A stretch of 64,000 nucleotides of DNA from Rhodococcus oryzae. GTDB taxonomy: Bacteria > Actinomycetota > Actinomycetes > Mycobacteriales > Mycobacteriaceae. Positions 1 to 64,000 of the stretch are shown here, one piece after another. The position numbers were made by a program, and so were the translations under genes. The stretch covers positions 310,001 to 374,000 of the forward strand of contig NZ_SUMD01000002.1 in NCBI RefSeq assembly GCF_005049235.1, given 5' to 3'. Under the pieces are notes generated by a model that saw only the letters and a program-made list of their open reading frames with translations, was not told the origin of the DNA and ran no database searches. Every line of letters begins with the position of its first letter. Within the stretch, counting starts at the first letter, position 1.

Positions 1-594
1 CTGAAGGTGGACCTGGCCGGAACCGGTGGGCACTTCCTCGCCCGTCAGGGGTCGATGGTCGCCTACCAGGGTGATGTCGACTTCGCCTATCAGGGCAGCG
101 GCGGCCTCGGGAAACTGTTCAAGAAGGCACTCACCGGCGAGGGCATGTCGCTGATGAAGGTGTCCGGCAGCGGCGACGTCTTCCTCGCCCGCGACGCCGA
201 CGAGATCTTCCTGCTCGAACTCGAGGACGAGTCGGTGACCGTCAACGGGACGAATGTCCTCGCCTTCGAGAGCTCACTGAGCTGGGACATCAATCGGGTC
301 GAGGGTGCGTCGATGCTCAGCGGCGGGTTGTTCAACACAACCTTCAGTGGGCGCGGTGTGCTTGCGATCAACGTCTACGGCACGCCTGTGGTGCTGAACG
401 TGGACACCCCCACGTTTGTCGACATGCAGAGCGCGGTGGTGTGGTCGACCGGGCTGCAGTCGACCATCCGCAAGACCGCGAAGATGTCCGCAGCGATCGG
501 GCGCGGTTCGGGTGAGGCGTACCAGTTGTGTCTCACCGGCAACGGATTCGTCGTTGTTCAGGCGTCCGAGGGTCACCCCATCCCGCAGCACTGA
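1..594 (+). CDS. AIM24-family protein (5' truncated)
   Basis: The reading frame is open from the first base, so the start lies outside the window; the visible part is 197 codons. The sequence has the beta-rich, glycine-rich repeats of the AIM24/TIGR00266 family, such as FLARQGSMVAYQG and VSGSGDVFLARDADEIF, with VNGTNVLAFESSLSWDI marking the second half of the domain. The family was named for a yeast mitochondrial protein; bacterial members have no agreed biochemical role and carry no catalytic motif. No membrane segment or signal peptide is visible in the part seen. It is followed by a convergent DoxX gene 49 bases away. The family call is firm; the function is unknown. Confidence 0.8.
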   Translation: MKVDLAGTGGHFLARQGSMVAYQGDVDFAYQGSGGLGKLFKKALTGEGMSLMKVSGSGDVFLARDADEIFLLELEDESVTVNGTNVLAFESSLSWDINRVEGASMLSGGLFNTTFSGRGVLAINVYGTPVVLNVDTPTFVDMQSAVVWSTGLQSTIRKTAKMSAAIGRGSGEAYQLCLTGNGFVVVQASEGHPIPQH

Positions 595-643
595 CCCGGA
601 CCTCCCGGTCGGCCGTGGCTCCGTACCGACCGGGAGATCGTGC

Positions 644-991
644 TCAGGCCGCATATCCCAGCGCAGCGGCGACGAGCACCGGCGCCAGGTACAGCAGCGG
701 GAACGGGATGTGCGCGTACGAGCGCGCCCGGACCACAGTGATGACCGCCCCCGTGAAGTACAGGAAAAGGCCGATCGTGGCCACGACGCCGACCGCCGGT
801 ACGAACAGGCCGACCAGCAGGCCCGCCGCCCCGGCCGCCTTGGCGGCACCGAGCCACGGCCACCACGACTGCGGGACGCCGTAGTCGGTCAGGGCTTCCA
901 CGACCCATCCGGCGCGGAAGAAGACGGCGGCCGCCGAGTAGCCGACCCATGCTGCGGCCAGGATGGTGACGATGACATAGGCGGTGTTCAT
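644..991 (-). CDS. DoxX-family membrane protein
   Basis: A 115-residue protein with about four hydrophobic segments (roughly residues 4-25, 45-63, 66-85 and 98-114) separated by short polar turns, the size and layout of small DoxX/DoxD-like membrane proteins. The start is the ATG at 991, preceded by GAGGAGACAATTCCG, a good ribosome-binding site; longer readings of this frame run through the divergent SUMF1-like gene and are not credible. Many DoxX-family proteins have no proven function, though some take part in redox or thiol homeostasis complexes. It is divergent from the next gene across 105 bases. Confidence 0.8.
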   Translation of the reverse strand: MNTAYVIVTILAAAWVGYSAAAVFFRAGWVVEALTDYGVPQSWWPWLGAAKAAGAAGLLVGLFVPAVGVVATIGLFLYFTGAVITVVRARSYAHIPFPLLYLAPVLVAAALGYAA

Positions 992-1096
992 CGGAATTGT
1001 CTCCTCATCGGGTTCGAATGGATTCACCACCATGACGGCCGCCACGTCGAGAATGTGACAGCCCGCGATCAACGAATTTCCAGGAGTCGACCGGCC

Positions 1097-1738
1097 ATGA
1101 AGATGATCGCCGTCCCCGCGGGGGACGTCACCCTCTCGGATCGGCGGACCAGCCGCAGCTGGCGCGTCGATGTCGGGGCCTTCGAGATCGCCGCAACCCC
1201 CGTGACCCAGGGCGAATACGCCGAGGTCACCGGCGAGTGGCCCGGGTCGACTCGGGGTGCGCGTCTGCCGGTCGAGGGTGTGTCGTGGTGGGACGCGATC
1301 ACGTTCTGCAACAACATGTCCGAGCAGGCCGGCCTCGCCGGCGCCTATCGCATTGTCGGTGACGACGTCACCTGGGACACAACAGTCGACGGGTACCGGC
1401 TGCCGACCGAGGCCGAGTGGGAACGTGCCAGCCGGGCCGGGACGACCGGTCCCCGGCACGGACCCCTCGACGAGATCGCCTGGTATCGACAGAATTCCGA
1501 CGGCGGGCCGCACGAGGTGGGTGGGAAGCAGCCGAACGCGTGGGGACTGCACGACACCCTGGGCAATGTCTGGGAATGGTGCTGGGACCTCTACGACCCC
1601 GAGGTGTACGGCACGTATCGGGTGCTGCGCGGAGGCGGCTGGTTCGACGACCACTGGAGCTGCCGGGCGTCAGCCCGGCGGCGCAGCCACCCGACCTACC
1701 GGATCGACGACGTCGGGTTCCGCGTCGCCCGCGGATAG
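1097..1738 (+). CDS. SUMF1/formylglycine-generating-enzyme-like domain protein
   Basis: A 213-residue protein that is almost entirely one FGE-sulfatase (SUMF1) fold: PVTQGEYAEVTG near residue 35, GVSWWDAITFCN near 60, YRLPTEAEWERA near 100, and the closing LGNVWEWCWD, RVLRGGGWFDD and VGFRVARG. True formylglycine-generating enzymes use a pair of active-site cysteines in a C-x4-C type motif close to the end; here only WSCRASARRR is present, with one cysteine, so sulfatase activation is unlikely. SUMF1 domains without that pair occur in many non-FGE proteins, including EgtB-type enzymes. The start is the ATG at 1097 behind CAGGAG. No sulfatase gene is nearby. Confidence 0.78.
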   Translation: MKMIAVPAGDVTLSDRRTSRSWRVDVGAFEIAATPVTQGEYAEVTGEWPGSTRGARLPVEGVSWWDAITFCNNMSEQAGLAGAYRIVGDDVTWDTTVDGYRLPTEAEWERASRAGTTGPRHGPLDEIAWYRQNSDGGPHEVGGKQPNAWGLHDTLGNVWEWCWDLYDPEVYGTYRVLRGGGWFDDHWSCRASARRRSHPTYRIDDVGFRVARG

Positions 1739-1780
1739 CCGCAACCGCCAACCTGGAGCATCCTCGACGGAACTATCGAC

Positions 1781-2455
1781 TCACGCCTGCCCGGGCTTGA
1801 GTACGATGAACAGGCCGTGTGCCTCGGCGCAGAGCCGGTCGCCGTCGTGCATGGTGGCGCGCACGTAGACCTTGCGACCGTCCTGGCGCTCGGCCCAGGC
1901 GCGGACCGTCAACTCGGTGTTGAGCGGGGTGACGGATCGGTAGTCCACGGTGAGGGACGCGGTCCTGGTCACCGACCCCGCGTGCATCGCGGCAGCCATG
2001 CCGAGCAGGTCGTCGAAACCGACGGCCACCTGCCCGCCGTGCGCGGCATTGTTGCCACCGAGGTGATAGGTGCGGAAGGTGATGCGGGCGTCGACGCCGC
2101 TCGCATCGGCGTGATCGATCATGAAGGGCGGGAGGGTGATGTTCCCGCGACCGGGCAGATCGAACCGGGTCCACGTCGGCGCTGACCACTCGTTCACGAC
2201 GGCGGCGTCCAGCTTGTCATTGAGTTGCTTGAGCACGCCGATCGTCTCCAGCGCCAGCTCGTCGGAGGGGCTGGCCAGCCGCGCGCGATCCATCAGGCCG
2301 CGCACCTGCTCGATGAACTCGCCGTAGTGCGGTCCACCCCGGGTGATGTCGGCGCCCTGTTCCTCGCGGGCGTTGATCAGCTCGGACATCGGCCGGAACC
2401 CGCCCTCGTGATGCTCTTGATCGGGTAGCGAGTCGCCGACCTGCTGTTCGTTCAT
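1781..2455 (-). CDS. PaaI/THEM4-type hotdog thioesterase
   Basis: A 224-residue protein whose C-terminal half (about 125-220) is a hotdog domain with HGGQVAVGFDDLLG, the HGG...D pattern of acyl-CoA thioesterases of the PaaI/THEM4 group. The N-terminal 120 residues are mostly helical and precede the fold, as in mycobacterial THEM4-like proteins. Expected activity is hydrolysis of an acyl-CoA thioester to free acid and CoA in the cytoplasm; the acyl group cannot be read from sequence. It is convergent with the SUMF1-like gene and followed upstream by a TetR gene on the same strand, 47 bases away. Confidence 0.75.
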   Translation of the reverse strand: MNEQQVGDSLPDQEHHEGGFRPMSELINAREEQGADITRGGPHYGEFIEQVRGLMDRARLASPSDELALETIGVLKQLNDKLDAAVVNEWSAPTWTRFDLPGRGNITLPPFMIDHADASGVDARITFRTYHLGGNNAAHGGQVAVGFDDLLGMAAAMHAGSVTRTASLTVDYRSVTPLNTELTVRAWAERQDGRKVYVRATMHDGDRLCAEAHGLFIVLKPGQA

Positions 2456-2502
2456 GAGAACACGTTATCGGTTGGCGGCGGAATGCCGGCCCAGCGGGTG
2501 CG

Positions 2503-3096
2503 TCAGCGTCGGTACGAGGTCAACAGCGTGCGTGCCGTCGTGGCCAGGTCGGCGTCGAGCCAGTCGGGTAGCTCGGCGGCGTGGGCGTGGCGGCGCAGCG
2601 CGGCGTACGGGAGGTCGACGACGGCACGGCTGACGGCATCGACCTCCCGGTCGCCATCCGCGCCGAGGAGGTCGCGGGCCAGGCGCCGCAGGTGCCCGAA
2701 CAACGGCGCGTTCATCCGGTCGAGGCGACTGCGGAACTCCGCGTCGGGGCCGCCGTCGAGTAGATCGCTCGGACGCAGGTTGAGCAGGAGCTTTGCGTCG
2801 TCGGGCAACTCGCGACCGAACCGCACGGCTGCCACCGCCATCGCGACGCCCGCCTCGACGGGGTCCCGGTCGCCCGCGGCACCCATCACGCGCTCCTGGA
2901 ATCGGGCAAGCGCGCGCAACCACGCCTCGGTGAGTACGCCGTTGCGACTGCCGAAGCGGTGGTACAGCGTGCCGACGGGTGCGCCACTCGCAGCGGCGAT
3001 CGCCGCGACGCCTGCCGCGCGGGGGCCGTCGGCGAGCACGAGCGTGCGCGCCGCGTCGAGGATTGCATCGGTGTCGTGCTTGCGGGGTGGTGCCAC
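2503..3096 (-). CDS. TetR/AcrR-family transcriptional regulator
   Basis: A 197-residue protein with an N-terminal TetR helix-turn-helix (residues 10-55: ILDAARTLVLADG, AIAAASGAPVGTLYHRF) and a ligand-binding domain with no recognisable signature. I chose the GTG at 3096 because it places the DNA-binding domain near residue 10 as is usual; the frame is open further upstream but that would overlap the divergent gene. Only 20 bases separate this start from the ATG of the divergent SRPBCC-like gene, so both promoters must share or overlap this segment and adjacent coding sequence. It very likely represses itself and the divergent pair. Confidence 0.82.
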   Translation of the reverse strand: MAPPRKHDTDAILDAARTLVLADGPRAAGVAAIAAASGAPVGTLYHRFGSRNGVLTEAWLRALARFQERVMGAAGDRDPVEAGVAMAVAAVRFGRELPDDAKLLLNLRPSDLLDGGPDAEFRSRLDRMNAPLFGHLRRLARDLLGADGDREVDAVSRAVVDLPYAALRRHAHAAELPDWLDADLATTARTLLTSYRR

Positions 3097-3116
3097 TACT
3101 AGTACGTTCCTTCTAT
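3097..3116. promoter_or_regulatory. Very short divergent intergenic segment with palindrome
   Basis: These 20 bases are all that separate the TetR start and the divergent ATG at 3117. They begin with the 8-bp palindrome TACTAGTA (3097-3104). There is no clear Shine-Dalgarno before the ATG at 3117, which suggests a leaderless or nearly leaderless transcript. A TetR operator here would block both genes. Read by eye only. Confidence 0.4.
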
Positions 3117-3482
3117 ATGGAGCGATTGCCCTACATCGACCAGCATGCCAGAACGATCGACGCGAATCGGGATCGGGCATGGACGGCGTTGCTCAAGGTC
3201 ATGTGCAAGGACCCGGACGACCCGTCCGCGCCGAGGGGCTTCCGGCTCGATTCGGCCGAAGCTCCGGCCCGGCTGGCGCTGTCGGGCAGGCACTGGTTCT
3301 CGCGTTACGCGCTGATCTTCGAACTCGACGAAGAGAGTCCGAGCCGTACTCGGGTCCGGGCGCAGTCGTGGGGGGAGTTCCCCGGCCTGCACGGCAAGAT
3401 CTACCGGGCGCTGGTGATCGGCAGTGGCGGTCACCAGGTGGTCGTGCGTCGGCTGCTGCGCCAGATAGCGGCCGCGGCATGA
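3117..3482 (+). CDS. Hypothetical protein, SRPBCC/DUF2867-like
   Basis: A 121-residue protein starting MERLPYIDQHARTIDANRDR, with alternating strands (LALSGRHWFSRYALIFELDEE, SRTRVRAQSWGEFPG) that look like one half of a START/SRPBCC helix-grip fold. I do not recognise a specific family with certainty. It overlaps the next gene by four bases (ATGA), so the two are translationally coupled, and it is divergent from a TetR regulator that probably controls both. The pair may form one ligand-binding unit. No signal peptide or membrane helix is seen. Confidence 0.6.
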   Translation: MERLPYIDQHARTIDANRDRAWTALLKVMCKDPDDPSAPRGFRLDSAEAPARLALSGRHWFSRYALIFELDEESPSRTRVRAQSWGEFPGLHGKIYRALVIGSGGHQVVVRRLLRQIAAAA

Positions 3483-3973
3483 TCCCCGGGCTCGTCTGGG
3501 GCGCCACCGAGGCCGAGCGAGGGCAACCCCTGCCGTGTGACGAGCTGGGCTTCGGCGGGGTGCAGGCGGACCGGGCCATCAGCATCGATGCATCACCGCG
3601 GGTGGTCTACGCCTGGTTGTGTCAGCTGCGCGTCGCGCCCTACAGCTACGACCTGCTCGACCGATTCGGCCGCCGCAGCCCGCGCCGCCGCGACCCGGCG
3701 CTGACCGAACTCGAAGTGGGGCAACGCTTCATGTCCCAGTTCGATCTGGTGTCCTTCGTTCCCGATGGGCACATCACGCTGGTCACCGGCAAGATATGCG
3801 TCACCTATGCGGTGCGGCCCGAGGGAAGCGGAACCCGCCTCGTGGTCCGGATGCATTGCGGTGCACCGTGGGTCGTCGCGCGGGCGCTGGCGCTCGGCGA
3901 CCTGGTCATGATGCGAAAGCAGCTGCTGACGCTGAAGGCGCTGGCTGAGGCGGAGCAGCGAACCCTGGCGTGA
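3479..3973 (+). CDS. SRPBCC-family protein
   Basis: A 164-residue protein with an SRPBCC (START-like) pattern: AISIDASPRVVYAWLCQLRV at the N-terminus is the typical first strand and helix, followed by GQRFMSQFDLVSF, HITLVTGKICVTYAVRP and a long C-terminal helix starting near WVVARALALGDLVMMRKQ. Such proteins bind hydrophobic small molecules and a few are cyclases or hydrolases. The ATG at 3479 overlaps the stop of the preceding gene. The ligand is unknown; control by the divergent TetR gene is inferred from position. Confidence 0.7.
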   Translation: MIPGLVWGATEAERGQPLPCDELGFGGVQADRAISIDASPRVVYAWLCQLRVAPYSYDLLDRFGRRSPRRRDPALTELEVGQRFMSQFDLVSFVPDGHITLVTGKICVTYAVRPEGSGTRLVVRMHCGAPWVVARALALGDLVMMRKQLLTLKALAEAEQRTLA

Positions 3974-4020
3974 CGCGCGGGTGTCGGAGGGACGCCGGAT
4001 CGGGTTCGGCGTCCATCGCC

Positions 4021-4842
4021 TCAGTCCTTGAAGTAGACCAGCTGATGGGTCGTCGCCAGCAGCGCGCCGTCGCGTCCCCACAGCTCCGCGGACTGGTCGA
4101 AGTAGCCCCTGCGGATCTGCTGGGCGCGGGCCGTACCGAGCAGTGCCTCCTCCGACTGCTCGGCGAGCACCTCCGCGTCGGCGTGGAAGTAGACGGTCAT
4201 CGAGACGGTGCCAGCAGGCATGAACTGCCCGCGGCGCAGGAAGATCCGGGGGAAGAACACGTCGCTCAGTGCGGTCAGGGCCGCGAAGTCGAGCGGACGG
4301 GCGGGGGTGTCGCGCACCCAGAGCGTCGAGACCGTGTCGGGGTGCTCGACGGCTTCGGTCGTCGGAATGCCGCCCTCGACGAACCGCATCTCGTAGTTGC
4401 GGGACCAGGCGATGAACTCGGGGAAGGAGCCGGTCTCGACGTCGTCGACAGCAGGAACGTCCGGGCGGGCGATCTCGGTGGACGACCAGGTCTCGCGGCG
4501 GGTGCCGAACACCGCGGTCGCGGTCGTCGCGACCACTCCGTCCTGGGACAGCTCGAGGGCCCAGTGCTGGGTGCTGCGGTTGGTCCGGACCGGCCGGGCG
4601 GAGATCTCGAACGCGCCCTCGGCGATGGGGCCGGCGTAGTTGACGGTCAGCGAGAGCGGATCGCCGAGCCGGTCCGGGTGCTGCTGCACCGCCCGCAGCA
4701 GGGTCGCGGCGGTGATCCCGCCGAACGGGCCGACCATGTTGGCATAGGCCGGGGAGGTGTGGCCGCTGAAACGCCCGTCGCCTGCGGGAGTGAGCTCGAC
4801 GGCGGAGTCGAAGGGGTGCGGCGGGGCGATGGTCCGGGTCAC
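4021..4842 (-). CDS. Double-hotdog acyl-CoA thioesterase
   Basis: A 273-residue protein with two hotdog halves, the layout of TesB-like thioesterases: the first half holds SPAYANMVGPFGGITAATLLRAV (residues 29-51), the second YFHADAEVLAEQSEEALLGTARAQQIRRGYFDQSAELWGRDGALLAT in part, ending QLVYFKD. The motif RGYFDQSAELWG is where TesB-like enzymes place the catalytic Asp/Gln/Thr region. The start is the GTG at 4842, six bases after GAGGAG; a longer frame would overlap pepN. It should hydrolyse medium or long acyl-CoAs. It is divergent from pepN across about 100 bases. Confidence 0.78.
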   Translation of the reverse strand: MTRTIAPPHPFDSAVELTPAGDGRFSGHTSPAYANMVGPFGGITAATLLRAVQQHPDRLGDPLSLTVNYAGPIAEGAFEISARPVRTNRSTQHWALELSQDGVVATTATAVFGTRRETWSSTEIARPDVPAVDDVETGSFPEFIAWSRNYEMRFVEGGIPTTEAVEHPDTVSTLWVRDTPARPLDFAALTALSDVFFPRIFLRRGQFMPAGTVSMTVYFHADAEVLAEQSEEALLGTARAQQIRRGYFDQSAELWGRDGALLATTHQLVYFKD

Positions 4843-4945
4843 GGTGGCTCCTCGTAGGCGATGACGGATCGACCCCAAGTATGACGCTTGGCATAGAAGC
4901 CGTCGGTACCGCCCTGCTGCGCGGCCCGCCTGGCAGGATCGACCC

Positions 4946-7435
4946 GTGACCATCGCGAACCTGACCCGCACCGAAACCGCCGCCCGATCGGCGGTGGTCA
5001 CCGTCCGCGGCTATCGCGTCGAACTCGACCTCCTGGCCGCGCCCGACCACTCCCGGCCGGGCTTCCCGACGACCACGACCCTCGAGTTCGACGCCACCGC
5101 CGCGGAGACGTGGATCGACTTCATCGGGCAGTCGGTCGAGTCGGTGACCGTCAACGGGACGGCAGCCCCCGTCGAGTACGACGGCGCCCGCATCCGGGTC
5201 CGGGATCTGCGTGCGACGAACCGGGTCGTCGTCGAGGCCACCGGCGAGTACAGCCGTTCCGGCGAGGGCCTGCACCGCTTCCTCGACCCCGTCGACGGTC
5301 AGACCTACCTCTACACCCAATACGAGCCGTCGGACGCGCGCCGGGTGTTCGCCTGCTTCGAGCAGCCGGACATGAAGGCGCCGTTCACCTTTACCGTCAC
5401 CGCCCCGGTCGGGTGGGAGCTGGTGTCCAATCGCCCGATCGCCACCTGCGAGGGCGACGACTCCCGGCAGACGGTGGAGTTCTCCCCCACCCTGCCGATC
5501 TCCACCTACCTCACCGCCCTGGTGGCCGGGCCCTATGCCCGGGTCGAATCAACGTGGAGCCGTGGAGATCTCACGGTTCCACTCGGGCTGCTGTGCCGCG
5601 CCTCGCTCGCGCAGTACCTCGATGCGGATACTCTCTTCGAGGTGACCGGGCAGGGCCTCGACTTCTTCGCCGAGCACTTCGACTACCCCTATCCGTGGGG
5701 CAAGTACGACCAGGTGTTCGTGCCGGAATACAACCTCGGGGCGATGGAGAATCCCGGCTGCGTGACGTTCACCGAGGCCTACGTCTTCCGGGGCGCGGCG
5801 ACGGCCGCGCAGTACGAGGGTCGGGCCAACACCGTCCTGCACGAGATGGCCCACATGTGGTTCGGGGACCTCGTCACGATGGTGTGGTGGGACGACCTGT
5901 GGCTCAAGGAGTCGTTCGCCGACTACATGGGCGCGCTCGCCAGCGCCGAGGCCACGCAGTGGACCGACGCGTGGGTCGCGTTCGCGAACCGGCGCAAGGC
6001 CTGGGCGTACTCGCAGGACCAGCTGCCCACCACGCACCCGATCGTCGCGGACATCGTCGACCTGGAGGCGGCCAAGCTCAACTTCGACGGCATCACTTAC
6101 GCGAAGGGCGCGAGCGTGCTCAAGCAGCTGGTCGCGTACGTCGGGCGCGACGCCTTCTTCGAGGGCTCCCGCCGCTACTTCCGGGCGCACGCCTTCGGGA
6201 ACACCACCCTCGCGGACCTCCTGGCGGAGCTGTCGGCGGCGTCGGGCCGCGACCTCACGGAGTGGGCGCGTGCCTGGCTGCAGACCTCGGGGATGTCGAC
6301 GCTGACGCTCGAGGAGACCGACCGCGGCCACGAGATCGTCCTGACGGACCCGCGTCCGCATCGCCTCGCTGTCGGTCTGTACGACTTCGACGATGCCGGC
6401 GACCTGGTCCGTCGCGGGCGGGTGGAGGTGGACCTCGTCGCCGAACGCACGCCGATCGCGCTCGACCCCGCTCCGCTTCGTCTGTTGAACGACGGGGACC
6501 TCACCTACGCGAAGGTTCGCCTGGACTCCGGATCGCTTGCCACCGTGGAGCGTTCACTCGACCGCGTCGCCGATCCGCTGGCGCGCGGGCTGATCTGGTC
6601 CGCGCTGTGGAACGCGACCCGCGACGGCGAACTGGCCGCCGATCGTTACCTCGCGATGGCCCGAGCGTTCGCGCCGGCGGAGTCGAACACGGCGCTGCTG
6701 GCCGCGGTGCTGTCGAATGCGTCTTACGCCATCGGGCACTACCTGCCGATCGTGGAGCGGGATCGGTGGCGGGGAGACTGGCTCGAGGCAACCTGGGCCG
6801 CAATGCAATCCGCCGAGCCCGGCTCGGGCGCCCAGCTCGCCTGGGCGCGCGCGGCGGCGACCGCGGCCACGGTCGACGACCGCCTGGCCGCCGACATCGG
6901 GGCCATCCTCGACGGGCGGGCGCCCGCACCGGACGGGTTGGCCCTCGATCCCGATCTGCGCTGGGCGCTGTGGACCGCGCTGGCCGCCACCGGACACGCA
7001 GGCGCGGCGGAGTTGGATGCGGAGCTCGGCGCCGACGACACCGCCTCCGGCCGGACCGCCCATCTGCGGGCGCTGGCGGCGCGGCCGGACGCCGAGGTGA
7101 AGGCGAGCGCCTGGGAGTCCGCGCTGAGCGACACCTCGTTGACGAACGAGCACCTCGACGCCGTCATCGCCGGCTTCCGGGCCGGTGACCGCCGCGACCT
7201 CATCGCCCGCTACGACGACGAGTACTTCGCGGCGATCGGCGAGGTATGGGCGCGACGGAGCATCGAGATCGCGCGGCGCATCGTGCTCGGGCTCTTCCCG
7301 GTGGCCGACTCGCTCGGCCCCGTCGACGCCTGGCTGGCCGCGAACCCGCACGCACCGAACGCGCTGCGCCGGCTGGTGATCGAGCAGCGTGACCACCTGG
7401 AACGGGACCTGCGGGTGCGGGCTGCGCTCGGGTAG
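4946..7435 (+). CDS. pepN: Aminopeptidase N (M1 family)
   Basis: An 829-residue M1 metallopeptidase, close to the usual actinobacterial length. The exopeptidase motif GAMEN is at residues 265-269; the zinc site HEMAH is at 299-303 with the third ligand E322 in LKESFADY, as expected. The C-terminal third is the helical ERAP1-like domain typical of the family. It removes N-terminal residues from peptides in the cytoplasm. The GTG start at 4946 follows CAGGAT. It is monocistronic as far as can be seen, with the next gene starting 28 bases after the stop. High confidence. Confidence 0.95.
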   Translation: MTIANLTRTETAARSAVVTVRGYRVELDLLAAPDHSRPGFPTTTTLEFDATAAETWIDFIGQSVESVTVNGTAAPVEYDGARIRVRDLRATNRVVVEATGEYSRSGEGLHRFLDPVDGQTYLYTQYEPSDARRVFACFEQPDMKAPFTFTVTAPVGWELVSNRPIATCEGDDSRQTVEFSPTLPISTYLTALVAGPYARVESTWSRGDLTVPLGLLCRASLAQYLDADTLFEVTGQGLDFFAEHFDYPYPWGKYDQVFVPEYNLGAMENPGCVTFTEAYVFRGAATAAQYEGRANTVLHEMAHMWFGDLVTMVWWDDLWLKESFADYMGALASAEATQWTDAWVAFANRRKAWAYSQDQLPTTHPIVADIVDLEAAKLNFDGITYAKGASVLKQLVAYVGRDAFFEGSRRYFRAHAFGNTTLADLLAELSAASGRDLTEWARAWLQTSGMSTLTLEETDRGHEIVLTDPRPHRLAVGLYDFDDAGDLVRRGRVEVDLVAERTPIALDPAPLRLLNDGDLTYAKVRLDSGSLATVERSLDRVADPLARGLIWSALWNATRDGELAADRYLAMARAFAPAESNTALLAAVLSNASYAIGHYLPIVERDRWRGDWLEATWAAMQSAEPGSGAQLAWARAAATAATVDDRLAADIGAILDGRAPAPDGLALDPDLRWALWTALAATGHAGAAELDAELGADDTASGRTAHLRALAARPDAEVKASAWESALSDTSLTNEHLDAVIAGFRAGDRRDLIARYDDEYFAAIGEVWARRSIEIARRIVLGLFPVADSLGPVDAWLAANPHAPNALRRLVIEQRDHLERDLRVRAALG

Positions 7436-7463
7436 CCGCGCAGGCCGGCCGCGAGCGGGCACA

Positions 7464-8660
7464 ATGATCCCCGTGCCCACCGATCACGCCACACCTTTCG
7501 ACCAGGCGCAGCGCCGCGCCCGGCTTGCCCGCCGACACCGGCTCGCGCCCGAGGCTCGCGCCGAGAGCGTGACGGAGGCGGCGACGAGCCTGGTGTGCCT
7601 GCACGGCACCGACCCCGCGACGATCTTCCTGTCCGCAAGGGCCAGGGTCGACGGCATGATGGTGGCGGACCTGGAACACGCTCTGTACGAGGAGCGTTCG
7701 CTGGTCAAGCACCTCGCGATGCGGCGCACCCTGTTCGTGTTCCCCAGCGAGTCGTTGCCGTTCGTCCAGGCCGGTGCCAGCGACCGGGTGGCCGACACGG
7801 AGCGGCGGCGCCTGATCAGGGAGGTGGAGAAGGCCGGCCTGTTCGAGGACGGGGCGGGCTGGCTCGGGGCTGCCGGGGATGCGGTGCTCGATGTGCTGGA
7901 GGGCAGCGCGCCGATGGCGTACACGTCGCTGCGTGATCAGATCCCACTGTTGCAGGGTTCGATGACCTACGGCGAGGGCCGGAGCTGGGGTGGGCAGGTG
8001 TCGGTCGGTCCGCGGGTGCTGACTGTGCTGTCGGCGGAGGGCCGGATCGTGCGTGCGACGAATGACGGACCGTGGCGGGCGTCGCGGAACCGTTGGGCGA
8101 CAAGCGAATCCTGGCTGGGTGTGCCGATCGATCGCCGCGCCGAGACGGAAGGCGCGGCCTGGCTGATCGAGGCGTGGTTGCGCGCGTTCGGCCCCGGCAC
8201 CGAGGCCGATCTCAAATGGTGGCTCGGGTCGACCGTGTCCATCGTGCGGAAGGCGTTGTCGGAGTTGGACGTCGTCACGGTCGACCTGGAGGGCCAGACC
8301 GGCTACCTGATGGCCGACGACCAGGAACACGACGATCCCGTCGAGCCGTGGGCGGCACTGCTGCCCGCCCTCGACCCCACCACGATGGGCTGGCGGGACC
8401 GGGACTGGTACCTCGGGCCGCACAAGGACCTGCTCTTCGACACCAACGGGAACGCCGGCCCGACGGCGTGGTGGGACGGACGGATCGTCGGCGGCTGGTG
8501 GCAGGACGAGGCCGGGCAGGTGGTGGTGCACTTGCTCGAGGACGTCGGTACCGAGGCCCGGCAAGCGTTCGACGACGAAGCGGCGAAGCTGTCGGCCTGG
8601 CTCGAGGGCGACAAGGTGCTCCCCCGCTTTCCCTCGCCACTGGCCAAGCTGCGCGCCTGA
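7464..8660 (+). CDS. Winged-helix protein of the AlkZ/YcaQ (HTH_42) family
   Basis: About 398 residues, matching the HTH_42 family: tandem winged-helix-like domains with MAYTSLRDQI near the middle, RNRWATSESWLG, GTEADLKWWLG and a C-terminal strand block (TAWWDGRIVGGWWQDEAGQV). Characterised members of this family (Streptomyces AlkZ, E. coli YcaQ) are DNA glycosylases that unhook interstrand crosslinks. AlkZ proteins carry a QxQ-type catalytic motif in the N-terminal region; here the equivalent place reads LVCLHGTDPATIF, an H-G-T-D pattern, so the reaction may differ. Starts are ATG 7464 or GTG 7473. It follows pepN closely and may be co-transcribed. Confidence 0.75.
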   Translation: MIPVPTDHATPFDQAQRRARLARRHRLAPEARAESVTEAATSLVCLHGTDPATIFLSARARVDGMMVADLEHALYEERSLVKHLAMRRTLFVFPSESLPFVQAGASDRVADTERRRLIREVEKAGLFEDGAGWLGAAGDAVLDVLEGSAPMAYTSLRDQIPLLQGSMTYGEGRSWGGQVSVGPRVLTVLSAEGRIVRATNDGPWRASRNRWATSESWLGVPIDRRAETEGAAWLIEAWLRAFGPGTEADLKWWLGSTVSIVRKALSELDVVTVDLEGQTGYLMADDQEHDDPVEPWAALLPALDPTTMGWRDRDWYLGPHKDLLFDTNGNAGPTAWWDGRIVGGWWQDEAGQVVVHLLEDVGTEARQAFDDEAAKLSAWLEGDKVLPRFPSPLAKLRA

Positions 8661-8685
8661 CCGTTCGCCCTGATGGCGCGAACGG
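8661..8685 (+). terminator. Stem-loop directly after the AlkZ-like gene
   Basis: CCGTTCGC (8661-8668) pairs perfectly with GCGAACGG (8678-8685) around a 9-base loop that itself starts CC and ends GG. It begins at the base after the stop codon. No T-run follows, so it is a terminator or mRNA 3'-end hairpin only by position. Confidence 0.5.
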
Positions 8686-8797
8686 GCGGTTATCGGATCA
8701 TCGTCCGAGTAGGGCGCCCGAGAACCGCCGGTTCGTCCGCAGCGATCGTGCGGTTTCGAATCTGCGACAACGGCTTTCGCTCACAGATCCGTCGCCC

Positions 8798-8826
8798 TTG
8801 ACCTGCACGTGCACTGCGAGTACGCA
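8798..8826 (+). promoter_or_regulatory. Candidate promoter of the amine oxidase gene
   Basis: TTGACC (8798-8803), a 17-base spacer, then TACGCA (8821-8826), about 100 bases before the ATG at 8926. The -35 is good, the -10 is weak. The rest of the 265-base gap between 8661 and 8925 shows only the stem-loop at its left end and a small GAACCGCCGGTTC dyad near 8720. Confidence 0.35.
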
Positions 8827-8925
8827 TAGATGCGAGGCGTTTTCGACCCCCGCTACGCGAGTGCAGCCGAGTGGTGCACCCGGCGAGGGGTGTGCGCGCA
8901 GATCTGGTGAACGCAGGGTGCTGTC

Positions 8926-10296
8926 ATGGCTGACGTCGACGTCGACTATTGCGTTGTCGGTGCGGGATTCGCGGGGCTGACGGCGGCGCTGCGGCTCAAA
9001 CAAGGCGGCCAATCGGTGGCGCTGCTCGAGGCGAGGGACCGGGTCGGCGGGCGAACCTTCACAGAAGTGCGCGAGGACGGGTCGTGGATCGACCGTGGCG
9101 GCGCCTGGGTAGGGCCAGGTCAGGACCGGATCTACGCATTGATGGACGAGTTCGGTGTGCCGAGCTATAAGCAGTACACCGACGGCGAGGCCATGATGGT
9201 GGTCGGCGGCAAGCAGCACCGGTACGAGGGCACCATTCCGTTGACGATGAGCCCGTGGGTGACGGCGAATCTCGGTGCTGTCTTCCTGGAACTGGGTTCG
9301 ATGTGTAAGACGATCCCGCTCAACGCCCCGTGGGAGGCGAAGAAGGCCGCCGAGTGGGATCGGATCAGCCTGGCCAAATGGCTGGACGACAACGTCCACT
9401 CAAGGCCGGCCCACGACCTCCTCGAGACGGCGATCGCCGGCTGCTACACCTCGGCAGCCTCGGAGGTCTCGCTGCTCTTCGTTCTGTACCAGATGGCGAC
9501 GGGTGGAGGTCCGAGCTTCGTCCTGGGGGTCAAGGACGCGGCCGAGGACGAGCGACCGGTCGGCGGCATGGGCGCCGTCTACCGGCCGATGGCGGCCGAG
9601 ATCGGGGACGCCCTCCATCTCGGGCAGCCTGTTCGCGATATCGAGCAGGACGGGAACGGCGTGACCGTTCGCTCCCAGAACATGACCGTGCGTGCCCGGC
9701 GGGCGATCGTCGCGGTGCCGCTCGCGATCGCGAGCCAGATCCTCTACGAGCCGATGCTGCCGGTCGACCGCTCCTTCCTGCACCAGCGGATGCCGAGCGG
9801 CGCGATCTTCAAGATCGCGGTCGTGTACGAGGAGCCGTTCTGGCGGGCCGATGGGCTGTCAGGTCAGTCGGCGGCACCCGGCTCCCCCGCCACCATCACC
9901 ATCGACGCCTGCACGGACGCGGCCACGCCCGGGGTGCTGTGCGTCATCGTCGAGGGCCCGATTGCCCGCGAGATCGGGCGCCTCGGCGAGGCCGAACGCC
10001 GCAAGTCGGTCCTCGGCGAGCTCACCGGACGTTTCGGCGACAAGGCCGGCACACCGATCGACTACATCGAGCAGAACTGGTCCGTGGAGCGATACTCCGG
10101 CGGCGCCATGCTCAGCCACGCGCCGACCGGGGTGCTGACGGAGTTCGGCCATGCGCTCCGCGAGCCCTGCGGTCGTATCCACTGGGCGGGCACGGAGAGT
10201 TCGGCGCAGATGTGCGGCTGGGTGGACGGGGCCGTCCGCTCCGGTGAACGGGCCGCGCGCGAGGTGACCGAGCACGACGGGCTGATCCGGGGCTGA
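8926..10296 (+). CDS. Flavin-containing monoamine oxidase family protein
   Basis: A 456-residue FAD amine oxidase. The dinucleotide-binding motif DYCVVGAGFAGLTAALRL is at residues 7-24 and continues into the LEARDRVGGRTFT ribbon; RGGAWVGPGQDRIYAL binds the flavin, and the C-terminal IHWAGTESS...GWVDGAVRSGERAA closes the FAD site. This is the monoamine/putrescine oxidase layout: oxidation of an amine to aldehyde, ammonia and hydrogen peroxide. No signal peptide is seen. It ends 30 bases from the convergent HxlR regulator, and an aldehyde dehydrogenase lies in the island beyond, so it may feed aldehydes to that pathway; this is inference. Start ATG 8926 behind AGGGTG. Confidence 0.85.
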   Translation: MADVDVDYCVVGAGFAGLTAALRLKQGGQSVALLEARDRVGGRTFTEVREDGSWIDRGGAWVGPGQDRIYALMDEFGVPSYKQYTDGEAMMVVGGKQHRYEGTIPLTMSPWVTANLGAVFLELGSMCKTIPLNAPWEAKKAAEWDRISLAKWLDDNVHSRPAHDLLETAIAGCYTSAASEVSLLFVLYQMATGGGPSFVLGVKDAAEDERPVGGMGAVYRPMAAEIGDALHLGQPVRDIEQDGNGVTVRSQNMTVRARRAIVAVPLAIASQILYEPMLPVDRSFLHQRMPSGAIFKIAVVYEEPFWRADGLSGQSAAPGSPATITIDACTDAATPGVLCVIVEGPIAREIGRLGEAERRKSVLGELTGRFGDKAGTPIDYIEQNWSVERYSGGAMLSHAPTGVLTEFGHALREPCGRIHWAGTESSAQMCGWVDGAVRSGERAAREVTEHDGLIRG

Positions 10297-10326
10297 CGAT
10301 GTCCTCTGGCCCGCGCGGTCGGCCCA

Positions 10327-11349
10327 TCAGCGACCGGCGGTCGCCCGCCTGAACTCGGTGTCGGCCCGACGCAAGACGGCATTGCAGGCGTTGCACGTGT
10401 ACCGGGGTTCGAGCAGGTGCTCGCCTGCGTTGTGCACGATGGTCAGGCCGGATCGCCCGTCTTCGGACAGATGCCGCGCCGCCCACGCGTTGAGCGCGGC
10501 GAACACGGGAAAGAAGTCGAGGCTTTTTGGCGTGGTGCGGTATTCGTGCCGCCGCGCGCCATCCGTGATCGGCGTACGGACCAGCATTCCGTTGTCGACG
10601 AAGTAGGCGAGGCGGTCGGTCAGGGTGACCGGCGAGATCGACCCGAGCCGGTTCTGGAAGTCGCCGAACCGGCGGTTGCCCTCGAGTGCGGCGGCGAGCA
10701 GGAAGGTCGACCAGCGATCGGCGAGCACGCTGGTGGAGTCCATCCCCGGCGCGTCACCCTTCGCCGTGCGCCGAGATCGGCGGTCGGCGATGTCGACGAG
10801 GAGCGGCGCGTCGACCTCGGTCCGCACGTCGCGGGCGGTCACCCCGATCGCCGCGCAGCCGGCGCACCCGAAAATCGGCGTGATGAGGTGCCCGCACGGC
10901 AGGTGACGAAGGTGAGTGGTCGGCCGGTCGGGTGCCCACGGTGCCCAGTGGCGGTCCCAACTCCACAACGCGACGAAGGCCAGCCACAGGTCGTCACCGA
11001 GGTCGGTGAGGCGGTACTCGTTGCGCGGCGGCGCGGTCGAATACGGGTGCGCATCGAGGATTCCGTCCTCGATCAGGCGACCCAGACGATGCGAGAGGAC
11101 GGCGTCCGAGATCCCCAGTTCGTCACGTAGTTGCGAAAAGCGCTCGGCGCCGTCGAAGACTGCCCGGATGATCTGCAGATTCCATCGGTCACCCGCGATC
11201 AGCAGGGCGTGCCCCAGCGCGGACGATGCCGGGTGCGTCGGGACTGGGGACATGCCGTCAATCATCGCAAACAGCATGTGGCCGGGAACCGCGGCGGTCC
11301 GGCCCCATTCTCGGACTTTCGGCTTCTCATTAAGAAGTGATATCGGCAT
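10327..11349 (-). CDS. Duplicated HxlR-type regulator with Cys ribbons
   Basis: A 340-residue protein built as two copies of one unit. Copy one (residues about 40-180) has an HxlR winged helix (GDRWNLQIIRAVFDG, FSQLRDELGISDAVLSHRL) and then LPCGH...CAGC, a C-x9-C-x2-C ribbon. Copy two (about 205-335) repeats it (LADRWSTFLLAAALEG, FGDFQNRLGSISPVTLTDRL) and ends YTCNACNAVL, where the first Cys of the ribbon is replaced. Ordinary HxlR proteins are single winged helices of 100-150 residues. The start is probably ATG 11349 behind AGGTG; ATG 11277 and 11253 are alternatives. It is divergent from a thiolase and probably controls it. Confidence 0.8.
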   Translation of the reverse strand: MPISLLNEKPKVREWGRTAAVPGHMLFAMIDGMSPVPTHPASSALGHALLIAGDRWNLQIIRAVFDGAERFSQLRDELGISDAVLSHRLGRLIEDGILDAHPYSTAPPRNEYRLTDLGDDLWLAFVALWSWDRHWAPWAPDRPTTHLRHLPCGHLITPIFGCAGCAAIGVTARDVRTEVDAPLLVDIADRRSRRTAKGDAPGMDSTSVLADRWSTFLLAAALEGNRRFGDFQNRLGSISPVTLTDRLAYFVDNGMLVRTPITDGARRHEYRTTPKSLDFFPVFAALNAWAARHLSEDGRSGLTIVHNAGEHLLEPRYTCNACNAVLRRADTEFRRATAGR

Positions 11350-11355
11350 ACGACA

Positions 11356-11444
11356 CCTATTTCATAGGGGTATGTCCGCGTACCCAACGTTCAACTGTTG
11401 TACCGCTGGTTGATTCACTGATGCACCCAGTTGCGGAAGCAACT
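11356..11444. promoter_or_regulatory. Dyads between the HxlR regulator and the thiolase
   Basis: The 155-base divergent gap is the most AT-rich segment of the island and holds two clear inverted repeats: CCTAT-TTC-ATAGG at 11356-11368, next to the regulator start, and AGTTGC-GGAA-GCAACT at 11429-11444, nearer the thiolase. CAAC and GTTG also pair across eight bases near 11385-11400. These are reasonable operator candidates for the regulator. Confidence 0.45.
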
Positions 11445-11504
11445 ATGGATCTTGTAGTAACGGCAGGCCGTGGCTAACCTGAGATGCGACAACAAGGAGG
11501 AAAG

Positions 11505-12746
11505 ATGACGAACCCCGTGTACGTGCTCGGAGGAGTTCAGACCGACTTCGCCAGGAACTGGTCGAAGGAGGGGCTCGGCCTGGTCGACATGTTTGCCGAG
11601 ACGGTGCCTGCCGCCCTGGCCGACGCGCGAGTGGACGAGCGTGAGATCGGTGTGATCCACGTGAGCAACCTCGCCGGAGAACTCTTCGCGGGCCAGGCCC
11701 AGCTCGGCGGAATGGTGGTCGCGGCCGTGCCGGGCCTCGACGGCCTGCCGAGCACTCGGCACGAGGCGGCGTGTGCCTCGGGCAGCACCGCGATCCTCGC
11801 TGCGTGCGCGGACATCGAGTCGGGTCGATACGACGTGGCGCTGGTGGTCGGGGTCGAGCTGATGCGCAACGTGCCCGCGCAGACTGCCGCCGAGTACCTG
11901 GGTACCGCGGCGTGGGCCGGGCGGGAGGCGCTGGGTGTGAAGTACCCGTGGCCCGCGCTCTTCGCCGACATCGCGGACGAGTACGCACGGCGTTACGGTC
12001 TCGACCACGCACATCTCGGTCGTTTCGCCGAGATCGCTTTCGGCAATGGATCGCGCAATGGTCTTGCGCAGACCAGGGACTGGGACTTCCCGGCTGGGTC
12101 GTTCGACGAGAACGACGAGGTGAACCCGATTGTGGAGGGGATGCTCCGCAAGACCGACTGCGGGCGTATCACCGACGGAGGTGCAGCCGTGGTGCTGGCC
12201 GGGCCGAAGTTTGCGCAGGCGTGGGCGCAGCGGACCGGAGCCGACCTGGACCAGGAGGCCACGATCGCCGGATTCGGCCATCGCACGGCGACGCTGCTGC
12301 TCGCGGACAAGCTCGCCCAGAGTGCCGACCGGGACTATCTCTTCCCGCACCTACGCGGAGCCGTCGACGACGCTTACCGCCGCGCAGGGCTGGATGGGGT
12401 CGCCGATCTGGATCTCGCCGAGATCCACGACTGCTTCACCATCAACGGGCTGGTCACCCTCGAGCACATCGGTCTGGCGGACCCGGGCAAGGGCGGCGAG
12501 GTGGTGATGGACGGTTCGATCGAGCGCGGCGGCCGGCTGCCGGTGAACCCCAGCGGCGGGCTGATGTCACACGGGCACCCGGTGGGTGCCACCGGCGTCC
12601 GCATGGTGCTCGATTCTGCTCGCCAGGTCACCGGCCGGGCGGGGGACCATCAGGTCGAGAACGCCAGGCGCGCCCTCACCGTCAACATCGGTGGTTCGTT
12701 CACGACCGCGGTGGCCACGGTCGTGGTCCGGGGAAGCGGAGCGTAG
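11505..12746 (+). CDS. Thiolase, SCP2-type
   Basis: A 413-residue thiolase-fold enzyme. The nucleophile is C90 in HEAACASGST; HDCFTINGL replaces the NEAF motif of FadA-type enzymes and identifies the SCP2-thiolase branch; GGLMSHGHPVGATG carries the catalytic histidine. Enzymes of this branch cleave or form 3-ketoacyl-CoA thioesters, often with bulky or branched substrates. The start is ATG 11505 after AAGGAGGAAAG, a near-perfect ribosome-binding site; an in-frame ATG 21 bases upstream would consume it. It is divergent from the duplicated HxlR regulator and convergent with the carotenoid-oxygenase operon. Confidence 0.88.
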   Translation: MTNPVYVLGGVQTDFARNWSKEGLGLVDMFAETVPAALADARVDEREIGVIHVSNLAGELFAGQAQLGGMVVAAVPGLDGLPSTRHEAACASGSTAILAACADIESGRYDVALVVGVELMRNVPAQTAAEYLGTAAWAGREALGVKYPWPALFADIADEYARRYGLDHAHLGRFAEIAFGNGSRNGLAQTRDWDFPAGSFDENDEVNPIVEGMLRKTDCGRITDGGAAVVLAGPKFAQAWAQRTGADLDQEATIAGFGHRTATLLLADKLAQSADRDYLFPHLRGAVDDAYRRAGLDGVADLDLAEIHDCFTINGLVTLEHIGLADPGKGGEVVMDGSIERGGRLPVNPSGGLMSHGHPVGATGVRMVLDSARQVTGRAGDHQVENARRALTVNIGGSFTTAVATVVVRGSGA

Positions 12747-12757
12747 CCACGCACACG

Positions 12758-12814
12758 ACGTAGGTCTCCCGGGCGGAGCGGCTCTCGGACCGCCCCGCAC
12801 CGGGAGACCTACGT
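12758..12814. terminator. Long stem-loop between convergent genes
   Basis: ACGTAGGTCTCCCGG (12758-12772) pairs perfectly with CCGGGAGACCTACGT (12800-12814), a 15-bp stem, with an inner GGGCGG/CCGCCC helix inside the loop. TTCTTCT follows on the plus strand. It fills the gap between the thiolase stop (12746) and the converging gene's stop (12819), so it can end transcription from both sides. Confidence 0.8.
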
Positions 12815-12818
12815 TCTT

Positions 12819-14300
12819 CTACGCGCGGGCCTCGGCGAGCTGATCGGCGCGCACCCAGGTGGCATGGAAGCCGGAGGGAACCCGGCGCGGCAGCAGCACC
12901 CGCGCGATCGGTCCCGCCGCGACGTTCTCGGCATCGAAGATGTTGATCTCGCCCTTGTCTTCGGCCTCGTCGTTGACGAAGCAGACCAGGTAGCCGTCGG
13001 TCTCACCCGTCGATCCGTCGCGCGGGGCGAATGGTGCCTCCGAACCCCAACGCCCGGAACCGAACTTGTGCTCTTCCTTGGTGCCCGTCTGTGAGTCGAA
13101 CCGCACGAGCCCGTCGAAGAGCAGGGTCGGCTCGTTGCCGAGACTCATGCTGTACGAGTACCGGTGCGAGCGGCCCATCACACGCGAATCCACGCTGGGG
13201 AACTCGATGTTGGCATTGTCGAGTTCGGTTTCGATGGTGGCGCCAGTACGAAGGTTGAAGCGGTACCGGTAGAGCTGGGCGTCGAGCCGCATGTACGCGA
13301 GCATGTTCGACAGCGGGGAGGCGAAGGTCGTCTGGTGCTGAGGGTTCTTCACCCGGCACACGTCCATGATGATCTCGTCGCCCTCTTCCCACGAATTGAC
13401 CACGTGGTAGATGTAGCAGGGCTTCACCTCGAACCAGCGCACCTCGCTACCGTTGCCGTGGCGGGGAATGACCGCGAATCGAGCGGGAAGATCCTGATCG
13501 TAGAAGATCCGGTACTTGCCTGCCCGGCGCGCATCGTGATCCTGAACCAGCGGCAGATCCATCAGGATCGAGTAGTTCTCGGTGATCCCGATGTCGTGCG
13601 GAAGTCGCGGACCCGGCAGATCGATCTGAGTGAGGTGCGTCTGACGACCATCGGTGCCGATGATGCCGTAACGCAGGAAGTCCTGGTCGGGACCGTAGTC
13701 GAACCAGATCAGTTCGCCGGTGGCCTCGTCGACCTTGGGGTGGGCCATCATGTCCCCGGCAAAGGTTCCCAGGAAGTCCTGTGCACCAAGCGTTTCCAGG
13801 GACAGTGGGTCCACGGCGTAGGGCGTTCCGCAGAGGTACCAGGTCGCCAGGACCTGGCCGCGGTGGTAGATCACGTCGGTATTGGCGGAATCCTTGATCC
13901 CGAGGCCGTGTCCGTTGCCCCACGGATTGTCCTGCGGATTCTCCATCAGACCGGTCCACAGGGCACGGCCCGCCTCGGACTCATCCTGGAAGGCCTTGGT
14001 CTGGACGTACCGATTGCGGTACCGCACCTTCCCGTTCTCGAAGTGTGCGGCATGGATCATGCCGTCGCCGTCGAACATGTGATAGCGGCCCGGTGCCTCG
14101 AACTGCCGGTTCGGGCCGTTGCGGAGGTACACACCGTTGAGGTCCTTGGGGATCTCACCGATGACGGTGAGATCGTCGAGGGTGAGTTCGTCGTGGACCG
14201 GCGCGAACACCCCGAGGGTGTACGGATTGTCGTCGGTGGCGTCGACCGGGCGAGCGACGGCGATGGGGTCGCCGTTCGCGCGCGGCTGGGTGGAAGTCAT
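12819..14300 (-). CDS. Carotenoid-oxygenase-family dioxygenase
   Basis: A 493-residue enzyme of the carotenoid cleavage dioxygenase/RPE65 family (seven-bladed propeller). All four iron-binding histidines are readable: H187 (MAHPKVD), H235 (LPHDIGITE), H299 (YHVVNSWEEGD) and H479 (GFHATWV); GVYLRNGPN and MFDGDGMIHAAHF are the usual N-terminal blades. Bacterial members cleave carotenoids, apocarotenoids, stilbenes or phenylpropenoids such as isoeugenol at a C=C bond, giving aldehydes. Which of these is used is not visible. The ATG at 14300 overlaps the stop of the PaaI gene (ATGA), so it is the last gene of a five-gene operon that also encodes an aldehyde dehydrogenase, ligase and thiolase. Confidence 0.88.
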   Translation of the reverse strand: MTSTQPRANGDPIAVARPVDATDDNPYTLGVFAPVHDELTLDDLTVIGEIPKDLNGVYLRNGPNRQFEAPGRYHMFDGDGMIHAAHFENGKVRYRNRYVQTKAFQDESEAGRALWTGLMENPQDNPWGNGHGLGIKDSANTDVIYHRGQVLATWYLCGTPYAVDPLSLETLGAQDFLGTFAGDMMAHPKVDEATGELIWFDYGPDQDFLRYGIIGTDGRQTHLTQIDLPGPRLPHDIGITENYSILMDLPLVQDHDARRAGKYRIFYDQDLPARFAVIPRHGNGSEVRWFEVKPCYIYHVVNSWEEGDEIIMDVCRVKNPQHQTTFASPLSNMLAYMRLDAQLYRYRFNLRTGATIETELDNANIEFPSVDSRVMGRSHRYSYSMSLGNEPTLLFDGLVRFDSQTGTKEEHKFGSGRWGSEAPFAPRDGSTGETDGYLVCFVNDEAEDKGEINIFDAENVAAGPIARVLLPRRVPSGFHATWVRADQLAEARA

Positions 14301-14830
14301 GCCTGCTCCGTTTCGGTGTTGCTGTGTACAGGTCGAGAAGTTGAATGTTGTTGCGGTGCTGAGGGGTACAGGACCATCTGAGTGCAGCGGAAGAGCGCGA
14401 TCGCCTTCCCGGCGCTGTCGCGGACGGTGGCGTCCCACAGCTGCGTGCGCCGCCCACTGTGGACGAGGGTCGCCTCGACGGTGACCGTGCCGGACCGCGC
14501 GGTGCCGAGATAGTTCGTCTTGAGTTCGAGTGTGGTGAATCCAGATGCCTCGGCGGGCAGCGCCAGCCGTGCGCCGACACCGCACACGGTGTCGGCCAAT
14601 GCCACGACGGTGGCCGCGTGCAGATATCCGTTCGGTGCCAGCAGTTCCTCGCGAACGCGCAGTTCGCCGGTGACCTCCGACGCCGACGCCTCGAGGATGC
14701 GCATGCCGACCAGGCCAGGGAACCGCCCGTCCAGCATCGCCGTCATCTCGTCGGCGATGGGTCGGCCGGACCCGGTCGGTGTCTCGCGTGGCCTGCCGAC
14801 CGGTGCACCGTCGCCATCCGGTGATGCCAT
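14297..14830 (-). CDS. PaaI-type hotdog thioesterase
   Basis: A 177-residue hotdog protein. NGYLHAATVVALADTVCG (about residues 67-84) is the PaaI motif with the HAA variant of HGG and the catalytic aspartate in ALADT; the C-terminal 25 residues are a polar tail. Expected role: releasing CoA from dead-end or aryl/acyl-CoA intermediates. The start ATG 14830 lies two bases after the stop of the ligase gene, and its own stop overlaps the dioxygenase start, so expression is coupled on both sides. Confidence 0.82.
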   Translation of the reverse strand: MASPDGDGAPVGRPRETPTGSGRPIADEMTAMLDGRFPGLVGMRILEASASEVTGELRVREELLAPNGYLHAATVVALADTVCGVGARLALPAEASGFTTLELKTNYLGTARSGTVTVEATLVHSGRRTQLWDATVRDSAGKAIALFRCTQMVLYPSAPQQHSTSRPVHSNTETEQA

Positions 14831-14832
14831 TG

Positions 14833-16572
14833 TCAGCCGACCTTCTCGACCGCGCCGCGAATGTCGCGCCGCTGCAGCTTTCCGATCGGGTTCCTGGGAA
14901 GCTCGTCGACCGTCACGATCCGTTCCGGCAGCTTGAACGACGCCACCTCCTTCGCGCGCAGGAAGTCCACGAGGTCCTCGAGTGCGACCCCGTCGCTGGT
15001 GGCGGGAACAACTACCGCACAGCACTTCTCGCCGAGGACGTCATCGGGGTACCCGACGATGGCCACATCGGCGACGGCGGGGTGGTCGATGAGAATCCCC
15101 TCGATCTCGGCAGGAGCGATGTTCATGCCTCCGCGGATGATGATCTCCTTGCTGCGGTCGACGAACTTGAGGTACTCGCCGTTGTCCCCGCAGAGCTCGA
15201 AAATGTCTCCACTGCAGAGGTATCCGTCCTCGTCGAACGGGCTCGATGCCGCGGTTCCCTCCAGGTAGCCGGCGAAGATCGTCGGTCCCTTCAGCCGGAG
15301 CTCGCCGCGTCCGCCGACCGTGGTGACCTGTTCGCCGGTCGCCAGGTCCACCAGGCGCACCGAGGTGCGCTCGGCCACGTCGGTGGCCCACGACCTGTCC
15401 GGTGCGCCGTAGTTCGGCAGGTACTCTGCGCGGATCAGCGGGTCGGGCGTGTCAGACGGGGCGCCGAGCAGGCATACTCCCTCGTTCGAGCCGAAGAAGT
15501 TGAGCACCTCGACACCGAGCGAGTACTGCCAGTCGCGCACCACACCGGGGGGCAGCGGGGCGCCACCCGAACCCACCCGGCGGAGCGCGGACAGGTCGTA
15601 TGCGGTCCGAAGGTCCTCCCGCTGCAACAGCATGGTGAGAATCGCGGGCGGCATGCTCGTGTGGGTGACGCGGTAGCGCTGGAGCTGATCGAGATAGACG
15701 GCCAGGTCCAGCGGGTGGTGGTGGACCACGTGACCGCCGCCGAGCAGCCACGGCAGCAGCGAGGTCGCGAACCCGGCCATATTGACCATCGGGAACGGGT
15801 TGAGCATGACCGTTGCCTCGTCCGTCTCCAGTCCGTCCTGAACCGCCTGCCCGACCGCGATCCAGTCACCGTGACACCGGGGCACGCCCTTGGGTGCCGC
15901 CTCGGTGCCGCTGGTCCAGCAGATCGTGATGCAGTCGTTCACCGATCGGGGCAGCGCCGCGTAGGCGCGACGCGCGGCATCGAGCGATCCGTCGGTGGCG
16001 GGGGCGGCATCCAGCGGTCGGCCACTGTTCGACGAGGGCGGGCCGAAGGTGAACACGGTGCGCAGGGAGGGCAACTCGCCGATCAGGCCGAGCGCCTCCT
16101 CGGACGGCGACCGGTCGCCGAAGCTGTTGACGGTGACAACCGCGACGGCCGCAGCGGATTCGACGATCCGCGTCAGTTCGTATCGTCGGTACGAGGCCGG
16201 CATCGGGGCCGCGATCGCTCCGAGGCGCCACAGCGCGAAGTAGGTCGCGGTCAGGGCGACGGAGTTGGGCATCAGCACGGCAACGACATCGCCGGGACCG
16301 ATTCCCGACTCGTGCAGCTTCGCAGCCAGGTCATCGACGCGTGCGTCCAACTCCTGCCATGTCAGTGACTCCGGCTCGATCCCGCACAGCGCGGGCAGGT
16401 TCGTTGGATCGGTCACCGCCGGGGCGCCTCCGCGGCTCCGGACCTGGCCGTCGAGGAGGTCCAGCACGGTCAGCGGCGACCACCAGTGGTGTTCGAGGTA
16501 GTCGTCGACACGGCTGTCGGGATGGCACGGGCGTAAGCGGTTGGCGGAGGGGCCTTCCGGGAGGGCGTTCAT
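14833..16572 (-). CDS. AMP-forming acyl/aryl-CoA synthetase
   Basis: A 579-residue ANL-superfamily ligase. The phosphate-binding loop is CWTSGTEAAPKGVPRCHG, then FFGSNEGVCLLG (A5 region), SGDIFELCGDNGEYLKFVDR and RGGMNIAPAEIE (A8 hinge), and the catalytic lysine in NPIGKLQRRD near the C-terminus. It should activate a carboxylic acid to its CoA thioester with ATP. The long N-terminal section (about 45 residues before the first conserved block) is usual for cyclohexanecarboxylate/aryl-CoA ligase-like members. ATG 16572 follows AAAGGACGCC. Third gene of the operon; probably activates the acid made by the aldehyde dehydrogenase. Confidence 0.88.
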   Translation of the reverse strand: MNALPEGPSANRLRPCHPDSRVDDYLEHHWWSPLTVLDLLDGQVRSRGGAPAVTDPTNLPALCGIEPESLTWQELDARVDDLAAKLHESGIGPGDVVAVLMPNSVALTATYFALWRLGAIAAPMPASYRRYELTRIVESAAAVAVVTVNSFGDRSPSEEALGLIGELPSLRTVFTFGPPSSNSGRPLDAAPATDGSLDAARRAYAALPRSVNDCITICWTSGTEAAPKGVPRCHGDWIAVGQAVQDGLETDEATVMLNPFPMVNMAGFATSLLPWLLGGGHVVHHHPLDLAVYLDQLQRYRVTHTSMPPAILTMLLQREDLRTAYDLSALRRVGSGGAPLPPGVVRDWQYSLGVEVLNFFGSNEGVCLLGAPSDTPDPLIRAEYLPNYGAPDRSWATDVAERTSVRLVDLATGEQVTTVGGRGELRLKGPTIFAGYLEGTAASSPFDEDGYLCSGDIFELCGDNGEYLKFVDRSKEIIIRGGMNIAPAEIEGILIDHPAVADVAIVGYPDDVLGEKCCAVVVPATSDGVALEDLVDFLRAKEVASFKLPERIVTVDELPRNPIGKLQRRDIRGAVEKVG

Positions 16573-16606
16573 GGCGTCCTTTCGTGCAGTGGTCTGGGGT
16601 GGCGGG

Positions 16607-17803
16607 TCAGCGGAGACGGCGGATGACGACGGCGGCGCCGAGCCCGAGCGCTGCCGGGATGGTCACCAGGGCGTACTCGCCGTCGATGCGGGCGAGCTGG
16701 TCAAGGGCGTTGACGAGGAGGGCACCACCGCCCGCGCCCAGGGGGTGACCGGTGGCGAGAGATCCGCCGAGCGGGTTGACCCTGTTCGGATCGAGCCCCA
16801 GCTCCCGGGTCATCACCAGGACGGACGCGGCAAAGGATTCGTTCGCCTCGATCACGTCGAGCTGTCCGGCGGTGATCCCCGCGTTCTCGAGGGCACGCCT
16901 GGAGGCGACAACGGATGCCGTGAGCAGCGGCGAGCGCACGGCGGCCTGGGCTACGCCCACCACTTCCGCGATCGGCGCGCGGCCGAGCCGATCGCGGGCG
17001 GAGGAGGACCCGAAGACCGCCATCGCCGCACCATCCGCCATCTGCGGTGCGGTGGCTGCGGTGTGCAGCCCGCCCTCCGGCCGACCGACGGCGGGCAGAC
17101 GCATCGCCACCCGGCTCCACGACGGATCCTCCCCGAACAGGGGCGCGAGTCCGGCGAGTGATTCGAGGCTGATGTCCGGTCGGGGCCCCTCGTCCGAGCC
17201 GAGGATCGTGGTGGCGCCCGATCGGACCGGGATCACCGACTCGGACGGCGGGGCCGCGGCGGCACGGCGGTGAGAGGTCACCGCATATTCGTCGAGATCT
17301 GTTCGGGTAAACCCGTATTCGGCTGCGGTGAGGTCGGCGGAGACTCCGATGGTCACGTAACCCGTGCGGTCGCCGAGCTCCTCGTCGCCGAGGAAGGCCG
17401 GCCGGTCGGACAGCATCGGCACCCGCGACATCGACTCGACACCACCGGCGACGACGACATCGGCGATGCCGGACGCCACCTTGGCCGAGGCGGACTCGAT
17501 CGCGTCCAGCCCCGAGCAGCACAGTCGCGAGACCACGCCTGCGCCGACCTGGTCCGGCCAGCCAGCCCAGAGCACGGCGGTACGCGCGATGTCGCCGCCC
17601 TGGTCGCCGACGGCCGTGCTGGTGCCGACGATGACGTCGTCGACCGTGTCAGTGGGCAGTCCGCGTTCCTGCAGGGCGGACAGCAACTGGGCGAGGAGTT
17701 CGTGTGACGGTACGTCGGCGAACGTGCCGCCCTGGCGCCGGACCCGCGCCTTAGGGGTGCGAACGGCATCGTAGATATAGACGCCAGATGTGAACTGGGA
17801 CAT
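16607..17803 (-). CDS. FadA/PcaF-type thiolase homologue lacking the second cysteine
   Basis: A 398-residue thiolase-fold protein. The nucleophile C95 is in SRLCCSGLDAIESA (usually NRLCGSG), the NEAF-type motif is ANESFAASVL, and H353 is in GGSLATGHPLGAGG. The general-base cysteine should lie exactly 30 residues after that histidine in a C-x-G loop; here position 383 is proline, in YALVTIPAALGLGAAVV. The enzyme may therefore be slow, work in another direction, or use another base. The start ATG 17803 follows AAGGGGAG and lies two bases after the preceding stop. Second gene of the operon. The fold is certain, normal thiolase activity is not. Confidence 0.82.
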   Translation of the reverse strand: MSQFTSGVYIYDAVRTPKARVRRQGGTFADVPSHELLAQLLSALQERGLPTDTVDDVIVGTSTAVGDQGGDIARTAVLWAGWPDQVGAGVVSRLCCSGLDAIESASAKVASGIADVVVAGGVESMSRVPMLSDRPAFLGDEELGDRTGYVTIGVSADLTAAEYGFTRTDLDEYAVTSHRRAAAAPPSESVIPVRSGATTILGSDEGPRPDISLESLAGLAPLFGEDPSWSRVAMRLPAVGRPEGGLHTAATAPQMADGAAMAVFGSSSARDRLGRAPIAEVVGVAQAAVRSPLLTASVVASRRALENAGITAGQLDVIEANESFAASVLVMTRELGLDPNRVNPLGGSLATGHPLGAGGGALLVNALDQLARIDGEYALVTIPAALGLGAAVVIRRLR

Positions 17804-17805
17804 GG

Positions 17806-19467
17806 TCACTCCCCTTCGATCTGGCGACGATCCTGGACGATGCGAAAACGCCCGGCGATGAAGGACTCGTCGGTGAGGGTCGCATTGCCTGCAGGGTTGA
17901 GGCCGGTGACGTGGTAGTCGCTGTAGGCGGCCGCGAACTGCATGGGCATCGAGGACACCAGATTTGCCGACAGGGAGGCCCCGGCATCGGCGTATGCGTC
18001 CGCCACCTCGTCGATGACGGCGTCGTCGGTGCAATAGAGGTACGAGCTGATCGCGCCGTGACTGCGGACGCTCGCGGTCGCGTGCTCCACCGCGGACGCG
18101 GTGTCGGCGGCGTCGACGAGGAACGCGACCGGGCCGAACTGTTCGCCCTCGGGAAGGGTGTCTCCCCGGCGTGGGTCGACCCTGATGACCAGCGGGGTCG
18201 CCGCCCGGGCCTGGGGGTAGTCCGGATGCGCGTACGGCAGTGGCCTGCGGACCAGGGTCCCCCTCGCCTCGGCCGCGTCGGCGAGCGCGGTGATCGAGTG
18301 CAGCGTCGCGTCGGACTGCAGCGCGCCGCAGACGGCACCGGCGCGGCGAGGTGCGCCTGCCAGATCGTCGATCGCCGCGAGGAGCGCGGTGATGACGTCG
18401 TCTCGTGCGATCACACCCTCGTCCGTGCGCACACCGGCGTCCGGGATGTAGATGTTCTGCGGAGTGGTGCACATCTGACCACTGAAGAGCGAGAGACCCC
18501 CGGCGAGCGTCCGCATGGCTGCTGACAGGTCGGAAACAGAGTCCAGGACAACGGTGTTGACGCCCGCGGTCTCGGTGAACACCAGGGTGTTCGGGACGTT
18601 TCGTTCCAGCCACGACCCGAACGTGGGGCTGCCGGTGAAGTCGACGATCCGCACCTCGGGGCTGGTCGCCAGCTGCCCCGCGACCGGGGCGTCCGCGGTG
18701 TCGACGACCAACTGAACGGCGTCGGCAGGCAGCTGCGCCTCGGCCAGCACCTCGCGGATCACGCGAACCGCGAGCGCGGTCGCGAGCACCGAGCGGGGGT
18801 GCGGCTTGACGAGAACCGGATTTCCCGTCGCCAGGTTCGCGAGGATCGCCGGGTAGGCGTTCCATGCAGGGAACGAGGCGCAGGCGACGACGAGTGCGGT
18901 GCCGAGCGGGCGGGCGCGGAATCGCTTCCGCAGCGTCACATCCGACTTGCCGAATCGCTGCTGCCACGTCACGTGTCCTGGCACCCGGGTCATGGCCGAC
19001 CAGGCCATCGCCACGGCCTCAAGACCGCGGTCGAGCGCATTGGTCCCACTTCCGCTGCAGGCCATGTTGAGGCTCTGCCCTGTGGTGTGTGCGGTGACGG
19101 CCGCGAACTCCTGGCCGCGCTGGTGGATCCGGTGCAGTACCTCGAGGCACACGCCGACCCGACGCTCGACGTCGGCGTCGCGGAGGGCGGTGGCCGCGGC
19201 TGCCGCACCCACCAGCGCCTCGTCAACGGAGGGCGCGCTGTAGCTGACGTTGAGCGCCTTCGCGGTGTACGGCGAGATCTCGTCTGCGGTGATCACCGAG
19301 TCCGTGGGAGACGAAAGCGTCAGGGTGGCACCGTCGTAGGTGCCGAGGATGGCGTCGGCCTGCGCGGCGTCGGGCGGGGCGATGGGCGCATAACCGGTCC
19401 ACGCGGTGCGGGTGCGGTTGGCCTCTGTCGCTGCCTGCAGCAGTTCGAGGTGGGTTTCGAAGAACAT
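17806..19467 (-). CDS. PaaN-type aldehyde dehydrogenase
   Basis: A 553-residue aldehyde dehydrogenase of the PaaN group: MFFETHLELLQAATEANRTR opens it as in that family, FTETAGVNTVV carries the catalytic glutamate and GQMCTTPQNIYI the catalytic cysteine; VVACASFPAWNAYPAIL and NLATGNPVLVKPHPRS form the cofactor site. PaaN proteins are annotated in phenylacetate catabolism, with incompletely known substrates. In this context it probably oxidises an aldehyde made by the carotenoid-oxygenase-family enzyme (inference). Start chosen at ATG 19467 because the family motif begins there; a TTG seven codons upstream is also in frame. First gene of the operon, 182 bases after the regulator. Confidence 0.85.
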   Translation of the reverse strand: MFFETHLELLQAATEANRTRTAWTGYAPIAPPDAAQADAILGTYDGATLTLSSPTDSVITADEISPYTAKALNVSYSAPSVDEALVGAAAAATALRDADVERRVGVCLEVLHRIHQRGQEFAAVTAHTTGQSLNMACSGSGTNALDRGLEAVAMAWSAMTRVPGHVTWQQRFGKSDVTLRKRFRARPLGTALVVACASFPAWNAYPAILANLATGNPVLVKPHPRSVLATALAVRVIREVLAEAQLPADAVQLVVDTADAPVAGQLATSPEVRIVDFTGSPTFGSWLERNVPNTLVFTETAGVNTVVLDSVSDLSAAMRTLAGGLSLFSGQMCTTPQNIYIPDAGVRTDEGVIARDDVITALLAAIDDLAGAPRRAGAVCGALQSDATLHSITALADAAEARGTLVRRPLPYAHPDYPQARAATPLVIRVDPRRGDTLPEGEQFGPVAFLVDAADTASAVEHATASVRSHGAISSYLYCTDDAVIDEVADAYADAGASLSANLVSSMPMQFAAAYSDYHVTGLNPAGNATLTDESFIAGRFRIVQDRRQIEGE

Positions 19468-19563
19468 GGGCGCTCGTTCCTGTGTCAACAGATTGTGGCG
19501 AGATCAGGCAGTCATCGGGGTGGGTGTGCGGACGAGGGCGATCGTCCGCTTTGCCCGATCTAA

Positions 19564-19581
19564 CTACTATTATTGAAGTGA
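19564..19581. promoter_or_regulatory. Operator-like motif upstream of the aldehyde dehydrogenase operon
   Basis: Read on the minus strand the site is TCACTTCAATAATAGTAG. It matches the site at 21896-21913 at 14 of 18 positions, with an identical ACTTCAATAA core and GTAG end. It lies 97 bases upstream of the operon start, in an AT-rich patch of the 182-base gap. A shared regulator, most simply one of the two duplicated HxlR proteins, would explain it. Confidence 0.5.
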
Positions 19582-19649
19582 ACCAGCACACACAGCGGGT
19601 TGTCAACGGTCGACGATGTCGGACCGTTCGAGGGTGAGAGTTGCTTCGG

Positions 19650-20591
19650 CTAGCGCGGGAGCCGAGCGCCGAACGGAAACGGCTCGAAGCGCACGGACGT
19701 GCGTTTCAGCCTGGCCTCGCATCCGCGGCACCGCAGCGCCGGGAGCAACCAGGAGCCGCAGTCGTGGTGGCGGATCTTCGGACCGAGCGGGAGTGCGCCG
19801 GGGTGCGCGAGCTCTGTCCAGGACAGCAGGAAGGCGAAGATCGGGAACAATCCCCTGCCTCGCGGGGTCAGCACGTACTCGCGGCCGCCGCCGTGTTCGG
19901 CCCGGGTGAGGATCTGCACTTCGGACAGCCGTCCCAACCGCTCGGTGAGGGTCGTCGGCGAGATGCTCAGGATCGACTGGAACTCGCCGAAGCGGCGAAC
20001 CCCCGACAGCGCCAAGCCCGTGACCATGGCGCTCCAGCGGTCGCCGATCGCCTCCATGACCTCGGTGAACTGCAGGTCGGCCCGGCTCACTGACGGGGCG
20101 GTGCGTGTCGACCGCCTTCGCCCGCCCCGTGCCACGAGGACCAGAGATTCGCGGTCCAGCTCGAGCCGCGCATCGCGCGTACCGACGGCGCCGCCGCAGT
20201 GCCTGCACATCATCGCCGGTGGTCCCCGGTGGCCGCAGTCGATGTGCACCAACTCGGGTTGCAGCAGCCCTTCCGGGGACCACTCGCGCTGCCATGCCCA
20301 CACGCTGGCCAGGATCTCCCAGGTCGCCAGGCCGAGCTCGGTCAGCAGGTAGTCGTGGCGGTCGCCGCCGTTCGGCTGCGGCCTGCGTTCCATCAGGCCC
20401 GCCTCGACCAGCGCGTTCAGTCGTGCCGTCAGCATGGCGGGCGGAGCGCCGGTTCGGTCGATCCACTGGCTGAAGCGGCGCACGTGATCGACGAAGACCT
20501 CGCGCAGGATGGCAAGGGTCAGCCGGTCGCCGAGCAGGTCGATCGTCTGGGCAACCGGACTCGGAGGTGCGGCGGCGCCGGGTTCGGCCAC
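19650..20591 (-). CDS. Second duplicated HxlR-type regulator with Cys ribbons
   Basis: A 313-residue protein with the same double architecture as the regulator at 10327-11349. Copy one has LLGDRLTLAILREVFVDH, FSQWIDRTGAPPAMLTARL and IDCGHRGPPAMMCRHCG; copy two has IGDRWSAMVTGLALSG, FGEFQSILSISPTTLTERL and HHDCGSWLLPALRCRGCE. Both ribbons keep C-x9-C-x2-C, a likely metal site. The start is GTG 20591, eight bases after GGAAGG; another GTG nine bases upstream overlaps that site. It follows the third thiolase on the same strand by 53 bases and precedes the aldehyde dehydrogenase operon, so it probably regulates both. Confidence 0.8.
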   Translation of the reverse strand: MAEPGAAAPPSPVAQTIDLLGDRLTLAILREVFVDHVRRFSQWIDRTGAPPAMLTARLNALVEAGLMERRPQPNGGDRHDYLLTELGLATWEILASVWAWQREWSPEGLLQPELVHIDCGHRGPPAMMCRHCGGAVGTRDARLELDRESLVLVARGGRRRSTRTAPSVSRADLQFTEVMEAIGDRWSAMVTGLALSGVRRFGEFQSILSISPTTLTERLGRLSEVQILTRAEHGGGREYVLTPRGRGLFPIFAFLLSWTELAHPGALPLGPKIRHHDCGSWLLPALRCRGCEARLKRTSVRFEPFPFGARLPR

Positions 20592-20644
20592 GTCACCCAC
20601 CTTCCGGTACTGCCTGTGACGATCGCGTCCCGCGGATCGCTTGT

Positions 20645-21838
20645 TCAGGCCTCCAACACAATAGCGATGCCCTGTCCCACGCCGATGCACGCAGCCGCGA
20701 CCCCGATGCCCCCGCCGAGTCGGCGGAGATGGCGCAGGCAGTCGACCACCATTCGGGCCGCCGACGCGCCGATCGGATGACCAAGGGCGATCGCGCCGCC
20801 GAAGGGGTTGACGCGATCGACCGGGATGCCGGGGAGTTCACGCAGGCAGGACAGCACCATCGCGGCGAATGCCTCGTTGAGCTCGAGCACTCGAACGTCG
20901 GCGAGCTCGAGACCCGCTCGGTCCAGGGCCTTTGCGATCGCGGAGACGGGCGCCAGCGCGAACTTGTCGGGTTCGGTGCCGACGACCGCGGAGGCCAGCA
21001 CCCGGCCGAGCGGTTCGACGCCGAGCTCGTCGGCGACGGCTCCGGTGCCGACCAGCGCCGCGACCGCTCCGTCGCTGATCGGGGACGAGTTCCCGGCGGT
21101 GACGCTGCCGCCGCTCGAGAAGGCCGGCCGCAGGGTGGCCAGGGTGGCGGCATCGGTCTCCCGGATGGGTTCGTCGCGGTCGAGGGTCGGGTGCGGCATC
21201 ACGAAGCCGTCGTGCACGCCGTCCGTCCACGCCCGGCCGGCCAGCTCGTGTGACCGAAGCGCCCATTCGTCCTGCTCGAGGCGGCCGACGCCCAGCTGCT
21301 CCGCCACCAGTTCCGCGGATCTTCCGAGCGACTCGACCCAGGCCGCGGGAAATTTGGGGTTCGGCATGCGCCACCCGACGGTGGTGGGGATCAGCTCCAT
21401 CGATCGCGGGAACGCGGCGTCCACGGGCGGGAGCACGTACGGTGCGCGGCTCATGCTCTCCGAGCCGCCTGCGATCGTGATCTCGGCGTCGCCGACCGCG
21501 ACGCGCCTGACCGCGGACAACACCGCCTCGGCGCCGGAGCCGCACAGCCGGTTGACCGACACCCCCGGAATCGTGTGCGGAAGCCCCGCGAGCAGCAGCG
21601 CCATCCGGGCCACGTTGCGGTTGTCCTCGCCCGCGCCGTTGGAATTTCCCCAGACGACATCGTCGATGCGGCCCGGATCGAGCGCGGGGTGCCTGCGGAC
21701 CAGGTCGGCGATCGGAAGCGCGGCCAGGTCGTCGGCCCTGACGCGCGAGAGCGCCCCGCGGGCCGCGCCGAACGGGGTTCGGACGGCATCGATCACCCAC
21801 GGCGCGCGACGGTCCGACGGGGAAAGGCTCTGGGTCAT
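20645..21838 (-). CDS. Thiolase (acetyl-CoA acyltransferase, PcaF/FadA type)
   Basis: A 397-residue thiolase with a full catalytic set: C99 in VNRLCGSGAEAV, LNEAFAAMVLS, H354 in GGAIALGHPIGAS and C384 in AACIGVGQGIA, the last two exactly 30 residues apart. It should cleave a 3-ketoacyl-CoA to acetyl-CoA and a shortened acyl-CoA; the sequence resembles the PcaF/PaaJ group that acts on 3-oxoadipyl-CoA, though the substrate cannot be fixed. Start ATG 21838 after GGAGGAGTCCCC. Divergent from an acyl-CoA synthetase across 92 bases that contain the operator-like motif. It is the only FadA-type thiolase in the island with both cysteines. Confidence 0.9.
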   Translation of the reverse strand: MTQSLSPSDRRAPWVIDAVRTPFGAARGALSRVRADDLAALPIADLVRRHPALDPGRIDDVVWGNSNGAGEDNRNVARMALLLAGLPHTIPGVSVNRLCGSGAEAVLSAVRRVAVGDAEITIAGGSESMSRAPYVLPPVDAAFPRSMELIPTTVGWRMPNPKFPAAWVESLGRSAELVAEQLGVGRLEQDEWALRSHELAGRAWTDGVHDGFVMPHPTLDRDEPIRETDAATLATLRPAFSSGGSVTAGNSSPISDGAVAALVGTGAVADELGVEPLGRVLASAVVGTEPDKFALAPVSAIAKALDRAGLELADVRVLELNEAFAAMVLSCLRELPGIPVDRVNPFGGAIALGHPIGASAARMVVDCLRHLRRLGGGIGVAAACIGVGQGIAIVLEA

Positions 21839-21895
21839 GGGGACTCCTCCTGTGCGGTCGGGTGCGGCCCTTGCGGAATCTCGCCCGCCTGTTGT

Positions 21896-21913
21896 CTACT
21901 TCAATAACTGTAG
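21896..21913. promoter_or_regulatory. Operator-like motif in the divergent thiolase/ligase promoter
   Basis: CTACTTCAATAACTGTAG: an imperfect dyad with CTAC and GTAG arms around ten bases. The ligase ATG is 18 bases downstream and the thiolase start 58 bases to the left, so a bound protein could affect both. Shares 14 of 18 positions with the minus-strand site at 19564-19581. Confidence 0.55.
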
Positions 21914-21930
21914 CGAATGGAAGGAGCCTC

Positions 21931-23490
21931 ATGTCGATAGCCGACGTGCTTCGTACCGCGGCCGATCGGTACGGGCCCGCGATCGCGATCGAGGACAGCT
22001 GCAAGTCTCGAACGTTCACCGAACTCTCCGACCGGGCACACGCGCTGGCCGGGGCCCTCGATGACCTCGGCCTCGCAGTGGGGAGCCGGGTCGTCGTCCT
22101 GCTCGGCAACGCCGTCGAGGCGGTCGAGGTCGATCTCGCGCTGGCGATCGGCGGCTTCGTCCGGGTCGCTCTCAATCCGCGCGTCGGATCTCTGGATTGG
22201 GAACGCGTTGTGCACGACTGCGCGCCAGACGCGCTGATCGTCGACCCTCGGATCGCGGGCGCGGCCGAGTTCACCGCCCGGACGCTCACCCCGACAGTGA
22301 TCACCGTCGACGGGACCTCGTCGACCCTGCCGTCGCTCGACGAGTTGGCGACCGGAGCCGCCCGTCACGCTGCGATTCCTACGCCTGAGCCGGATTCGCT
22401 GTGCGCGTTGCACTATTCGTCCGGGACAACCGGGGTACCGAAGGGCGCCCAGCGGACCCACGCGAACCGGCTGGCTTCGCTGCGCGCGATGCGCGACCAG
22501 GTGCTCGCAGGCACCCTCGACGGCGCCGAGCCGGCGGTGTTCCTGCATGTAGGCCCCGTCATTCACACCAGCGGGCTCTTCGTGCTGCCGTTCCTCGAGG
22601 CCGGTGGACGACAGGTGCTGCTCGATCACATCGGCCCGGCGGGTCTGATCGACGCCGTCGAGGCCCACGCCGCGACCCACACCGCGCTGGTGCCCACGGT
22701 CATCGCCCGGCTGCTGGACTTCGACGACGACCGGCTGTCGGTGATGCGGCGCATGCGCATGCTCGCGTATGCGGGCGCACCGATGCCGGTCGAGCATGTC
22801 CGGCAGGCATACCGCCGCATCACGCCCAATCTCGTTCAGTACTACGGGATGGTCGAGGCGATCCCGCCCCTGACCGTGTTGACCGCGGCGGACCACCGCC
22901 GCGGCGTGCTCGAGAACCCCGACCTGCTCGGCTCGGTGGGTCGGGCCTGCCCGGAGGCGGACATCGTCATCCGCGATCTCGGCGATGCCGTCCCCAACGG
23001 GGAGGTCGGCGAGCTCGTCGTCGCAGGCCCCGCGGTCAGCCCGGGGTATCACAATGCGGGCACGCGAACGGATCTGGGCAAGAGCCATGTCGACGGCGTG
23101 CTCTACTCGGGCGACCTCGGCTACCGCGATCAAGACGGTTACATCCATCTGACCGGCCGCAGCAAGGACATGATCATCACCGGCGGATACAACGTTTATC
23201 CCCGCGAGGTGGAGGAGGCGATCTCCGCGATCCCCGGGGTCGACGATGTCGTCGTCGTCGGGCTGCCAGACGAGGTGTGGGGGCAACGCATCGTCGCCGC
23301 GTACACATCGACCGCCGACGCGGGGGTCGACGAGGGCGTCGTGCTGGCGGAGAGCCGCAGGCGGCTGCCCGACTACAAACGCCCCAAGGCCGCGCAGTGC
23401 GTCGACCGTCTCCCGTTGACCGCGCTGGGAAAGGTGGATCGGGCGGCGGCCGCCGAGCTGCTCGGCGCCCTGGGCCGTACCGCATCGTGA
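21931..23490 (+). CDS. AMP-forming acyl-CoA synthetase
   Basis: A 519-residue ANL ligase: LHYSSGTTGVPKGAQRTH is the phosphate loop (about residues 163-180), YYGMVEAIPPL the A5 motif, YSGDLGYRDQDGYIHLTGRS and KDMIITGGYNVYPREVEEAI the A7-A8 region, and TALGKVDRAAAAEL the C-terminal catalytic lysine. It should make an acyl-CoA from a free acid and ATP. It belongs to the FadD/long-chain ligase-like branch and differs clearly from the ligase at 14833-16572, so the two likely act on different acids or at different steps. ATG 21931 follows AAGGAGCCTC. Followed after 46 bases by the nitronate-monooxygenase-family gene. Confidence 0.9.
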   Translation: MSIADVLRTAADRYGPAIAIEDSCKSRTFTELSDRAHALAGALDDLGLAVGSRVVVLLGNAVEAVEVDLALAIGGFVRVALNPRVGSLDWERVVHDCAPDALIVDPRIAGAAEFTARTLTPTVITVDGTSSTLPSLDELATGAARHAAIPTPEPDSLCALHYSSGTTGVPKGAQRTHANRLASLRAMRDQVLAGTLDGAEPAVFLHVGPVIHTSGLFVLPFLEAGGRQVLLDHIGPAGLIDAVEAHAATHTALVPTVIARLLDFDDDRLSVMRRMRMLAYAGAPMPVEHVRQAYRRITPNLVQYYGMVEAIPPLTVLTAADHRRGVLENPDLLGSVGRACPEADIVIRDLGDAVPNGEVGELVVAGPAVSPGYHNAGTRTDLGKSHVDGVLYSGDLGYRDQDGYIHLTGRSKDMIITGGYNVYPREVEEAISAIPGVDDVVVVGLPDEVWGQRIVAAYTSTADAGVDEGVVLAESRRRLPDYKRPKAAQCVDRLPLTALGKVDRAAAAELLGALGRTAS

Positions 23491-23536
23491 ACTCACACAA
23501 GCACTTACACCGACAGCACCCAATAGAGGAACCATC

Positions 23537-24502
23537 ATGACCGACTCTTTCCTGTCCACCCTGCGCCTGCCGGTCGTCGCGGCACCGATGTTCCTGGTGT
23601 CCGGCCCGGAGCTCGTCACCGCTGCCTGTACCGCCGGCATCGTCGGCTCCTTCCCGACGCAGAACTGCCGCACCGCGGCGGACCTCGACACCTGGATGGG
23701 ATCGATCACCGATCAGCTCCGCGCGGCCGAGGCCGCCGCGGTCCCGGTCGCCCCGTGGGCGGCAAACGTGATCACCCACAGCAGCAACGCCCGGCTCGCT
23801 GACGACCTGCGCCTCATCGCCGAGTACAAGCCGCAGATCGTCATCACCGCACTCGGATCCCCGAAGCCCGTGATGGACATCGTCAAGGGATACGGCGGCA
23901 CGGTGATCGCCGACGTGGTGAACCTGCGCCTCGCGCGCAAGGCCGCCGACGCGGGCGTGGACGGCATGGCCTGCGTGTCGGCGGGCGCAGGCGGACACAC
24001 GGGCCACCTGTCGCCCTTCGCGTTCACCTCTGCCGTGCGCGAGTTCTTCGACGGGATGATCATCATCGGGGGCGGCATCAGTGACGGTCACGGTGTCGCG
24101 GGTGCGATCACCGCAGGCGCCGACCTCGTTTACATGGGTACCCGGTTCCTGGCGGCCGCAGAGAGCATGGCCGCGGACGGGTACAAGCAGATGGTCGTCG
24201 ACCACGGTCCCGACGACCTCGTGGTCAGCTCCGCGATCACCGGCACCCCGGCCTCCTGGCTCAAGCCCAGCCTCGCTGCCTGCGGACTCGATCCCGACAA
24301 CCTGACGCCGCCGATCGGGGAGAAGAACTACACCGCCGGTGCGGAATCGATGAAGCGATGGAAGGACGTCTGGGCGGCCGGCCAGGGGCTCGCGCCCATC
24401 CGCGGGATCGAACCGGTGAGCACGATCGTCGAGAGCATCGAGAAGGAGTACGTCACGGCGTTGCAGCGGTCGAGTCGGTTGATCGCGACGGCAGTGCGTT
24501 GA
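23537..24502 (+). CDS. Nitronate monooxygenase-family FMN protein
   Basis: A 321-residue TIM-barrel flavoprotein of the 2-nitropropane dioxygenase/nitronate monooxygenase family. LPVVAAPMFLVSGPELVTA opens the barrel, SAGAGGHTGHLSPFAF is the phosphate/FMN loop, and IIIGGGISDGHGVAGAITAGADLVYMGTRF (in part) the second FMN site. Members oxidise alkyl nitronates, and relatives include FabK enoyl reductases and other poorly known flavoenzymes, so a redox step on a CoA intermediate is also possible. ATG 23537 after AGAGGA. Probably co-transcribed with the upstream synthetase; together they form the rightward arm of the island. Confidence 0.82.
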   Translation: MTDSFLSTLRLPVVAAPMFLVSGPELVTAACTAGIVGSFPTQNCRTAADLDTWMGSITDQLRAAEAAAVPVAPWAANVITHSSNARLADDLRLIAEYKPQIVITALGSPKPVMDIVKGYGGTVIADVVNLRLARKAADAGVDGMACVSAGAGGHTGHLSPFAFTSAVREFFDGMIIIGGGISDGHGVAGAITAGADLVYMGTRFLAAAESMAADGYKQMVVDHGPDDLVVSSAITGTPASWLKPSLAACGLDPDNLTPPIGEKNYTAGAESMKRWKDVWAAGQGLAPIRGIEPVSTIVESIEKEYVTALQRSSRLIATAVR

Positions 24503-24507
24503 GTTCC

Positions 24508-24525
24508 GCGGCGCGCCCGCGCCGC
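24508..24525 (+). terminator. GC-rich hairpin after the flavoprotein gene
   Basis: GCGGCGCG (24508-24515) and CGCGCCGC (24518-24525) are perfect complements, six bases after the stop codon. The two-base loop would open a pair or two in practice. There is no T-run, so termination is inferred from position. Confidence 0.4.
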
Positions 24526-24558
24526 CGACATGTCGCACGCCGTGGCTACGGTTGACCG

Positions 24559-26247
24559 GTGACCGCCAAGGCCCGCCGAAAGAACAGCCGCCAGTCGACG
24601 AAGACCGACTCCCCCGTTGCCGGTGCGGGGGAACGTATCTGGGTGCTGGAGGTGCCGTTCCGGGCGCCCTCCCCTGGTGCGAAGTACTACGGCGGAATCA
24701 AGGCCCACGCCTACGTCGGGTCGGTCCTGCCCGAGGAGCTGCGCCCCTTCGCGGCGAAGCCGTACTCGTACCAGCAGTGGGTCGAGGACGAGCTGAACGG
24801 CACCAGGGGCCCGTCCGCCGAGGCCGCCAGGAAGGAGTTGCGACCCGAACAGATCGAGGGGGCCGCCGCGATCGTCCGGGCGGCCGAGGCGGACTTCCGG
24901 GGCTTCTGCCTCTCCGACGACCCGGGCCTGGGCAAGACGCTCAGCGCGATCGCCGGCGCGAAGGCCGTCGCTCGACTGCGCGGTGGCGAGGCGATTCTCG
25001 TCACCGTGGATCGCCCGACTTCGATCACCATCCCACACTGGCGCGCGTCGATCGCGGCCGTCGGGGACGGCGGATACCGGTGGCTGATCATCTCCCCCGA
25101 CCAACTCAAGAAGCTCATCGCCCGCAACGGCAGGCCGAGGTACCGGTTCGACGTCGTGATCAACGACGAGGCGCACAACTTCCGGCACGACTCGCAGCGC
25201 ACGGACTACCAGCGTCGGGTGACCCGGCACCTCGACCCGCCAGAGAAGGCGCCGTTCGTGATCTCGCTGACCGCGACCCTCGGGCACCACCCCGGCGAGT
25301 GGCGGTACCTGTCGTCGCTGCTGGCGCAGGTGCACCGCGAGCCGCCGCAGCGGTGGGATGAGCTCGGCGCACGGCTGGTCGAGCTGGGGGTGCCGCTGGA
25401 GCGGTACATGGGCCGCTGGCAGTGGACTGCGGAGGCGAAGGCGTCCGGCCGGGTCCAGGCCGATGCCGTCGCCCGCGTGCGCGACGCGATGACCTCCGCC
25501 GAACCGCCGGTGATGCTGCACCGCGACGCGCCGTGGGGCCAGGCCCCGATCGACGGGCTGGGCGTCGACCTGACCTTCGAGCAGCGGCAGCAGTACGAGA
25601 TGGAGTGGGGCGACTACCGGCGCGAGATGCAGCTCGCGCGAACCGGTTCCGACACCGCTCGCGGGCGGGCGGCGCTGATCCGGTTCCGGCAGAAGGCCGG
25701 GATGATCCGTGCGCCGCACACTGCGGACCTGGTCGCGGCGACCGTGGAACGCGGCTACCAGTGCCTGGTAGCGACGGAGATGGTGAGCACCGGCGCGGAG
25801 CCGGTGGCCGACCTGCTCGAGGATCGCGGCATCGCGGTGTCCCGGATCTTCGGCGGCCGCCGCGACGCCGAGAAAGAGCGGCTGCGGTTCCAGCGCGGCG
25901 AGACCCGGGTCGTCGTGTTCAACACGACCTCCGCCATCAGCCTGCACGCCGCCGAGCACCTCGCCGACGGGAGTCGCGCCACCGCCACCCCGCGGATCGG
26001 GTTCTTTCACCAGCCCCGGTACTCCGGCATCGCCGCCCGGCAGACCATCGGTCGCGCGCACCGCGACTATCAGGTCTGCCCGTGGTCGCTGCTCTACGCC
26101 ACCGACACGGTCGAGGAGTCCGCGGCCACCACGATGGTCGGCCGGCTGATGGTCACCTCGGCCAGCGTCGACGGCGACACCAGCGCGTTGGCGTCGATCG
26201 CCCGGATGTTCAACGCCGACTGGATCGACGAGCGGGCCTTCGATTGA
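24559..26247 (+). CDS. Orphan SF2 helicase (DEAH-type)
   Basis: A 562-residue superfamily 2 helicase. Motif I is LSDDPGLGKTLSA (about residues 117-129), motif II INDEAHNFRH, motif III SLTATLGHH, and motif VI QTIGRAHRDYQ near residue 500. The spacing and the GLGKT loop resemble SNF2/phage-type helicases rather than RecG or UvrB. No nuclease, methylase or zinc domain is visible, and no restriction or phage genes flank it. It could be a remnant of a phage or defence module or a chromosomal repair helicase. Start GTG 24559. Helicase fold firm; role unknown. Confidence 0.8.
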   Translation: MTAKARRKNSRQSTKTDSPVAGAGERIWVLEVPFRAPSPGAKYYGGIKAHAYVGSVLPEELRPFAAKPYSYQQWVEDELNGTRGPSAEAARKELRPEQIEGAAAIVRAAEADFRGFCLSDDPGLGKTLSAIAGAKAVARLRGGEAILVTVDRPTSITIPHWRASIAAVGDGGYRWLIISPDQLKKLIARNGRPRYRFDVVINDEAHNFRHDSQRTDYQRRVTRHLDPPEKAPFVISLTATLGHHPGEWRYLSSLLAQVHREPPQRWDELGARLVELGVPLERYMGRWQWTAEAKASGRVQADAVARVRDAMTSAEPPVMLHRDAPWGQAPIDGLGVDLTFEQRQQYEMEWGDYRREMQLARTGSDTARGRAALIRFRQKAGMIRAPHTADLVAATVERGYQCLVATEMVSTGAEPVADLLEDRGIAVSRIFGGRRDAEKERLRFQRGETRVVVFNTTSAISLHAAEHLADGSRATATPRIGFFHQPRYSGIAARQTIGRAHRDYQVCPWSLLYATDTVEESAATTMVGRLMVTSASVDGDTSALASIARMFNADWIDERAFD

Positions 26248-26266
26248 GTTGACGTGCGCGATCCGG

Positions 26267-26283
26267 GTCCCGCTCAGCGGGAC
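26267..26283 (+). terminator. Short stem-loop after the helicase
   Basis: GTCCCGC-TCA-GCGGGAC is a perfect 7-bp stem with a three-base loop 19 bases after the helicase stop. No T-run follows (ACAAATCGG is next). Candidate terminator in the 207-base gap before the SDR gene. Confidence 0.5.
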
Positions 26284-26454
26284 AAATCGGTTCGGTGGTC
26301 GGGGCACGGCACCTAGCCTCCGATTCGGACGAACCCGGTCGCAGCCATCGGCTCGGGGGATATCTTCGGCAACTGGGTGTCGCTCGGTGCATGCCCATTG
26401 ACCGATTCGGCATTTGGCCGCATCGCATCGGATCTTCTGTTCGAAGGGAATTTC

Positions 26455-27258
26455 ATGGCGACCTACGTCATCACCGGCTGTGCCTCCGGCATCGGCGCGG
26501 CCACCAAGGCGCGGCTGGAATCCGACGGCCACCGCGTCATCGGCGTCGATCTGCACAACGCGGACGTCAACGTCGACCTGAGCACGGCCGACGGGCGCCG
26601 CGACGCGATCGCGCAGGTGGCCGCGCTGGCCGACGGCAGCATCGACGGATACGTCCCGTTCGCCGGCCTGGCCGCCGCCGCGGGCCGCCCCGCGAATCTG
26701 CTGATCGCGGTCAACTACTTCGGCGCCATCGAACTCCTCGAGGGCCTGCGCCCGCTGCTGGCCGCGGGCAAGAACCCGTCCGTGGTGCTGGTCAGCTCCA
26801 ATTCCACCACCAGTCAACCGAACTGGCCGACCGATCTCGCCGACGCCTGCCTGGCAGGCGACGAATCGGGCGCCAACGCGGTCGCCGCGACATTCGGGGA
26901 GTGGGCCGCCATCCAGGCCTACCCGGCCACCAAGGCCGCGCTGGCCTACTACGCCCGGACGAAGTCCGCCGAGTACATCGCGCAGGGCATCCGACTCAAC
27001 GCGATCGCGCCCGGCCTGATCGACACCCCGATGACACAGGAGGGGCGCAAGGACCCGCTGGTCGGCGCGGGCATGGAGCATTTCCTGTCCACCATCCCCG
27101 CCGGGCGCGGCGGCAAGCCCGAGGAGGTGGCCGCTCTGGTGGCGTTCCTGCTCGGCCCCGAGGCCAGCTACTTCGTCGGGTCCGTCGTGTTCGTCGACGG
27201 TGGCACCGACGCCGCGGCCCGCGGCAAGGACTGGCCGAAGGTGTGGGACCTGAGCTGA
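26455..27258 (+). CDS. 3-alpha-hydroxysteroid dehydrogenase-like SDR
   Basis: A 267-residue short-chain dehydrogenase. ITGCASGIGAATKARLESDG (residues 6-25) is the cofactor motif, followed by VIGVDLHNADVNVDLSTADG, which together match the 3-alpha-hydroxysteroid dehydrogenase/carbonyl reductase of Comamonas closely, as do AVNYFGAIELL and RLNAIAPGLIDTPM. YPATKAALAY holds the catalytic Tyr and Lys. Expected reaction: NAD(P)-dependent oxidoreduction at C3 of steroids or of other carbonyls. The start is ATG 26455 after GAAGGGAA. A cholesterol oxidase is encoded elsewhere in the window, but there is no steroid operon around this gene. Confidence 0.85.
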   Translation: MATYVITGCASGIGAATKARLESDGHRVIGVDLHNADVNVDLSTADGRRDAIAQVAALADGSIDGYVPFAGLAAAAGRPANLLIAVNYFGAIELLEGLRPLLAAGKNPSVVLVSSNSTTSQPNWPTDLADACLAGDESGANAVAATFGEWAAIQAYPATKAALAYYARTKSAEYIAQGIRLNAIAPGLIDTPMTQEGRKDPLVGAGMEHFLSTIPAGRGGKPEEVAALVAFLLGPEASYFVGSVVFVDGGTDAAARGKDWPKVWDLS

Positions 27259-27317
27259 CCGGTTCTCGAGGGCCGGCAACGGCGCAGGTCGGAGGCGACG
27301 CCTGCGAGAACTAGACT

Positions 27318-27347
27318 GGTGGTGGCCGCCCTGTCGCGGCCACCACC
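27318..27347 (+). repeat. 12-bp perfect inverted repeat before the Stealth gene
   Basis: GGTGGTGGCCGC (27318-27329), loop CCTGTC, then GCGGCCACCACC (27336-27347). It is followed at once by GGAAGGA, a strong ribosome-binding site. No T-run follows, so an RNA element in the 5' leader is at least as likely as a terminator for the SDR gene 60 bases upstream. Confidence 0.75.
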
Positions 27348-27425
27348 GGAAGGACCACAATCACACACTCTGCTGCCCCGAATGACATCTACTTCGTTCC
27401 CCCGGAGCAGGAGACGAGCGACGCC

Positions 27426-28970
27426 GTGCGGGACGCGTCCGCAGCAGCCGAGGCGCGGCTGCGTGATCGCCCCGAGGTCGTCCGGTTCAAGGGCCGCTTC
27501 GCGCTCTCGATCACCACGACGACCCCACACGAGGCCGTGGTGGAGGACCTGCTGTTCATCCGCGACACCCTTGACGCCGCCGGCATCGAATACCTGCTGG
27601 TGCGGGGCAACGACGAGCGACCGGTGATCGCCGTCAACTGGGCGGATCGCAAGAGCCTGCGCGCGGCTCTCGTCGCGGCGTGCGAGGACCTCCCGTTCTA
27701 CTCGAAGACCGTCGATGCCAAACGTGGCCCGGCGGTCCTGGTGGCAGACGGCACGCTGTCGACCACGTCGAAGGCCCGAATCTTCCGGTTGTTCCGGCCG
27801 CGGGTCGAGGTGGCGAGCGGACTGAACTACGGGGCGTCGACGGGCGTGCAGATCGAGCTGTGGTCGATGTCGGAGGACGAGATCGTGCTGCCGATCGAGA
27901 ACTCGCTGACCCGACGAACAGTGCGCCCCGAAGAGGCCGTGCGGGGCACGGTCGAACGGTTCGGCAAGGTGTGGCCGACCATCGAGAACATGTTTGCCGA
28001 CCACGCGTCGGACATCAACTTCGATGTGGACCTGGTGTTCTCGTGGGTTGACGGCTCATCCAAGGAATGGCAGGCGCAGCGCGCCAAGCGCATGCAGAAC
28101 TATGTGGTCGGGGCGGGCGACGACTCCGAGGCCCGCTTCCGTCAGATCGACGAGTTGAAGTACGCGCTGCGGTCCGTCCACATGTATGCGCCGTGGATCC
28201 GGCGCATCTTCGTCGCCACCGATTCCGCCCGGCCCGCCTGGCTGGCCGACGACCCCCGGGTCACATTCATGCCGAGCGAAGAGTTCTTCGCCGACACGTC
28301 GGTGCTGCCCACCCACAACTCGCAAGCCGTGGAATGCCAGCTGCACCACATCCCAGGCCTTGCCGAGCACTTCCTGTACTCCAACGACGACATGTTCTTC
28401 GGCCGGCCGGTCGGACCCCAGATGTTCTTCTCCCCCGGTGGCGTCAGCATGTTCATTGAGGCGACAACGCGAATCGGATTGGGCCACAACGACGGGGAGC
28501 GCAGTGGGTTCGAGAACGCGGCGCGGGTCAACCGGCGGTTGCTGCAGGATCGTTTCGGTCTGATGACCACCCGGCACCTCGAGCATGCGGCCACTCCGCT
28601 GCGCAAGAGCGTGATGGCCGAGATGGAGGAGGAGTTCCCCGATGAGTTCGCGGCCACGGCCGCAAGTGCATTCCGGGCGAGCGCCAACATTTCGGTCACC
28701 AACTCGCTGTATCACTACTACGCGCTGATGAGTGGACGCGCGGTGGCGCAGACCGCCGCGCGGGTGAAGTACGTGGACACCACCATGAAATCCGGTCTCA
28801 AGGACATGGATTCGCTTCTCGCGAAGCGGTCGATGGACTTCTTCTGCCTCAACGACGGCAGCGCGCCCGAGATCGATCTCGAGCTGCGCACCGAGAAGGT
28901 GACGCAGTTCCTGGAGAACTATTTCCCCATCCCTGCACCCTGGGAGTCCCCGCAGGCGCTACGCCCCTAG
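27426..28970 (+). CDS. cpsY: Stealth-family exopolysaccharide phosphotransferase (CpsY-type)
   Basis: Counted from GTG 27426 the protein has 514 residues and carries the Stealth conserved regions: VDLVFSWVDGSSKEWQ (CR1), LRSVHMYAPWIRRIFVATDS through LPTHNSQAVECQLHHIPGL and FLYSNDDMFFGRPV (CR2), then the C-terminal regions. Stealth proteins are hexose-1-phosphate transferases of capsule and cell-wall polysaccharides. The frame with coding-like third positions continues upstream to an ATC at 27360, five bases after GGAAGGA, adding 22 residues; no ATG, GTG or TTG exists there. The true start is unsettled. In M. tuberculosis cpsY (Rv0806c) converges with Rv0805; here the homologous pair also converges, with a GIY-YIG gene between. 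Confidence 0.85.
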   Translation: MRDASAAAEARLRDRPEVVRFKGRFALSITTTTPHEAVVEDLLFIRDTLDAAGIEYLLVRGNDERPVIAVNWADRKSLRAALVAACEDLPFYSKTVDAKRGPAVLVADGTLSTTSKARIFRLFRPRVEVASGLNYGASTGVQIELWSMSEDEIVLPIENSLTRRTVRPEEAVRGTVERFGKVWPTIENMFADHASDINFDVDLVFSWVDGSSKEWQAQRAKRMQNYVVGAGDDSEARFRQIDELKYALRSVHMYAPWIRRIFVATDSARPAWLADDPRVTFMPSEEFFADTSVLPTHNSQAVECQLHHIPGLAEHFLYSNDDMFFGRPVGPQMFFSPGGVSMFIEATTRIGLGHNDGERSGFENAARVNRRLLQDRFGLMTTRHLEHAATPLRKSVMAEMEEEFPDEFAATAASAFRASANISVTNSLYHYYALMSGRAVAQTAARVKYVDTTMKSGLKDMDSLLAKRSMDFFCLNDGSAPEIDLELRTEKVTQFLENYFPIPAPWESPQALRP

Positions 28971-28975
28971 ATCGT

Positions 28976-30100
28976 CTACCGACCCGGACGGGCGTGTGTC
29001 AGGTGGGATACCGATCCGGAGCCCGGCCATTTCTTCAGCCCCACGCGATCGGGCGTGACCCTTTTGTTCACGTACTGGGCTTCGAGTTCCGGGTCGGCTG
29101 TGCCAGTGAACCGCCACAGCGTGGTGTCGGTCGACCGCGGCACCATTGCCCACGACTCCGCGCGGTACACGGCACGAACGATGTTGTCCGCAAAGACGAT
29201 TACCGGAATCTTGGCCGAGTCGCGCACAGCGTTCCCGGCGGCCCACGACTGCCGTGACATCGCGTAGATCTCATCCGGTGTCGTGCCCCGCTTTGCCGCA
29301 CCCTTCACCTCGACCAGGAAGCACGGGGTGGGCAGGTCCGGTACCGGTTCCGCCGCGTACTGCAGCACCAGGTCATCGACCGTCGCCGCAGTGGTTTCGA
29401 GGGGGCCGTCTGAGGGGTTGGTGACTCCGGGGAATTCGGTGTCCGGCTCGATCAGGCCGAGCACTCCGACCAGCGCCCGGCCGATCTCGTCCGCGACCCG
29501 ATCGTCATCGGCGGACGTGATCCGGTGCGCCACAATGAAATGCTCCACCTCGTGGCCGGAGTCGTAGACGTCGCGAATGCGACCGATTGTCGCGGCCGTG
29601 CTCTCGGAGCTGTCCTTCTCCTGGCGCTCGAGCAATCGGAGACTCTCGTTCTCCTCCAACGCCGCCCAGACATGGCCGAAGACTCGGTTGCCGCGCCCAC
29701 TCCCCACGTAGAAGACCGACCGGTTGCGTGGGTCGAGCAGCGCGTAGACGTACCTCCCCAACTGTTCGGCCACTCGCGCAGGCAATGGCTTGGGAGCGGG
29801 ACGCGTCTGATGGACCGCCGTCACGATCAGGCGCAGCGCGGCGAGCCGCAACGCAACCGGGACACCGTGGCCGCCGCCATCGGTCCGATCGAACAGCGCC
29901 GCCGATGCCGACTGCACCGACGTGAACGTGCGGCCCACGTGGCGCCCGAGTGACGTGGTCACCTCGGCGAACTGCGCCAGCCGCACCCGCGGATCCGGCG
30001 ATGCGTCGGCCAGGTCGTTGGATGCGAGAAAGGTCTGGACCTCGGGCGAGGCAAGCCAGCGCGGTGTGATGTCGATCGGAACTGTCCAGACGGTAGCCAT
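28976..30100 (-). CDS. LEM-3-like GIY-YIG domain protein
   Basis: A 374-residue protein. The middle (about 117-215) starts YVYALLDPRNRSVFYVGSGRGNRVFGH in two adjoining pieces, the form of the LEM-3-like GIY-YIG nuclease domain, with candidate metal-binding Glu in VADEIGRALVG. The C-terminus (about 285-345) has a W...R..A...I.V...I.R.VY..ESW pattern often found next to such domains. The first 110 residues are helical and not recognised. Possible roles are DNA repair, defence or RNA binding; none is proven. The start is ATG 30100. It lies between the Stealth gene and the cAMP phosphodiesterase, which face each other directly in M. tuberculosis. Confidence 0.72.
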   Translation of the reverse strand: MATVWTVPIDITPRWLASPEVQTFLASNDLADASPDPRVRLAQFAEVTTSLGRHVGRTFTSVQSASAALFDRTDGGGHGVPVALRLAALRLIVTAVHQTRPAPKPLPARVAEQLGRYVYALLDPRNRSVFYVGSGRGNRVFGHVWAALEENESLRLLERQEKDSSESTAATIGRIRDVYDSGHEVEHFIVAHRITSADDDRVADEIGRALVGVLGLIEPDTEFPGVTNPSDGPLETTAATVDDLVLQYAAEPVPDLPTPCFLVEVKGAAKRGTTPDEIYAMSRQSWAAGNAVRDSAKIPVIVFADNIVRAVYRAESWAMVPRSTDTTLWRFTGTADPELEAQYVNKRVTPDRVGLKKWPGSGSVSHLTHARPGR

Positions 30101-30150
30101 GCCCCGACTCTAGGTGAAGATCTCCGCGACGTAGCCGGTCGCGCGCCCGG

Positions 30151-31065
30151 CTACACCCGGTCGGCGCTCACCGGCACCACCGGGAGTTCGCTGTCTGCGA
30201 TCCGGACCCGGGCCGCGTCGAGGCGCTGCGCGGTCTCCCCCGCGGTGACGTACTCGCCGACGATGTCCTGGCCGCCCATCGGGACGACGGAATGAACGAT
30301 GGTGCGTGGGTAGACGTGCACCATGTTGTGGCCCTGGGCGCCGTCGCGTCCGCGCTGGGCTCCGGGCGGCACGGTGAGATCCTGCGTGTAGCAGGTGGCG
30401 GATGCGACCGAGACGGGGATGCCGGCGAACATCGCGGTCGTCGAGTAGTGCAGATGGCCTGCCAGGATGGCCCGCACATCGCTGCCGCGCAGCACCTCCG
30501 CGAGCCGCGTCTGGTCGCGCAACTCCACGAGCACCGCAAGATCCTGCACGCACGGAACCGGCGGGTGGTGCAGCGCCAGGATGGTGCCGTGTGGTGCCGA
30601 CGTCTCGAGTTCGGCTGCAAGCCAGCGCAGTTGGGACTCACCTATCTCGCCGTAGTGGTGTCCGGGCACGGTCGAGTCGAGGGTGATGATGCGCAGGCCG
30701 TCGACGTCGTAGGTGCGATCGACAGGCCCGGTTTGCGGATCCTCGTCGAACAGCACGGCGCGGAAGTGAGCGCGGTCGTCGTGATTGCCCGTGGCCCAGA
30801 TGACCTGCGCGCCGAGCGAGTCCGCGACGGGGTCGACGAGGGCGCGAAGCTTCGCATAGGCGCCGGGTTCGCCCTTGTCGGCCAGGTCGCCGGTGAACAC
30901 CAGCGCATCGGGCCTCGCGTGTGACGCCTCGATCTCGGCGAAGATCTGCCGTAGTCGGGCCTCGCTGTCGACCGCGCCGTAGAGCGTGTCGGGGCGATCG
31001 AGCAGGTGGGTATCGCTCAGGTGGAGCAGGACGTGTGATGGGCGCGGATACTCGGCCGTGCGCAT
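30151..31065 (-). CDS. cpdA: Class III cyclic nucleotide phosphodiesterase (Rv0805-type)
   Basis: A 304-residue calcineurin-like phosphoesterase. Metal motifs: [10 protein letters not shown] (DxH) near residue 20, [12 protein letters not shown] (GDxxD), [10 protein letters not shown] (GNHD), LALHHPPVP and AGHLHYSTT (GHxH). The sequence follows M. tuberculosis Rv0805 through nearly its whole length, e.g. [14 protein letters not shown] and [16 protein letters not shown]. Rv0805 hydrolyses 3',5'-cAMP weakly and 2',3'-cyclic nucleotides better, and affects the cell envelope. The start is ATG 31065. Transcribed towards the GIY-YIG gene and the Stealth gene. Confidence 0.92.
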
Positions 31066-31106
31066 GTTGTTGATCGGTCTCTCGCTTCCGCTCGCCCCCG
31101 ACGTGC

Positions 31107-31128
31107 AGGTGCCCGGCTGGGGGCACCT
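31107..31128. repeat. 8-bp stem-loop upstream of the phosphodiesterase
   Basis: AGGTGCCC (31107-31114), six bases, GGGCACCT (31121-31128). It lies 42 bases before the phosphodiesterase start and 119 bases after the end of the MBL gene on the same strand, so it can be a terminator of the latter or a leader element of the former. Confidence 0.4.
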
Positions 31129-31246
31129 ACCCGGACTCCACACTAGCCAGGTGGATGCCCGGGGGCCGAAGGTGTGGCAGATCGACGGCTGAGCCTCGCG
31201 GCACGACGGGTCGGACCGGGGAACCGGGCCGACCCGCCGTCCGGCG

Positions 31247-31876
31247 TTAGGAGCCCGCTCGGATCCACTCCTCCAGATGCGGCGACTCGGTGCCGATCGT
31301 GGTGCCGTCGCCGTGCCCGGTGTGCACCCGGGTCTCCGCGGGCAGCGCGAACAGCCGGTCGCGGATCGATCCGATGATCGTCGGGAAATCGGAGAAGGAG
31401 CGTCCGGTGGCCCCAGGTCCACCGGAGAACAGGGTGTCGCCGCTGAACAGCTCGCCCGCCTCGGGCAGGTACAGGCAGGTCGAGCCCGGAGAGTGGCCCG
31501 GCGTGTGAATGGCCTGGATCTCCGTGCCCGCCACCGCGATCCGCTGTCCGTCCTCGAGCGGGAGATGCGCGACATCGGGGTGGGTCATCCGCCACAGCAC
31601 GTCATCGGCGGGGTGCAGCAGGATCGGCGCGTCGAGGCGCTCCGATAGCTCCGGTGCCACCGTCACGTGGTCGTTGTGCCCGTGGGTGAGCACGATCGCC
31701 TTCACCCGCCTGCCCGCGACCGCATCGATGATCGGCTGCGCGGTGTGTGCCGCGTCGACGATCACCACCTCGGTGTCGTCGCCGATCAGCCAGATGTTGT
31801 TGTCGACGTCCCAGGTGCCGCCGTCGAGGCTGAAGGTGCCGGACGTGACGACCCGGTCCACCCGCACGTCGCTCAC
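31247..31876 (-). CDS. MBL-fold hydrolase partner of MscR
   Basis: A 209-residue metallo-beta-lactamase-fold protein with THGHNDHV (HxHxDH, about residues 64-71), [25 protein letters not shown] and VHTGHGDGT as the remaining metal ligands. It is of the glyoxalase II-like size. In mycobacteria the Rv2259/Rv2260 pair has the same order, mycothiol-dependent formaldehyde dehydrogenase followed by an MBL hydrolase; the hydrolase is thought to act on the S-formylmycothiol product, which is inferred here. The GTG start at 31876 overlaps the mscR stop (GTGA), showing translational coupling. Confidence 0.88.
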
Positions 31877-32961
31877 AGCACGACCACCGAACGCAGCACC
31901 TCGCCGCGGTGCATGGACTCGAAGGCCTGCTCCACCTCGTCGAGCGCGATCCGCTCGGTGACGAACTTCTCCAGCGGCAGCCGGCCCTGCTGGTACAGGT
32001 CAACGAGCATCGGGAAGTCGCGCTCGGGCAGGCAGTCGCCGTACCAGGACGACTTGAGTGCGCCGCCGCGGGAGAAGAAGTCGATGAGCGGCATCTCCAG
32101 CGTCATGTCCGGGGTCGGCACGCCGACCAGGACCACGGTGCCGGCGAGGTCGCGGGCGTAGAACGCCTGCTTCCACGTCTCCGGCCGTCCGACCGCATCC
32201 ACCACCACGTCGGCGCCGAAGCCGCCGGTCAGTTCCTGCACGGCCTCGACCACGTCGTCGACCTCGGCGGCGTTGATCGTGTGGGTGGCGCCGAGTTCGG
32301 TCGCCCACTCGAGCTTGCGGGGGTCGCGGTCGATCGCGATGATCGTGCCCGCGCCCGCCAGCCGGGACCCCATGATCGCGGCGTCACCGACGCCGCCGCA
32401 GCCGATGACCGCGACGGAGTCGCCGCGGCCGACGTTGCCGGTGTTCATGGCCGCACCCATGCCCGCCATGACGCCGCAGCCGAGCAGACCCACCACCGCG
32501 GGATCCGCGGACGGGTCCACCTTCGTGCACTGACCGGCGTGTACCAGGGTCTTGTCCGCGAACGCGCCGATACCGAGGGCGGGACTGAGCTCGGTGCCGT
32601 CCTCGAGGGTCATCTTCTGCGTCGCGTTGAAGGTGTCGAAACAGTACTGGGGGCGTCCACGCTTGCAGGCACGGCACTGACCGCAGACGGCACGCCAGTT
32701 CAGCACCACGAAATCGCCAACCGCGACCGAATCGACGTCGGCACCGACGCTCTCGACGATGCCGGCCGCCTCGTGCCCGAGCAGGAACGGGTACTCGTCG
32801 TTGATGCCGCCGTCGCGGTAGGTGAGGTCCGTGTGGCAGACCCCGCAGGTCGAGACGGCGACGACGACCTCGCCGGGCCCGGGGTCGGGGATGGTGATCG
32901 TCGCGATCTCGACCGGCGCTCCCTTGGAGCGGGCGATGACACCCCGAACCTGCTGCGACAT
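31873..32961 (-). CDS. mscR: Mycothiol-dependent formaldehyde dehydrogenase / nitrosomycothiol reductase
   Basis: A 362-residue zinc alcohol dehydrogenase. Catalytic zinc residues are in [16 protein letters not shown] and [10 protein letters not shown]; structural zinc cysteines in [15 protein letters not shown]; the cofactor motif is [19 protein letters not shown]. The match to mycobacterial MscR/AdhE2 plus the downstream MBL gene supports the call. It oxidises S-hydroxymethyl-mycothiol with NAD and reduces S-nitrosomycothiol, protecting against formaldehyde and nitric oxide. The start is ATG 32961 after AAGGAGACAACGCC; an upstream in-frame ATG at 32994 lacks such a site. Presence of mycothiol is a hallmark of Actinobacteria. 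Confidence 0.92.
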
Positions 32962-33168
32962 GGCGTTGTCTCCTTCGAACTCGTGTGGATTCATGGCGGT
33001 ACGAGCGCCGGGTTCGACGGTAGTCCAACCGGCGTTCGCCGTGCCCGGAGCGCGTCGAACGGAGATAGTTTGCAGGGACCGATGAGTTTTCCGATCGGCG
33101 ATGGTCTAACCGTTCGACGACCTCGGAAGCCGAGGACGCAGCGACGCAACCGATGACAGGAGCAGACA

Positions 33169-33570
33169 ATGTCCCGCATGCTTTTCGTGAACCTGGCAGT
33201 GAAGAACATCGAGGCGACCCGGAAGTTCTTCGACGGGCTCGGATTCGGGTTCAACGAGACCTTCAGCGACGAGAACTGTGCCTCGATGGTGATCAACGAC
33301 CTGACCACGGTGATGCTGCTGCAGGAGGCGCGGTTCCGCGACTTCATCTCCGATGACATCTGCGACACCTCGAAGTCTCGTGAGGCCCTGCTGTGCATCT
33401 CCGCCGACAGCAGGGAGGAGGTCGACTCGCTGGTCGACACCGCCATCGGCGCGGGCGGCTCGGCCTGGATGGAGGCGCAGGACCAGGGTTTCATGTACGG
33501 CCGCGCATTCCGCGACCTGGACGGGCACGTCTGGGAGGTCATGTGGATGGACCCCGCCGCCATCGGCTGA
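33169..33570 (+). CDS. Glyoxalase/VOC-family protein
   Basis: A 133-residue vicinal-oxygen-chelate protein: VNLAVKNIEATRKFFDGLGF at the start is the first beta-alpha-beta unit, FRDLDGHVWEVMWMDP at the end the second, with metal-ligand-like Glu in WEVMW. Proteins of this exact type (lactoylglutathione-lyase-like, about 130 residues) rarely have known substrates. ATG 33169 follows AGGAGCAGACA. Divergent from mscR across 207 bases, in which I find no clear palindrome. A role in aldehyde detoxification alongside mscR is only suggestive. Confidence 0.82.
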   Translation: MSRMLFVNLAVKNIEATRKFFDGLGFGFNETFSDENCASMVINDLTTVMLLQEARFRDFISDDICDTSKSREALLCISADSREEVDSLVDTAIGAGGSAWMEAQDQGFMYGRAFRDLDGHVWEVMWMDPAAIG

Positions 33571-33651
33571 CAGCGGCTGCGCCGCCCGCGCGCGAGTTGC
33601 ACCCAATCGGGGACAACACGCGCACGGGCGCCGAAGGCGCATAGTTTTCGT

Positions 33652-35883
33652 ATGGTCGAACCGATCGACGAGCTGTTCATCGAGACCGTCGCGGCGATGG
33701 CGAGCCCGACCCCCAGGCGCTCGCCGGCCCCGGGGGAACCCGTCCGCGAGGGTTCGGTGCTCGCCGTGGCCCGCTGCCTGGAGCTCTTCGACGCCCAGCT
33801 CGGCAGCAGACATCTTGATCTCGCCGCCCGCGTGCTGCGGGCCGGTGGCGAGGGCTTCTACACGATCGGTTCCTCGGGTCACGAGGGCAACGCGGCCGTG
33901 GCGGCTGCGCTGCGTCCGACGGACCCGGCGTTGTTGCACTATCGGTCCGGCGGCTTCTTCCTCGAACGCGCGCGCCAGGTCGGCGGCGGCGATCCGCTGC
34001 GGGACGTGCTGCTCGGGGTGGTCGCGGCAGCCGCCGACCCGATCTCCGGCGGGCGGCACAAGGTGTTCGGCCGGCACGACCTCGCGGTGATCCCGCAGAC
34101 CTCCACGATCGCCTCCCACCTTCCGCGCGCGGTGGGCGTCGCGTTCGCGATCGGCAGGGCCCGCAGGCTGTGTGTCGATACGCCCTGGCCCGCGGATGCG
34201 GTGGCGGTGTGCAGCTTCGGGGACGCCTCCGCCAATCACTCGACGGCGGTCGGCGCGATCAATGCGGCGGCGCTGGGTGCGTACGAGGGGCTACCGCTGC
34301 CCTTGCTGTTGGTCTGCGAGGACAACGGCATCGGCGTCAGCGTGCCCACCCCCTGGGGCTGGATCGAGTCCGCCTACACGGGCCGGGTGGGGCTCGAGTA
34401 CTTCGCCGCGGACGGCTGCGACCTCGCCGCCGCTGTCGACGCGGCAACGCGCGCCGCGCATTGGGTGCGCGAGCACCGGCGCCCGGCGTTCTTGCGCCTG
34501 CGCACGGTCCGGCTGATGGGGCACGCGGGCTCGGACGTGGAATCGGCCTACCGATCTCCCGCGGTGATCGCCGCCGAACAGCGCCGTGACCCGCTGCTCG
34601 GCACCGCCCGGCTGCTCGTCGAATCGGGGGCCCTGACGCCTGCCGAGGTGCTCGCCCGGTACCAGCGCAAGCGCGACGAGGTGCTGGCTCTCGCCCGCGA
34701 GGTCACCCTGCTCCCCCGGCTGACGACCGCGGCCGCTGTGATGTCCCCGCTGCGCGGGCCGGACCCCGGGTCGGTGGCCGCCGAGGTCGGCATACCGGCC
34801 GGGACACGTTCTCGAGCAGAGGTTTTCAACGGTGCACTGCCGGAGCAGGCGGGTCGTCTCACCATGGCACAGTCGATCAACCGTGCCCTGCTGGACGTCC
34901 TCGCCGCCCACCCCGAGGCGGTGGTCTTCGGTGAGGACGTTGCGCGCAAGGGTGGGGTCTACGGCGTCACCCGGGGGCTCGCGAATCGGGTGGGTGGGGC
35001 TCGGGTCTTCGACACCCCGCTCGACGAGCAGACCGTGCTCGGGCTCGCGCTCGGCGCGGGCGTCTCCGGGCTGCTGCCCATCCCGGAGATCCAGTACCTC
35101 GCCTATCTGCACAACGCGGAGGACCAGATTCGGGGCGAGGCAGCGACATTGGGATTCTTCTCGTCCGGCCGCTACCGCAACCCGATGGTGGTGCGGGTCG
35201 CCGGTTACGGCTACCAGAAGGGCTTCGGGGGGCACTTCCACAACGACGACGCGGTCGCCGTGCTGCGCGACATCCCAGGCCTCGTGGTGGCCTCCCCCGC
35301 CCGGCCAGAAGACGCCGCCGCGATGCTCCGCACCTGCGTCGCGGCCGCGAAAACCGAAGGCGCGGTGTGTGTTCTCCTCGAACCGATCGCGCTGTACCAC
35401 GAGCGGGACCTGTACGAGCCCGGGGACGAGGGCTGGCTGGCGCCGTACGAGGGGCCGGGCCGTTGGGTCGAGACACACGTTCCGATCGGGAGCGGACGCA
35501 CCCACGGGGACGGAACGGACCTGACCATCGTGACGTTCGGCAACGGACTCCGGATGAGCCTGCGGGTCGCCCGCCGTCTGCGCACGCGCGGTCTCGACGC
35601 GCGCGTGTTCGACCTACGCTGGCTGGCACCGCTGCCGGTGGCGGACCTGCTCCGCGAGGCGCGTGTCACCGGGCGGGTGCTGGTGGTCGACGAGACCCGC
35701 CGGTCGGGCGGCGTCTCGGAGGGGGTGATCGCGGCGCTCGTCGACGCGGGTTTCGAGGGCGCGATCGCGCGGGTCACGAGCGAGGACAGCTTCGTCCCGC
35801 TCGGCGAGGCCGCGCGTCTTGTGCTGGTCTCCGAGGATCAGATCGAGGCGGCGGCGGTGGGGCTGGTCGGCCGCCGCCGGTGA
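33652..35883 (+). CDS. Fused E1 alpha/beta 2-oxoacid dehydrogenase-like protein
   Basis: A 743-residue fusion of the two thiamine-diphosphate E1 subunits of branched-chain 2-oxoacid/pyruvate dehydrogenases. The alpha part (about 40-350) has YTIGSSGHEGNAAVAAALRP and the ThDP motif GDASANHSTAVGAINAA with its closing CEDNGIGVS; the beta part (about 400-740) has LTMAQSINRALLDVLAAHPE, FGEDVARKGGVYGVTRGL, TPLDEQTVLGLALG and DLRWLAPLP. No E2 or E3 gene is near, so it must use another complex or act alone. ATG 33652 has no Shine-Dalgarno; TAGTTT at 33642-33647 as -10 box would give a leaderless mRNA. Confidence 0.85.
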   Translation: MVEPIDELFIETVAAMASPTPRRSPAPGEPVREGSVLAVARCLELFDAQLGSRHLDLAARVLRAGGEGFYTIGSSGHEGNAAVAAALRPTDPALLHYRSGGFFLERARQVGGGDPLRDVLLGVVAAAADPISGGRHKVFGRHDLAVIPQTSTIASHLPRAVGVAFAIGRARRLCVDTPWPADAVAVCSFGDASANHSTAVGAINAAALGAYEGLPLPLLLVCEDNGIGVSVPTPWGWIESAYTGRVGLEYFAADGCDLAAAVDAATRAAHWVREHRRPAFLRLRTVRLMGHAGSDVESAYRSPAVIAAEQRRDPLLGTARLLVESGALTPAEVLARYQRKRDEVLALAREVTLLPRLTTAAAVMSPLRGPDPGSVAAEVGIPAGTRSRAEVFNGALPEQAGRLTMAQSINRALLDVLAAHPEAVVFGEDVARKGGVYGVTRGLANRVGGARVFDTPLDEQTVLGLALGAGVSGLLPIPEIQYLAYLHNAEDQIRGEAATLGFFSSGRYRNPMVVRVAGYGYQKGFGGHFHNDDAVAVLRDIPGLVVASPARPEDAAAMLRTCVAAAKTEGAVCVLLEPIALYHERDLYEPGDEGWLAPYEGPGRWVETHVPIGSGRTHGDGTDLTIVTFGNGLRMSLRVARRLRTRGLDARVFDLRWLAPLPVADLLREARVTGRVLVVDETRRSGGVSEGVIAALVDAGFEGAIARVTSEDSFVPLGEAARLVLVSEDQIEAAAVGLVGRRR

Positions 35884-35886
35884 TGG

Positions 35887-36552
35887 TCAGGGCCGGTCGA
35901 GCTCCATCGCGACCGCCCGCACCGGCGCACCGTCGCCGCCCGCCAGCTTCAGCGGCAGGATGCTGATCAGCGGGTCCGGGAAGTCGATGAGTTCGAGGTT
36001 GCAGAGGTTCTCGGCGATCACGCCGCCCGCGTTCGCGATCAGGTGGTGCGCCGGATAGTCCGTGTCCTCGTCGCCGGACGGGTCGACGCTCGGCGCGTCG
36101 AGGCAGAACGCCCGCACCCCCCGCTCGAGCAGCAGCGCACAGGCGTCGGCGCCGAGGAACGGGTGGTCGTAGTAGGCGTCGGTGCCGTAGTGCCGGTCCC
36201 ACCCGGTATGGATGAGCGCGATGTCGCCGGACCGCACCGATTCGGCCGGCCCGGCGATCATCGCCCCGGTGACCGGCTGCCGAGGGGCCAGTCCGCGCAG
36301 GTCGAACACGACGCCGCGGCCGACGAAGAGCGACAGGTCCATTCGGTCGATCGGGGTGTCGCCGTCCCGCAGGTGTACCGGCGCGTCCACATGGGTGCCG
36401 GACTGCGATCCCATCTCCACACGCAGGACGTTGTAGCCGTCGCTGGCCACGGTGCAGTGCGGGATCAGCCTCGCCACCGGGTCGCCGGGGTACACCGGCA
36501 TGCCGGTGTCGATCGGGTGTGAGAGATCCACGATCCTGCGCACCACGCTCAC
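35887..36552 (-). CDS. Cyclase/kynurenine formamidase-family hydrolase
   Basis: A 221-residue putative metal-dependent hydrolase of the cyclase family. DLSHPIDTGMPVYPGDP opens it and SQSGTHVDAPVH is the HxGTHxDxP metal motif; HTGWDRHYGTDAYYDHPF and the late AHHLIANAGGVIAENLCNL complete the fold. Relatives include arylformamidase (KynB) and isatin hydrolase. It is last in a leftward operon with a membrane protein and an alpha/beta hydrolase and ends four bases from the convergent E1 gene. Starts at GTG 36552. The substrate is unknown. Confidence 0.82.
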   Translation of the reverse strand: MSVVRRIVDLSHPIDTGMPVYPGDPVARLIPHCTVASDGYNVLRVEMGSQSGTHVDAPVHLRDGDTPIDRMDLSLFVGRGVVFDLRGLAPRQPVTGAMIAGPAESVRSGDIALIHTGWDRHYGTDAYYDHPFLGADACALLLERGVRAFCLDAPSVDPSGDEDTDYPAHHLIANAGGVIAENLCNLELIDFPDPLISILPLKLAGGDGAPVRAVAMELDRP

Positions 36553-36582
36553 GGCCTCACCTCCATCGTGTGTCGACCAGTA

Positions 36583-37080
36583 TCACCCGCGCAACGGGTA
36601 CTCGAAGCCCGGCACGAGCCGTCCGGCGACCCAGGCGGCCGCCAGCACGATCGCCACCGCGGGTATCAGGGTGTGCGGGAGGTAGCCCAGGCCGGGGCCG
36701 GTGAGCCCGATGCCGCCCGCGCACAGCGCCGCGGGGATGTGCGGCGCGCGCAGGATGGCCATCAGTGCGACCGTGGCGACCACCGAGGCCGCGACGGCGA
36801 CCTCCGACGGTCCGAGGACCGCGGTGATCGGCAGCGCCGTCGCCGCGGCGGCCGGGTAGGCCCGCAGGATCGCCCCCGGTCTCGCGGGCGGTCCTGCGGG
36901 GGCGAGCGCGATCAGGGCGGCCGACGCCACGAACGGCAGCGCGAAGACCGCGAGTCCGAGCAGGTGTTCGGCCGTGGCCAGGGACGCGATGATGATCAGC
37001 GCCGACGCGGCCGCGCTGAGGGCCGAGGCGGTGGTGCCCCGGCGGGCGATCGCGGCGGAGGCGCTGGTGAGGACGGACAT
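36583..37080 (-). CDS. HPP-like integral membrane protein
   Basis: A 165-residue protein with about five hydrophobic segments and little else; residues 110-135 (APHIPAALCAGGIGLTGPG) resemble the HPP family, where an HPP-A-x(n)-G motif lies between helices. Characterised HPP proteins include a nitrite transporter of cyanobacteria. The start is ATG 37080 behind AAGGAGTCCC. Lies between the hydrolase and cyclase genes of the same operon (27 and 30 bases), so it may carry their substrate or product across the membrane; that is inference. Confidence 0.65.
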   Translation of the reverse strand: MSVLTSASAAIARRGTTASALSAAASALIIIASLATAEHLLGLAVFALPFVASAALIALAPAGPPARPGAILRAYPAAAATALPITAVLGPSEVAVAASVVATVALMAILRAPHIPAALCAGGIGLTGPGLGYLPHTLIPAVAIVLAAAWVAGRLVPGFEYPLRG

Positions 37081-37107
37081 GGGACTCCTTCTGGCAGGCG
37101 TTGCGGA

Positions 37108-37977
37108 TCAGGGGTTTCGGCGGAGGAAGTCCCGGATCAGGTCGGCGATCTCCTGTCCGTGGGTCTCCAGCGCGAAGTGGCCCGCGTCGAGCAGGTGGAT
37201 CTCCGCGTCGGGGAGATCGGTCGCGAATGCCTCGGCGCCTGCGGGGCCGAAGATCTCGTCGCCGCGGCCCCAGGCGACCAGTGTCGGCGGCCGATGGGTC
37301 CGGAAGTACTCCTGGAAGGCCGGGTACCCGTCGAGGTTGAACTGGTAGTCCCAGAACAATTGGAGCTGAATCTCCTTGTTGCCCGGCCGGTCCAGGCCCG
37401 CCTGGTCCGTCAGCCAGGTCTCGGGCGCGATCCGGTCCAGCCGGTCGGCGGGGACGCCGTGGGTGTACTGCCATTGCGTCGCGTCGAGCTCGAGGAGTTC
37501 GCGGACCGCGGGTTCGTGCTCCGTGCGGTTCTGTGCGTGCGCGAACAGCACGTCCCAGAACGGGGTGAATCCCTCCCGGTAGGCATTGCCGCTCTGAGTG
37601 ATCAGCGCGGTGACCCGTTCCGGGTGCTTGGCGGCGATCCGCAACCCGATCGGTGCACCGTAGTCCTGGATGTAGAGCGCGAAGCGGTCGATGCCGAGCC
37701 GGTCGAGTAGCTGATCGGTGATCTCGGCGAGGCGGTCGAAGCTGTAGTCGAACTCGTCGACCGCGGGCATCGAGGAGCGCCCGAAGCCGATGTGGTCGGG
37801 CGCGATCACGTGGAACTCGTCCGCGAGTTCGGCGATCAGGTTCCGGAACATGTGTGAACTGCTCGGAAACCCGTGCAGCAGAACGAGGGTCGGGTTGTCC
37901 GGGTGGCCGGACTCCCGATAGAAGACCTCGAGTCCGTCGATGGTCGCGGTGCGGTGGCGGGTGTCGAAGCTGGACAT
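37108..37977 (-). CDS. Alpha/beta hydrolase with Asp nucleophile (epoxide hydrolase/haloalkane dehalogenase-like)
   Basis: A 289-residue alpha/beta hydrolase. LVLLHGFPSSSHMFRNLI has the oxyanion HGFP motif; the nucleophile elbow is LYIQDYGAPIGLRIA, with Asp rather than Ser, as in haloalkane dehalogenases and epoxide hydrolases; the C-terminal acid and base lie in WGRGDEIFG and LLDAGHFALETHG. Length is normal for the group. The start is ATG 37977; a longer frame crosses the operators and is rejected. First gene of an operon with the HPP-like and cyclase genes, and divergent from a TetR gene. Confidence 0.88.
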   Translation of the reverse strand: MSSFDTRHRTATIDGLEVFYRESGHPDNPTLVLLHGFPSSSHMFRNLIAELADEFHVIAPDHIGFGRSSMPAVDEFDYSFDRLAEITDQLLDRLGIDRFALYIQDYGAPIGLRIAAKHPERVTALITQSGNAYREGFTPFWDVLFAHAQNRTEHEPAVRELLELDATQWQYTHGVPADRLDRIAPETWLTDQAGLDRPGNKEIQLQLFWDYQFNLDGYPAFQEYFRTHRPPTLVAWGRGDEIFGPAGAEAFATDLPDAEIHLLDAGHFALETHGQEIADLIRDFLRRNP

Positions 37978-37997
37978 GGTGGCTCCTGACTCTTTTG

Positions 37998-38015
37998 GGA
38001 GAACGATCGTTCTCC
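37998..38015. promoter_or_regulatory. Perfect 18-bp palindrome (TetR operator candidate 1)
   Basis: GGAGAACGATCGTTCTCC, perfect over 18 bp, 21 bases before the hydrolase start. Its near-copy lies 35 bp away (centre to centre) towards the TetR gene. This is the classical arrangement for a TetR protein controlling itself and the divergent operon. Confidence 0.85.
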
Positions 38016-38032
38016 GCCATGACGTGTACAGT

Positions 38033-38050
38033 AGAGAACGATGGTTCTCC
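38033..38050. promoter_or_regulatory. Imperfect 18-bp palindrome (TetR operator candidate 2)
   Basis: AGAGAACGATGGTTCTCC: same consensus as the site at 37998-38015 with two changed bases. It lies 22 bases before the TetR start codon. The weaker match suggests graded autoregulation. Confidence 0.8.
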
Positions 38051-38071
38051 GCGCAAGTGTCGAGGTGAGAG

Positions 38072-38626
38072 ATGGATCCGGATACCGCAGACGCCCAGCT
38101 GCTCGACGCAGCCGAGGCACTGTTCAACGAGCGCGGTGTGCAGGCAGTCGGGATGGACGAGATCCGCTCGAGGTCCGGGGTCTCCCTCAAGCGCCTCTAC
38201 CGGCTGTACCCGGCCAAGGACCGGCTGGTCGAGGCGGTGCTGCGCAGGCGGGACCTCGTCGTGCGGGAGGAGCTGGCCCGCTTCCTGGAGCCGATCGACG
38301 ACCCCCGTGAGCGGGTTCTCGGCGTTTTCGACTACCTGGATGACTGGTTTCGGCGGGAGGACTTCCGGGGCTGCACCTTCATCAACACCTTCGGTGAGCT
38401 GGGCGGGGGGAACCAGGCCGTCGCCGACATCGCCAAGGCGAACAAGGCGGCACTGCTCGAGTGCCTGCGCGAGCTGGTCTCCGCCGCGGGCCTATCGGCG
38501 CCGCTGGCCGACCAGCTCGCGATCCTCGCGAACGGTGCGATGGCGATCGCCGCGATCGCCGGCTCACCCCTGCCCGCCCGGCAGGCCCGCGATGCCGCCC
38601 GCGTGCTGCTGGACGCGGTGAGCTGA
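38072..38626 (+). CDS. TetR-family regulator of the hydrolase operon
   Basis: A 184-residue TetR protein. The helix-turn-helix spans residues 5-52 (LLDAAEALFNERGVQAVGMD, IRSRSGVSLKRLYRLYPAKD); the C-terminal domain contains FRREDFRGCTFINTFGEL, typical of TetR subfamily C-terminal region 'YdeS/LfrR'-like members with unknown ligands. ATG 38072 follows GAGGTGAGAG. It is divergent from the hydrolase operon, and the intergenic space has two copies of a GAGAACGAtcGTTCTC-type palindrome, so it almost certainly represses both directions until a substrate-like ligand binds. Confidence 0.88.
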   Translation: MDPDTADAQLLDAAEALFNERGVQAVGMDEIRSRSGVSLKRLYRLYPAKDRLVEAVLRRRDLVVREELARFLEPIDDPRERVLGVFDYLDDWFRREDFRGCTFINTFGELGGGNQAVADIAKANKAALLECLRELVSAAGLSAPLADQLAILANGAMAIAAIAGSPLPARQARDAARVLLDAVS

Positions 38627-38642
38627 CGACCACGCGGGGGCG

Positions 38643-39287
38643 TCACCCTCGCCGGCGGATCCGCCGGTCGACCGCCCGCGCGGCCGCGATCGGGTCCCAC
38701 ACCCCGGGGCGGGCCCTTACGAGGGGGTAGCAAGCGAGTCCGAGGACTGCGGCGGTGAGGTGGCCGACGTCGGTGAAGGTGACGCCGCCGAGCAGCGGCA
38801 CCGCATAGAAGACGAGCACGCCGGCCAGGTAGACGTACCGCCAGGGCAGGGCGATCCGATACGTCAGTACTGCAACCACGCCCGCGAGGGCATAGCTGAC
38901 TCCGTAGTCGAGGGTGTCGACCGCGGACTCCGGGGCGCGACCGTGCTGGATCGCCCAGTACAGGACGCCCTCGCTGATGTAGGTGGCGCCGACGTGCGCG
39001 ATCACCACGACGACGAGCCACCGACGCGTGCCGAGCCAGCGTTCGGCCGGCACATGAAAGACGTTGTAGACGACGAAGTAGGTGATCCAGCCGCCGCCCG
39101 CGAGCCAGAACGCGCTGGTGATCAGCACCCGTATCGGGTCCTCGGCCAGGTGGTGCAGATTGGTCGACCGATTGCCGAGCACGTCGGTCAGGAGGTCCGG
39201 CGCCAGGTGGCGGCCCACCACGGTCGTCGCGAGCAGGATCGCCAGCCAGATGAACGTGCCCGGTGCGCGCCGGATGTAGGCCCACAC
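38643..39287 (-). CDS. Rhomboid-like membrane protein
   Basis: A 214-residue protein with about six hydrophobic segments. YGVSYALAG (near residue 131) holds a serine where rhomboid proteases have GxSG, and DVGHLTAAVLG a histidine at the partner helix, so a Ser-His pair is conceivable, but the second glycine of GxSG is Tyr here. Actinobacteria contain many rhomboid-related proteins of this size without proven proteolysis. Start GTG 39287. It is followed by a short gap to the convergent TetR gene. Protease activity should be treated as uncertain. Confidence 0.7.
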   Translation of the reverse strand: MWAYIRRAPGTFIWLAILLATTVVGRHLAPDLLTDVLGNRSTNLHHLAEDPIRVLITSAFWLAGGGWITYFVVYNVFHVPAERWLGTRRWLVVVVIAHVGATYISEGVLYWAIQHGRAPESAVDTLDYGVSYALAGVVAVLTYRIALPWRYVYLAGVLVFYAVPLLGGVTFTDVGHLTAAVLGLACYPLVRARPGVWDPIAAARAVDRRIRRRG

Positions 39288-39304
39288 GGCACGCGGGACG
39301 GAGG

Positions 39305-39625
39305 TCAGCTGCCGGGCGGTCGGTAGGTCGCGGGGCGCTTGGCCGCTTCGTCGATCTGCTCGGGGGTGAGCAGGGCGACGGTCACGGTGCGGGCCGCGCC
39401 GCTCGCGGCGGTGCGGATGCTCAGCGCCGCCGCGGCCACCTCGTCGGGCACCTCGCCGATGACGTAGAGGTCGTGGCCGCCGAACGCGAAGTGGCAGCTC
39501 TCAACGGTCCCGCCGACGCTCTCGACCGCCTGCACGATCGCGTCGCGGCGTCCCGATCCGCCTTCGATGAGTAGGCCTTGTGCACCATCGTGTGTGTAGC
39601 CGACCTGCCACAGGTATTTGGGCAT
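39305..39625 (-). CDS. GYD-domain protein
   Basis: A 106-residue protein with the ferredoxin-like GYD domain: PKYLWQVGYTHDGAQGLLIE at the start, then AVESVGGTVESCHFAFGGHDLYVIGEVPD in pieces. Such proteins are small, cytoplasmic and of unknown function. ATG 39625 fits the GAGGG site with nine bases of spacing; ATG 39631 is too close to it. It lies 18 bases before the rhomboid-like gene on the same strand. Confidence 0.78.
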   Translation of the reverse strand: MPKYLWQVGYTHDGAQGLLIEGGSGRRDAIVQAVESVGGTVESCHFAFGGHDLYVIGEVPDEVAAAALSIRTAASGAARTVTVALLTPEQIDEAAKRPATYRPPGS

Positions 39626-39728
39626 GATCATGTCCCTCGGCTCGGTTTCTGGGGTGTATCCATCGTCCTCCTCCCGGCCGGGGACCGGTGCGGTATCGAG
39701 GAAACGACGACGGATCTACGCTCGGCTC

Positions 39729-40550
39729 ATGGCGGAAGTCCGCATCGGGATCTCCGGATGGGCGTATCCCGGCTGGCGCGGCGATTTCTATCCCGCCGGC
39801 CTGGAGCACCGGCGGGAGCTGGCGTACGCCGCGTCCCGAATGGCCTCGATCGAGATCAACGGATCCTTCTACGCGCTGCAGACCCCCGATTCCTTCGCCC
39901 GGTGGCGGGACGAGACCCCCGACGGATTCGTGTTCGCGGTCAAGGGCGGCCGCTACATCACGCACATGAAGCGCCTGCACGACGCGGACACCGCACTGGC
40001 CAACTTCTTCGCATCCGGCCCGCTCGCGCTGCACGCCAAGCTCGGCCCGATCCTGTGGCAGCTTCCGCCCACGTTCGCGTTCGACGCCGACCGCCTCGCC
40101 CCGTTCCTCGCCGCCTTGCCGCGGACCACGATGGCGGCAGCGGAGCTCGCCGCGCGCCACGACGACAAGGTGCCCGAGGGGGGTGCGCTCACCGTCACCG
40201 ATGCGCCGAGGCCGGTCCGGCATGCCCTCGAGGCGCGCCACGGCAGCTTCGGTGACCCGGAGGCGGTGGCGCTGATCGAGCGGAACGGGGTGGCCCTGGT
40301 GGTCGCGGACTCGGCGGGCAGATACCCGATGTTCGACAGGCGCACAAGCGATTTCATGTATGCACGGCTGCACGGCGACACCGAGCTCTATGAGAGCGGC
40401 TACGGCGACCACGTCCTCGACACATGGGCGACGCGGATCCGGGGGTGGTGCGCGGACGGGCTCGACGTGTACGTCTACCTCGACAATGACGCGCGCGGCC
40501 GCGCACCGTTCGACGCGATCGCGCTCGGGCGGCGGCTCGGGGCGCTCTGA
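39729..40550 (+). CDS. DUF72-family protein
   Basis: A 273-residue TIM-barrel-like protein of the DUF72 (YecE) family: IGISGWAYPGWRGDFYPAG is the signature N-terminus, followed by EINGSFYALQTPDSFARWRD, FVFAVKGGRYITHMKRL, ILWQLPPTF and, near the end, YARLHGD and VYVYLDNDARGRAPFDA. No enzyme activity has been agreed for the family. Start ATG 39729. Divergent from the GYD gene; convergent with the ABC1 kinase-like gene, 34 bases apart. Confidence 0.88.
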   Translation: MAEVRIGISGWAYPGWRGDFYPAGLEHRRELAYAASRMASIEINGSFYALQTPDSFARWRDETPDGFVFAVKGGRYITHMKRLHDADTALANFFASGPLALHAKLGPILWQLPPTFAFDADRLAPFLAALPRTTMAAAELAARHDDKVPEGGALTVTDAPRPVRHALEARHGSFGDPEAVALIERNGVALVVADSAGRYPMFDRRTSDFMYARLHGDTELYESGYGDHVLDTWATRIRGWCADGLDVYVYLDNDARGRAPFDAIALGRRLGAL

Positions 40551-40584
40551 CGGGCCGGGGACGGGTTCCGCGCCGCCCAGCGGC

Positions 40585-41994
40585 TCACTCCTCGGGCAAC
40601 TCGACGCCCAGGGTCGCGGCGCGCTCGGCCACCGCCTCGGGGAAGACATTCCGGAACAGGTAGGGGTCCTTGCCGATCACCCATCCGGGGGCGAGCCTGG
40701 TGGCGTACCGCTCGAAGTAGCCGAGCTGCTTGCCGAACAGGACCAGCTCCTCCGGGCTGGCGACTCCCCACTGCTTGCCGAGCTGGACCAGCGCCATGAT
40801 GAGCGTGCCCAGGTTCAGTTCGGCCAGGTCATTGGTGAACACCGGGGCCAGGACGGCGGCCACCTGCATGCCGATCTCGGCGTCGCCTGCCTCGATGTCC
40901 GCGGTGTAACCGAGGTCGCGGATGCCGCGCGCCACCCGGGCGAAATCGCCGTCGATGAGGTTGGCGTAGAACATGTCCCGCAGGATCGACCGCCAGACCT
41001 CGGGCAGTTCGCCGACGATGCCGAAGTCGAGGAAGGCGATGCGTCCGTCGTCGAGCGCCCACAGGTTTCCCGCGTGCACGTCGCCGTGGAACGGTCCGTG
41101 GACGGTGATCGACTCGATCCACGCCTTGACGCCGCGCCGGATCAGCATCGTGGTGTCGTGATCGGCGTCGGGGACGAACCGGTCGAGGGGCACGCCGTGG
41201 AGCCGTTCCATGCAGATCACGTGCGGACCGCAGTAGTCCCAGTACACCTCGGGCGCCGTCACGCCCTTGTTGTCGCCGAATGACCAGATGGCGTCACGAA
41301 ACCGAGTCTGTCGGTCGGCCTCGACGGCGCTGTTGAGCTCCGTCATGGTGGCGGCGTGCAGGTCTCGGATGATCGCGGTCGCGTTCGCGATCCGGAAGAA
41401 CTCGAAGAGTCGCTCGAGCAGTTTGGCGCCGCCGTACGCGGTGCGCAGGTCGACGAGCATGCGGTGATAGATGCCCGGCCTCTGCACCTTGATCACGGCC
41501 TCGCGGCCGTCGGGGAGCACACAGGCGTGCACCTGCGCTACGGATGCCGCGGCCAGGGGTTCGTCGTCGAAGCTCGCGAAGATCTCGTCGACGCGCCCGC
41601 CGAGGTCGCCCTCGATGACCTCCCTGGCCTTCTGCGCGGACACCGGCGGCACGTCGTCGAGACACCGCAGGCAGGCGTTGGCGAGGGGGGCAGGGAACAC
41701 TCCGGACGAGGAGGCCATCAGCTGCCCGAGTTTGACGAAGGTCGGGCCCAGCGCCTCGAAGGCGTTGACCACACCCTCCGATGCGGCATCGGCCCAGGTC
41801 TCACCGCGCCGCAGGAACGGCTTGGTGAGCACCGCGTACCCCGCGCAGGCGAGGATCACCACACCGACCACAACGGCGCGCCACAGCTGGGCCGGGCCGA
41901 ACTTGTTGAGGTCGGGCATGTGCACCGACAGCGCGGCCGCGGGCGGTCCCGACGCGTAGGGGCCGACGGGACTCGAATGGTTGGACTGTGGCAC
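40585..41994 (-). CDS. ABC1/UbiB-family atypical kinase
   Basis: A 469-residue protein with the ABC1/UbiB fold: a membrane segment at residues 38-56 (WRAVVVGVVILACAGYAV), the KxGQ motif in TFVKLGQLMASSS, the alanine-rich nucleotide loop AAASVAQVHACVL, the lysine in AVIKVQRPG, HGPFHGDVHAGNL and the metal-binding FLDFG. UbiB proteins assist ubiquinone/menaquinone synthesis or lipid handling as atypical kinases/ATPases. Start GTG 41994 behind GAGGTGAACG. Mycobacteriales carry several paralogues; the partner is unknown. Divergent from the DUF4185 gene. Confidence 0.88.
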   Translation of the reverse strand: MPQSNHSSPVGPYASGPPAAALSVHMPDLNKFGPAQLWRAVVVGVVILACAGYAVLTKPFLRRGETWADAASEGVVNAFEALGPTFVKLGQLMASSSGVFPAPLANACLRCLDDVPPVSAQKAREVIEGDLGGRVDEIFASFDDEPLAAASVAQVHACVLPDGREAVIKVQRPGIYHRMLVDLRTAYGGAKLLERLFEFFRIANATAIIRDLHAATMTELNSAVEADRQTRFRDAIWSFGDNKGVTAPEVYWDYCGPHVICMERLHGVPLDRFVPDADHDTTMLIRRGVKAWIESITVHGPFHGDVHAGNLWALDDGRIAFLDFGIVGELPEVWRSILRDMFYANLIDGDFARVARGIRDLGYTADIEAGDAEIGMQVAAVLAPVFTNDLAELNLGTLIMALVQLGKQWGVASPEELVLFGKQLGYFERYATRLAPGWVIGKDPYLFRNVFPEAVAERAATLGVELPEE

Positions 41995-42162
41995 CGTTCA
42001 CCTCGATTCGGGTCCAGCCAGCGTAGGGGTGGCGGTCTATTCCGTCGACACCCGGCCCGGGAGACGCGGAGTTCCCGCACGTCGATGTTAGATTCCGACC
42101 GCAACGTGGTCAGCCCGGTGGCGGGTCTGCGGGCCCGAGCAGAGCTCAACGCGGAGGTGCCT

Positions 42163-43641
42163 TTGACACGCAGGCTTGCCGTCCTGGTCGCGGCCGTGGT
42201 GATCGGTTCCTGTGCGGTGGTCTACGCGGAGAGACCGGATGCCGTCGCCGCTCCGCTGGGTTCGGACCGAGCGGGGGCGCAGGGGAGCGGATCCTGTGCC
42301 GCCGACCTGGTGACCACCACGGCGGCGCTGCTGCCGGAGAAGCTCGAGATCCCGGTGCCGTTGCCGGTGGTCACCGCGGTGCCGTTCCCGGCGCCGACGA
42401 CCACCCCGACCCGGATTCCCGCGCAGGCGCTGCCGCCGGATCCCTGCGCCGATCCCTGCCCGGACCTGACCGACGAGGGGCCCGCCGGCCCGGACTCGCT
42501 GCTGAAGGCGCTGCGGATTCCCGAGGTCGGTCTCAAGTTCCAGCCTTTTCACCTGGGCATTCCTGTGCCCGGGCCGGATCCAGGGCAGCAGGCGGTCGCC
42601 CCGGCTCCGGTGTTCCCGCCGACGGAGGCGGTGGCGAACTCGGCCCCGCGCCCGATCCCAGGGGTCGGCGCGGTCACCCGGGTCGCGAAGTTGACGGGTG
42701 CCGGCTCGATCAACCGCACGGACAAGCGTTGGCAGGTGAACGGCACCGATCTGGGCATCATGTGGGAGAGCGCGCCCGGCGAGGTCGCCGTCGCGTTCGG
42801 CGACACCGTCGGCCGGGGCTTCCACCCGCCGGGCGGCCAGGGCGGCGACTGGCGCAGCAATGTGCTTGCCTTCAGCAGCGACGAGAACCTTTCGGACGGT
42901 ATGAGTTTCGACTCCATGGTGCAGGACGATCGGTGTCACGCGGCGGAGCTGCTCAGCAGCCGGAAGCTGGACAACGTGGAGATCACCACCATCCCCACCT
43001 CGGGCTTCGCGATCGGTGAGCGGCAGTACATGAGCTATATGTCCATCCGCACGTGGAACAGCATCCCCGGCACCTGGTTCACCAATCACGGCGGCATCGC
43101 CTACTCCGACGACCACGGCCAGACCTGGGTCAAGGATCCGTATGCGCGGTGGGACAACATATTCGGGCTCTCCAACTTCCAGGTGAGTGCGATGGTCCCG
43201 CAGGGCGACTACGTCTACATGTTCGGCACCCCCAACACCCGGCTCGGCGACCTGGGGCTGGCCCGGGTGCCGGTCGGGGAGGTGCTCAACACGTCGGCGT
43301 ACCAGTACTGGCAGAACGGGGTCTGGACGCCGGTCGGTGGACAGGCGGCCGCGACGCCGGTGGTACGCGGCCCGGTGGCCGAGGTGTCGGTCCGGTACGA
43401 CGAGGTCCGGCGGGTCTGGCAGATGGTCTATCTGGACACCGCAAGGACCGCGATCGTCCTGCGTGAATCCGACTCGCCGCAGGGGGAGTGGTCGGAGCCG
43501 GCGCCGCTGGTCAGCGTCACCGAGTACCCCGAGCTGTACGGTGGCTTCATCCACCCCTGGTCGACAGGTGACGATCTGTACTTCACCATCTCGACGTGGT
43601 CCGACTACAACGTTTTCCTCATGCGCGCCGAGCTGAACTGA
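42163..43641 (+). CDS. Secreted DUF4185 protein
   Basis: About 492 residues. A signal peptide (LAVLVAAVVIGSCAVVYA) precedes a long Pro/Ala-rich linker (to about residue 165) and then a DUF4185 beta-propeller-like domain with MWESAPGEVAVAFGDTVG, NNVLAFSSD-like WRSNVLAFSSDENLSDG, GGIAYSDDHGQTWVKD and PELYGGFIHPW. The domain looks like a glycosidase/sialidase-type propeller; no catalytic residues can be named. I favour TTG 42163, five bases after GGAGG, over GTG 42157 or ATG 42085. Preceded by an AT-poor divergent promoter shared with the ABC1 kinase gene. Confidence 0.75.
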   Translation: MTRRLAVLVAAVVIGSCAVVYAERPDAVAAPLGSDRAGAQGSGSCAADLVTTTAALLPEKLEIPVPLPVVTAVPFPAPTTTPTRIPAQALPPDPCADPCPDLTDEGPAGPDSLLKALRIPEVGLKFQPFHLGIPVPGPDPGQQAVAPAPVFPPTEAVANSAPRPIPGVGAVTRVAKLTGAGSINRTDKRWQVNGTDLGIMWESAPGEVAVAFGDTVGRGFHPPGGQGGDWRSNVLAFSSDENLSDGMSFDSMVQDDRCHAAELLSSRKLDNVEITTIPTSGFAIGERQYMSYMSIRTWNSIPGTWFTNHGGIAYSDDHGQTWVKDPYARWDNIFGLSNFQVSAMVPQGDYVYMFGTPNTRLGDLGLARVPVGEVLNTSAYQYWQNGVWTPVGGQAAATPVVRGPVAEVSVRYDEVRRVWQMVYLDTARTAIVLRESDSPQGEWSEPAPLVSVTEYPELYGGFIHPWSTGDDLYFTISTWSDYNVFLMRAELN

Positions 43642-43697
43642 GTCGGATCGCTCTGGACTCCAGGAGCGTAGCGGTATCGGAACATGGTGCCGCCACA

Positions 43698-44204
43698 ATG
43701 AATTCGAAGGAGCCGAACCACCCGATGTGGCCCACCGAATGGCCGTCCGTCGCCCGTGAGATCGCCGACGCGACCGACGCTGCCGTCGCCGCGGTACGCA
43801 CCGCCGAACCCGAGCCGTTCGCGGAGGCGTCCGCCCGGCTCGCCGCCCTCGATCAGGAGCAGGTCACCGTGGTGCACGCGTCGATCGTGCGCGAGTTGCT
43901 CGAGGAGCTGCATCCCGACGGCCTGACCGGTGACGACGTGCAGGCCGTGCTCGAGCGCTGCGCCCGGTCCGCCGTGTCGTGGGTGCCCGATCTGGACGTG
44001 TCGGTGCTCGTCGTGGTGCTGACCGGTGCGCTGGGGCTGACCGACCCCGACGAGGACCCGCGTCCGCTCGCCCGCGCGGACCTGCCCCGGTACGCGACCC
44101 TGGTGATCGCGGACCTGCTCGCGGCCGCGGATGCGCCCGGGTCGGGCTACATCCGGCGGGCGATCGGCGAGGTCGCCCGCGCGCAGACCGTGGAGATGCC
44201 CTGA
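43698..44204 (+). CDS. Hypothetical protein
   Basis: A 168-residue acidic protein, mostly helical, with no motif I recognise: SVAREIADATDAAVAAVRTA at the start, then PRYATLVIADLLAA near the end. It lacks a signal peptide and membrane segments. ATG 43698 is preceded by a weak ribosome-binding site. It sits 56 bases after the DUF4185 gene on the same strand and ends 13 bases from the convergent LeuA-domain gene. Codon usage is like its neighbours, which supports it as a real gene. Confidence 0.7.
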   Translation: MNSKEPNHPMWPTEWPSVAREIADATDAAVAAVRTAEPEPFAEASARLAALDQEQVTVVHASIVRELLEELHPDGLTGDDVQAVLERCARSAVSWVPDLDVSVLVVVLTGALGLTDPDEDPRPLARADLPRYATLVIADLLAAADAPGSGYIRRAIGEVARAQTVEMP

Positions 44205-44217
44205 CTGTCTGAGCCCG

Positions 44218-44700
44218 CTAGCCGTGCAGGATGTTCGCGGCCGCGATCATCGCCTCGACGGACGACTCCGTCGCGGTGTCCGCGAGGCCTGCCGCCCAGT
44301 GCCTGCGCCCCCCGTGCTCGCACAGCAGGAAGGTCGCGGTCCGGCCGTCGCCGACCCTCTGCTGGTGGAAGGAGAGGATCTCCATCGGCAGTCCGGCGTC
44401 GTAGAGCATCGAGGTGAGCGCCGCGATCGGCCCGGCCGCGGTGGCCTCGGCCTGGTGAATGGTGTCGCCGAGGGCGAGCGTGGCCCGGAACTCGGTGCGG
44501 CCGGCGCCGAGGGCATGTGCGGACCATCGGCCGAAGCGGATCGGACCGCCGGTCGGCGAGTAGGTGGCGCGGAACGTGCGCCAGCTCATGCCGGCGGCCT
44601 CGGCGCGCAGTGCACGGGGGAGCGGGATGCCGAAACGCAGCGCGAACGGGTCAGACGCAGGGGTGGCGGTGTGTGAGGCGAATGCCTGAAGAGAGTTCAT
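44218..44700 (-). CDS. Stand-alone LeuA-type regulatory domain protein
   Basis: A 160-residue protein that matches the C-terminal allosteric (LeuA dimer) domain of 2-isopropylmalate/homocitrate synthases without the catalytic barrel: LALGDTIHQAEATAAGPIAA, LTSMLYDAGLPMEILSFHQQ and TATFLLCEHGGRRHWAAGLADTATESS in pieces. Families of such free-standing domains occur in some Actinobacteria, often annotated homocitrate synthase, with no proven role. A regulatory subunit or leucine sensor for a LeuA encoded elsewhere is plausible. Start ATG 44700. Upstream there is a promoter, a ten-residue leader ORF and a stem-loop, which suggests attenuation. Confidence 0.75.
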   Translation of the reverse strand: MNSLQAFASHTATPASDPFALRFGIPLPRALRAEAAGMSWRTFRATYSPTGGPIRFGRWSAHALGAGRTEFRATLALGDTIHQAEATAAGPIAALTSMLYDAGLPMEILSFHQQRVGDGRTATFLLCEHGGRRHWAAGLADTATESSVEAMIAAANILHG

Positions 44701-44760
44701 TGAAGCGGTCTTCCTGGATGGAGAGGAAGGACCAACAGATAGCTCGACGACCCGCAGCGA

Positions 44761-44783
44761 GGGGTCGGTCCGAATCAGACCCC
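44761..44783 (-). promoter_or_regulatory. Stem-loop between leader ORF and LeuA-domain gene
   Basis: On the transcript, GGGGTC pairs with GACCCC around TGATTCGGACC, with an alternative inner pairing GGTC/GACC. It begins just after the stop codon of the leader ORF, where an attenuator or antiterminator would be expected. No T-run is present. Confidence 0.4.
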
Positions 44784-44784
44784 G

Positions 44785-44817
44785 CTACGGGCGGAATACG
44801 AGCTTCATGCGCTTCAT
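44785..44817 (-). CDS. Candidate leader peptide MKRMKLVFRP
   Basis: An 11-codon ORF (ten residues and stop) on the minus strand, ATG 44817 to TAG 44785-44787, about 85 bases before the LeuA-domain start. It lies eight bases after a -10-like TACATT, so it would be translated from a nearly leaderless mRNA. It contains one Leu (CTC) and a rare GTA Val codon rather than a run of Leu codons, so leucine attenuation is only a hypothesis. Confidence 0.4.
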   Translation of the reverse strand: MKRMKLVFRP

Positions 44818-44825
44818 GGGGTCCG

Positions 44826-44854
44826 AATGTAGAGGCGAAACCGCGATGACGCAA
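44826..44854 (-). promoter_or_regulatory. Candidate promoter of the LeuA-domain transcript
   Basis: On the minus strand TTGCGT (44854-44849), 17 bases, TACATT (44831-44826). The transcription start would fall at or next to the leader ATG at 44817. Confidence 0.5.
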
Positions 44855-44884
44855 CTGTGGCGAAGAATCGCCCCGCGAAATTGA

Positions 44885-44928
44885 ACGCTTGTCCATATGT
44901 AGTTAAATAGTTGGACGTTTGTTCATAT
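44885..44928. promoter_or_regulatory. AT-rich promoter region with 14-bp direct repeats
   Basis: ACGCTTGTCCATAT (44885-44898) recurs as ACGTTTGTTCATAT (44915-44928), 12 of 14 identical and 30 bp apart, three helical turns. It is the most AT-rich stretch of the 326-base gap between the LeuA-domain gene and the secreted protein gene at 45027. The rest of the gap holds the leader elements listed and a GC-rich 5' leader for the plus-strand gene. Confidence 0.5.
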
Positions 44929-45026
44929 AAGTATCGACGCGCGAAGCCGGCCCCATGCCGGACCCGGGCGACGGCCCTTCGGCGTCGCCCCTCGTGTCCC
45001 CTGTTTCACTCGATCGGAGGATCTCA

Positions 45027-45746
45027 ATGTCCCGTCCCATGATGCGTCGCATCGCGTCTGTGGTTGCCGCCACGGCACTGATCGCCGGTGGTCTCGCGAT
45101 CGGTGCGGGTACCGCTGCGGCCGCCCAGGCGCCCTACTCGGCCACCAAGACCACGAGCAACATCAAGGTGACCAAGAGCGTCGTCGGTGACGGCACGGTC
45201 GCGCCGGGACAGAAGGTGACCTACCGGACCACTATCGCGACCACCGCCCATCCCGATCGGTTCATCAGCCGGGTCACCGACTTCCACCCGGCGGGCTTCA
45301 AGTACGTCAACGGGAGCGCGAAGCTCACCGCCTGGCACCTCGTCGGCGGCGTGAAGACCGAGAACGTGACGCCCGAGGTCGACGTCAACAACAACACGGT
45401 CTCGGTGCCCAGCGCCGGAATGGCGATCTCCCAGACCGACAGCAAGACCGTCACTTTCGAGGTGACCTACCTGGTGCCGCAGAATGCGCAGATCGGCACC
45501 GCGCCCGACAGTGGCGTGTCCTTCGACGTGTCGGGCTTCGCGACCACCCAGACCTTCAATCCGATGGGTGTGAGCGCCACCATCCGTGCTCTCAACCCGG
45601 GCGAGGCGGTCGCCACCGGTTCTTCGGAGTTCGGCCTCGGCTCGTCCGACGGCGAGGGCGGCACCACCGGCTCCGCTGGATCCGCGATCGTCGAGAACCC
45701 GACGGGCTTCGTCGTCGACGTGCTGCGTGGGGTCGTCGGCAGCTAG
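45027..45746 (+). CDS. Secreted DUF11-like protein, paralogue 1
   Basis: A 239-residue exported protein. The signal peptide is residues 1-33 (RRIASVVAATALIAGGLAIG then AAAAQA). The mature part is one beta-sandwich of the DUF11 type: VTKSVVGDGTVAPGQKVTYR, RVTDFHPAGFKYVNGSAKL and KTVTFEVTYLVPQ. The last 40 residues are Ser/Gly-rich and end in a short hydrophobic helix. No sortase motif is seen. A strong ribosome-binding site (GGAGGATCTCA) and a strong terminator suggest high expression. Same family as the next gene; function unknown, perhaps a cell-envelope surface protein. Confidence 0.82.
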   Translation: MSRPMMRRIASVVAATALIAGGLAIGAGTAAAAQAPYSATKTTSNIKVTKSVVGDGTVAPGQKVTYRTTIATTAHPDRFISRVTDFHPAGFKYVNGSAKLTAWHLVGGVKTENVTPEVDVNNNTVSVPSAGMAISQTDSKTVTFEVTYLVPQNAQIGTAPDSGVSFDVSGFATTQTFNPMGVSATIRALNPGEAVATGSSEFGLGSSDGEGGTTGSAGSAIVENPTGFVVDVLRGVVGS

Positions 45747-45760
45747 CCGTACACACCTGA

Positions 45761-45797
45761 AACAAGGGCCGTCCGGATACTTCGGACGGCCCTTGTT
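45761..45797 (+). terminator. Strong rho-independent terminator
   Basis: AACAAGGGCCGTCCG (45761-45775) and CGGACGGCCCTTGTT (45783-45797) form a perfect 15-bp stem with a 7-base loop, followed by TTG. It starts 15 bases after the stop of the first secreted protein gene. It is the clearest terminator in the window. Confidence 0.92.
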
Positions 45798-45949
45798 TTG
45801 TCTAACGATTTATCAAGTGCGACAGGAGTTTTCGAAATCCTGCGCGTACGCGGGTGTCCATCCATACGATGGCGCGACGCACGTTCGGATCCGGGGTCTC
45901 AGCGGTACCGAGGTGTCGTGAATCTGTCCCCGACGAATGGAGATCCCGC

Positions 45950-46600
45950 ATGTCCCGTCCCACGATGCGCCGCCTCGTATCCGCCGTTGCCGCCTCGGCC
46001 CTGCTCGCAAGCGGCGGCCTGGCCCTCGGCGCGGGCGCCGCGTCCGCTGCACCGAGCCTGTTCGACTTCGGCTCCACGGCGGGGGGACCGGCGCAGCTGG
46101 ACCTCGGCTCCAGCTCGAACGGTCAGGAGCTGCCTGCCTCCGCCACGGTGACCACCGACAATCTCGCGGTGACCAAGGCCGTCGTCGGCAGCAACAAGAT
46201 CGCGACCACCGGTCAGGTCACGTATCGGACCACCATCGCGGCCACCGGCGGCCCGGACCGGCTCGTCAACAAGATTGCCGACATCTTCCCGTTCGCCCTC
46301 AGCTACGTGTCGGGGAGCGCGACCGTCACATCATGGCAGGACGGCCAGATGAAGACCGAGGGTGTCGTCCCCGCCGAGGCCAACGGACGCCTCGCCGTGT
46401 CCAAGGATGTCGGCTGGGTCGTCTCGGCGACGGGCAACAAGACCGTCACCTTCGAGGTGACCTACCGCGTGCGCACCGACATCTCGTTCGACATCGACGT
46501 CTTCGACAGCGGCACCGCGATCGAGGTCAGTGGGCAGGCCACCCAGGAATGGCCCGATATGGGTGTGAAGATCGGGCTGCTCGGGCCGAGCGGCTCCTAG
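45950..46600 (+). CDS. Secreted DUF11-like protein, paralogue 2
   Basis: A 216-residue exported protein with a signal peptide (MSRPTMRRLVSAVAASALLA, cleavage near ASAAP) almost the same as that of the gene before it, and the same sandwich: VTKAVVGSNKIATTGQVTYR, ADIFPFALSYVSGSATVTSW, KTVTFEVTYRV. It has a spacer rich in Gly/Ser between the signal and the domain and lacks the C-terminal tail. The pair arose by tandem duplication; the terminator between them means each has its own promoter. No ligand or partner is known. Confidence 0.82.
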   Translation: MSRPTMRRLVSAVAASALLASGGLALGAGAASAAPSLFDFGSTAGGPAQLDLGSSSNGQELPASATVTTDNLAVTKAVVGSNKIATTGQVTYRTTIAATGGPDRLVNKIADIFPFALSYVSGSATVTSWQDGQMKTEGVVPAEANGRLAVSKDVGWVVSATGNKTVTFEVTYRVRTDISFDIDVFDSGTAIEVSGQATQEWPDMGVKIGLLGPSGS

Positions 46601-46646
46601 CCGACCGCGGCCGGGCGGCAATGGGTCCATCCGGAGCCGTTGCCGC

Positions 46647-47654
46647 TCAGGCCATGTCGTCCTCGTCGCCGGGAGTCACCCGCCGCAACCCGCGATACGC
46701 CTCCGCGGGGGTGCGGCGGCCTGCGACCACCGCCTCCACCTCCGCGGCGATCGGCATCTCGACGTCGTAGTCGCGGGCCAGTTCCATCACCGTCGGGGCC
46801 GTCTTGACGCCCTCGGCGACCTGACCGAGCTCGGCGAGGGTCTGCTCGATCGTGAGCCCACGGGCCAGCGCCTCGCCGACCCTGCGGTTGCGGGAGGCCG
46901 GGCTGATGCAGGTCGCGATCAGGTCGCCGACGCCGGTGAGGCCGGCGAACGTGCGCGGGTTGGCCCCCATCGCCTCGCCGAGCCGCGTCATCTCGGCGAG
47001 CCCGCGGGCGAGCACCATTGCCCGGGTGTTGTCGCCGACGCCGAGGCCGTCGGCCATGCCCGCGGCGATCGCCACGATGTTCTTGAGGATGCCGCCGAGC
47101 TCGCAGCCGAGCACGTCGGTGTTGCGGTACACGCGGAACACCGGCGAGGCGAAGAGCGGCTGCAGCGCGGTGGCCACCCGATCGTCCTGGGTCGCGACCA
47201 CCGAGGCGGCGGCCAGGCCGTCGACGATCTCCCTTGCGATGTTCGGTCCGGCCAGCAGCCCGACCGGATGGCCAGGCAGACACTCGGCGATCACCTCGGT
47301 TGGCCGCTGCCTGGTGCCGGGCTCGAGCCCCTTTGCCAGCGACAGCACCGGCACCCATGCACGAACCCCGTTGGAGATCTCGCTCAGCGTCGAGCGCACC
47401 GCGTGCGAGGGCACCCCGACCACCAGGACATCGGCCTCGTTGGCGGCCTCGGCGATATCGGAGGTCGCGCGCAGGTCCGGCGAAAGGGCCCGGTCGCCGA
47501 GGTAGCGGGAGTTGCGATGCTCGGAATTGACCTCATCGGCGGTGTTCGGATCGCGAGCCCACAGCAGCGTCGGGGTGTTCCGCGCGGCGAGCCCCGCGAC
47601 CGTGGTTCCCCACGAGCCGGCCCCCAGCACCACCACCCGTACCGGCCGCGCCAT
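46647..47654 (-). CDS. gpsA: Glycerol-3-phosphate dehydrogenase [NAD(P)+]
   Basis: A 335-residue Gps[19 protein letters not shown] is the cofactor motif near the N-terminus; [41 protein letters not shown] (catalytic Lys) and [15 protein letters not shown] are family signatures. It reduces dihydroxyacetone phosphate to sn-glycerol-3-phosphate for phospholipid synthesis. Starts are ATG 47654 or GTG 47657, adjacent. High confidence. Confidence 0.95.
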
Positions 47655-47753
47655 CACCGATCACCCAGTCCGCCATCGACAATTGCGATCATCGATTCAG
47701 GTTCCCACCCGCGCCGAGGGCGCGGTGCGGAAACCTGGAAACTCGTCGGACGT

Positions 47754-48392
47754 TCAGGGAGCGACGACGCCCGCGATCGGGATGCGTCCGCCGACCGCGA
47801 CGCGGAAGTCGACCATGGCGCGCTGCAGATGGTCCGGCGAGGTGACCACGACGGCGCTGGTGGCGCCGCGCTGAGCGAGGATCGCGTTGGTGTTCCGCGC
47901 GTTCTCGACCGTGGAGCGCGAGGTGTATTCCTCGGTGATCCGGAATGCGGGGATGCCGTGCCCGATCAGCCAATCGCGCATCGCGCGGGACTCGGTGATC
48001 CCGTTCTGCGGTACGCCGCCGCTGACGATGATCGGGGACAGCGGGTAGCGGTGGGCGACCTGCAGGGTCGCCTGCATCCGGGACTCGAGCACCGGCCGCA
48101 TCGTGCCGTTGGGGAACAGCCCCGCGCCGAGCGCCACGATGTTGGTGCCGAACGGATTCAGGTCGAGGACCACCGGGAACTGGGTGGTCAGGGTCTCGAA
48201 CCGGGTGCAGGCGAGGATCGCATCCCGAGAGGGTGTCTGGCAGCCGCCGATGGTCGAGAGCACGCCGTTCACGAGCGTGGTCGGTGTCACGTCGGCATTC
48301 GCCGTGGCAGGCAGGACGGCGCCAGCCGCGGCCGCGATTGCGGTGGCGGCCAGGATCCTGCGGGCGAGCAGAGACGGCGAACGAAACGACAT
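47754..48392 (-). CDS. Exported DUF218 (SanA/YdcF-like) protein
   Basis: A 212-residue protein with a signal peptide (RRILAATAIAAAAGAVLPA, residues 11-29) and a DUF218 domain: NIVALGAGLFPNGTMRPVLE, YPLSPIIVSGGVPQNG and VENARNTNAILAQRGATSAVVVTSPDH in part. Relatives (YdcF, SanA, ElyC) act at the envelope; some affect peptidoglycan or lipid-carrier handling. ATG 48392 follows AAAGGAG. It precedes gpsA by 97 bases on the same strand. Confidence 0.82.
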   Translation of the reverse strand: MSFRSPSLLARRILAATAIAAAAGAVLPATANADVTPTTLVNGVLSTIGGCQTPSRDAILACTRFETLTTQFPVVLDLNPFGTNIVALGAGLFPNGTMRPVLESRMQATLQVAHRYPLSPIIVSGGVPQNGITESRAMRDWLIGHGIPAFRITEEYTSRSTVENARNTNAILAQRGATSAVVVTSPDHLQRAMVDFRVAVGGRIPIAGVVAP

Positions 48393-48557
48393 GACACTCC
48401 TTTTGGACGAACGGCTCCTCCCCCGCAGGAGGTGACGAACGGGGTTCAGTCTGGACTAGGACCCGTATCCGTGTTGGGGCTTTCGGAAATCTGCACTCTC
48501 CGACCGCCATTCAAGCACGCGATACCCCAAGATATCGGTTGAAACGTCCTGCGCGTT

Positions 48558-50780
48558 TCAGTCCTCGGCCTTCGCCAGCGCCGACGGCCACCAGATTCGC
48601 TTACCGATGTCATAGGAGAGAGCGGGAACCAGGACGCTGCGCACGATGATGGTGTCGAGCAGAACGCCAAAGGCCACCGCGAACCCGATCTCCGCGAGGA
48701 ACACCAGCGGCAGCACACCCAGCACCGCGAATGTCGCGGCGAGAACCACACCAGCGGAGGTGATCACGCCACCGGTGACGGCCAGCCCGCGCAGCACCCC
48801 GGAGCGGGTTCCATGGGTGAGTGACTCCTCCCGCACCCGGGTCATCAGGAAGATGTTGTAGTCGATGCCGAGCGCGACAAGGAACACGAAGGCGAACAGC
48901 GGGAAGGCCTGGTCGGCGCCCGCGAAGTGGAACACGTGGGTGAAGAAGAACCCGCACACGCCGAGCGTGGCCGCGAACGAGAGCACCACGGTGGCGATCA
49001 GGATCAGCGGCGCGAGCAGCGCCCGGAGCAGGATGGCGAGCACCAGGAAGATCACCACGAGCACGATCGGGATGATCAGGTTCCTGTCGTGCACCGAGGC
49101 TGTCTGCACGTCCAGGGTGGCCGCGGAGTTCCCGCCCACCAGGGCGTCGGCGCCGGGGACGGCGTGCACCGCGGTGCGCAGCCGCTCGATGGTCTCCAAC
49201 GCCTCCGGTGAGTCGTAGGAGTCCGTGAGCGTGGCGGTGACGACGGTGCGGCCGTCGATAGGCTGCACGGTCAGCTGTGGCGGCGGGCAGCCGGTCGGTG
49301 CGCTTGCGGGGGCGCCGGTACCCAGGTTCAGCCCAGCCACCTTGGCGTAGTCGATCTGCAGGCATACCGAACCGGGGGCCGTTGCGACACCCTCGACCCC
49401 GCCCGCGACGGCGATCACCTGCTCGGCGGCGTCGGCGTTGGTCATGATGACGGCAGGCGCGCCGGTGCCCTGCGGGAACTTGGCGTCGTAGATCGCCTGC
49501 CCCTGGGCGGCCTCGGGGTTGTTGGTGAAGTTCTCGGTTGAGGTGAGCCCATCCGTCTGCAGGCTGCCGATCCCGATGGCGCACAGCGCGATCAACAGCA
49601 CCGTGGTGCCGATCCACGCCGGCCGGGCCCGGTTGCCGACAGTGGTCGCGATCCGGCCCCACATGCCGTGCGCGGCGAGATCGGCGGCGTGGTCGACCTG
49701 CGGGACGCGCGGCCAGAACACCCACCGGCCGGCGGTCGCCAGCGCCACGGGGAGGAACGTCATCATCACCAGGTAGGTGCAGGCGATGCCGATGGCGGTG
49801 ACCGGACCGAGGCTCTTGTTCGAGTTCAGTTCGGAGAAGGTCAGGCACAGCAGGCCGAGGATGACGGTCACCGCGGAGGCGGTGATCGCGGGGGCCGATT
49901 CGCGCCAGGCCCGGATCATCGCGTCGAACCGGTTGGGGTAGGCGTGCAGTTCCTCGCGGTACCGCGCGATCAGCAGCAGCGCGTAGTCGGTACCAGCACC
50001 GAGTACGAGGACCATCAGGATGCCTTGGCTCTGGCCGGTCAGCGTCAGGATGTCCTGCTTGGCGAGGAAGTAGATGACCATCGAGGAGAGGCCGAGCGCC
50101 AGCATCGCGGACAGCAGCGGGAAGATCCAGAGGACCGGGGAGCGGTAGACGACCAGCAGGATCAGGATCACCACGAGGAGGGCCGCTCCGAGCAGCGCGC
50201 CGTCGAGTCCCTGGAAGGCGTCGATGAACGCCACGAGCAGCCCGCCCGGGCCCGCGGGCAGCACCTCGAGTTCGGCGGCGGCCGCCGATCTGGCCGCGTC
50301 CATCACGTGCTGTTCGGTCTCGGCGAGGACGTCGCCCTGGACCTGCGTGCCGTCGGACTTGGCCACCAGCGGCACGAACAGGGCCGCGGTGGTGCCGTCC
50401 TCGGAGTACTGGACCGGGGCCATGCCGGTCTTGTCGACACCAGGAACCTGCGTCACCGCCGTCGCGGCGTTGGCGATCGACTCCTTGTCCTGCTCGGTCA
50501 ACGGCCCGTCGCGGTGGAAGACGACGAATCCGGGGATGGTCTCGACCGTGACGAACTTCGCGGATTCGTCGGCGACGATGGTCGATTCGGCGGAGGCGGA
50601 CAGATAGCTGGCGTTGTCGTTCTTCTGGACCTCGGCGAGCTTGCCCTGGAAAGAGCCGCCGACGCCGCCGGCCAGGAAGGCGATCAGCGCGATCGCGATG
50701 ACGGTGAAGACCGGCCAGCCGCGTCGGGGCTTCCGGGGCGTCACCGTCGAAGGCTCGTCGCTGATGTCGAGTTCGGCCAT
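48558..50780 (-). CDS. MMPL-family transporter
   Basis: A 740-residue RND/MMPL-type protein with two matching halves: an N-terminal helix (residues 22-45), a large extracytoplasmic loop, five to six helices around 180-330 (DALLGAALLVVILILLVVYR, GTDYALLLIARYREEL), a second loop, and a last helix block with ALGIDYNIFLMTRVREES, the MMPL signature. Such proteins export lipids or drugs using proton force. ATG 50780 after GAGGAGAACCG. Divergent from the cholesterol oxidase gene across 189 bases, so shared regulation is possible. The substrate is unknown. Confidence 0.9.
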   Translation of the reverse strand: MAELDISDEPSTVTPRKPRRGWPVFTVIAIALIAFLAGGVGGSFQGKLAEVQKNDNASYLSASAESTIVADESAKFVTVETIPGFVVFHRDGPLTEQDKESIANAATAVTQVPGVDKTGMAPVQYSEDGTTAALFVPLVAKSDGTQVQGDVLAETEQHVMDAARSAAAAELEVLPAGPGGLLVAFIDAFQGLDGALLGAALLVVILILLVVYRSPVLWIFPLLSAMLALGLSSMVIYFLAKQDILTLTGQSQGILMVLVLGAGTDYALLLIARYREELHAYPNRFDAMIRAWRESAPAITASAVTVILGLLCLTFSELNSNKSLGPVTAIGIACTYLVMMTFLPVALATAGRWVFWPRVPQVDHAADLAAHGMWGRIATTVGNRARPAWIGTTVLLIALCAIGIGSLQTDGLTSTENFTNNPEAAQGQAIYDAKFPQGTGAPAVIMTNADAAEQVIAVAGGVEGVATAPGSVCLQIDYAKVAGLNLGTGAPASAPTGCPPPQLTVQPIDGRTVVTATLTDSYDSPEALETIERLRTAVHAVPGADALVGGNSAATLDVQTASVHDRNLIIPIVLVVIFLVLAILLRALLAPLILIATVVLSFAATLGVCGFFFTHVFHFAGADQAFPLFAFVFLVALGIDYNIFLMTRVREESLTHGTRSGVLRGLAVTGGVITSAGVVLAATFAVLGVLPLVFLAEIGFAVAFGVLLDTIIVRSVLVPALSYDIGKRIWWPSALAKAED

Positions 50781-50969
50781 CGGTTCTCCTCGGAAATGCC
50801 CGTCACCGCAGGTCTCCAACGGGTTCAAGTAGACCACGGGGTGGGCCGGGGGATCCGGGATTCCCTTGACCGATTCGCGTTTTCCCGACACGGTGACGGG
50901 AACATGTTCTAACTTTGTCCTCGCTCCGGCGCGCCGACCGCGCCACCACAGAGAGAGGGGACAGTGTCG

Positions 50970-52736
50970 ATGACCGCAGGTCGTTCGGATCAGCAGACCC
51001 GTGGCGTCTCGCGCAGAGGCTTCTTGACCGCCGCGACGGGGGCCGCCGCCCTCGCCGGACTCGGCTGGACGCCGGCGCGCGCGATCCCACTCGGTGACGC
51101 CAGGGCGACCCTGCCCGCACCGCCCGCCTTCCCCGACGGCATCGCCCTCGTTCAGCAGAGCTACGAGAACTGGGCGCAGGAGATCCGCTTCGACCAGGTC
51201 TGGACCTGCACGCCCCGGGACGCGCAGGATGTGGTCCGCCTCGCGAACTGGGCGCACGCCAACGGCTACCGACTGCGGCCGCGAGGGACCATGCACGGGT
51301 GGAGCCCGCTGACCCTGGAGGCCGGCCAGAATGTCGACCGGGTGCTGCTGGTGGACACCATGGCCGGACTGAACGCCATCGCGGTCGACGCCGTGGGCGC
51401 CGCCGAGGGCCGTGCCACGGTCACCGCGGGCGCGGGCGCCACCGTGGAGGCCATCCTCGCCGAGTTGCAGGCGCATGGGCTCGGCTGGGCCAACGCCCCC
51501 GCGATCGGCGTACTCACCATCGCCGGTGTGCTCGCGATCGACGCACACGGGGCCACCCTGGCCGCCGACGGTGAATCCGCGCTCCCGGGAGCGTCTTTCG
51601 GGTCGCTGAGCAACCTGGTGACCGCGATGACGGCGGTGGTCTGGGACGAGGCCGGCGCTCGGTACGAGCTGCGGGAGTTCAGCAGGGCCGACGCGGCCAT
51701 CCGCCCGCTGCTCGCCCACCTCGGCCGGTCCTTCGTCACCTCGGTGACGCTGCAGGCCGGACCCAACTACCGGCTCCGCTGCGAGTCCGTCACCGACATC
51801 CCGTGGCGCGAACTGTTCGCCCCGGCAGGGTCGCCGGGCCGGACCTTCGAGAGCTACGTGGCCCGCTCGGGTCGTGTCGAGGCGATCTGGTTCCCCTTCA
51901 CCGAGACGCCGTGGCTCAAGGTGTGGACGCCCAGCCCGGTCAAGCCGCCGCAGTCCCGGGAGGTGACGGGGCCCTACAACTACTGGTACTCGGACAACCT
52001 CCCGCAGGCGGTCACCGATCCGCTCGGGCTGATCACCAGGGGGATCGGCAGCGCCACACCGCAGTTCGGTCAGGCGCAGTTCGAGACCATCGCGTCAGGT
52101 CTCGCCACCACCGGGACCGCCGACCTGTGGGGCTGGTCCAAGGACGTGCTGTTCTACCTCCGCGCGACGACCCTGCGAATGAACGCGGGCGGTGGTGTGG
52201 TGATCACCCGCAGGTCCAACATCGCGCGGGTGATCAACGAGTTCACCGGCTGGCATCACCGGCGTCAGCAGGAACTCCGGGCCGCGGGTCGGTATCCGAT
52301 CAACGGGCCCTTCGAGGTGCGGCTGTGTGGGCTCGACGACCAAGGCGAGGTGACGGTGGAAAGCGCTGGTGCGCCTACCATCTCGGCGCTGCGTCCCCGC
52401 CCCGATCACCCCGAGTGGGACACCGCCATCTGGATGAACGTGGTCGGGGTGCCCGGCACGCCGGGCCAGGCCGCGTACTTCCGTGAGATGGAGCTGTTCA
52501 TGAGGGAGAACTACAGCGGCGACTACGCCACGTTCCGGCCGGAATGGGCGAAGGGCTGGGCATTCACCGACCGGGCCGGGCACTCCGACGGGCCGTCCAT
52601 CGACTCCGTCATCCCCGACACCTACCGGGAAGGGGTGCCGTCCGGCGACAACTGGGACACGGCACGTGCCGTGTACAACGCCAATGACCCGCACCGGATC
52701 TTCAGCAACGGCTTCCTGGACAGGCTGCTGCCATGA
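50970..52736 (+). CDS. Type II (covalent-FAD) cholesterol oxidase, Tat-exported
   Basis: A 588-residue protein with a Tat signal ([20 protein letters not shown], about residues 13-32) and a vanillyl-alcohol-oxidase-fold domain. [13 protein letters not shown] carries the histidine that forms the covalent FAD link in Brevibacterium-type cholesterol oxidase; [12 protein letters not shown] and the C-terminal [20 protein letters not shown] match that family. It oxidises cholesterol to cholest-5-en-3-one and isomerises it, making hydrogen peroxide, outside the cell. ATG 50970 suits the GAGAGAGGGG site; GTG 50964 is close. No other sterol genes adjoin. Confidence 0.88.
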
Positions 52737-52737
52737 G

Positions 52738-53253
52738 CTAGCGGCCCGACCTGGGCCGGATGTGCTCGAAGATAAGGATCGTCTCGGTCGCCGCGACCTC
52801 CGGCCGCGCGGACAGGTGGTCGAGCACGAAGTCGCGCAACGCGCCGGTGTCGCGCATCGCGACGTGGAGCAGGTAGTCGTCGGCGCCCGCGATGAAGTAG
52901 ACGTCGAGCACCTCGGGCGTCGCGGACATCCGTTCCGCGAACTGCGCCATGTGCGGGCGTGCGTCGGCGCGCAGTCGGACGGAGATCATCGCCTCGAGGT
53001 CCCGTCCGAGGGCCGCCGGGTCGATGTCGGCGTGGAAGCCCCGGATGACGCCCTTCTCGACCAGCGCGCGCACCCGGGCCAGGCAGGTGGAGGGCGCGAT
53101 CCCGGCCAGCTCGGCGAGGGCGTTGTTCGGGGTGCGGGCGTCGCGGGTGAGCTGGGCGAGCAGGACGTGATCGATCTCGTCGAGCCTGACCGCCCGAACA
53201 TCGTTCGGGCGGGCGCCCCGCGAGGGGCCTTGTGCCGAAGATTCCGCAACCAT
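52738..53253 (-). CDS. aldR: Lrp/AsnC-family regulator (AldR-type)
   Basis: A 171-residue Lrp/AsnC protein: [20 protein letters not shown] and [28 protein letters not shown] form the helix-turn-helix (residues 24-72), followed by the RAM ligand domain with [16 protein letters not shown]. In mycobacteria the gene divergent from ald is aldR, an Lrp-type regulator that activates alanine dehydrogenase with alanine as ligand; the same divergence is seen here. An unusual 20-residue N-terminal extension precedes the fold. Confidence 0.9.
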
Positions 53254-53276
53254 GTGCAGATTCTAGAGAATTATCA

Positions 53277-53290
53277 GCACAAATCTGTGC
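53277..53290. promoter_or_regulatory. Dyad in the aldR/ald divergent promoter
   Basis: GCACA-AATC-TGTGC, with TGTGCAGATT about 25 bases to the left as a related half site. Position between aldR and ald fits an AldR site; Lrp proteins usually bind several such sites. Confidence 0.55.
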
Positions 53291-53374
53291 ATGGAATCGA
53301 GGAAAATTCATACTTGACCCAGCGTCGATCACGCTCACCCACACCGAACCGCCCCCGAAACCCGAGGAAGTGTC

Positions 53375-54502
53375 ATGAGGATCGGAATCCCCCGCGAGGT
53401 CAAGAACCACGAGTACCGGGTCGCCATCACGCCCGCAGGCGTCCACGAACTCGTCTCCCGCGGCCACCAGGTTTTCGTCGAGCAGGAGGCCGGTGCCGGT
53501 TCTTCCTTCGCCGACGCCGACTACCGCGCGGCGGGCGCGCAGATCCTGGCCGAGGCCGACGATGTGTGGGCGGCCGCGGAGCTGCTTCTGAAGGTGAAAG
53601 AGCCTATCGCGGAAGAGTATTCGCGCTTGCGTCCGGACCTGGTGCTGTTCACCTACCTGCACCTGGCGGCCTCGAGGGAGTGCACGGACGCGCTGATCGC
53701 GGCGAAGACGACCGCGATCGCCTACGAGACCGTGCAGGCCCCCGACGGTTCCCTGCCCCTGCTCGCCCCGATGAGCGAGGTCGCCGGGCGGCTCGCGCCC
53801 CAGGCAGGCGCCTACCACCTGATGGCCAGCTCCGGCGGCCGCGGCGTCCTGATGGGCGGCGTGCCCGGGGTGCGCCCGGCCAATGTGGTGATCCTCGGTG
53901 GCGGGGTGGCAGGCCAGAACGCGGCGGCGATGGCCGTCGGGATGCACGCCGATGTCACCGTCCTCGACCTGAACGTCGCGCGTCTGCGCGAGCTCGACGA
54001 CCGGTACCGCGGACGGCTGCGGACGGTCGTGTCCAACGCCTTCGAGGTGGAGCAGGCGGTGCTGGGCGCGGACCTGGTGATCGGCGCGGTGCTGGTGCCG
54101 GGGGCGAGGGCGCCGAAGCTGGTGTCCAACGAACTGGTGTCCCGGATGAAGCCGGGTTCGGTGCTGGTCGACGTCGCGATCGACCAGGGCGGGTGCTTCG
54201 AGGACTCGCGTCCGACCACCCACGCCGACCCCACCTACCGGGTGCACAACTCCGTCTTCTACTGCGTGGCGAACATGCCGGGCGCGGTGCCCCGCACGTC
54301 CACCTTCGGGCTGACCAATGCCACCCTCCCGTACGTCCTCGAGATCGCGGAACTGGGCTGGCGCCGGGCCACCGCCGCCGACCGGGCGCTGGCCGCCGGG
54401 CTGAGTACCCACGACGGCGAGGTGCTCTCCACCGCGGTCGCGGACGCGCACGGCTATCGCGGCTTCGCCGACGGCGCGCGGGTCACACCCGACCTGGGGT
54501 AG
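53375..54502 (+). CDS. ald: Alanine dehydrogenase
   Basis: A 375-residue enzyme, normal for Ald. [20 protein letters not shown] is the signature start, [12 protein letters not shown] and [20 protein letters not shown] the substrate and NAD sites, and [18 protein letters not shown] the C-terminal signature. It reversibly deaminates L-alanine to pyruvate; in mycobacteria it also makes glyoxylate into glycine and is induced in low oxygen. Controlled by the divergent aldR. High confidence. Confidence 0.95.
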
Positions 54503-54558
54503 GACACGCGCACGGTCGCGCACCGCCTACCCTTGGCCGCGACCGGAAGGAGTGCGCA

Positions 54559-55359
54559 GTGACCGAGGCAATCGTGGTGGCGCGGGACGGGGACATCGTC
54601 ACGTGGACGCTGAACCGTCCGGAGACCCGCAACGTCATCTCCGAGCCCGACATGATCGAGGCCTTCGAGACGGCGATCGCGGACGTCAATCGGGACGTGA
54701 CGGTGCGCGCGGTGGTGCTGACCGCGGCCGGGCCGTCGTTCTCCTCCGGGGGCAACGTCAAGCACATGCGCGACCGCGAGGGCATGTTCGGCGGCTCGCC
54801 CGTGGAACTGCGCGGCGGCTACCGGCACGGCATCCAGCGGATCCCCCTGGCGCTCTATCACTGCGAGGCGCCGGTGATCGCCGCGGTGAACGGCCCGGCC
54901 ATCGGGGCGGGCTGTGACCTTGCACTCATGTGCGACATGCGGATCGCGGCGACCACGGCCACCTTCGCGGAGAGCTTCGTCAAGCTCGGCATCATCCCGG
55001 GCGACGGCGGTGCCTGGTTCCTGCCGCGCGCGGTCGGGCAGGCGCGGGCCGCCGAGATGGCCTTCACCGGCGACGCGATCGACGCCGCGACCGCCCTCGA
55101 GTGGGGCCTTGTCTCGCGGGTGGTGGAGCCGGATGAGCTGGTGTCGACCGCCCGTGCGCTGGCAGAACGGGTCGCGGTGAACCCGCCGCAGGCCCTGCGG
55201 ATGACCAAGAAGCTGCTCCGCGAGGGGCAGCACCAGAGACTGGAGAGCCTGCTCGAGTTGTCCGCCTCGATGCAGGCGCTTGCGCACCACACGCAGGATC
55301 ACCAGGAGGCGGTGGCCGCGATGCTCGAGCGCAGGCCGCCTCGGTTCACCGGGGCGTAG
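54559..55359 (+). CDS. Crotonase-superfamily protein lacking the hydratase glutamates
   Basis: A 266-residue crotonase-fold protein: [12 protein letters not shown] is the oxyanion segment, [23 protein letters not shown] the core, [21 protein letters not shown] the second segment. Enoyl-CoA hydratases use two glutamates, in GGGCELAM and PEIxLG; here the positions read CDL and SFV, while an Asp appears in PGDGG. The protein is thus probably an isomerase, hydrolase or other crotonase activity rather than a hydratase. GTG 54559 after GGAAGGAG. Follows ald by 56 bases, without clear functional link. Confidence 0.82.
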
Positions 55360-55430
55360 CCGGGCCAGGGGCGGGGTGCCCGCCGCGGACCCGGCGCGGG
55401 CCCTTCGCAATGTCGGGGGGCCACCGTAAG

Positions 55431-56051
55431 GTGTCGGACGTGATCATCGTCAGCACGGACGGCTCCTGCCTCCGCAACCCCGGCGGCGCGATCGGCTGGG
55501 CGTGGGTCAACCACATGGGGCCGAGCCGCTCCGGCGGCGAGCGGTCGGGCACCAACCAAATCGCCGAGCTGCGTGCGCTTTTGGAGGCCATCCGGGCGCA
55601 TCCGGGTGACGAGCCGATGCTGATCGAGTCCGATTCCCAGTACGCCATCAAGTGTGCATCGGAGTGGGTGTCCGGTTGGAAGCGCAAGGGCTGGCGTACC
55701 GCCTCCGGCGAACCGGTGAAGAACCTGGACCTCGTGCGCTCCATCGACGAGGCGATCGCCGAGCGGACCGGCCCGGTGCGCTTCCGTTGGGTCCGCGGTC
55801 ACGTCGGCAACCACTACAACGAGGAGGCGGACAAGCTGGCCGGTGAGGCCGCTCGTGCCGTCGCGGCCGCCGCCGCCTCCGCCCCTGCGCCCGCCCCGCG
55901 GGCGAAGGCCACGACGCACTCCGCGCCGGTGTCGCCGGCGAAGAAGGTCTCGCGAGCCAAGTCGGTGGCGGCGCACACCGTCGTCCCGAACGAGATGGAG
56001 CCGACGCTGTTCGAGGTCTCCGAATCGGACGACTCGCTCACCCTCTTCTGA
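55431..56051 (+). CDS. rnhA: Ribonuclease HI with C-terminal tail
   Basis: About 206 residues. The RNase H domain (1-145) has all catalytic acids: STDGSCLRNPGG, IAELRALLEAI, IESDSQYAIKC and NEEADKLAGEA. It removes RNA from RNA-DNA hybrids. The C-terminal 60 residues are an Ala/Pro/Lys-rich disordered linker ending EVSESDDSLTLF; the last five residues resemble the QL(S/D)LF peptide by which proteins bind the replication sliding clamp. Starts at GTG 55431, GTG 55440 or ATG 55410 are all possible. Ends at the base before the convergent amidohydrolase stop. Confidence 0.9.
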   Translation: MSDVIIVSTDGSCLRNPGGAIGWAWVNHMGPSRSGGERSGTNQIAELRALLEAIRAHPGDEPMLIESDSQYAIKCASEWVSGWKRKGWRTASGEPVKNLDLVRSIDEAIAERTGPVRFRWVRGHVGNHYNEEADKLAGEAARAVAAAAASAPAPAPRAKATTHSAPVSPAKKVSRAKSVAAHTVVPNEMEPTLFEVSESDDSLTLF

Positions 56052-56948
56052 TCAGAGGTCGAACAGCCGCGCACCGTTGTCGTGGCACACGGCGCTGACC
56101 CACTCCGCGCCCAGGTCGAGCCGAGAAACCGCCTCCAGGGCATGGGCATACGGGTACGGGATGTTCGGGAAATCACTGCCGAACAGGATCCGCTCCTGCA
56201 GGTCGAGCAGGCGTGGCAGGTCGGCAGGCAGCAGCGGCGCGGCATCGTTGATGAAGTCGGTGAACGCCATCGTGGTGTCGAGCAGCACCCGGTCGTGGCG
56301 CTCGGCGAGTGCGAGGAACTCCGCATACTCGGGCATGCCCATGTGCGCGATGACCAGACGCAGCCGGGGATATCGGGACAGCAGCTCCGCGATCGGTCCC
56401 GGGCCCGTGAAGCGTCCGGGCGCGGGCCCGGACCCGCAGTGGATCACGATGGGGGTGCCGGCGTCTTCGAGGACTCCCCATACGCCATCGAGCAGCGGAT
56501 CGTTCGGGGCGTAGTCGCCAACCTGGATGTGCGACTTGAACACCCGGGTGCCGTTCTCGAGCGCTGCGGTGACGTACTCGGCGGCACCGGGCTCGGGATA
56601 GAAGGTGGAGGTGTGCAGGCAGTCGGGGTTGCGGGCCGCGAACTCGACAGCCCATTCGTTGAGCCAGGCTGCCATGTGCGGCTTGTGCGGATAGATCATC
56701 GAGGTGAACGCCCGGACCCCGTAGGAACGCAGCCGGTCGAGCCGAACGTCCTCCTCGTGCCGGTAGGCGATCGGCCACTCCATGCCGGTCAACGGTCCGG
56801 CCGAGTCGAAGTACCGCCAGACCTTGTCCATCACGTTCTTGGGCATGAAATGTGTGTGCACGTCGACGATTCCGGGCAGGTTCCACTGCTCACGGAACGC
56901 GGTCACCGCGTCGATGTCGGCCTGCCGGGATTCGGGTTCGTCGATCAC
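56052..56948 (-). CDS. Amidohydrolase (Amidohydrolase_2 family)
   Basis: A 298-residue TIM-barrel hydrolase of the ACMSD/amidohydrolase_2 type: PGIVDVHTHFMP (HxH), VIHCGSGPAPG, VIAHMGMPEYAEF and LFGSDFPNIPYP give the metal ligands. Family members decarboxylate or hydrolyse aromatic-ring fragments, among others. The GTG start at 56948 follows GGGTGGGTCAC; a longer frame runs into the MDR gene and is rejected. It follows the MDR reductase by 31 bases on the same strand, forming the end of a leftward unit MaoC - MDR - amidohydrolase. Confidence 0.85.
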   Translation of the reverse strand: MIDEPESRQADIDAVTAFREQWNLPGIVDVHTHFMPKNVMDKVWRYFDSAGPLTGMEWPIAYRHEEDVRLDRLRSYGVRAFTSMIYPHKPHMAAWLNEWAVEFAARNPDCLHTSTFYPEPGAAEYVTAALENGTRVFKSHIQVGDYAPNDPLLDGVWGVLEDAGTPIVIHCGSGPAPGRFTGPGPIAELLSRYPRLRLVIAHMGMPEYAEFLALAERHDRVLLDTTMAFTDFINDAAPLLPADLPRLLDLQERILFGSDFPNIPYPYAHALEAVSRLDLGAEWVSAVCHDNGARLFDL

Positions 56949-56979
56949 GTGACCCACCCTGTCATGCCCGGCTCGGTGC

Positions 56980-57981
56980 TCAGAATCCGCCGTCGACCCG
57001 GACCACGGCGCGCCCGGTGTAGGTCCCGGCCCGTACCCGGTCCAGCACCAGGGCAACGTCCTTGATCGGCACCTCGTTCGCGATCGAGGTCAGGTGCCGT
57101 GGACGCAGATCGCTCGCGAGGCGGGACCACAGCGCGCGGCGTCTGTCGATCGGCAGCTGCACGGAGTCGATTCCCAGCAGGGAGACGCCGCGCAGGATGA
57201 ACGGCAGCACGGTGGTCGGCAGTGCCGATCCGCCGGTCAATCCGCTCGCCGCGACCACGCCGCCGTAGCGGACCGTGCTGAGCACGTGGGCAAGCGTCTT
57301 GCCACCTACGCAGTCGACCGCGGCCGCCCACTCCGCCTTGCCGAGCGGGCGGGGCTTCGCGTCCGGGTCCTCGGGCAGCCGGCCGATGACGGATGCCGCG
57401 CCGAGCGAGGTCAGCAAGTCCGCGGCCGTGGGCTTGCCGGTCGACGCGATCACCTCGAACCCGGCCGCGGCGAGCAGGTCGACGCTCACGCTGCCGACGC
57501 CGCCGCTGGCGCCGGTGACCAGGACGGGCCCGTCGGCCGGGGTGATGCCGTGGTCGAGGATGGCCTGCACGCTCATCGCCGCGGTGAATCCCGCGGTGCC
57601 GATGGTCGCCGCATCCCGGGGGGAGAGGTCCGAGAGCCGGACCACCCAGTCGGCGGGGACCCGGGCGAGTTCGGCATATCCACCGTGACGCCCGGTGCCG
57701 ATCTCGTATCCGTGCGCGAGGACCAGGTCGCCGGGGGTGTACGAGTCGTCGTCCGAGGCGACGACCTCGCCTGCGAGGTCGATGCCGGGGACGATCGGGT
57801 ACTCGCGCACCACCCCGCCCCGCGGTGTCACGGCGAGGGCGTCCTTGTAGTTCACGCTCGAGAAGTGCACCTTGATGGTGACCTCGCCGGGAGGCAGCGC
57901 GGCGGTGTCGAGGGTGTCGGGGGCGAGCGTGATCTCCCCGTCCTGCTCGCGTGCGATGTAGGCCGAGAACGTCGTCGTCAC
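56980..57981 (-). CDS. MDR-family reductase (AcuI/YhdH-like)
   Basis: A 333-residue medium-chain dehydrogenase without zinc residues: VNYKDALAVTPRGG at the N-terminus is the AcuI/YhdH signature, GTAGFTAAMSVQA and VLVTGASGGVGSVSVDLLA the cofactor site, and YTGRAVVRVDGGF ends it. AcuI reduces acryloyl-CoA to propanoyl-CoA with NADPH; YhdH relatives reduce other activated alkenes. The GTG start at 57981 overlaps the MaoC stop by GTGA, so the two are coupled. Confidence 0.88.
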   Translation of the reverse strand: MTTTFSAYIAREQDGEITLAPDTLDTAALPPGEVTIKVHFSSVNYKDALAVTPRGGVVREYPIVPGIDLAGEVVASDDDSYTPGDLVLAHGYEIGTGRHGGYAELARVPADWVVRLSDLSPRDAATIGTAGFTAAMSVQAILDHGITPADGPVLVTGASGGVGSVSVDLLAAAGFEVIASTGKPTAADLLTSLGAASVIGRLPEDPDAKPRPLGKAEWAAAVDCVGGKTLAHVLSTVRYGGVVAASGLTGGSALPTTVLPFILRGVSLLGIDSVQLPIDRRRALWSRLASDLRPRHLTSIANEVPIKDVALVLDRVRAGTYTGRAVVRVDGGF

Positions 57982-58502
57982 CGTTCCGAGCCTAGGGTGT
58001 CCGCCACCTCTCGGCCAGGCTTGTCCTTGCACTCGGCGAGGAATCCCACCGCCTCCACGACCAGGACCGGTTTGGCCGCGCCCTCCCGCTCGAAGGTCAG
58101 CGTGTTCAGGACCTGCGCGCCCCCGGCGATCTCGTGCACCGCGGTAATGGTGGCGCGCATGCGAATTCGGGACCCGACCGGTAGCGGCGCTGAGAACCTG
58201 ACCTTGTTGTAGCCGTAATTGAGGGCGTGCGCAAAGCCGTCGAAGGCGATCAACTGCCCGGTGAAGAACGGGCCGAGGGAGAGGCTGTAGTTCCCGTGCG
58301 CGATGGTGGTGCCGAAGGGTCCGTCGGCAGCCCGCTCGGGGTCGACGTGGATCCACTGGTGGTCTCCGGTGGCATCGGCGAACGCGTCGATCCGCTGCTG
58401 CGTCACCTCGTGCCAGCCGGTCGGGCCGAGCACGGTCCCGATCAGCGCGGTGAGCTGGGCGAGGGTGCTCGGCCGGACCGGGTCGGCGCTGGAGTTCGTC
58501 AT
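57978..58502 (-). CDS. MaoC-like (R)-hydratase
   Basis: A 174-residue hotdog-fold dehydratase. DATGDHQWIHVDPERA and FGTTIAHGNYSLSLGPF contain the catalytic Asp and His of R-specific enoyl-CoA hydratases; LNYGYNKVRFSAPLPVGSRI is a further MaoC motif. It adds water to enoyl-CoA or removes it from 3-hydroxyacyl-CoA. Start ATG 58502. Divergent from the TetR gene across 109 bases, so probably under its control. Confidence 0.9.
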   Translation of the reverse strand: MTNSSADPVRPSTLAQLTALIGTVLGPTGWHEVTQQRIDAFADATGDHQWIHVDPERAADGPFGTTIAHGNYSLSLGPFFTGQLIAFDGFAHALNYGYNKVRFSAPLPVGSRIRMRATITAVHEIAGGAQVLNTLTFEREGAAKPVLVVEAVGFLAECKDKPGREVADTLGSER

Positions 58503-58594
58503 ATCTGTCGCTCCCATGCTCCGCGTGGCATCACGCCTTCCTCTCAGTATGGGCCGCAGGAGGGGAGTAGGCCACGCACGCCGACGACCCGCGT

Positions 58595-58612
58595 TGCCGT
58601 ATAAATACGGCA
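58595..58612. promoter_or_regulatory. Perfect 18-bp palindrome over -10 box and start codon
   Basis: TGCCGTATAAATACGGCA; 8-bp arms around AA. It contains TATAAAT (58600-58606), a strong -10 box, and its last base is the A of the TetR ATG at 58612. No Shine-Dalgarno precedes that ATG, so the transcript would be leaderless and a bound repressor would cover both promoter and start codon. Confidence 0.85.
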
Positions 58613-59289
58613 TGTCAGGATCGGTTTCCGGGGATGATCGCGACGACGCGCCGCCGTCGATGGCGCGATCGGGTCTGCTTCGTGAGCTACCCGTCACCGA
58701 GCGCGGGCTGCGGACCCGGGCGGCACTGATCGCGGCCGCCAGAAGGGTGTTCGAACGTTCGGGCTACCTCGACACCCGCCTGATCGACATCACCAAGGCG
58801 GCCAAGTGCTCGGCCGGGACCTTCTACACCTACTTCGCAAGCAAGGAAGAGATCTTCGCCGCGGTCCTCGAGCTGGCGCAAGAGGACATGATGCATCCCG
58901 GCATGCCGCACGTGGCGGCCGAGGACGATCCCGCCGCGATCATCGCGGCCAGCAATCGGGCGTACTTCGAGGCCTACAAGCGCAACGCGAAGCTGATGGG
59001 ACTGCTCGAACAGGTCGCCAGCATCGATCCCGAGTTCCGGGTGCTGCGGCAGCAGCGCGCCGACGCGTTCATCCGCCGCAACGCGCGCAGCATCGCGAAC
59101 CTGCAGCAACGCGGACTCGCGGATCCCGATCTTGATCCGTTGCTGGCGTCGTCGGCCCTGTCGGGGATGATCAGCCGCCTCGCGTTCGGGTACTTCGTCA
59201 CCGGCGGCGAGGCGGCGTCCCTCGACGACATTGTCGACACCGCCACACGCCTGTGGGTGAACGCGCTCCGCATCGCTCCCCGCGGCTGA
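58612..59289 (+). CDS. TetR-family regulator of the acyl-CoA module
   Basis: A 225-residue TetR protein with a 28-residue polar N-terminal extension, then the helix-turn-helix (RTRAALIAAARRVFERSGYL, ITKAAKCSAGTFYTYFASKE, residues 35-78) and a ligand domain with conserved AYFEAYKRNAKLMGLLEQVA, a pattern common in regulators of fatty-acid or sterol catabolism such as the KstR2/FadR group of Mycobacteriales. It starts at ATG 58612, whose leaderless promoter is enclosed in an 18-bp palindrome. Flanked by MaoC/MDR on the left and SDR/acyl-CoA dehydrogenase genes on the right, which it probably controls. Confidence 0.88.
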   Translation: MSGSVSGDDRDDAPPSMARSGLLRELPVTERGLRTRAALIAAARRVFERSGYLDTRLIDITKAAKCSAGTFYTYFASKEEIFAAVLELAQEDMMHPGMPHVAAEDDPAAIIAASNRAYFEAYKRNAKLMGLLEQVASIDPEFRVLRQQRADAFIRRNARSIANLQQRGLADPDLDPLLASSALSGMISRLAFGYFVTGGEAASLDDIVDTATRLWVNALRIAPRG

Positions 59290-59334
59290 CGCCGCGCCAT
59301 CGAATTCTGCTGGTCAAGGGTTGAAACAGCCCGC

Positions 59335-59364
59335 ATAGTTGAATATGAGTCCGAATTCAACTAT
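59335..59364. promoter_or_regulatory. 30-bp inverted repeat over the SDR operon promoter
   Basis: ATAGTTGAAT (59335-59344), ATGAGTCCGA, ATTCAACTAT (59355-59364); the 10-bp arms are perfect. It lies between the TetR stop and the SDR start and covers both promoter boxes listed next. Its sequence is unrelated to the palindrome at 58595-58612. Confidence 0.8.
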
Positions 59365-59367
59365 ACA
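59339..59367 (+). promoter_or_regulatory. Promoter of the SDR/acyl-CoA dehydrogenase operon
   Basis: TTGAAT (59339-59344), 17 bases, TATACA (59362-59367); spacing is ideal. Transcription would start near 59374, about 42 bases before the GTG at 59416. Both boxes lie in or next to the arms of the inverted repeat. Confidence 0.65.
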
Positions 59368-59415
59368 GTTCGACAACGCTCGGATCAGGTCTCACCGCGA
59401 GGAAGAGGAATCGTT

Positions 59416-60234
59416 GTGAAGGTTGCGCAGAGGGTCGCCATCGTGACGGGCGGCGGGGGCGGCATCGGCGGCGCGCTCGTCGCACGGCTCGCCGCCGAGG
59501 GCGCGAAGGTCGTCGTCGCGGACCTCGACGAGGCCGCCGCGCGCGCCGTCGCCGCGAGCGTCAACGCCGAGCATCCCGGTTCCGCGGTCGGCTCGGGCGC
59601 GGACGCCTCCGACACCTCCGCCATCCGGCGACTCATCTCGCTCGCCGAGTCCGAATTCGGGCCGGTGGACCTGTATTTCGCGAACGCGGGCGTCAGCGGC
59701 GCGCCGGGGCTTGAGGCGACCGAGGGTGACTGGGACCTGTCTATCGACGTCAACCTGCGGGCCCATATCCGCGCCGCGCAGCTGTTGGTCCCGCAGTGGC
59801 TCGAACGGGGCGAGGGCTACTTCGTCAGTACCGCGTCGGCGGCAGGCCTGCTGACCCAGATCGGTTCCGCCACCTACTCGGTGACCAAGCACGCCGCGGT
59901 CGGCTTCGCCGAGTGGCTCAACGTGACCTACGGCGATCGCGGGATCCGGGTCAGCTGCCTGTGCCCGATGGGCGTGAACACGAAGCTGCTCTACGAGGGG
60001 GAGGAGTCCGGGGACGCCCGCGGCGTCGCGGCGACGCGGGCCGTGACCTCGGCCGGCGACGTGCTCGAACCAGCGCAGGTCGCCGACGACGTGCTCGCCG
60101 CGATGGACGAGGAGCGCTTCCTGATCCTCCCGCACGCGGAGGTGCTCGAGATGTACCGCCGCAAGGGGGCCGACTACGACCGTTGGCTGCGCGGGATGCG
60201 GCGGTTCCAGGCCGGGCTGCTGCCGGGAGCCTGA
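59416..60234 (+). CDS. SDR-family oxidoreductase
   Basis: A 272-residue short-chain dehydrogenase: AIVTGGGGGIGGALVARLAA (residues 8-27) binds the cofactor, ADLDEAAARAVAASV favours NAD-type adenosine binding, LYFANAGVSG follows, and YSVTKHAAVGFAEWLN has the catalytic Tyr and Lys. GTG 59416 follows GAGGAAGAGGAA. First gene of a rightward operon with acyl-CoA dehydrogenase, kinase and reductase genes; it could oxidise a hydroxyacyl intermediate. Specific substrate not visible. Confidence 0.88.
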   Translation: MKVAQRVAIVTGGGGGIGGALVARLAAEGAKVVVADLDEAAARAVAASVNAEHPGSAVGSGADASDTSAIRRLISLAESEFGPVDLYFANAGVSGAPGLEATEGDWDLSIDVNLRAHIRAAQLLVPQWLERGEGYFVSTASAAGLLTQIGSATYSVTKHAAVGFAEWLNVTYGDRGIRVSCLCPMGVNTKLLYEGEESGDARGVAATRAVTSAGDVLEPAQVADDVLAAMDEERFLILPHAEVLEMYRRKGADYDRWLRGMRRFQAGLLPGA

Positions 60235-60279
60235 TCGCCCCTCCCACCATTCCTTCCTCCCCACCTGTCAGGAGTTCAC

Positions 60280-61506
60280 ATGTCCCTGTTCGATGTCTCG
60301 GACCGCGCCGAGAAGATCCGGGCCGACCTGCTCGAGTTCATGGACTCGCACGTCTACCCGGCGGAAACCGTCTACGAGGAGCAGATGCGGGCCGCGGGAG
60401 ACCCACACTTCCAGCCGCCGATCATCGAGGAGTTGAAGGTCGAGGCGCGAAAGCGCGGGCTGTGGAATCTCTTCCATCCACATCCCGGGACCGGGGCCGG
60501 CCTGACCAACCTGGAATACGCGCCGCTGGCCGAGATCATGGGTCGCAGTCACCTTGCCTCCGAGGCATGCAACTGCAACGCACCCGACACCGGCAACATG
60601 GAGGTCTTCGAGATCTTCGGTACCGATGAGCACCGCGAGAAGTACCTGAAGCCGCTGCTGGACGGGAAGATCCGCTCCGCCTTCGCGATGACCGAGCCCG
60701 ACGTCGCCAGCTCCGATGCCACCAACGTCGAGATGCGGATGGAGCGCGACGGCGACGAGTTCATCCTCAACGGACGTAAGTGGTTCGCTTCCAACGCAAT
60801 GCACCAGAACTGTCGGGTGCTGATCGTGATGGGCAAGACCGATCCGACGGCCGAGATCCACCGCCAGCAGTCGATGCTCGTGGTGCCGATCGATGCGCCC
60901 GGCGTCACCGTCGTGCGCAACCTGCCGGTCTTCGGCTACCAGGACCGGGAGGGCCACGCGGAGATCACCTTCGAGAACGTGCGGGTCCCGGTCAAGGACG
61001 TGCTCAAGGGTGAGGGCGAGGGTTTCGCGATCAGCCAGGCCCGCCTCGGCCCCGGCCGCATCCATCACTGCATGCGGGCGATCGGCATGGCCGAGCGGGC
61101 GCTGGAACTGATGTGCAAGCGCGCGCAGTCCCGGGTCAGCTTCGGCCGCCCGATCGCGGACCGTTCCAACATCCAGGACTGGATTGCGGAGGCGCGCATC
61201 GAGATCGAGATGACCCGCCTGCTCACGCTCAAGGCCGCCTACCTGATGGACACGGTGGGCAACAAGGAGGCGCGCACCGAGATCGCCGCGATCAAGGTGG
61301 CCGCCCCGCAGATGGCCCTGAAGATCGTCGACCGGGCCATCCAGGTGCACGGCGGGGCGGGCGTCACCGACGACTTCCCGCTGGCGATGGCGTACGCGCA
61401 CCTGCGGACCCTGCGCCTGGCCGACGGGCCCGACGAGGTGCACAAGCGGGCCATCGCGAAGCAGGAATTGCGCAAGTACCGGGCCCACCGGCCCGCTGGG
61501 GCCTGA
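60280..61506 (+). CDS. Acyl-CoA dehydrogenase family protein (ACAD10/11-like)
   Basis: A 408-residue acyl-CoA dehydrogenase. Signatures: [19 protein letters not shown] (FAD/substrate loop, residue about 130), [40 protein letters not shown] and [20 protein letters not shown]. The pattern WFASNAMH with an N-terminal MDSHVYPAE and the neighbouring APH-type kinase are typical of the ACAD10/11 and bacterial LvaC group rather than of classical beta-oxidation enzymes. It starts at ATG 60280 behind CAGGAG and is followed one base after its stop by the kinase gene. Confidence 0.88.
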
Positions 61507-61507
61507 G

Positions 61508-62536
61508 GTGGGCGAGATCGTCGGACTCGACCCGGCCGCGGTGACGCGGTGGTTCGGCTCGCTCGGTGTGGGGTTCACGGGCCCGCTGCGCTTCGACCGG
61601 ATCGGGCTTGGCCAGTCGAACCTGACCTTCCTGGTCCGGGATGCGGAGGACCGCAGGTGGGTCCTGCGGCGCCCGCCGTTGGGGCACCTACTCGCCTCGG
61701 CGCACGACGTGGCACGCGAGGCGCGGATCATGGCTGCGCTTGCCGAGACCGAGGTACCCGCGCCCCGGATCTTCGGGCTCGCACAGGACCCATCGATATC
61801 CGAGGTACCGCTGGTGTTGATGGAGTTCCTCGACGGCCAGGTCGTCGACACGATGCCGATCGTGGAATCACTTGCCCCGCAGCGTCGCAGGGACATCGCG
61901 GTCGCGCTGCCGCGGGCCCTGGCCGAGATCCACGCCGTGGACCTCGAGGCGACCGGCCTGACCGACCTCGCCAGCCACAAGCCGTATGCCCAGCGCCAGC
62001 TCAAGCGGTGGGCCGGTCAGTGGGAGGTCACCAAGACCCGTGAATTGCCCGAGCTCGACGACCTGACCAGGCGCCTGGCCGCGGCGGTCCCGGAGCAGCG
62101 CGAGGTCGCGCTGGTGCACGGAGACTTCCACCTGCGCAACGTGATCGTCTCGCACGAGACCGGCGAGGTGGTCGGGACCCTGGACTGGGAGCTGTCCACG
62201 CTCGGCGACCCGCTGGCCGACATGGGCAGCATGCTCGCCTACTGGCCGGAGCCGGGGGAGGACGCGATCGGCGACTTCCCGGCGTCGACGCTGGCGGGCT
62301 TCCCCACGCGTGCGGAACTCGCCGAGCTCTACCTGGACGAGACCGGCCGCGACGCCGAGGCGTTGAAGTTCTGGCATGTGCTGGGCCTGTGGAAGATCGC
62401 CGTCATCGCCGAGGGCGTCATGCGCCGGGCCATGGAGAACCCACAGAACAGGGCGGCCGCGGGCACACCCACCGCCGAACAGATCGAAGCGCTGGTTCGC
62501 AAGGCCCGCGGCGTCGCGGCGGACGCCGGGATCTGA
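61508..62536 (+). CDS. APH-type phosphotransferase (ACAD10/11 kinase-domain homologue)
   Basis: A 342-residue aminoglycoside-phosphotransferase-like kinase: LGQSNLTFLVRDAEDRRWVL and LRRPPLGHLL form the nucleotide loop, VALVHGDFHLRNVIV is the Brenner motif HGDxxxxN, and GTLDWELSTLGDPLADMG carries the metal-binding Asp. ACAD10 and ACAD11 in animals fuse this kinase to an acyl-CoA dehydrogenase, and in Pseudomonas levulinate catabolism LvaA phosphorylates the 4-hydroxyl of 4-hydroxyacyl-CoA. Here the two proteins are separate but their genes are one base apart, so the same chemistry is the best guess. Confidence 0.88.
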   Translation: MGEIVGLDPAAVTRWFGSLGVGFTGPLRFDRIGLGQSNLTFLVRDAEDRRWVLRRPPLGHLLASAHDVAREARIMAALAETEVPAPRIFGLAQDPSISEVPLVLMEFLDGQVVDTMPIVESLAPQRRRDIAVALPRALAEIHAVDLEATGLTDLASHKPYAQRQLKRWAGQWEVTKTRELPELDDLTRRLAAAVPEQREVALVHGDFHLRNVIVSHETGEVVGTLDWELSTLGDPLADMGSMLAYWPEPGEDAIGDFPASTLAGFPTRAELAELYLDETGRDAEALKFWHVLGLWKIAVIAEGVMRRAMENPQNRAAAGTPTAEQIEALVRKARGVAADAGI

Positions 62537-62583
62537 TCGATTCCCATTCATCATCCATCGACGTAGTTCTCAGGAGAGGCATC

Positions 62584-63567
62584 ATGAAGGCTTGGCGCGT
62601 CAACGAACTCGGCGAACCCCGCGACGTATTGAAGCTCGAGGAGGTCGCAGACCTCGCGCCCGGCCCCGGCCAGCTGATGGTCCGGGTGTTGGCGGCGCCC
62701 GCGAACTTCCCCGACGTGCTGCTGTGCCGCGGCGAGTACCAGATCAAGCCGCCGCTGCCGTTCACCCCCGGCGTGGAGCTGTGCGGTGAGGTGGTCGCAG
62801 TGGGTGATGGCGTCGCGCGGTTCGCGGTTGGGGACCGGGTGATCGGCAACCCGAGCCTGCCCGGTGGCGGGTTCGCGGAGCTGGCGGTGATGGAGGAGAC
62901 GAACACCTTCCCCGCCCCAGCCTCCCTGGACGACGCGGAGGCGTCCGCGCTGAGCATCGGATACCAGACGGGCTGGTTCGCGCTGCACCGCCGCACCCAG
63001 CTGCAGCCCGGCGAGACCCTGCTGGTCCACGCCGCCGCGGGTGGCGTGGGGAGCGCGGCCGTGCAGTTGGGGAAGGCTGTGGGCGCCACGGTGATCGGTG
63101 TGGTCGGCGGGCCCGACAAGGCCGAGTACTGCCGCCGACTCGGTGCGGACCTGGTGATCGACCGGCACACCGAGGACATCGTGGCTTCGGTCAAGGACTT
63201 CACCGGGGGCCGCGGTGCGGACGTGGTGTTCGACCCGGTCGGCGGCGATGCGTACACCAAGTCCACGAAGTGCATCGCCTTCGAGGGCCGGATCATCGTG
63301 ATCGGGTTCGCGGGCGGCACCATCCCGCAGCCGGCCCTCAATCACGCGCTGATCAAGAACTACTCGATCATCGGGCTGCACTGGGGTCTGTACAAGGCGT
63401 ACAACCAGCAGGCCATCGACGACTGCCACGTCGAGCTGACCCGGCTCGCTGCCAAGGGGGCGATCAAGCCGCTGATCAGCGAGCGGCTCCCGCTCACCGA
63501 GGTGGCGGACGGCATCGGCAGGCTGGGCGATGGCACCACCGTGGGACGGATCGTGTTCCAGCCCTGA
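62584..63567 (+). CDS. NADPH:quinone oxidoreductase-family MDR
   Basis: A 327-residue zinc-free MDR: LAAPANFPDVLLCRGEYQIK, TPGVELCGEVVAVGDGVARF, LLVHAAAGGVGSAAVQLGKA and DVVFDPVGGDAYTKST are family signatures. ATG 62584 follows AGGAGAGGCATC. Members reduce quinones or 2-enoyl-CoAs; inside this acyl-CoA operon an enoyl-CoA or similar reduction is more likely. Not close in sequence to the AcuI-like gene at 56980. Confidence 0.88.
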   Translation: MKAWRVNELGEPRDVLKLEEVADLAPGPGQLMVRVLAAPANFPDVLLCRGEYQIKPPLPFTPGVELCGEVVAVGDGVARFAVGDRVIGNPSLPGGGFAELAVMEETNTFPAPASLDDAEASALSIGYQTGWFALHRRTQLQPGETLLVHAAAGGVGSAAVQLGKAVGATVIGVVGGPDKAEYCRRLGADLVIDRHTEDIVASVKDFTGGRGADVVFDPVGGDAYTKSTKCIAFEGRIIVIGFAGGTIPQPALNHALIKNYSIIGLHWGLYKAYNQQAIDDCHVELTRLAAKGAIKPLISERLPLTEVADGIGRLGDGTTVGRIVFQP

Positions 63568-63585
63568 ATCGGAAGGAACGACCTG

Positions 63586-64000
63586 ATGGCTGACGGTGAC
63601 CCCGAACCGATCGACTTCTTGACGCTGCTGCGTGGCGTCAACGACACCGCCCCGTTCAATCGATGGGCGGGGTTCGTGGTGAGCGCGGCGGGCGACGGTA
63701 CGGCCGAGCTCCGGCTGCCGTGGCGAGCGGAGTTGGGCCAGTACTCCGGATTCCTCCACGCTGCGGTGGTGGCCGGGATGATCGACACCGCTTGTGGTTT
63801 CGCGGCGGCGACAGTAGTCGGGCAGGTGCTCGCCGCCCAGTGTTCGGTGAACTTCCTGTCCCCGGCCGTCGGCGACGAGTTCGTGGCGCGCGCTGTGGTG
63901 GTGAAAGCAGGCAAGCGGCAGGTGTTCACCACGGCGGAGCTGTTCGCGGAGCGCGACGGTGTCAGCAAGCTCGTGGCAACTGGATCGACGTTGCTGGCTG
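63586..64000 (+). CDS. PaaI-type thioesterase (3' truncated)
   Basis: The last 415 bases open a frame from ATG 63586 (behind GGAAGGAACGACCTG) that runs off the window with 138 codons. QYSGFLHAAVVAGMIDTACG is the PaaI hotdog motif (HAA variant of HGG, Asp in MIDT), followed by VLAAQCSVNFLSPAVGDEFV, a typical hotdog strand. It should hydrolyse an acyl-CoA and completes the operon of acyl-CoA genes. Confidence 0.85.
   Translation, partial: MADGDPEPIDFLTLLRGVNDTAPFNRWAGFVVSAAGDGTAELRLPWRAELGQYSGFLHAAVVAGMIDTACGFAAATVVGQVLAAQCSVNFLSPAVGDEFVARAVVVKAGKRQVFTTAELFAERDGVSKLVATGSTLLA

Follow-up and report, generated by a model that had tools for sequence, protein, structure and literature searches.

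Tandem HxlR regulators with H-C-C-C ribbons, candidate single-chain repressors of a conserved catabolic cluster in Rhodococcus oryzae

Introduction

HxlR regulators are known as symmetric homodimers in which sensing depends on one cysteine. The HxlR/DUF24 redox and electrophile regulators HxlR, YodB, HypR, CatR and QsrR are homodimers of single units that respond through an N-terminal Cys (PMC6798810, PMC6943732, PMC7835342). The HxlR protein of B. subtilis activates hxlAB, and its affinity for DNA rises on meeting its effector (PMC7835342). Two units have been joined by engineering in FAsor, an HxlR-cpYFP-HxlR single chain that retains the effector response (PMC7835342). PA1607 (PDB 2F2E) and PA1374 (PDB 4GCV) from Pseudomonas aeruginosa consist of an HxlR winged helix with a C-terminal extension, one unit per chain.

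We analysed 64,000 nucleotides of the Rhodococcus oryzae genome (the window; positions below count from its first letter), which encode two regulators in which the HxlR unit is duplicated. A literature search returned nothing relevant on HxlR with a zinc ribbon, tandem HxlR, PA1607 or HxlR with a carotenoid oxygenase.

Results and Discussion

Each regulator contains two HxlR units

Both proteins consist of an HxlR winged helix followed by a short ribbon, repeated twice in one chain, and the open reading frames were as given in a preliminary description of this DNA, which had proposed this layout. The features are as follows.

10327..11349, minus strand: first tandem-HxlR regulator, P0001, 340 aa (Pfam, genome search, alignment)
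10942..11196 (contig 320942-321196), minus strand: HxlR winged helix 1 of the first regulator (genome-wide domain search and Pfam)
10462..10728 (contig 320462-320728), minus strand: HxlR winged helix 2 of the first regulator (genome-wide domain search)
19650..20591, minus strand: second tandem-HxlR regulator, P0002, 313 aa, GTG start (Pfam, genome search, alignment)
20274..20537, minus strand: HxlR winged helix 1 of the second regulator (genome-wide domain search)
19812..20048, minus strand: HxlR winged helix 2 of the second regulator (genome-wide domain search)

A Pfam profile search placed two PF01638 stretches in each regulator (E 2.9e-36 and 7.9e-25; bit scores 123.6 and 87, cut-off 20.8). 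All four domains exceeded the cut-off individually, and they were also found as separate matches in the genome-wide search. The two proteins align co-linearly with 34% identity over 299 columns (E 1e-47). They share the winged-helix fold and PF01638 with HxlR, YodB, HypR, CatR and QsrR, but have two units per chain where the family has one, and lack its N-terminal sensor Cys. Residues 1-40 of P0001, a stretch predicted to be disordered, are not matched in relatives, so that the start codon of this protein is uncertain.

For each unit, PA1607 and PA1374 ranked first by sequence and by fold (phmmer, Foldseek), with the second regulator matching 2F2E, a chain of 142 residues, over 156 columns. 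The units are thus of the PA1607 type, with a winged helix and the corresponding C-terminal extension; where they align, the Pseudomonas proteins differ by a Ser at the position of the first ribbon Cys. FAsor also carries two HxlR units in one chain, but it is man-made from identical units with a fluorescent-protein linker and has no ribbon.

AlphaFold2 models of the two regulators had high overall confidence (pTM 0.85 and 0.78), with the ribbons mostly at pLDDT >90; the alignment behind one of these models held window and genome proteins only. A covalent pseudo-dimer, as suggested earlier, appears to be the most natural reading of the duplicated unit. The tandem protein could dimerise further.

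A class-wide search recovered the tandem layout in 12 of 247 genomes of the host's class, and it was also present on plasmids of Proteobacteria; phages gave only distant matches. Sequence and fold searches of the PDB found no solved tandem HxlR protein. The earlier statement that no such layout has been described holds for the papers searched and the PDB, while the layout itself is not unique to this locus. Across Actinomycetota and Cupriavidus, 27 of 30 N-terminal halves formed one clade and most C-terminal halves another (support 99/89 and 100/97), indicating that the two halves diverged long ago and move as a pair. Judged from these trees, one old duplication underlies the tandem proteins, which are an old, widespread and unnamed family.

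The ribbons are conserved beyond the tandem proteins

The four ribbons of the window, identified by translation and alignment, are listed below.

10855..10905, minus strand: ribbon 1 of the first regulator, HLPCGHLITPIFGCAGC, complete
10384..10434, minus strand: ribbon 2 of the first regulator, HNAGEHLLEPRYTCNAC, with Gly at the position of the first Cys
20196..20246, minus strand: ribbon 1 of the second regulator, HIDCGHRGPPAMMCRHC
19719..19769, minus strand: ribbon 2 of the second regulator, HHDCGSWLLPALRCRGC

The preliminary description had given the ribbon as C-x9-C-x2-C, with the first Cys absent from the second ribbon of P0001 only. This stood for the window, and alignment of 26 tandem proteins (doubles) added an invariant upstream His, so that the consensus reads H-x2-C-x9-C-x2-C. 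The cysteines are conserved among doubles: all four residues were kept in 66/70 half-units, which is far from chance, and a frameshifted record accounts for one of the four exceptions. The first Cys was missing from one C-terminal ribbon of the window and from three others. The second ribbon of P0001 has His two residues after the Gly at the lost position. This His may compensate in Cys-less ribbons, but a His at this place (CGH) was frequent in complete ribbons also and is no proof of such a role.

The ribbon is not special to the tandem layout, since it occurs in 37 of 58 single-unit actinobacterial HxlR relatives (singles) and matches the C-terminal extension of PA1607 and PA1374. The ribbon is thus widespread among HxlR proteins, although the Pfam model does not cover it.

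The H-C-C-C pattern, together with short strands predicted there, fits the ligand pattern of zinc ribbons and knuckles and is typical of a structural zinc site, making zinc probable on sequence grounds. The best match in the profile library was to the rubredoxin-like zinc ribbon zf-ChsH2, for one ribbon and at 13.1 bits, below the cut-off. This match and the invariance of H-C-C-C in the N-terminal ribbons would also suit a metal sensor, whose DNA binding would be controlled by zinc or another metal held in the ribbon. We consider such a role very improbable: the genes identified nearby encode catabolic enzymes and include none for a metal transporter or chelator, and PA1607 and PA1374 have the corresponding extension but, as far as they align, not the first ribbon Cys, which argues that metal is not needed for the fold.

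The DUF24 sensor cysteine is lost in both halves

The position of the DUF24 sensor Cys was taken as 13 residues N-terminal to the conserved helix 2 Trp. A Cys was present there in 45/52 singles, but in only 1/35 N-terminal and 1/35 C-terminal halves of doubles; all four units of the window lack it. The window regulators are therefore not DUF24 thiol switches of the YodB/HypR/CatR/QsrR type, and a canonical thiol switch was rejected because this Cys is missing. Its loss from both halves makes classical redox sensing unlikely and weakens the earlier proposal of a redox function. The NCBIfam RrpA/RrpB redox regulators were also rejected as matches, with scores far under the cut-offs (58.5 and 46.8 bits for a cut-off of 175; 32 and 25.8 for one of 185).

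The ribbon cysteines are the only cysteines within the units of either regulator, and they might themselves form a switch, with aldehydes or quinones from the neighbouring oxygenase attacking Cys, ejecting the metal and releasing the repressor. Members of the HxlR family do sense electrophiles and formaldehyde via Cys (PMC6798810, PMC7835342), and an oxygenase and an aldehyde dehydrogenase are encoded in the cluster. We nevertheless regard this switch as unlikely, because the family's known sensor Cys is absent from both halves, the C-terminal ribbon of P0001 lacks one Cys, and the ribbon is equally conserved in singles that have no RPE65 gene nearby. This last observation suggests that it is structural and not a sensor of the pathway.

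The regulators are linked to a conserved catabolic cluster

The genes surrounding the regulators are given below.

11484..12746, plus strand: SCP2-type thiolase, NCBIfam PRK06289-like (profile match); a ribosome-binding site suggests a true start at ATG 11505
12819..14240, minus strand: RPE65-family (carotenoid-cleavage-like) oxygenase, approximate start (profile match)
14297..14900, minus strand: 4HBT thioesterase, approximate start
14833..16572, minus strand: AMP-forming acyl-CoA ligase A
16607..17767, minus strand: acetyl-CoA acyltransferase (thiolase B)
17806..19488, minus strand: PaaN_2-like aldehyde dehydrogenase, score just under the NCBIfam cut-off
20645..21838, minus strand: PcaF-like thiolase C, heading the operon of the second regulator
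21862..23490, plus strand: AMP-forming acyl-CoA ligase B, translation probably starting at ATG ~21931
23537..24502, plus strand: nitronate monooxygenase family protein, member of the conserved cluster

An RPE65-type oxygenase gene lay within 10 kb of 11/15 doubles compared to 0/90 singles (Fisher 5e-12), and the linkage was repeated in 8/9 new genomes. No RPE65 gene lay within 10 kb of the other 4/15 doubles, two of which come from genomes without any RPE65 gene. A literature search gave no matching catabolic cluster with a carotenoid oxygenase, thiolase and CoA ligase.

A shared motif marks the cluster promoters

The motif CTACA-N8-AGT recurs in promoters of the cluster and stands out as a conserved block in otherwise diverged intergenic DNA (11 loci). 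Three candidate operators lie in the window.

11442..11457, minus strand: CTACAAGATCCATAGT, between the divergent first regulator and SCP2-type thiolase (motif search)
19564..19579, plus strand: CTACTATTATTGAAGT, upstream of the PaaN-like gene (conserved block, motif search)
21898..21913, minus strand: CTACAGTTATTGAAGT, in the thiolase C/ligase B divergent promoter (conserved block, motif search)

The motif had 22 matches against 6 for the control (455 kb), and 12 against 4 in loci fetched later (191 kb), where 10 of the 12 lay within ~110 bp upstream of a cluster gene. A strict form (up to 2 mismatches) had only two sites in the whole 5.37 Mb, and these flank the operon of the second regulator. 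The motif was not found in loci L125, L126, L128-L130, L134, L137, L159 and L162, and Cupriavidus has a related but different one. A fully palindromic CTAC-N10-GTAG proved too strict as a general operator, fitting exactly at the ligase B site only. A perfect inverted repeat, AGTTGC-TTCC-GCAACT, adjoins the first regulator's candidate site and was seen in the window only.

A conserved motif in linked promoters is the pattern expected of a repressor of the neighbouring operon, and the candidate sites, often 10-75 bp ahead of the start codon, favour repression. Activation, for which B. subtilis HxlR provides a precedent (PMC7835342), would better suit those sites that lie 100-235 bp upstream of the next gene. 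Most sites, however, are nearer the start codon than is normal for an activator, and that of ligase B ends 17 bp before the likely start codon, so that we think it improbable that these proteins are activators.

Proposed mechanism and implications

We consider it probable that the regulators are single-chain pseudo-dimer repressors of the neighbouring catabolic cluster, which bind the shared motif, are released by a pathway compound and carry structural zinc ribbons. The two fused winged helices would pack like an HxlR homodimer and together recognise the dissimilar half-sites of an 18-bp sequence (CTACA-N8-AGT and its flanks), although a site of this length also suits an ordinary dimer. The targets would be the genes for the RPE65-type oxygenase, thiolases, CoA ligases, PaaN-like dehydrogenase and nitronate monooxygenase. 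Bound near the transcription start, the regulator would block transcription until a pathway compound, probably the substrate or an acyl-CoA intermediate, freed it from DNA; each ribbon would hold a structural zinc ion.

More tentatively, the tandem proteins may represent an ancient, distinct family of single-chain asymmetric HxlR repressors, whose diverged halves read unlike half-sites of one operator. Such a family would be dedicated to an undescribed RPE65-thiolase-CoA-ligase pathway that has passed between Actinomycetota and Betaproteobacteria, taking its regulator and a related operator along.

A natural single-chain HxlR protein in which the sensor Cys is lost and the halves have evolved apart would be a clean case of a homodimeric repressor becoming asymmetric. 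In addition, the regulator, the candidate operator and the linked genes delimit a conserved catabolic cluster, and the operator motif may serve as a handle on its substrate.

Architecture of the tandem HxlR regulators

We found two HxlR stretches by Pfam in each of two minus-strand genes, as claimed in the preliminary description, and a genome-wide profile search listed all four HxlR domains separately, each above the curated cut-off. The features of the region are:

8926-24502: conserved catabolic cluster
8926-10296: flavin amine oxidase gene, convergent with the first regulator
10327-11349, minus strand: first regulator, a tandem HxlR protein
11435-11450: perfect inverted repeat
19650-20591, minus strand: second regulator, a tandem HxlR protein

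The two regulators align end to end with 34% identity, and each winged helix is followed by a short Cys/His stretch, the ribbon. In an alignment of 26 proteins with two such units (doubles), ribbon columns rank among the best conserved, with His116, Cys119, Cys129 and Cys132 of the first ribbon and His275, Cys288 and Cys291 of the second invariant (numbering of the second regulator). The cysteines of the C-x9-C-x2-C ribbon described earlier are therefore conserved, but the motif is not one of three cysteines only, since the invariant histidine makes it a four-ligand pattern, H-x2-C-x9-C-x2-C. This pattern was complete in 35/35 first and 31/35 second ribbons of 35 doubles, one of the four incomplete ribbons belonging to a frameshifted record. 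Absence of the first cysteine from the second ribbon of the first regulator is a real loss, and a 57% identical relative retains the residue.

The ribbon is not peculiar to the doubled layout. The full pattern was also seen in 37 of 58 single-unit HxlR stretches taken from relatives and a phylum-wide sample, and a single-unit protein of the same R. oryzae genome (C23:351845) carries a near version. The Pfam model includes no ribbon. The closest solved proteins by both sequence and fold, PA1607 and PA1374 of Pseudomonas aeruginosa (PDB 2F2E and 4GCV), are HxlR proteins of one unit, extended at the C terminus, in which, within aligned reach, Ser replaces the first ribbon cysteine. Because the ribbon also occurs in single-unit proteins (singles) with other neighbours, it is best read as a putative structural zinc site.

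In DUF24/HxlR regulators, an N-terminal cysteine is the sensor for oxidants, quinones and formaldehyde (PMC6798810, PMC6943732, PMC7835342). This residue was present in 45/52 singles versus 1/35 N-terminal and 1/35 C-terminal halves of doubles, and in none of the units in the window; the ribbon cysteines are the sole cysteines of the units. Judged from sequence, the known DUF24 thiol switch therefore cannot operate in these regulators, which makes the redox sensing proposed earlier unlikely in that form.

Association with a catabolic cluster

The window cluster encodes an SCP2-type thiolase and two further thiolases, an RPE65-family (carotenoid-cleavage-like) oxygenase, a 4HBT thioesterase, two CoA ligases, a PaaN-like aldehyde dehydrogenase and a nitronate monooxygenase family protein (NMO). 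Loci of Nocardia, Prescottella and Rhodococcus keep the same gene order: thiolase C, regulator, PaaN, thiolase B, ligase A, thioesterase, RPE65; ligase B and NMO are divergent from these. In other Nocardia the version is shorter, and on Cupriavidus plasmids RPE65, ligase, NMO and thiolase genes surround a double regulator. Among 61 related genomes, an RPE65 gene lay within 10 kb of 11/15 doubles versus 0/90 singles (Fisher 5e-12). In nine further, later-found genomes this distance held for eight, and in the ninth the double was 24 kb from RPE65 on the same contig.

The cluster common to Actinomycetota and Cupriavidus plasmids (loci L073-L088, L120, L122, L131-L135 and L154-L163, besides the window) comprises an RPE65-type oxygenase, SCP2-type thiolase and CoA ligase, often with NMO and the PaaN-like dehydrogenase. 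In Prescottella defluvii SampleD3_15 (L085) the whole cluster is frameshifted at many places, most likely a sequencing error pattern. The flavin amine oxidase closely matches a bacterial monoamine oxidase of known structure (8p84, E 3e-105), and none was found beside the other tandem regulators.

RPE65-family enzymes act on stilbenes, phenylpropenes or apocarotenoids by cleaving C=C bonds. The PaaN, thiolase and CoA ligase genes suggest that the linked pathway degrades side chains or aromatic acids.

A candidate operator

Around the second regulator, the intergenic DNA of ten related loci has diverged, and a single block is spared: CTACA-GTTATTGA-AGTAG, which lies in the thiolase C/ligase B promoter and has a sister copy before PaaN. 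At up to two mismatches, CTACNNTTATTGAAGTR matched the whole 5.37 Mb genome twice, exactly at these two sites (a shuffle expectation of 0.25 applies to a similar pattern in the window only, at 3 mismatches). The looser form CTACA-N8-AGT was also present between the first regulator and the divergent thiolase and, at most other loci, in the promoter of a thiolase, RPE65 or regulator gene, often 10-75 bp upstream of start codons. In 455 kb it matched 22 times and the reversed pattern 6 times; in 191 kb of loci added after the motif was fixed, the counts were 12 and 4. Of these 12, 10 preceded a cluster gene by no more than ~110 bp, with gene starts approximated from tblastn. Outside the fixed positions, position 7 was a pyrimidine in 24/25 sites and position 12 a purine in all. 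The candidate sites are imperfect dyads whose two halves, CTACA and AGT, differ. Cupriavidus has a related motif, ACTTCAATATRTGAAC, in three copies around the regulator.

The perfect inverted repeat AGTTGC-TTCC-GCAACT overlaps the candidate operator edge in the gap between the first regulator and thiolase.

Spread and origin of the doubling

The preliminary description knew of no example of this layout. We found no tandem HxlR protein, no HxlR protein with an H-x2-C-x9-C-x2-C ribbon and no carotenoid oxygenase cluster under HxlR control described in the open-licence papers searched, and no solved structure with two HxlR units per chain. The layout itself is uncommon, yet not unique: full-length doubles occurred in 12/247 genomes of the class, doubles at full coverage in 4/247 genomes of a phylum sample, and others on Cupriavidus, Bradyrhizobium and Sinorhizobium plasmids, where they carry no annotation beyond helix-turn-helix protein. 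The units are familiar, and the assembly is new as a variant.

In a tree of 109 half-units, built on 142 columns only so that deep forks are tentative, one clade (support 99/89) held 27/30 N-halves, and the corresponding C-halves formed another (100/97 without Cupriavidus rows, 88/89 with them). Singles fell outside both, except one truncated or degenerate double. One old fusion accounts for most members; the Bradyrhizobium/Sinorhizobium pair and the L024 protein look like separate fusions.

Three tandem-HxlR genes, each among cluster genes, lie within ~27 kb in one genome (G389, L157/L158) and ~13 kb in another (G475, L159). A further tandem regulator is suggested at the edge of L075, ~6 kb from the regulator, by a partial ribbon unit, HVGCGDRFSPRFSCNEC, near base 50-200.

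The second regulator shares 90-91% identity with Nocardia proteins and 82-83% with the protein of a same-genus genome, the only one of five such genomes to have it, which suggests that the cluster has moved horizontally.

Implications for regulation

The simplest account is a single-chain repressor, in which one chain would do the work of an HxlR dimer and its diverged halves would fit the two differing half-sites. The covalent pseudo-dimer proposed earlier, with its presumed dimer geometry, is consistent with these unlike halves and with compact, confident AlphaFold2 models (pTM 0.85 and 0.78). An engineered single chain of two HxlR units is still effector-responsive (PMC7835342). The inducer of the window regulators is probably one of the linked pathway's compounds. 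The most useful result is the tie of the doubles to one candidate operator and one type of cluster.

Follow-up and report, generated by a model that had tools for sequence, protein, structure and literature searches.

A shared inverted repeat in two promoters of a Rhodococcus oryzae catabolic island as the putative operator of a tandem-HxlR regulator

What do two promoters of one gene island in Rhodococcus oryzae share, and which protein might read it? Within the window, the whole 64,000-nucleotide stretch of DNA that was analysed, an earlier note had drawn attention to two operator-like sites said to agree at 14 of 18 bases around an identical core and to lie in upstream regions, and had proposed the neighbouring double-HxlR protein as the factor that binds them. 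The agreement is as described, with ACTTCAATAA as the core, and both sites (operators 1 and 2, Table 1) are intergenic and upstream of genes. Operator 1 is located between the end of hxlR1 and the start of the PaaN-like aldehyde dehydrogenase gene (ALDH; 19467, minus strand), and operator 2 between the thiolase start at 21838 (minus strand) and the acyl-CoA ligase start at 21931 (plus strand). We regard it as highly probable, from the sequence comparisons presented here, that both are operators by which the adjacent tandem-HxlR protein, HxlR1, would repress a CoA-dependent catabolic island.

Table 1. Features of the island and of its promoters; positions are those of the window.
Feature	Position	Strand	Remarks
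HxlR2, paralogous tandem-HxlR	10327..11349	-	Homology from near residue 36; true start probably near 11253
Putative HxlR2 operator B, near match ACTTCTTAATGAGAAGC	11322..11338	-	Before hxlR2; equivalent ACT-N11-AGT sites in other ortholog loci
Putative HxlR2 operator A, ACTATGGATCTTGTAGT (ACT-N11-AGT)	11442..11458	+	Before thiolase-like gene at 11484/11505
RPE65-family carotenoid/stilbene-type cleavage oxygenase	12819..14315	-	Pfam PF03055, E 4e-137; start inferred
4HBT (hotdog) thioesterase	14297..14836	-	Pfam PF03061; approximate start, listed ORF 14297-15025
LigaseB, AMP-forming acyl-CoA ligase	14833..16572	-	
ThiolaseB	16607..17773	-	
PaaN-like aldehyde dehydrogenase (ALDH)	17806..19467	-	First behind operator 1; TIGR02288 534 bits, cut-off 578.75
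Operator 1 (putative), TCACTTCAATAATAGTAG	19564..19581	-	Promoter of ALDH operon
-10-like TTCACT, ALDH-operon promoter	19577-19582	-	18-bp spacer after -35; operator 1 overlaps
-35 box TTGACA, ALDH-operon promoter	19601..19606	-	CGTTGAC invariant in 18 aligned loci, spacer 17-18 bp
HxlR1, tandem-HxlR regulator, 313 aa	19650..20591	-	Pfam HxlR (PF01638) twice
ThiolaseA, acetyl-CoA C-acyltransferase	20645..21838	-	Best models PcaF-type, below their cut-offs
-35-like box TTGCGG, ligaseA promoter	21871..21876	+	TTGC invariant in 17 aligned loci
-10-like TCTACT, ligaseA promoter	21895-21900	+	18-bp spacer after -35; operator 2 overlaps
Operator 2 (putative), CTACTTCAATAACTGTAG	21896..21913	+	Between divergent thiolaseA-hxlR1 and ligaseA-NMO
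LigaseA, AMP-forming acyl-CoA ligase	21931..23490	+	First gene behind operator 2
Nitronate monooxygenase / FabK-like flavoprotein (NMO)	23537..24502	+	Behind ligaseA

Rarity, symmetry and promoter position of the two sites

The core ACTTCAATAA occurs twice in the window, where dinucleotide shuffles give an expectation of 0.01. Pattern searches of the entire 5.37 Mb genome returned exactly two copies, both at this island, and none for the control pattern read backwards; hence the motif is not common elsewhere in the genome; its being common there is what the earlier note had said would speak against an operator. When the 16-mer ACTTCAATAAYWGTAG was searched genome-wide with up to three mismatches, the two sites were recovered as perfect matches together with five sequences at three mismatches, compared with 13 for the backwards control. 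These five fall below the control level, and no further regulon members were found in this genome. A chance match between the two sites is rejected on the strength of the shuffles, the genome-wide uniqueness and the association with the regulator across genomes described below: their agreement is far from chance.

Both sites contain an imperfect inverted repeat of 17 bp, ACTTCA-N5-TGTAGT, whose centre is shifted rightwards by 1.5 bases relative to that of the originally described 18-mer. Operator 1 carries it as ACTTCA-ATAAT-AGTAGT (19579-19563) and operator 2 as ACTTCA-ATAAC-TGTAGC (21898-21914). Across 63 collected sites the arms ACTTCA and TGTAGT are separated by 5 bases, the dyad centre falls on position 11 of the 18-mer register, and 60% of the opposed positions form complementary pairs against a background of 25%. 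The distance from the -35 box to the operator is constant, the register to the promoter is the same for both operators, and both are oriented towards the gene that they precede. The -35 box at site 1 (TTGACA) equals the consensus, and the -10 hexamers TTCACT and TCTACT match the sigma-70 consensus at only 3-4 of 6 positions.

Judged from position only, the protein bound here would most likely act as a repressor and not as an activator: the operator overlaps the -10 element, and the -35 box of the promoter is conserved. We propose that the two winged helix-turn-helix (wHTH) domains of HxlR1 would bind the repeat in successive major grooves and that the bound protein would block RNA polymerase at the -10/start region. 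This binding would have two main consequences: i) at operator 1, repression of the ALDH-thiolaseB-ligaseB-thioesterase-RPE65 series, and ii) at operator 2, repression of the divergent thiolaseA-hxlR1 and ligaseA-NMO units, including autoregulation. A pathway substrate or an acyl-CoA intermediate would then release HxlR1. That HxlR1 acts instead as an activator or a dual regulator at both sites seems unlikely to us. Such a role would suit the listing of B. subtilis HxlR in the PDB as a transcriptional activator and the orientation of both operators towards the gene behind them; yet the sites lie over the -10/start region and not at or upstream of the -35 box, where simple activators bind, and at site 1 the -35 box is already at consensus.

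Conservation of the sites and their association with the regulator

Is the motif retained where the regulator is retained? Orthologs of the regulator were gathered both across 401 genomes of the family and in named genomes, which belong mostly to Nocardia, Prescottella and Rhodococcus. Each of the 23 close ortholog loci, from Rhodococcus, Prescottella and Nocardia, has both sites at the same places; these orthologs share ancestry and are therefore not independent cases, and the flanking DNA has diverged. Loss of the motif from the same loci in relatives, the other outcome that the earlier note had held against an operator, is thus not seen among the close orthologs. In the aligned regions the mean column identity is 94.8% for operator 1 and 97.2% for operator 2, compared with 71-73% over 45 bp on the upstream side and 56-75% on the downstream side. 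Ranked by conservation among the 17-mers of its region, operator 2 comes second of 104 and operator 1 fourth of 149, the best window in the latter case beginning three bases upstream. Gene order is rearranged in distant Nocardia (regulator 62-65% identical) and in genus g27; there, the sites are found flanking the regulator gene or ahead of RPE65, thiolaseB-ligaseB-NMO or thiolase genes. That the sites move with the pathway genes argues against mere shared ancestry of one stretch of DNA. Distant paralogs, at most about 40% identical, lack the motif at their loci, and no convincing site was found in the loci of two ortholog genomes whose regulator is about 51% identical. Apparent sites in loci L064 and L065 were discarded as they lie inside the hxlR coding region.

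The 401 genomes were also searched with the 15-mer pattern ACTTCANTAAYNGTA, counting as ortholog-bearing the 27 genomes that have a regulator ortholog with an E value no worse than about 1e-95. The pattern is present in 24 genomes, 21 of which have the ortholog; put the other way, it occurs in 21/27 ortholog genomes versus 3/374 others (Fisher p=1e-26). Of the six ortholog genomes missed by the 15-mer, at least four carry variants such as ATGCTTCAATAACTGTAC. The matches in the genomes without an ortholog (G374 and G361, genus g3, and G420) look like chance. Extra matches in G176 (L116) and G196 (L117), which have neither a rightly spaced -35 box nor a convincing gene behind them, were set aside as chance or contaminant. 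With island uniqueness, locus conservation and this tracking of the regulator, the evidence favours the earlier proposal that the adjacent double-HxlR protein is the one that binds the sites.

These data also bear on whether the motif is merely a part of the core promoter, a -10 element with its start region kept by RNA polymerase and no operator of any regulator. The overlap with the -10 element and the constant spacing from a conserved -35 box are what such an explanation would predict. We nevertheless hold it to be very improbable, given that the sites are missing in 371 of the 374 genomes without the regulator, that conservation continues past the -10 element through the right arm TGTAG, that the dyad is clear, and that a housekeeping promoter is not expected at two places only in a genome.

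Two further operator-like sequences were noticed outside the island, in G216 (L119:4506) and G375 (L120:12237). Both read ACTTCACTAACTGTAG and have a TTGACA some 18 bp further upstream, and the genes behind them are a reductase-like gene and an SDR gene; they are possible extra regulon members.

The tandem architecture of HxlR1 and the genes under its putative control

The reading of the regulator as a double HxlR holds, since the Pfam HxlR family matches it in two stretches (87 bits, against a gathering score of 20.8). The two halves can be aligned over their full length, each consisting of a wHTH domain and, behind it, a Cys-rich tail, and the protein stands outside the single-domain homodimer format of about 110-150 aa that is typical of the family, though not required by the Pfam definition. 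The AlphaFold model predicts one confident fold for the entire chain (pTM 0.83, mean pLDDT 82.6), and the closest solved folds to the halves are PA1607, PA1374, YodB and HypR; on these grounds one chain could serve as a built-in dimer. A conserved Cys pattern follows each HTH (CGH...CxxC and CG...CRGC) and is possibly a metal site.

The wHTH fold of HxlR1 is that of the DUF24 redox sensors of the YodB/HypR type and of QsrR from S. aureus. YodB prefers the inverted-repeat operator TACT-N7-AGTA (PMC8063818), and the catDE promoter carries both CatR and YodB boxes (PMC6212828). ACT/AGT arms in an inverted repeat are common to the YodB operator and the HxlR1 sites; however, in the latter (ACT-N11-AGT) they stand four bases wider apart, and the YodB consensus is not matched. 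The proteins differ as well: YodB/HypR-type regulators are homodimers of about 110 aa whose conserved, redox-reactive Cys lies close to the N-terminus (Cys6 in YodB), whereas the 313-aa tandem HxlR1 has no N-terminal redox Cys, its first Cys being residue 119 and its Cys residues sitting in the tails after each HTH. PA1607 and PA1374 of P. aeruginosa (PDB 2f2e and 4gcv), the best structural and sequence matches for one HxlR1 half, have a single domain each and are entered in the PDB as putative transcription factors. In its way of working, the closest precedent by analogy would be Mce3R of M. tuberculosis, a double-TetR repressor whose structure has a single chain bound to an asymmetric operator of 25 bp (PMC11667970). 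Like HxlR1 it combines two non-identical copies of a DNA-binding domain in one polypeptide, but it has the unrelated TetR fold and 25-bp non-palindromic sites, while the HxlR1 sites keep a clear dyad. For the likely inducer, a model from a related genus is CouR, the MarR-type repressor of the p-hydroxycinnamate genes of R. jostii RHA1, a catabolic repressor that is released by an acyl-CoA intermediate (PMC4737184); its regulator family and operator differ from those of HxlR1. A search of the literature in open-licence papers found no described operator of a tandem-HxlR protein.

As to the genes concerned, thiolaseA lies upstream of hxlR1 and is probably cotranscribed with it, and the RPE65-family oxygenase is the last gene of the series behind operator 1. 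From this gene content we infer a CoA-dependent pathway that would include the oxidative cleavage of a double bond. The best PDB match of the oxygenase is a carotenoid 9,10-dioxygenase (E 3e-91), and the island may degrade an apocarotenoid. The oxygenase scores higher against carotenoid 9,10-dioxygenase entries of the PDB than against lignostilbene dioxygenases. The putative operator provides a handle on the substrate of this orphan island, with its RPE65-type oxygenase, PaaN-like aldehyde dehydrogenase, two thiolases and two CoA ligases. At the same time, the uncharacterised tandem-HxlR subfamily, with two HxlR domains per chain, gains a putative DNA target, a small regulon and a gene set. 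As a type of element the operator is unremarkable; the novelty lies in a putative target for tandem-HxlR proteins and in a pair of paralogs that can be compared.

The paralog HxlR2 and the choice of sites

The second member of this pair, HxlR2, is encoded 9 kb from HxlR1 in the same island. Sites of the ACTATGGATCTTGTAGT type are conserved in HxlR2 ortholog loci, and putative operator A is the only perfect match in the genome. Close HxlR2 orthologs were found in 11 of the 401 genomes, mostly with ACT-N11-AGT sites of their own upstream. The HxlR2 sites share this geometry with the HxlR1 sites and differ from them in the inner bases. When ACT-Nk-AGT was counted for k=5 to 16, k=11 stood out in HxlR1 loci (29) and HxlR2 loci (23), was weak in distant tandem-HxlR loci (18) and was not enriched in other HxlR loci (1).

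Might HxlR2, or an unlinked protein, be what binds operators 1 and 2? Cross-binding by a paralog in the same island with putative sites of like geometry is conceivable; even so, we judge another regulator very unlikely, as most motif-bearing genomes lack close HxlR2 orthologs, HxlR1 is present in 21 of the 24 and the HxlR2 loci have their own, different sites. With HxlR1 kept as the probable reader of operators 1 and 2, the two proteins form a natural paralog pair for the study of site choice by tandem HTH repressors. Tentatively, the single-chain tandem-HxlR repressors of Nocardia, Prescottella, Rhodococcus and relatives might read a directional ACT(N3)-N5-(N3)AGT element, one arm for each non-identical HTH, with the inner arm bases distinguishing the sites of HxlR1 from those of HxlR2 (ACTTCA/ACTACA versus ACTATG/ACTACA). 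All 63 collected HxlR1 sites have T at both of the symmetric positions 6 and 16, which would fit a directional operator; these two letters were, however, set by the search pattern, and one type of HxlR2 site comes close to symmetry. In the distant tandem-HxlR loci L146, L149, L151, L159 and L161, mostly of genus g29, ACT-N11-AGT repeats also occur, often as ACTC-N9-GAGT; they sit just downstream of the regulator gene and may, in this other branch of the family, serve as operators for the gene that follows.
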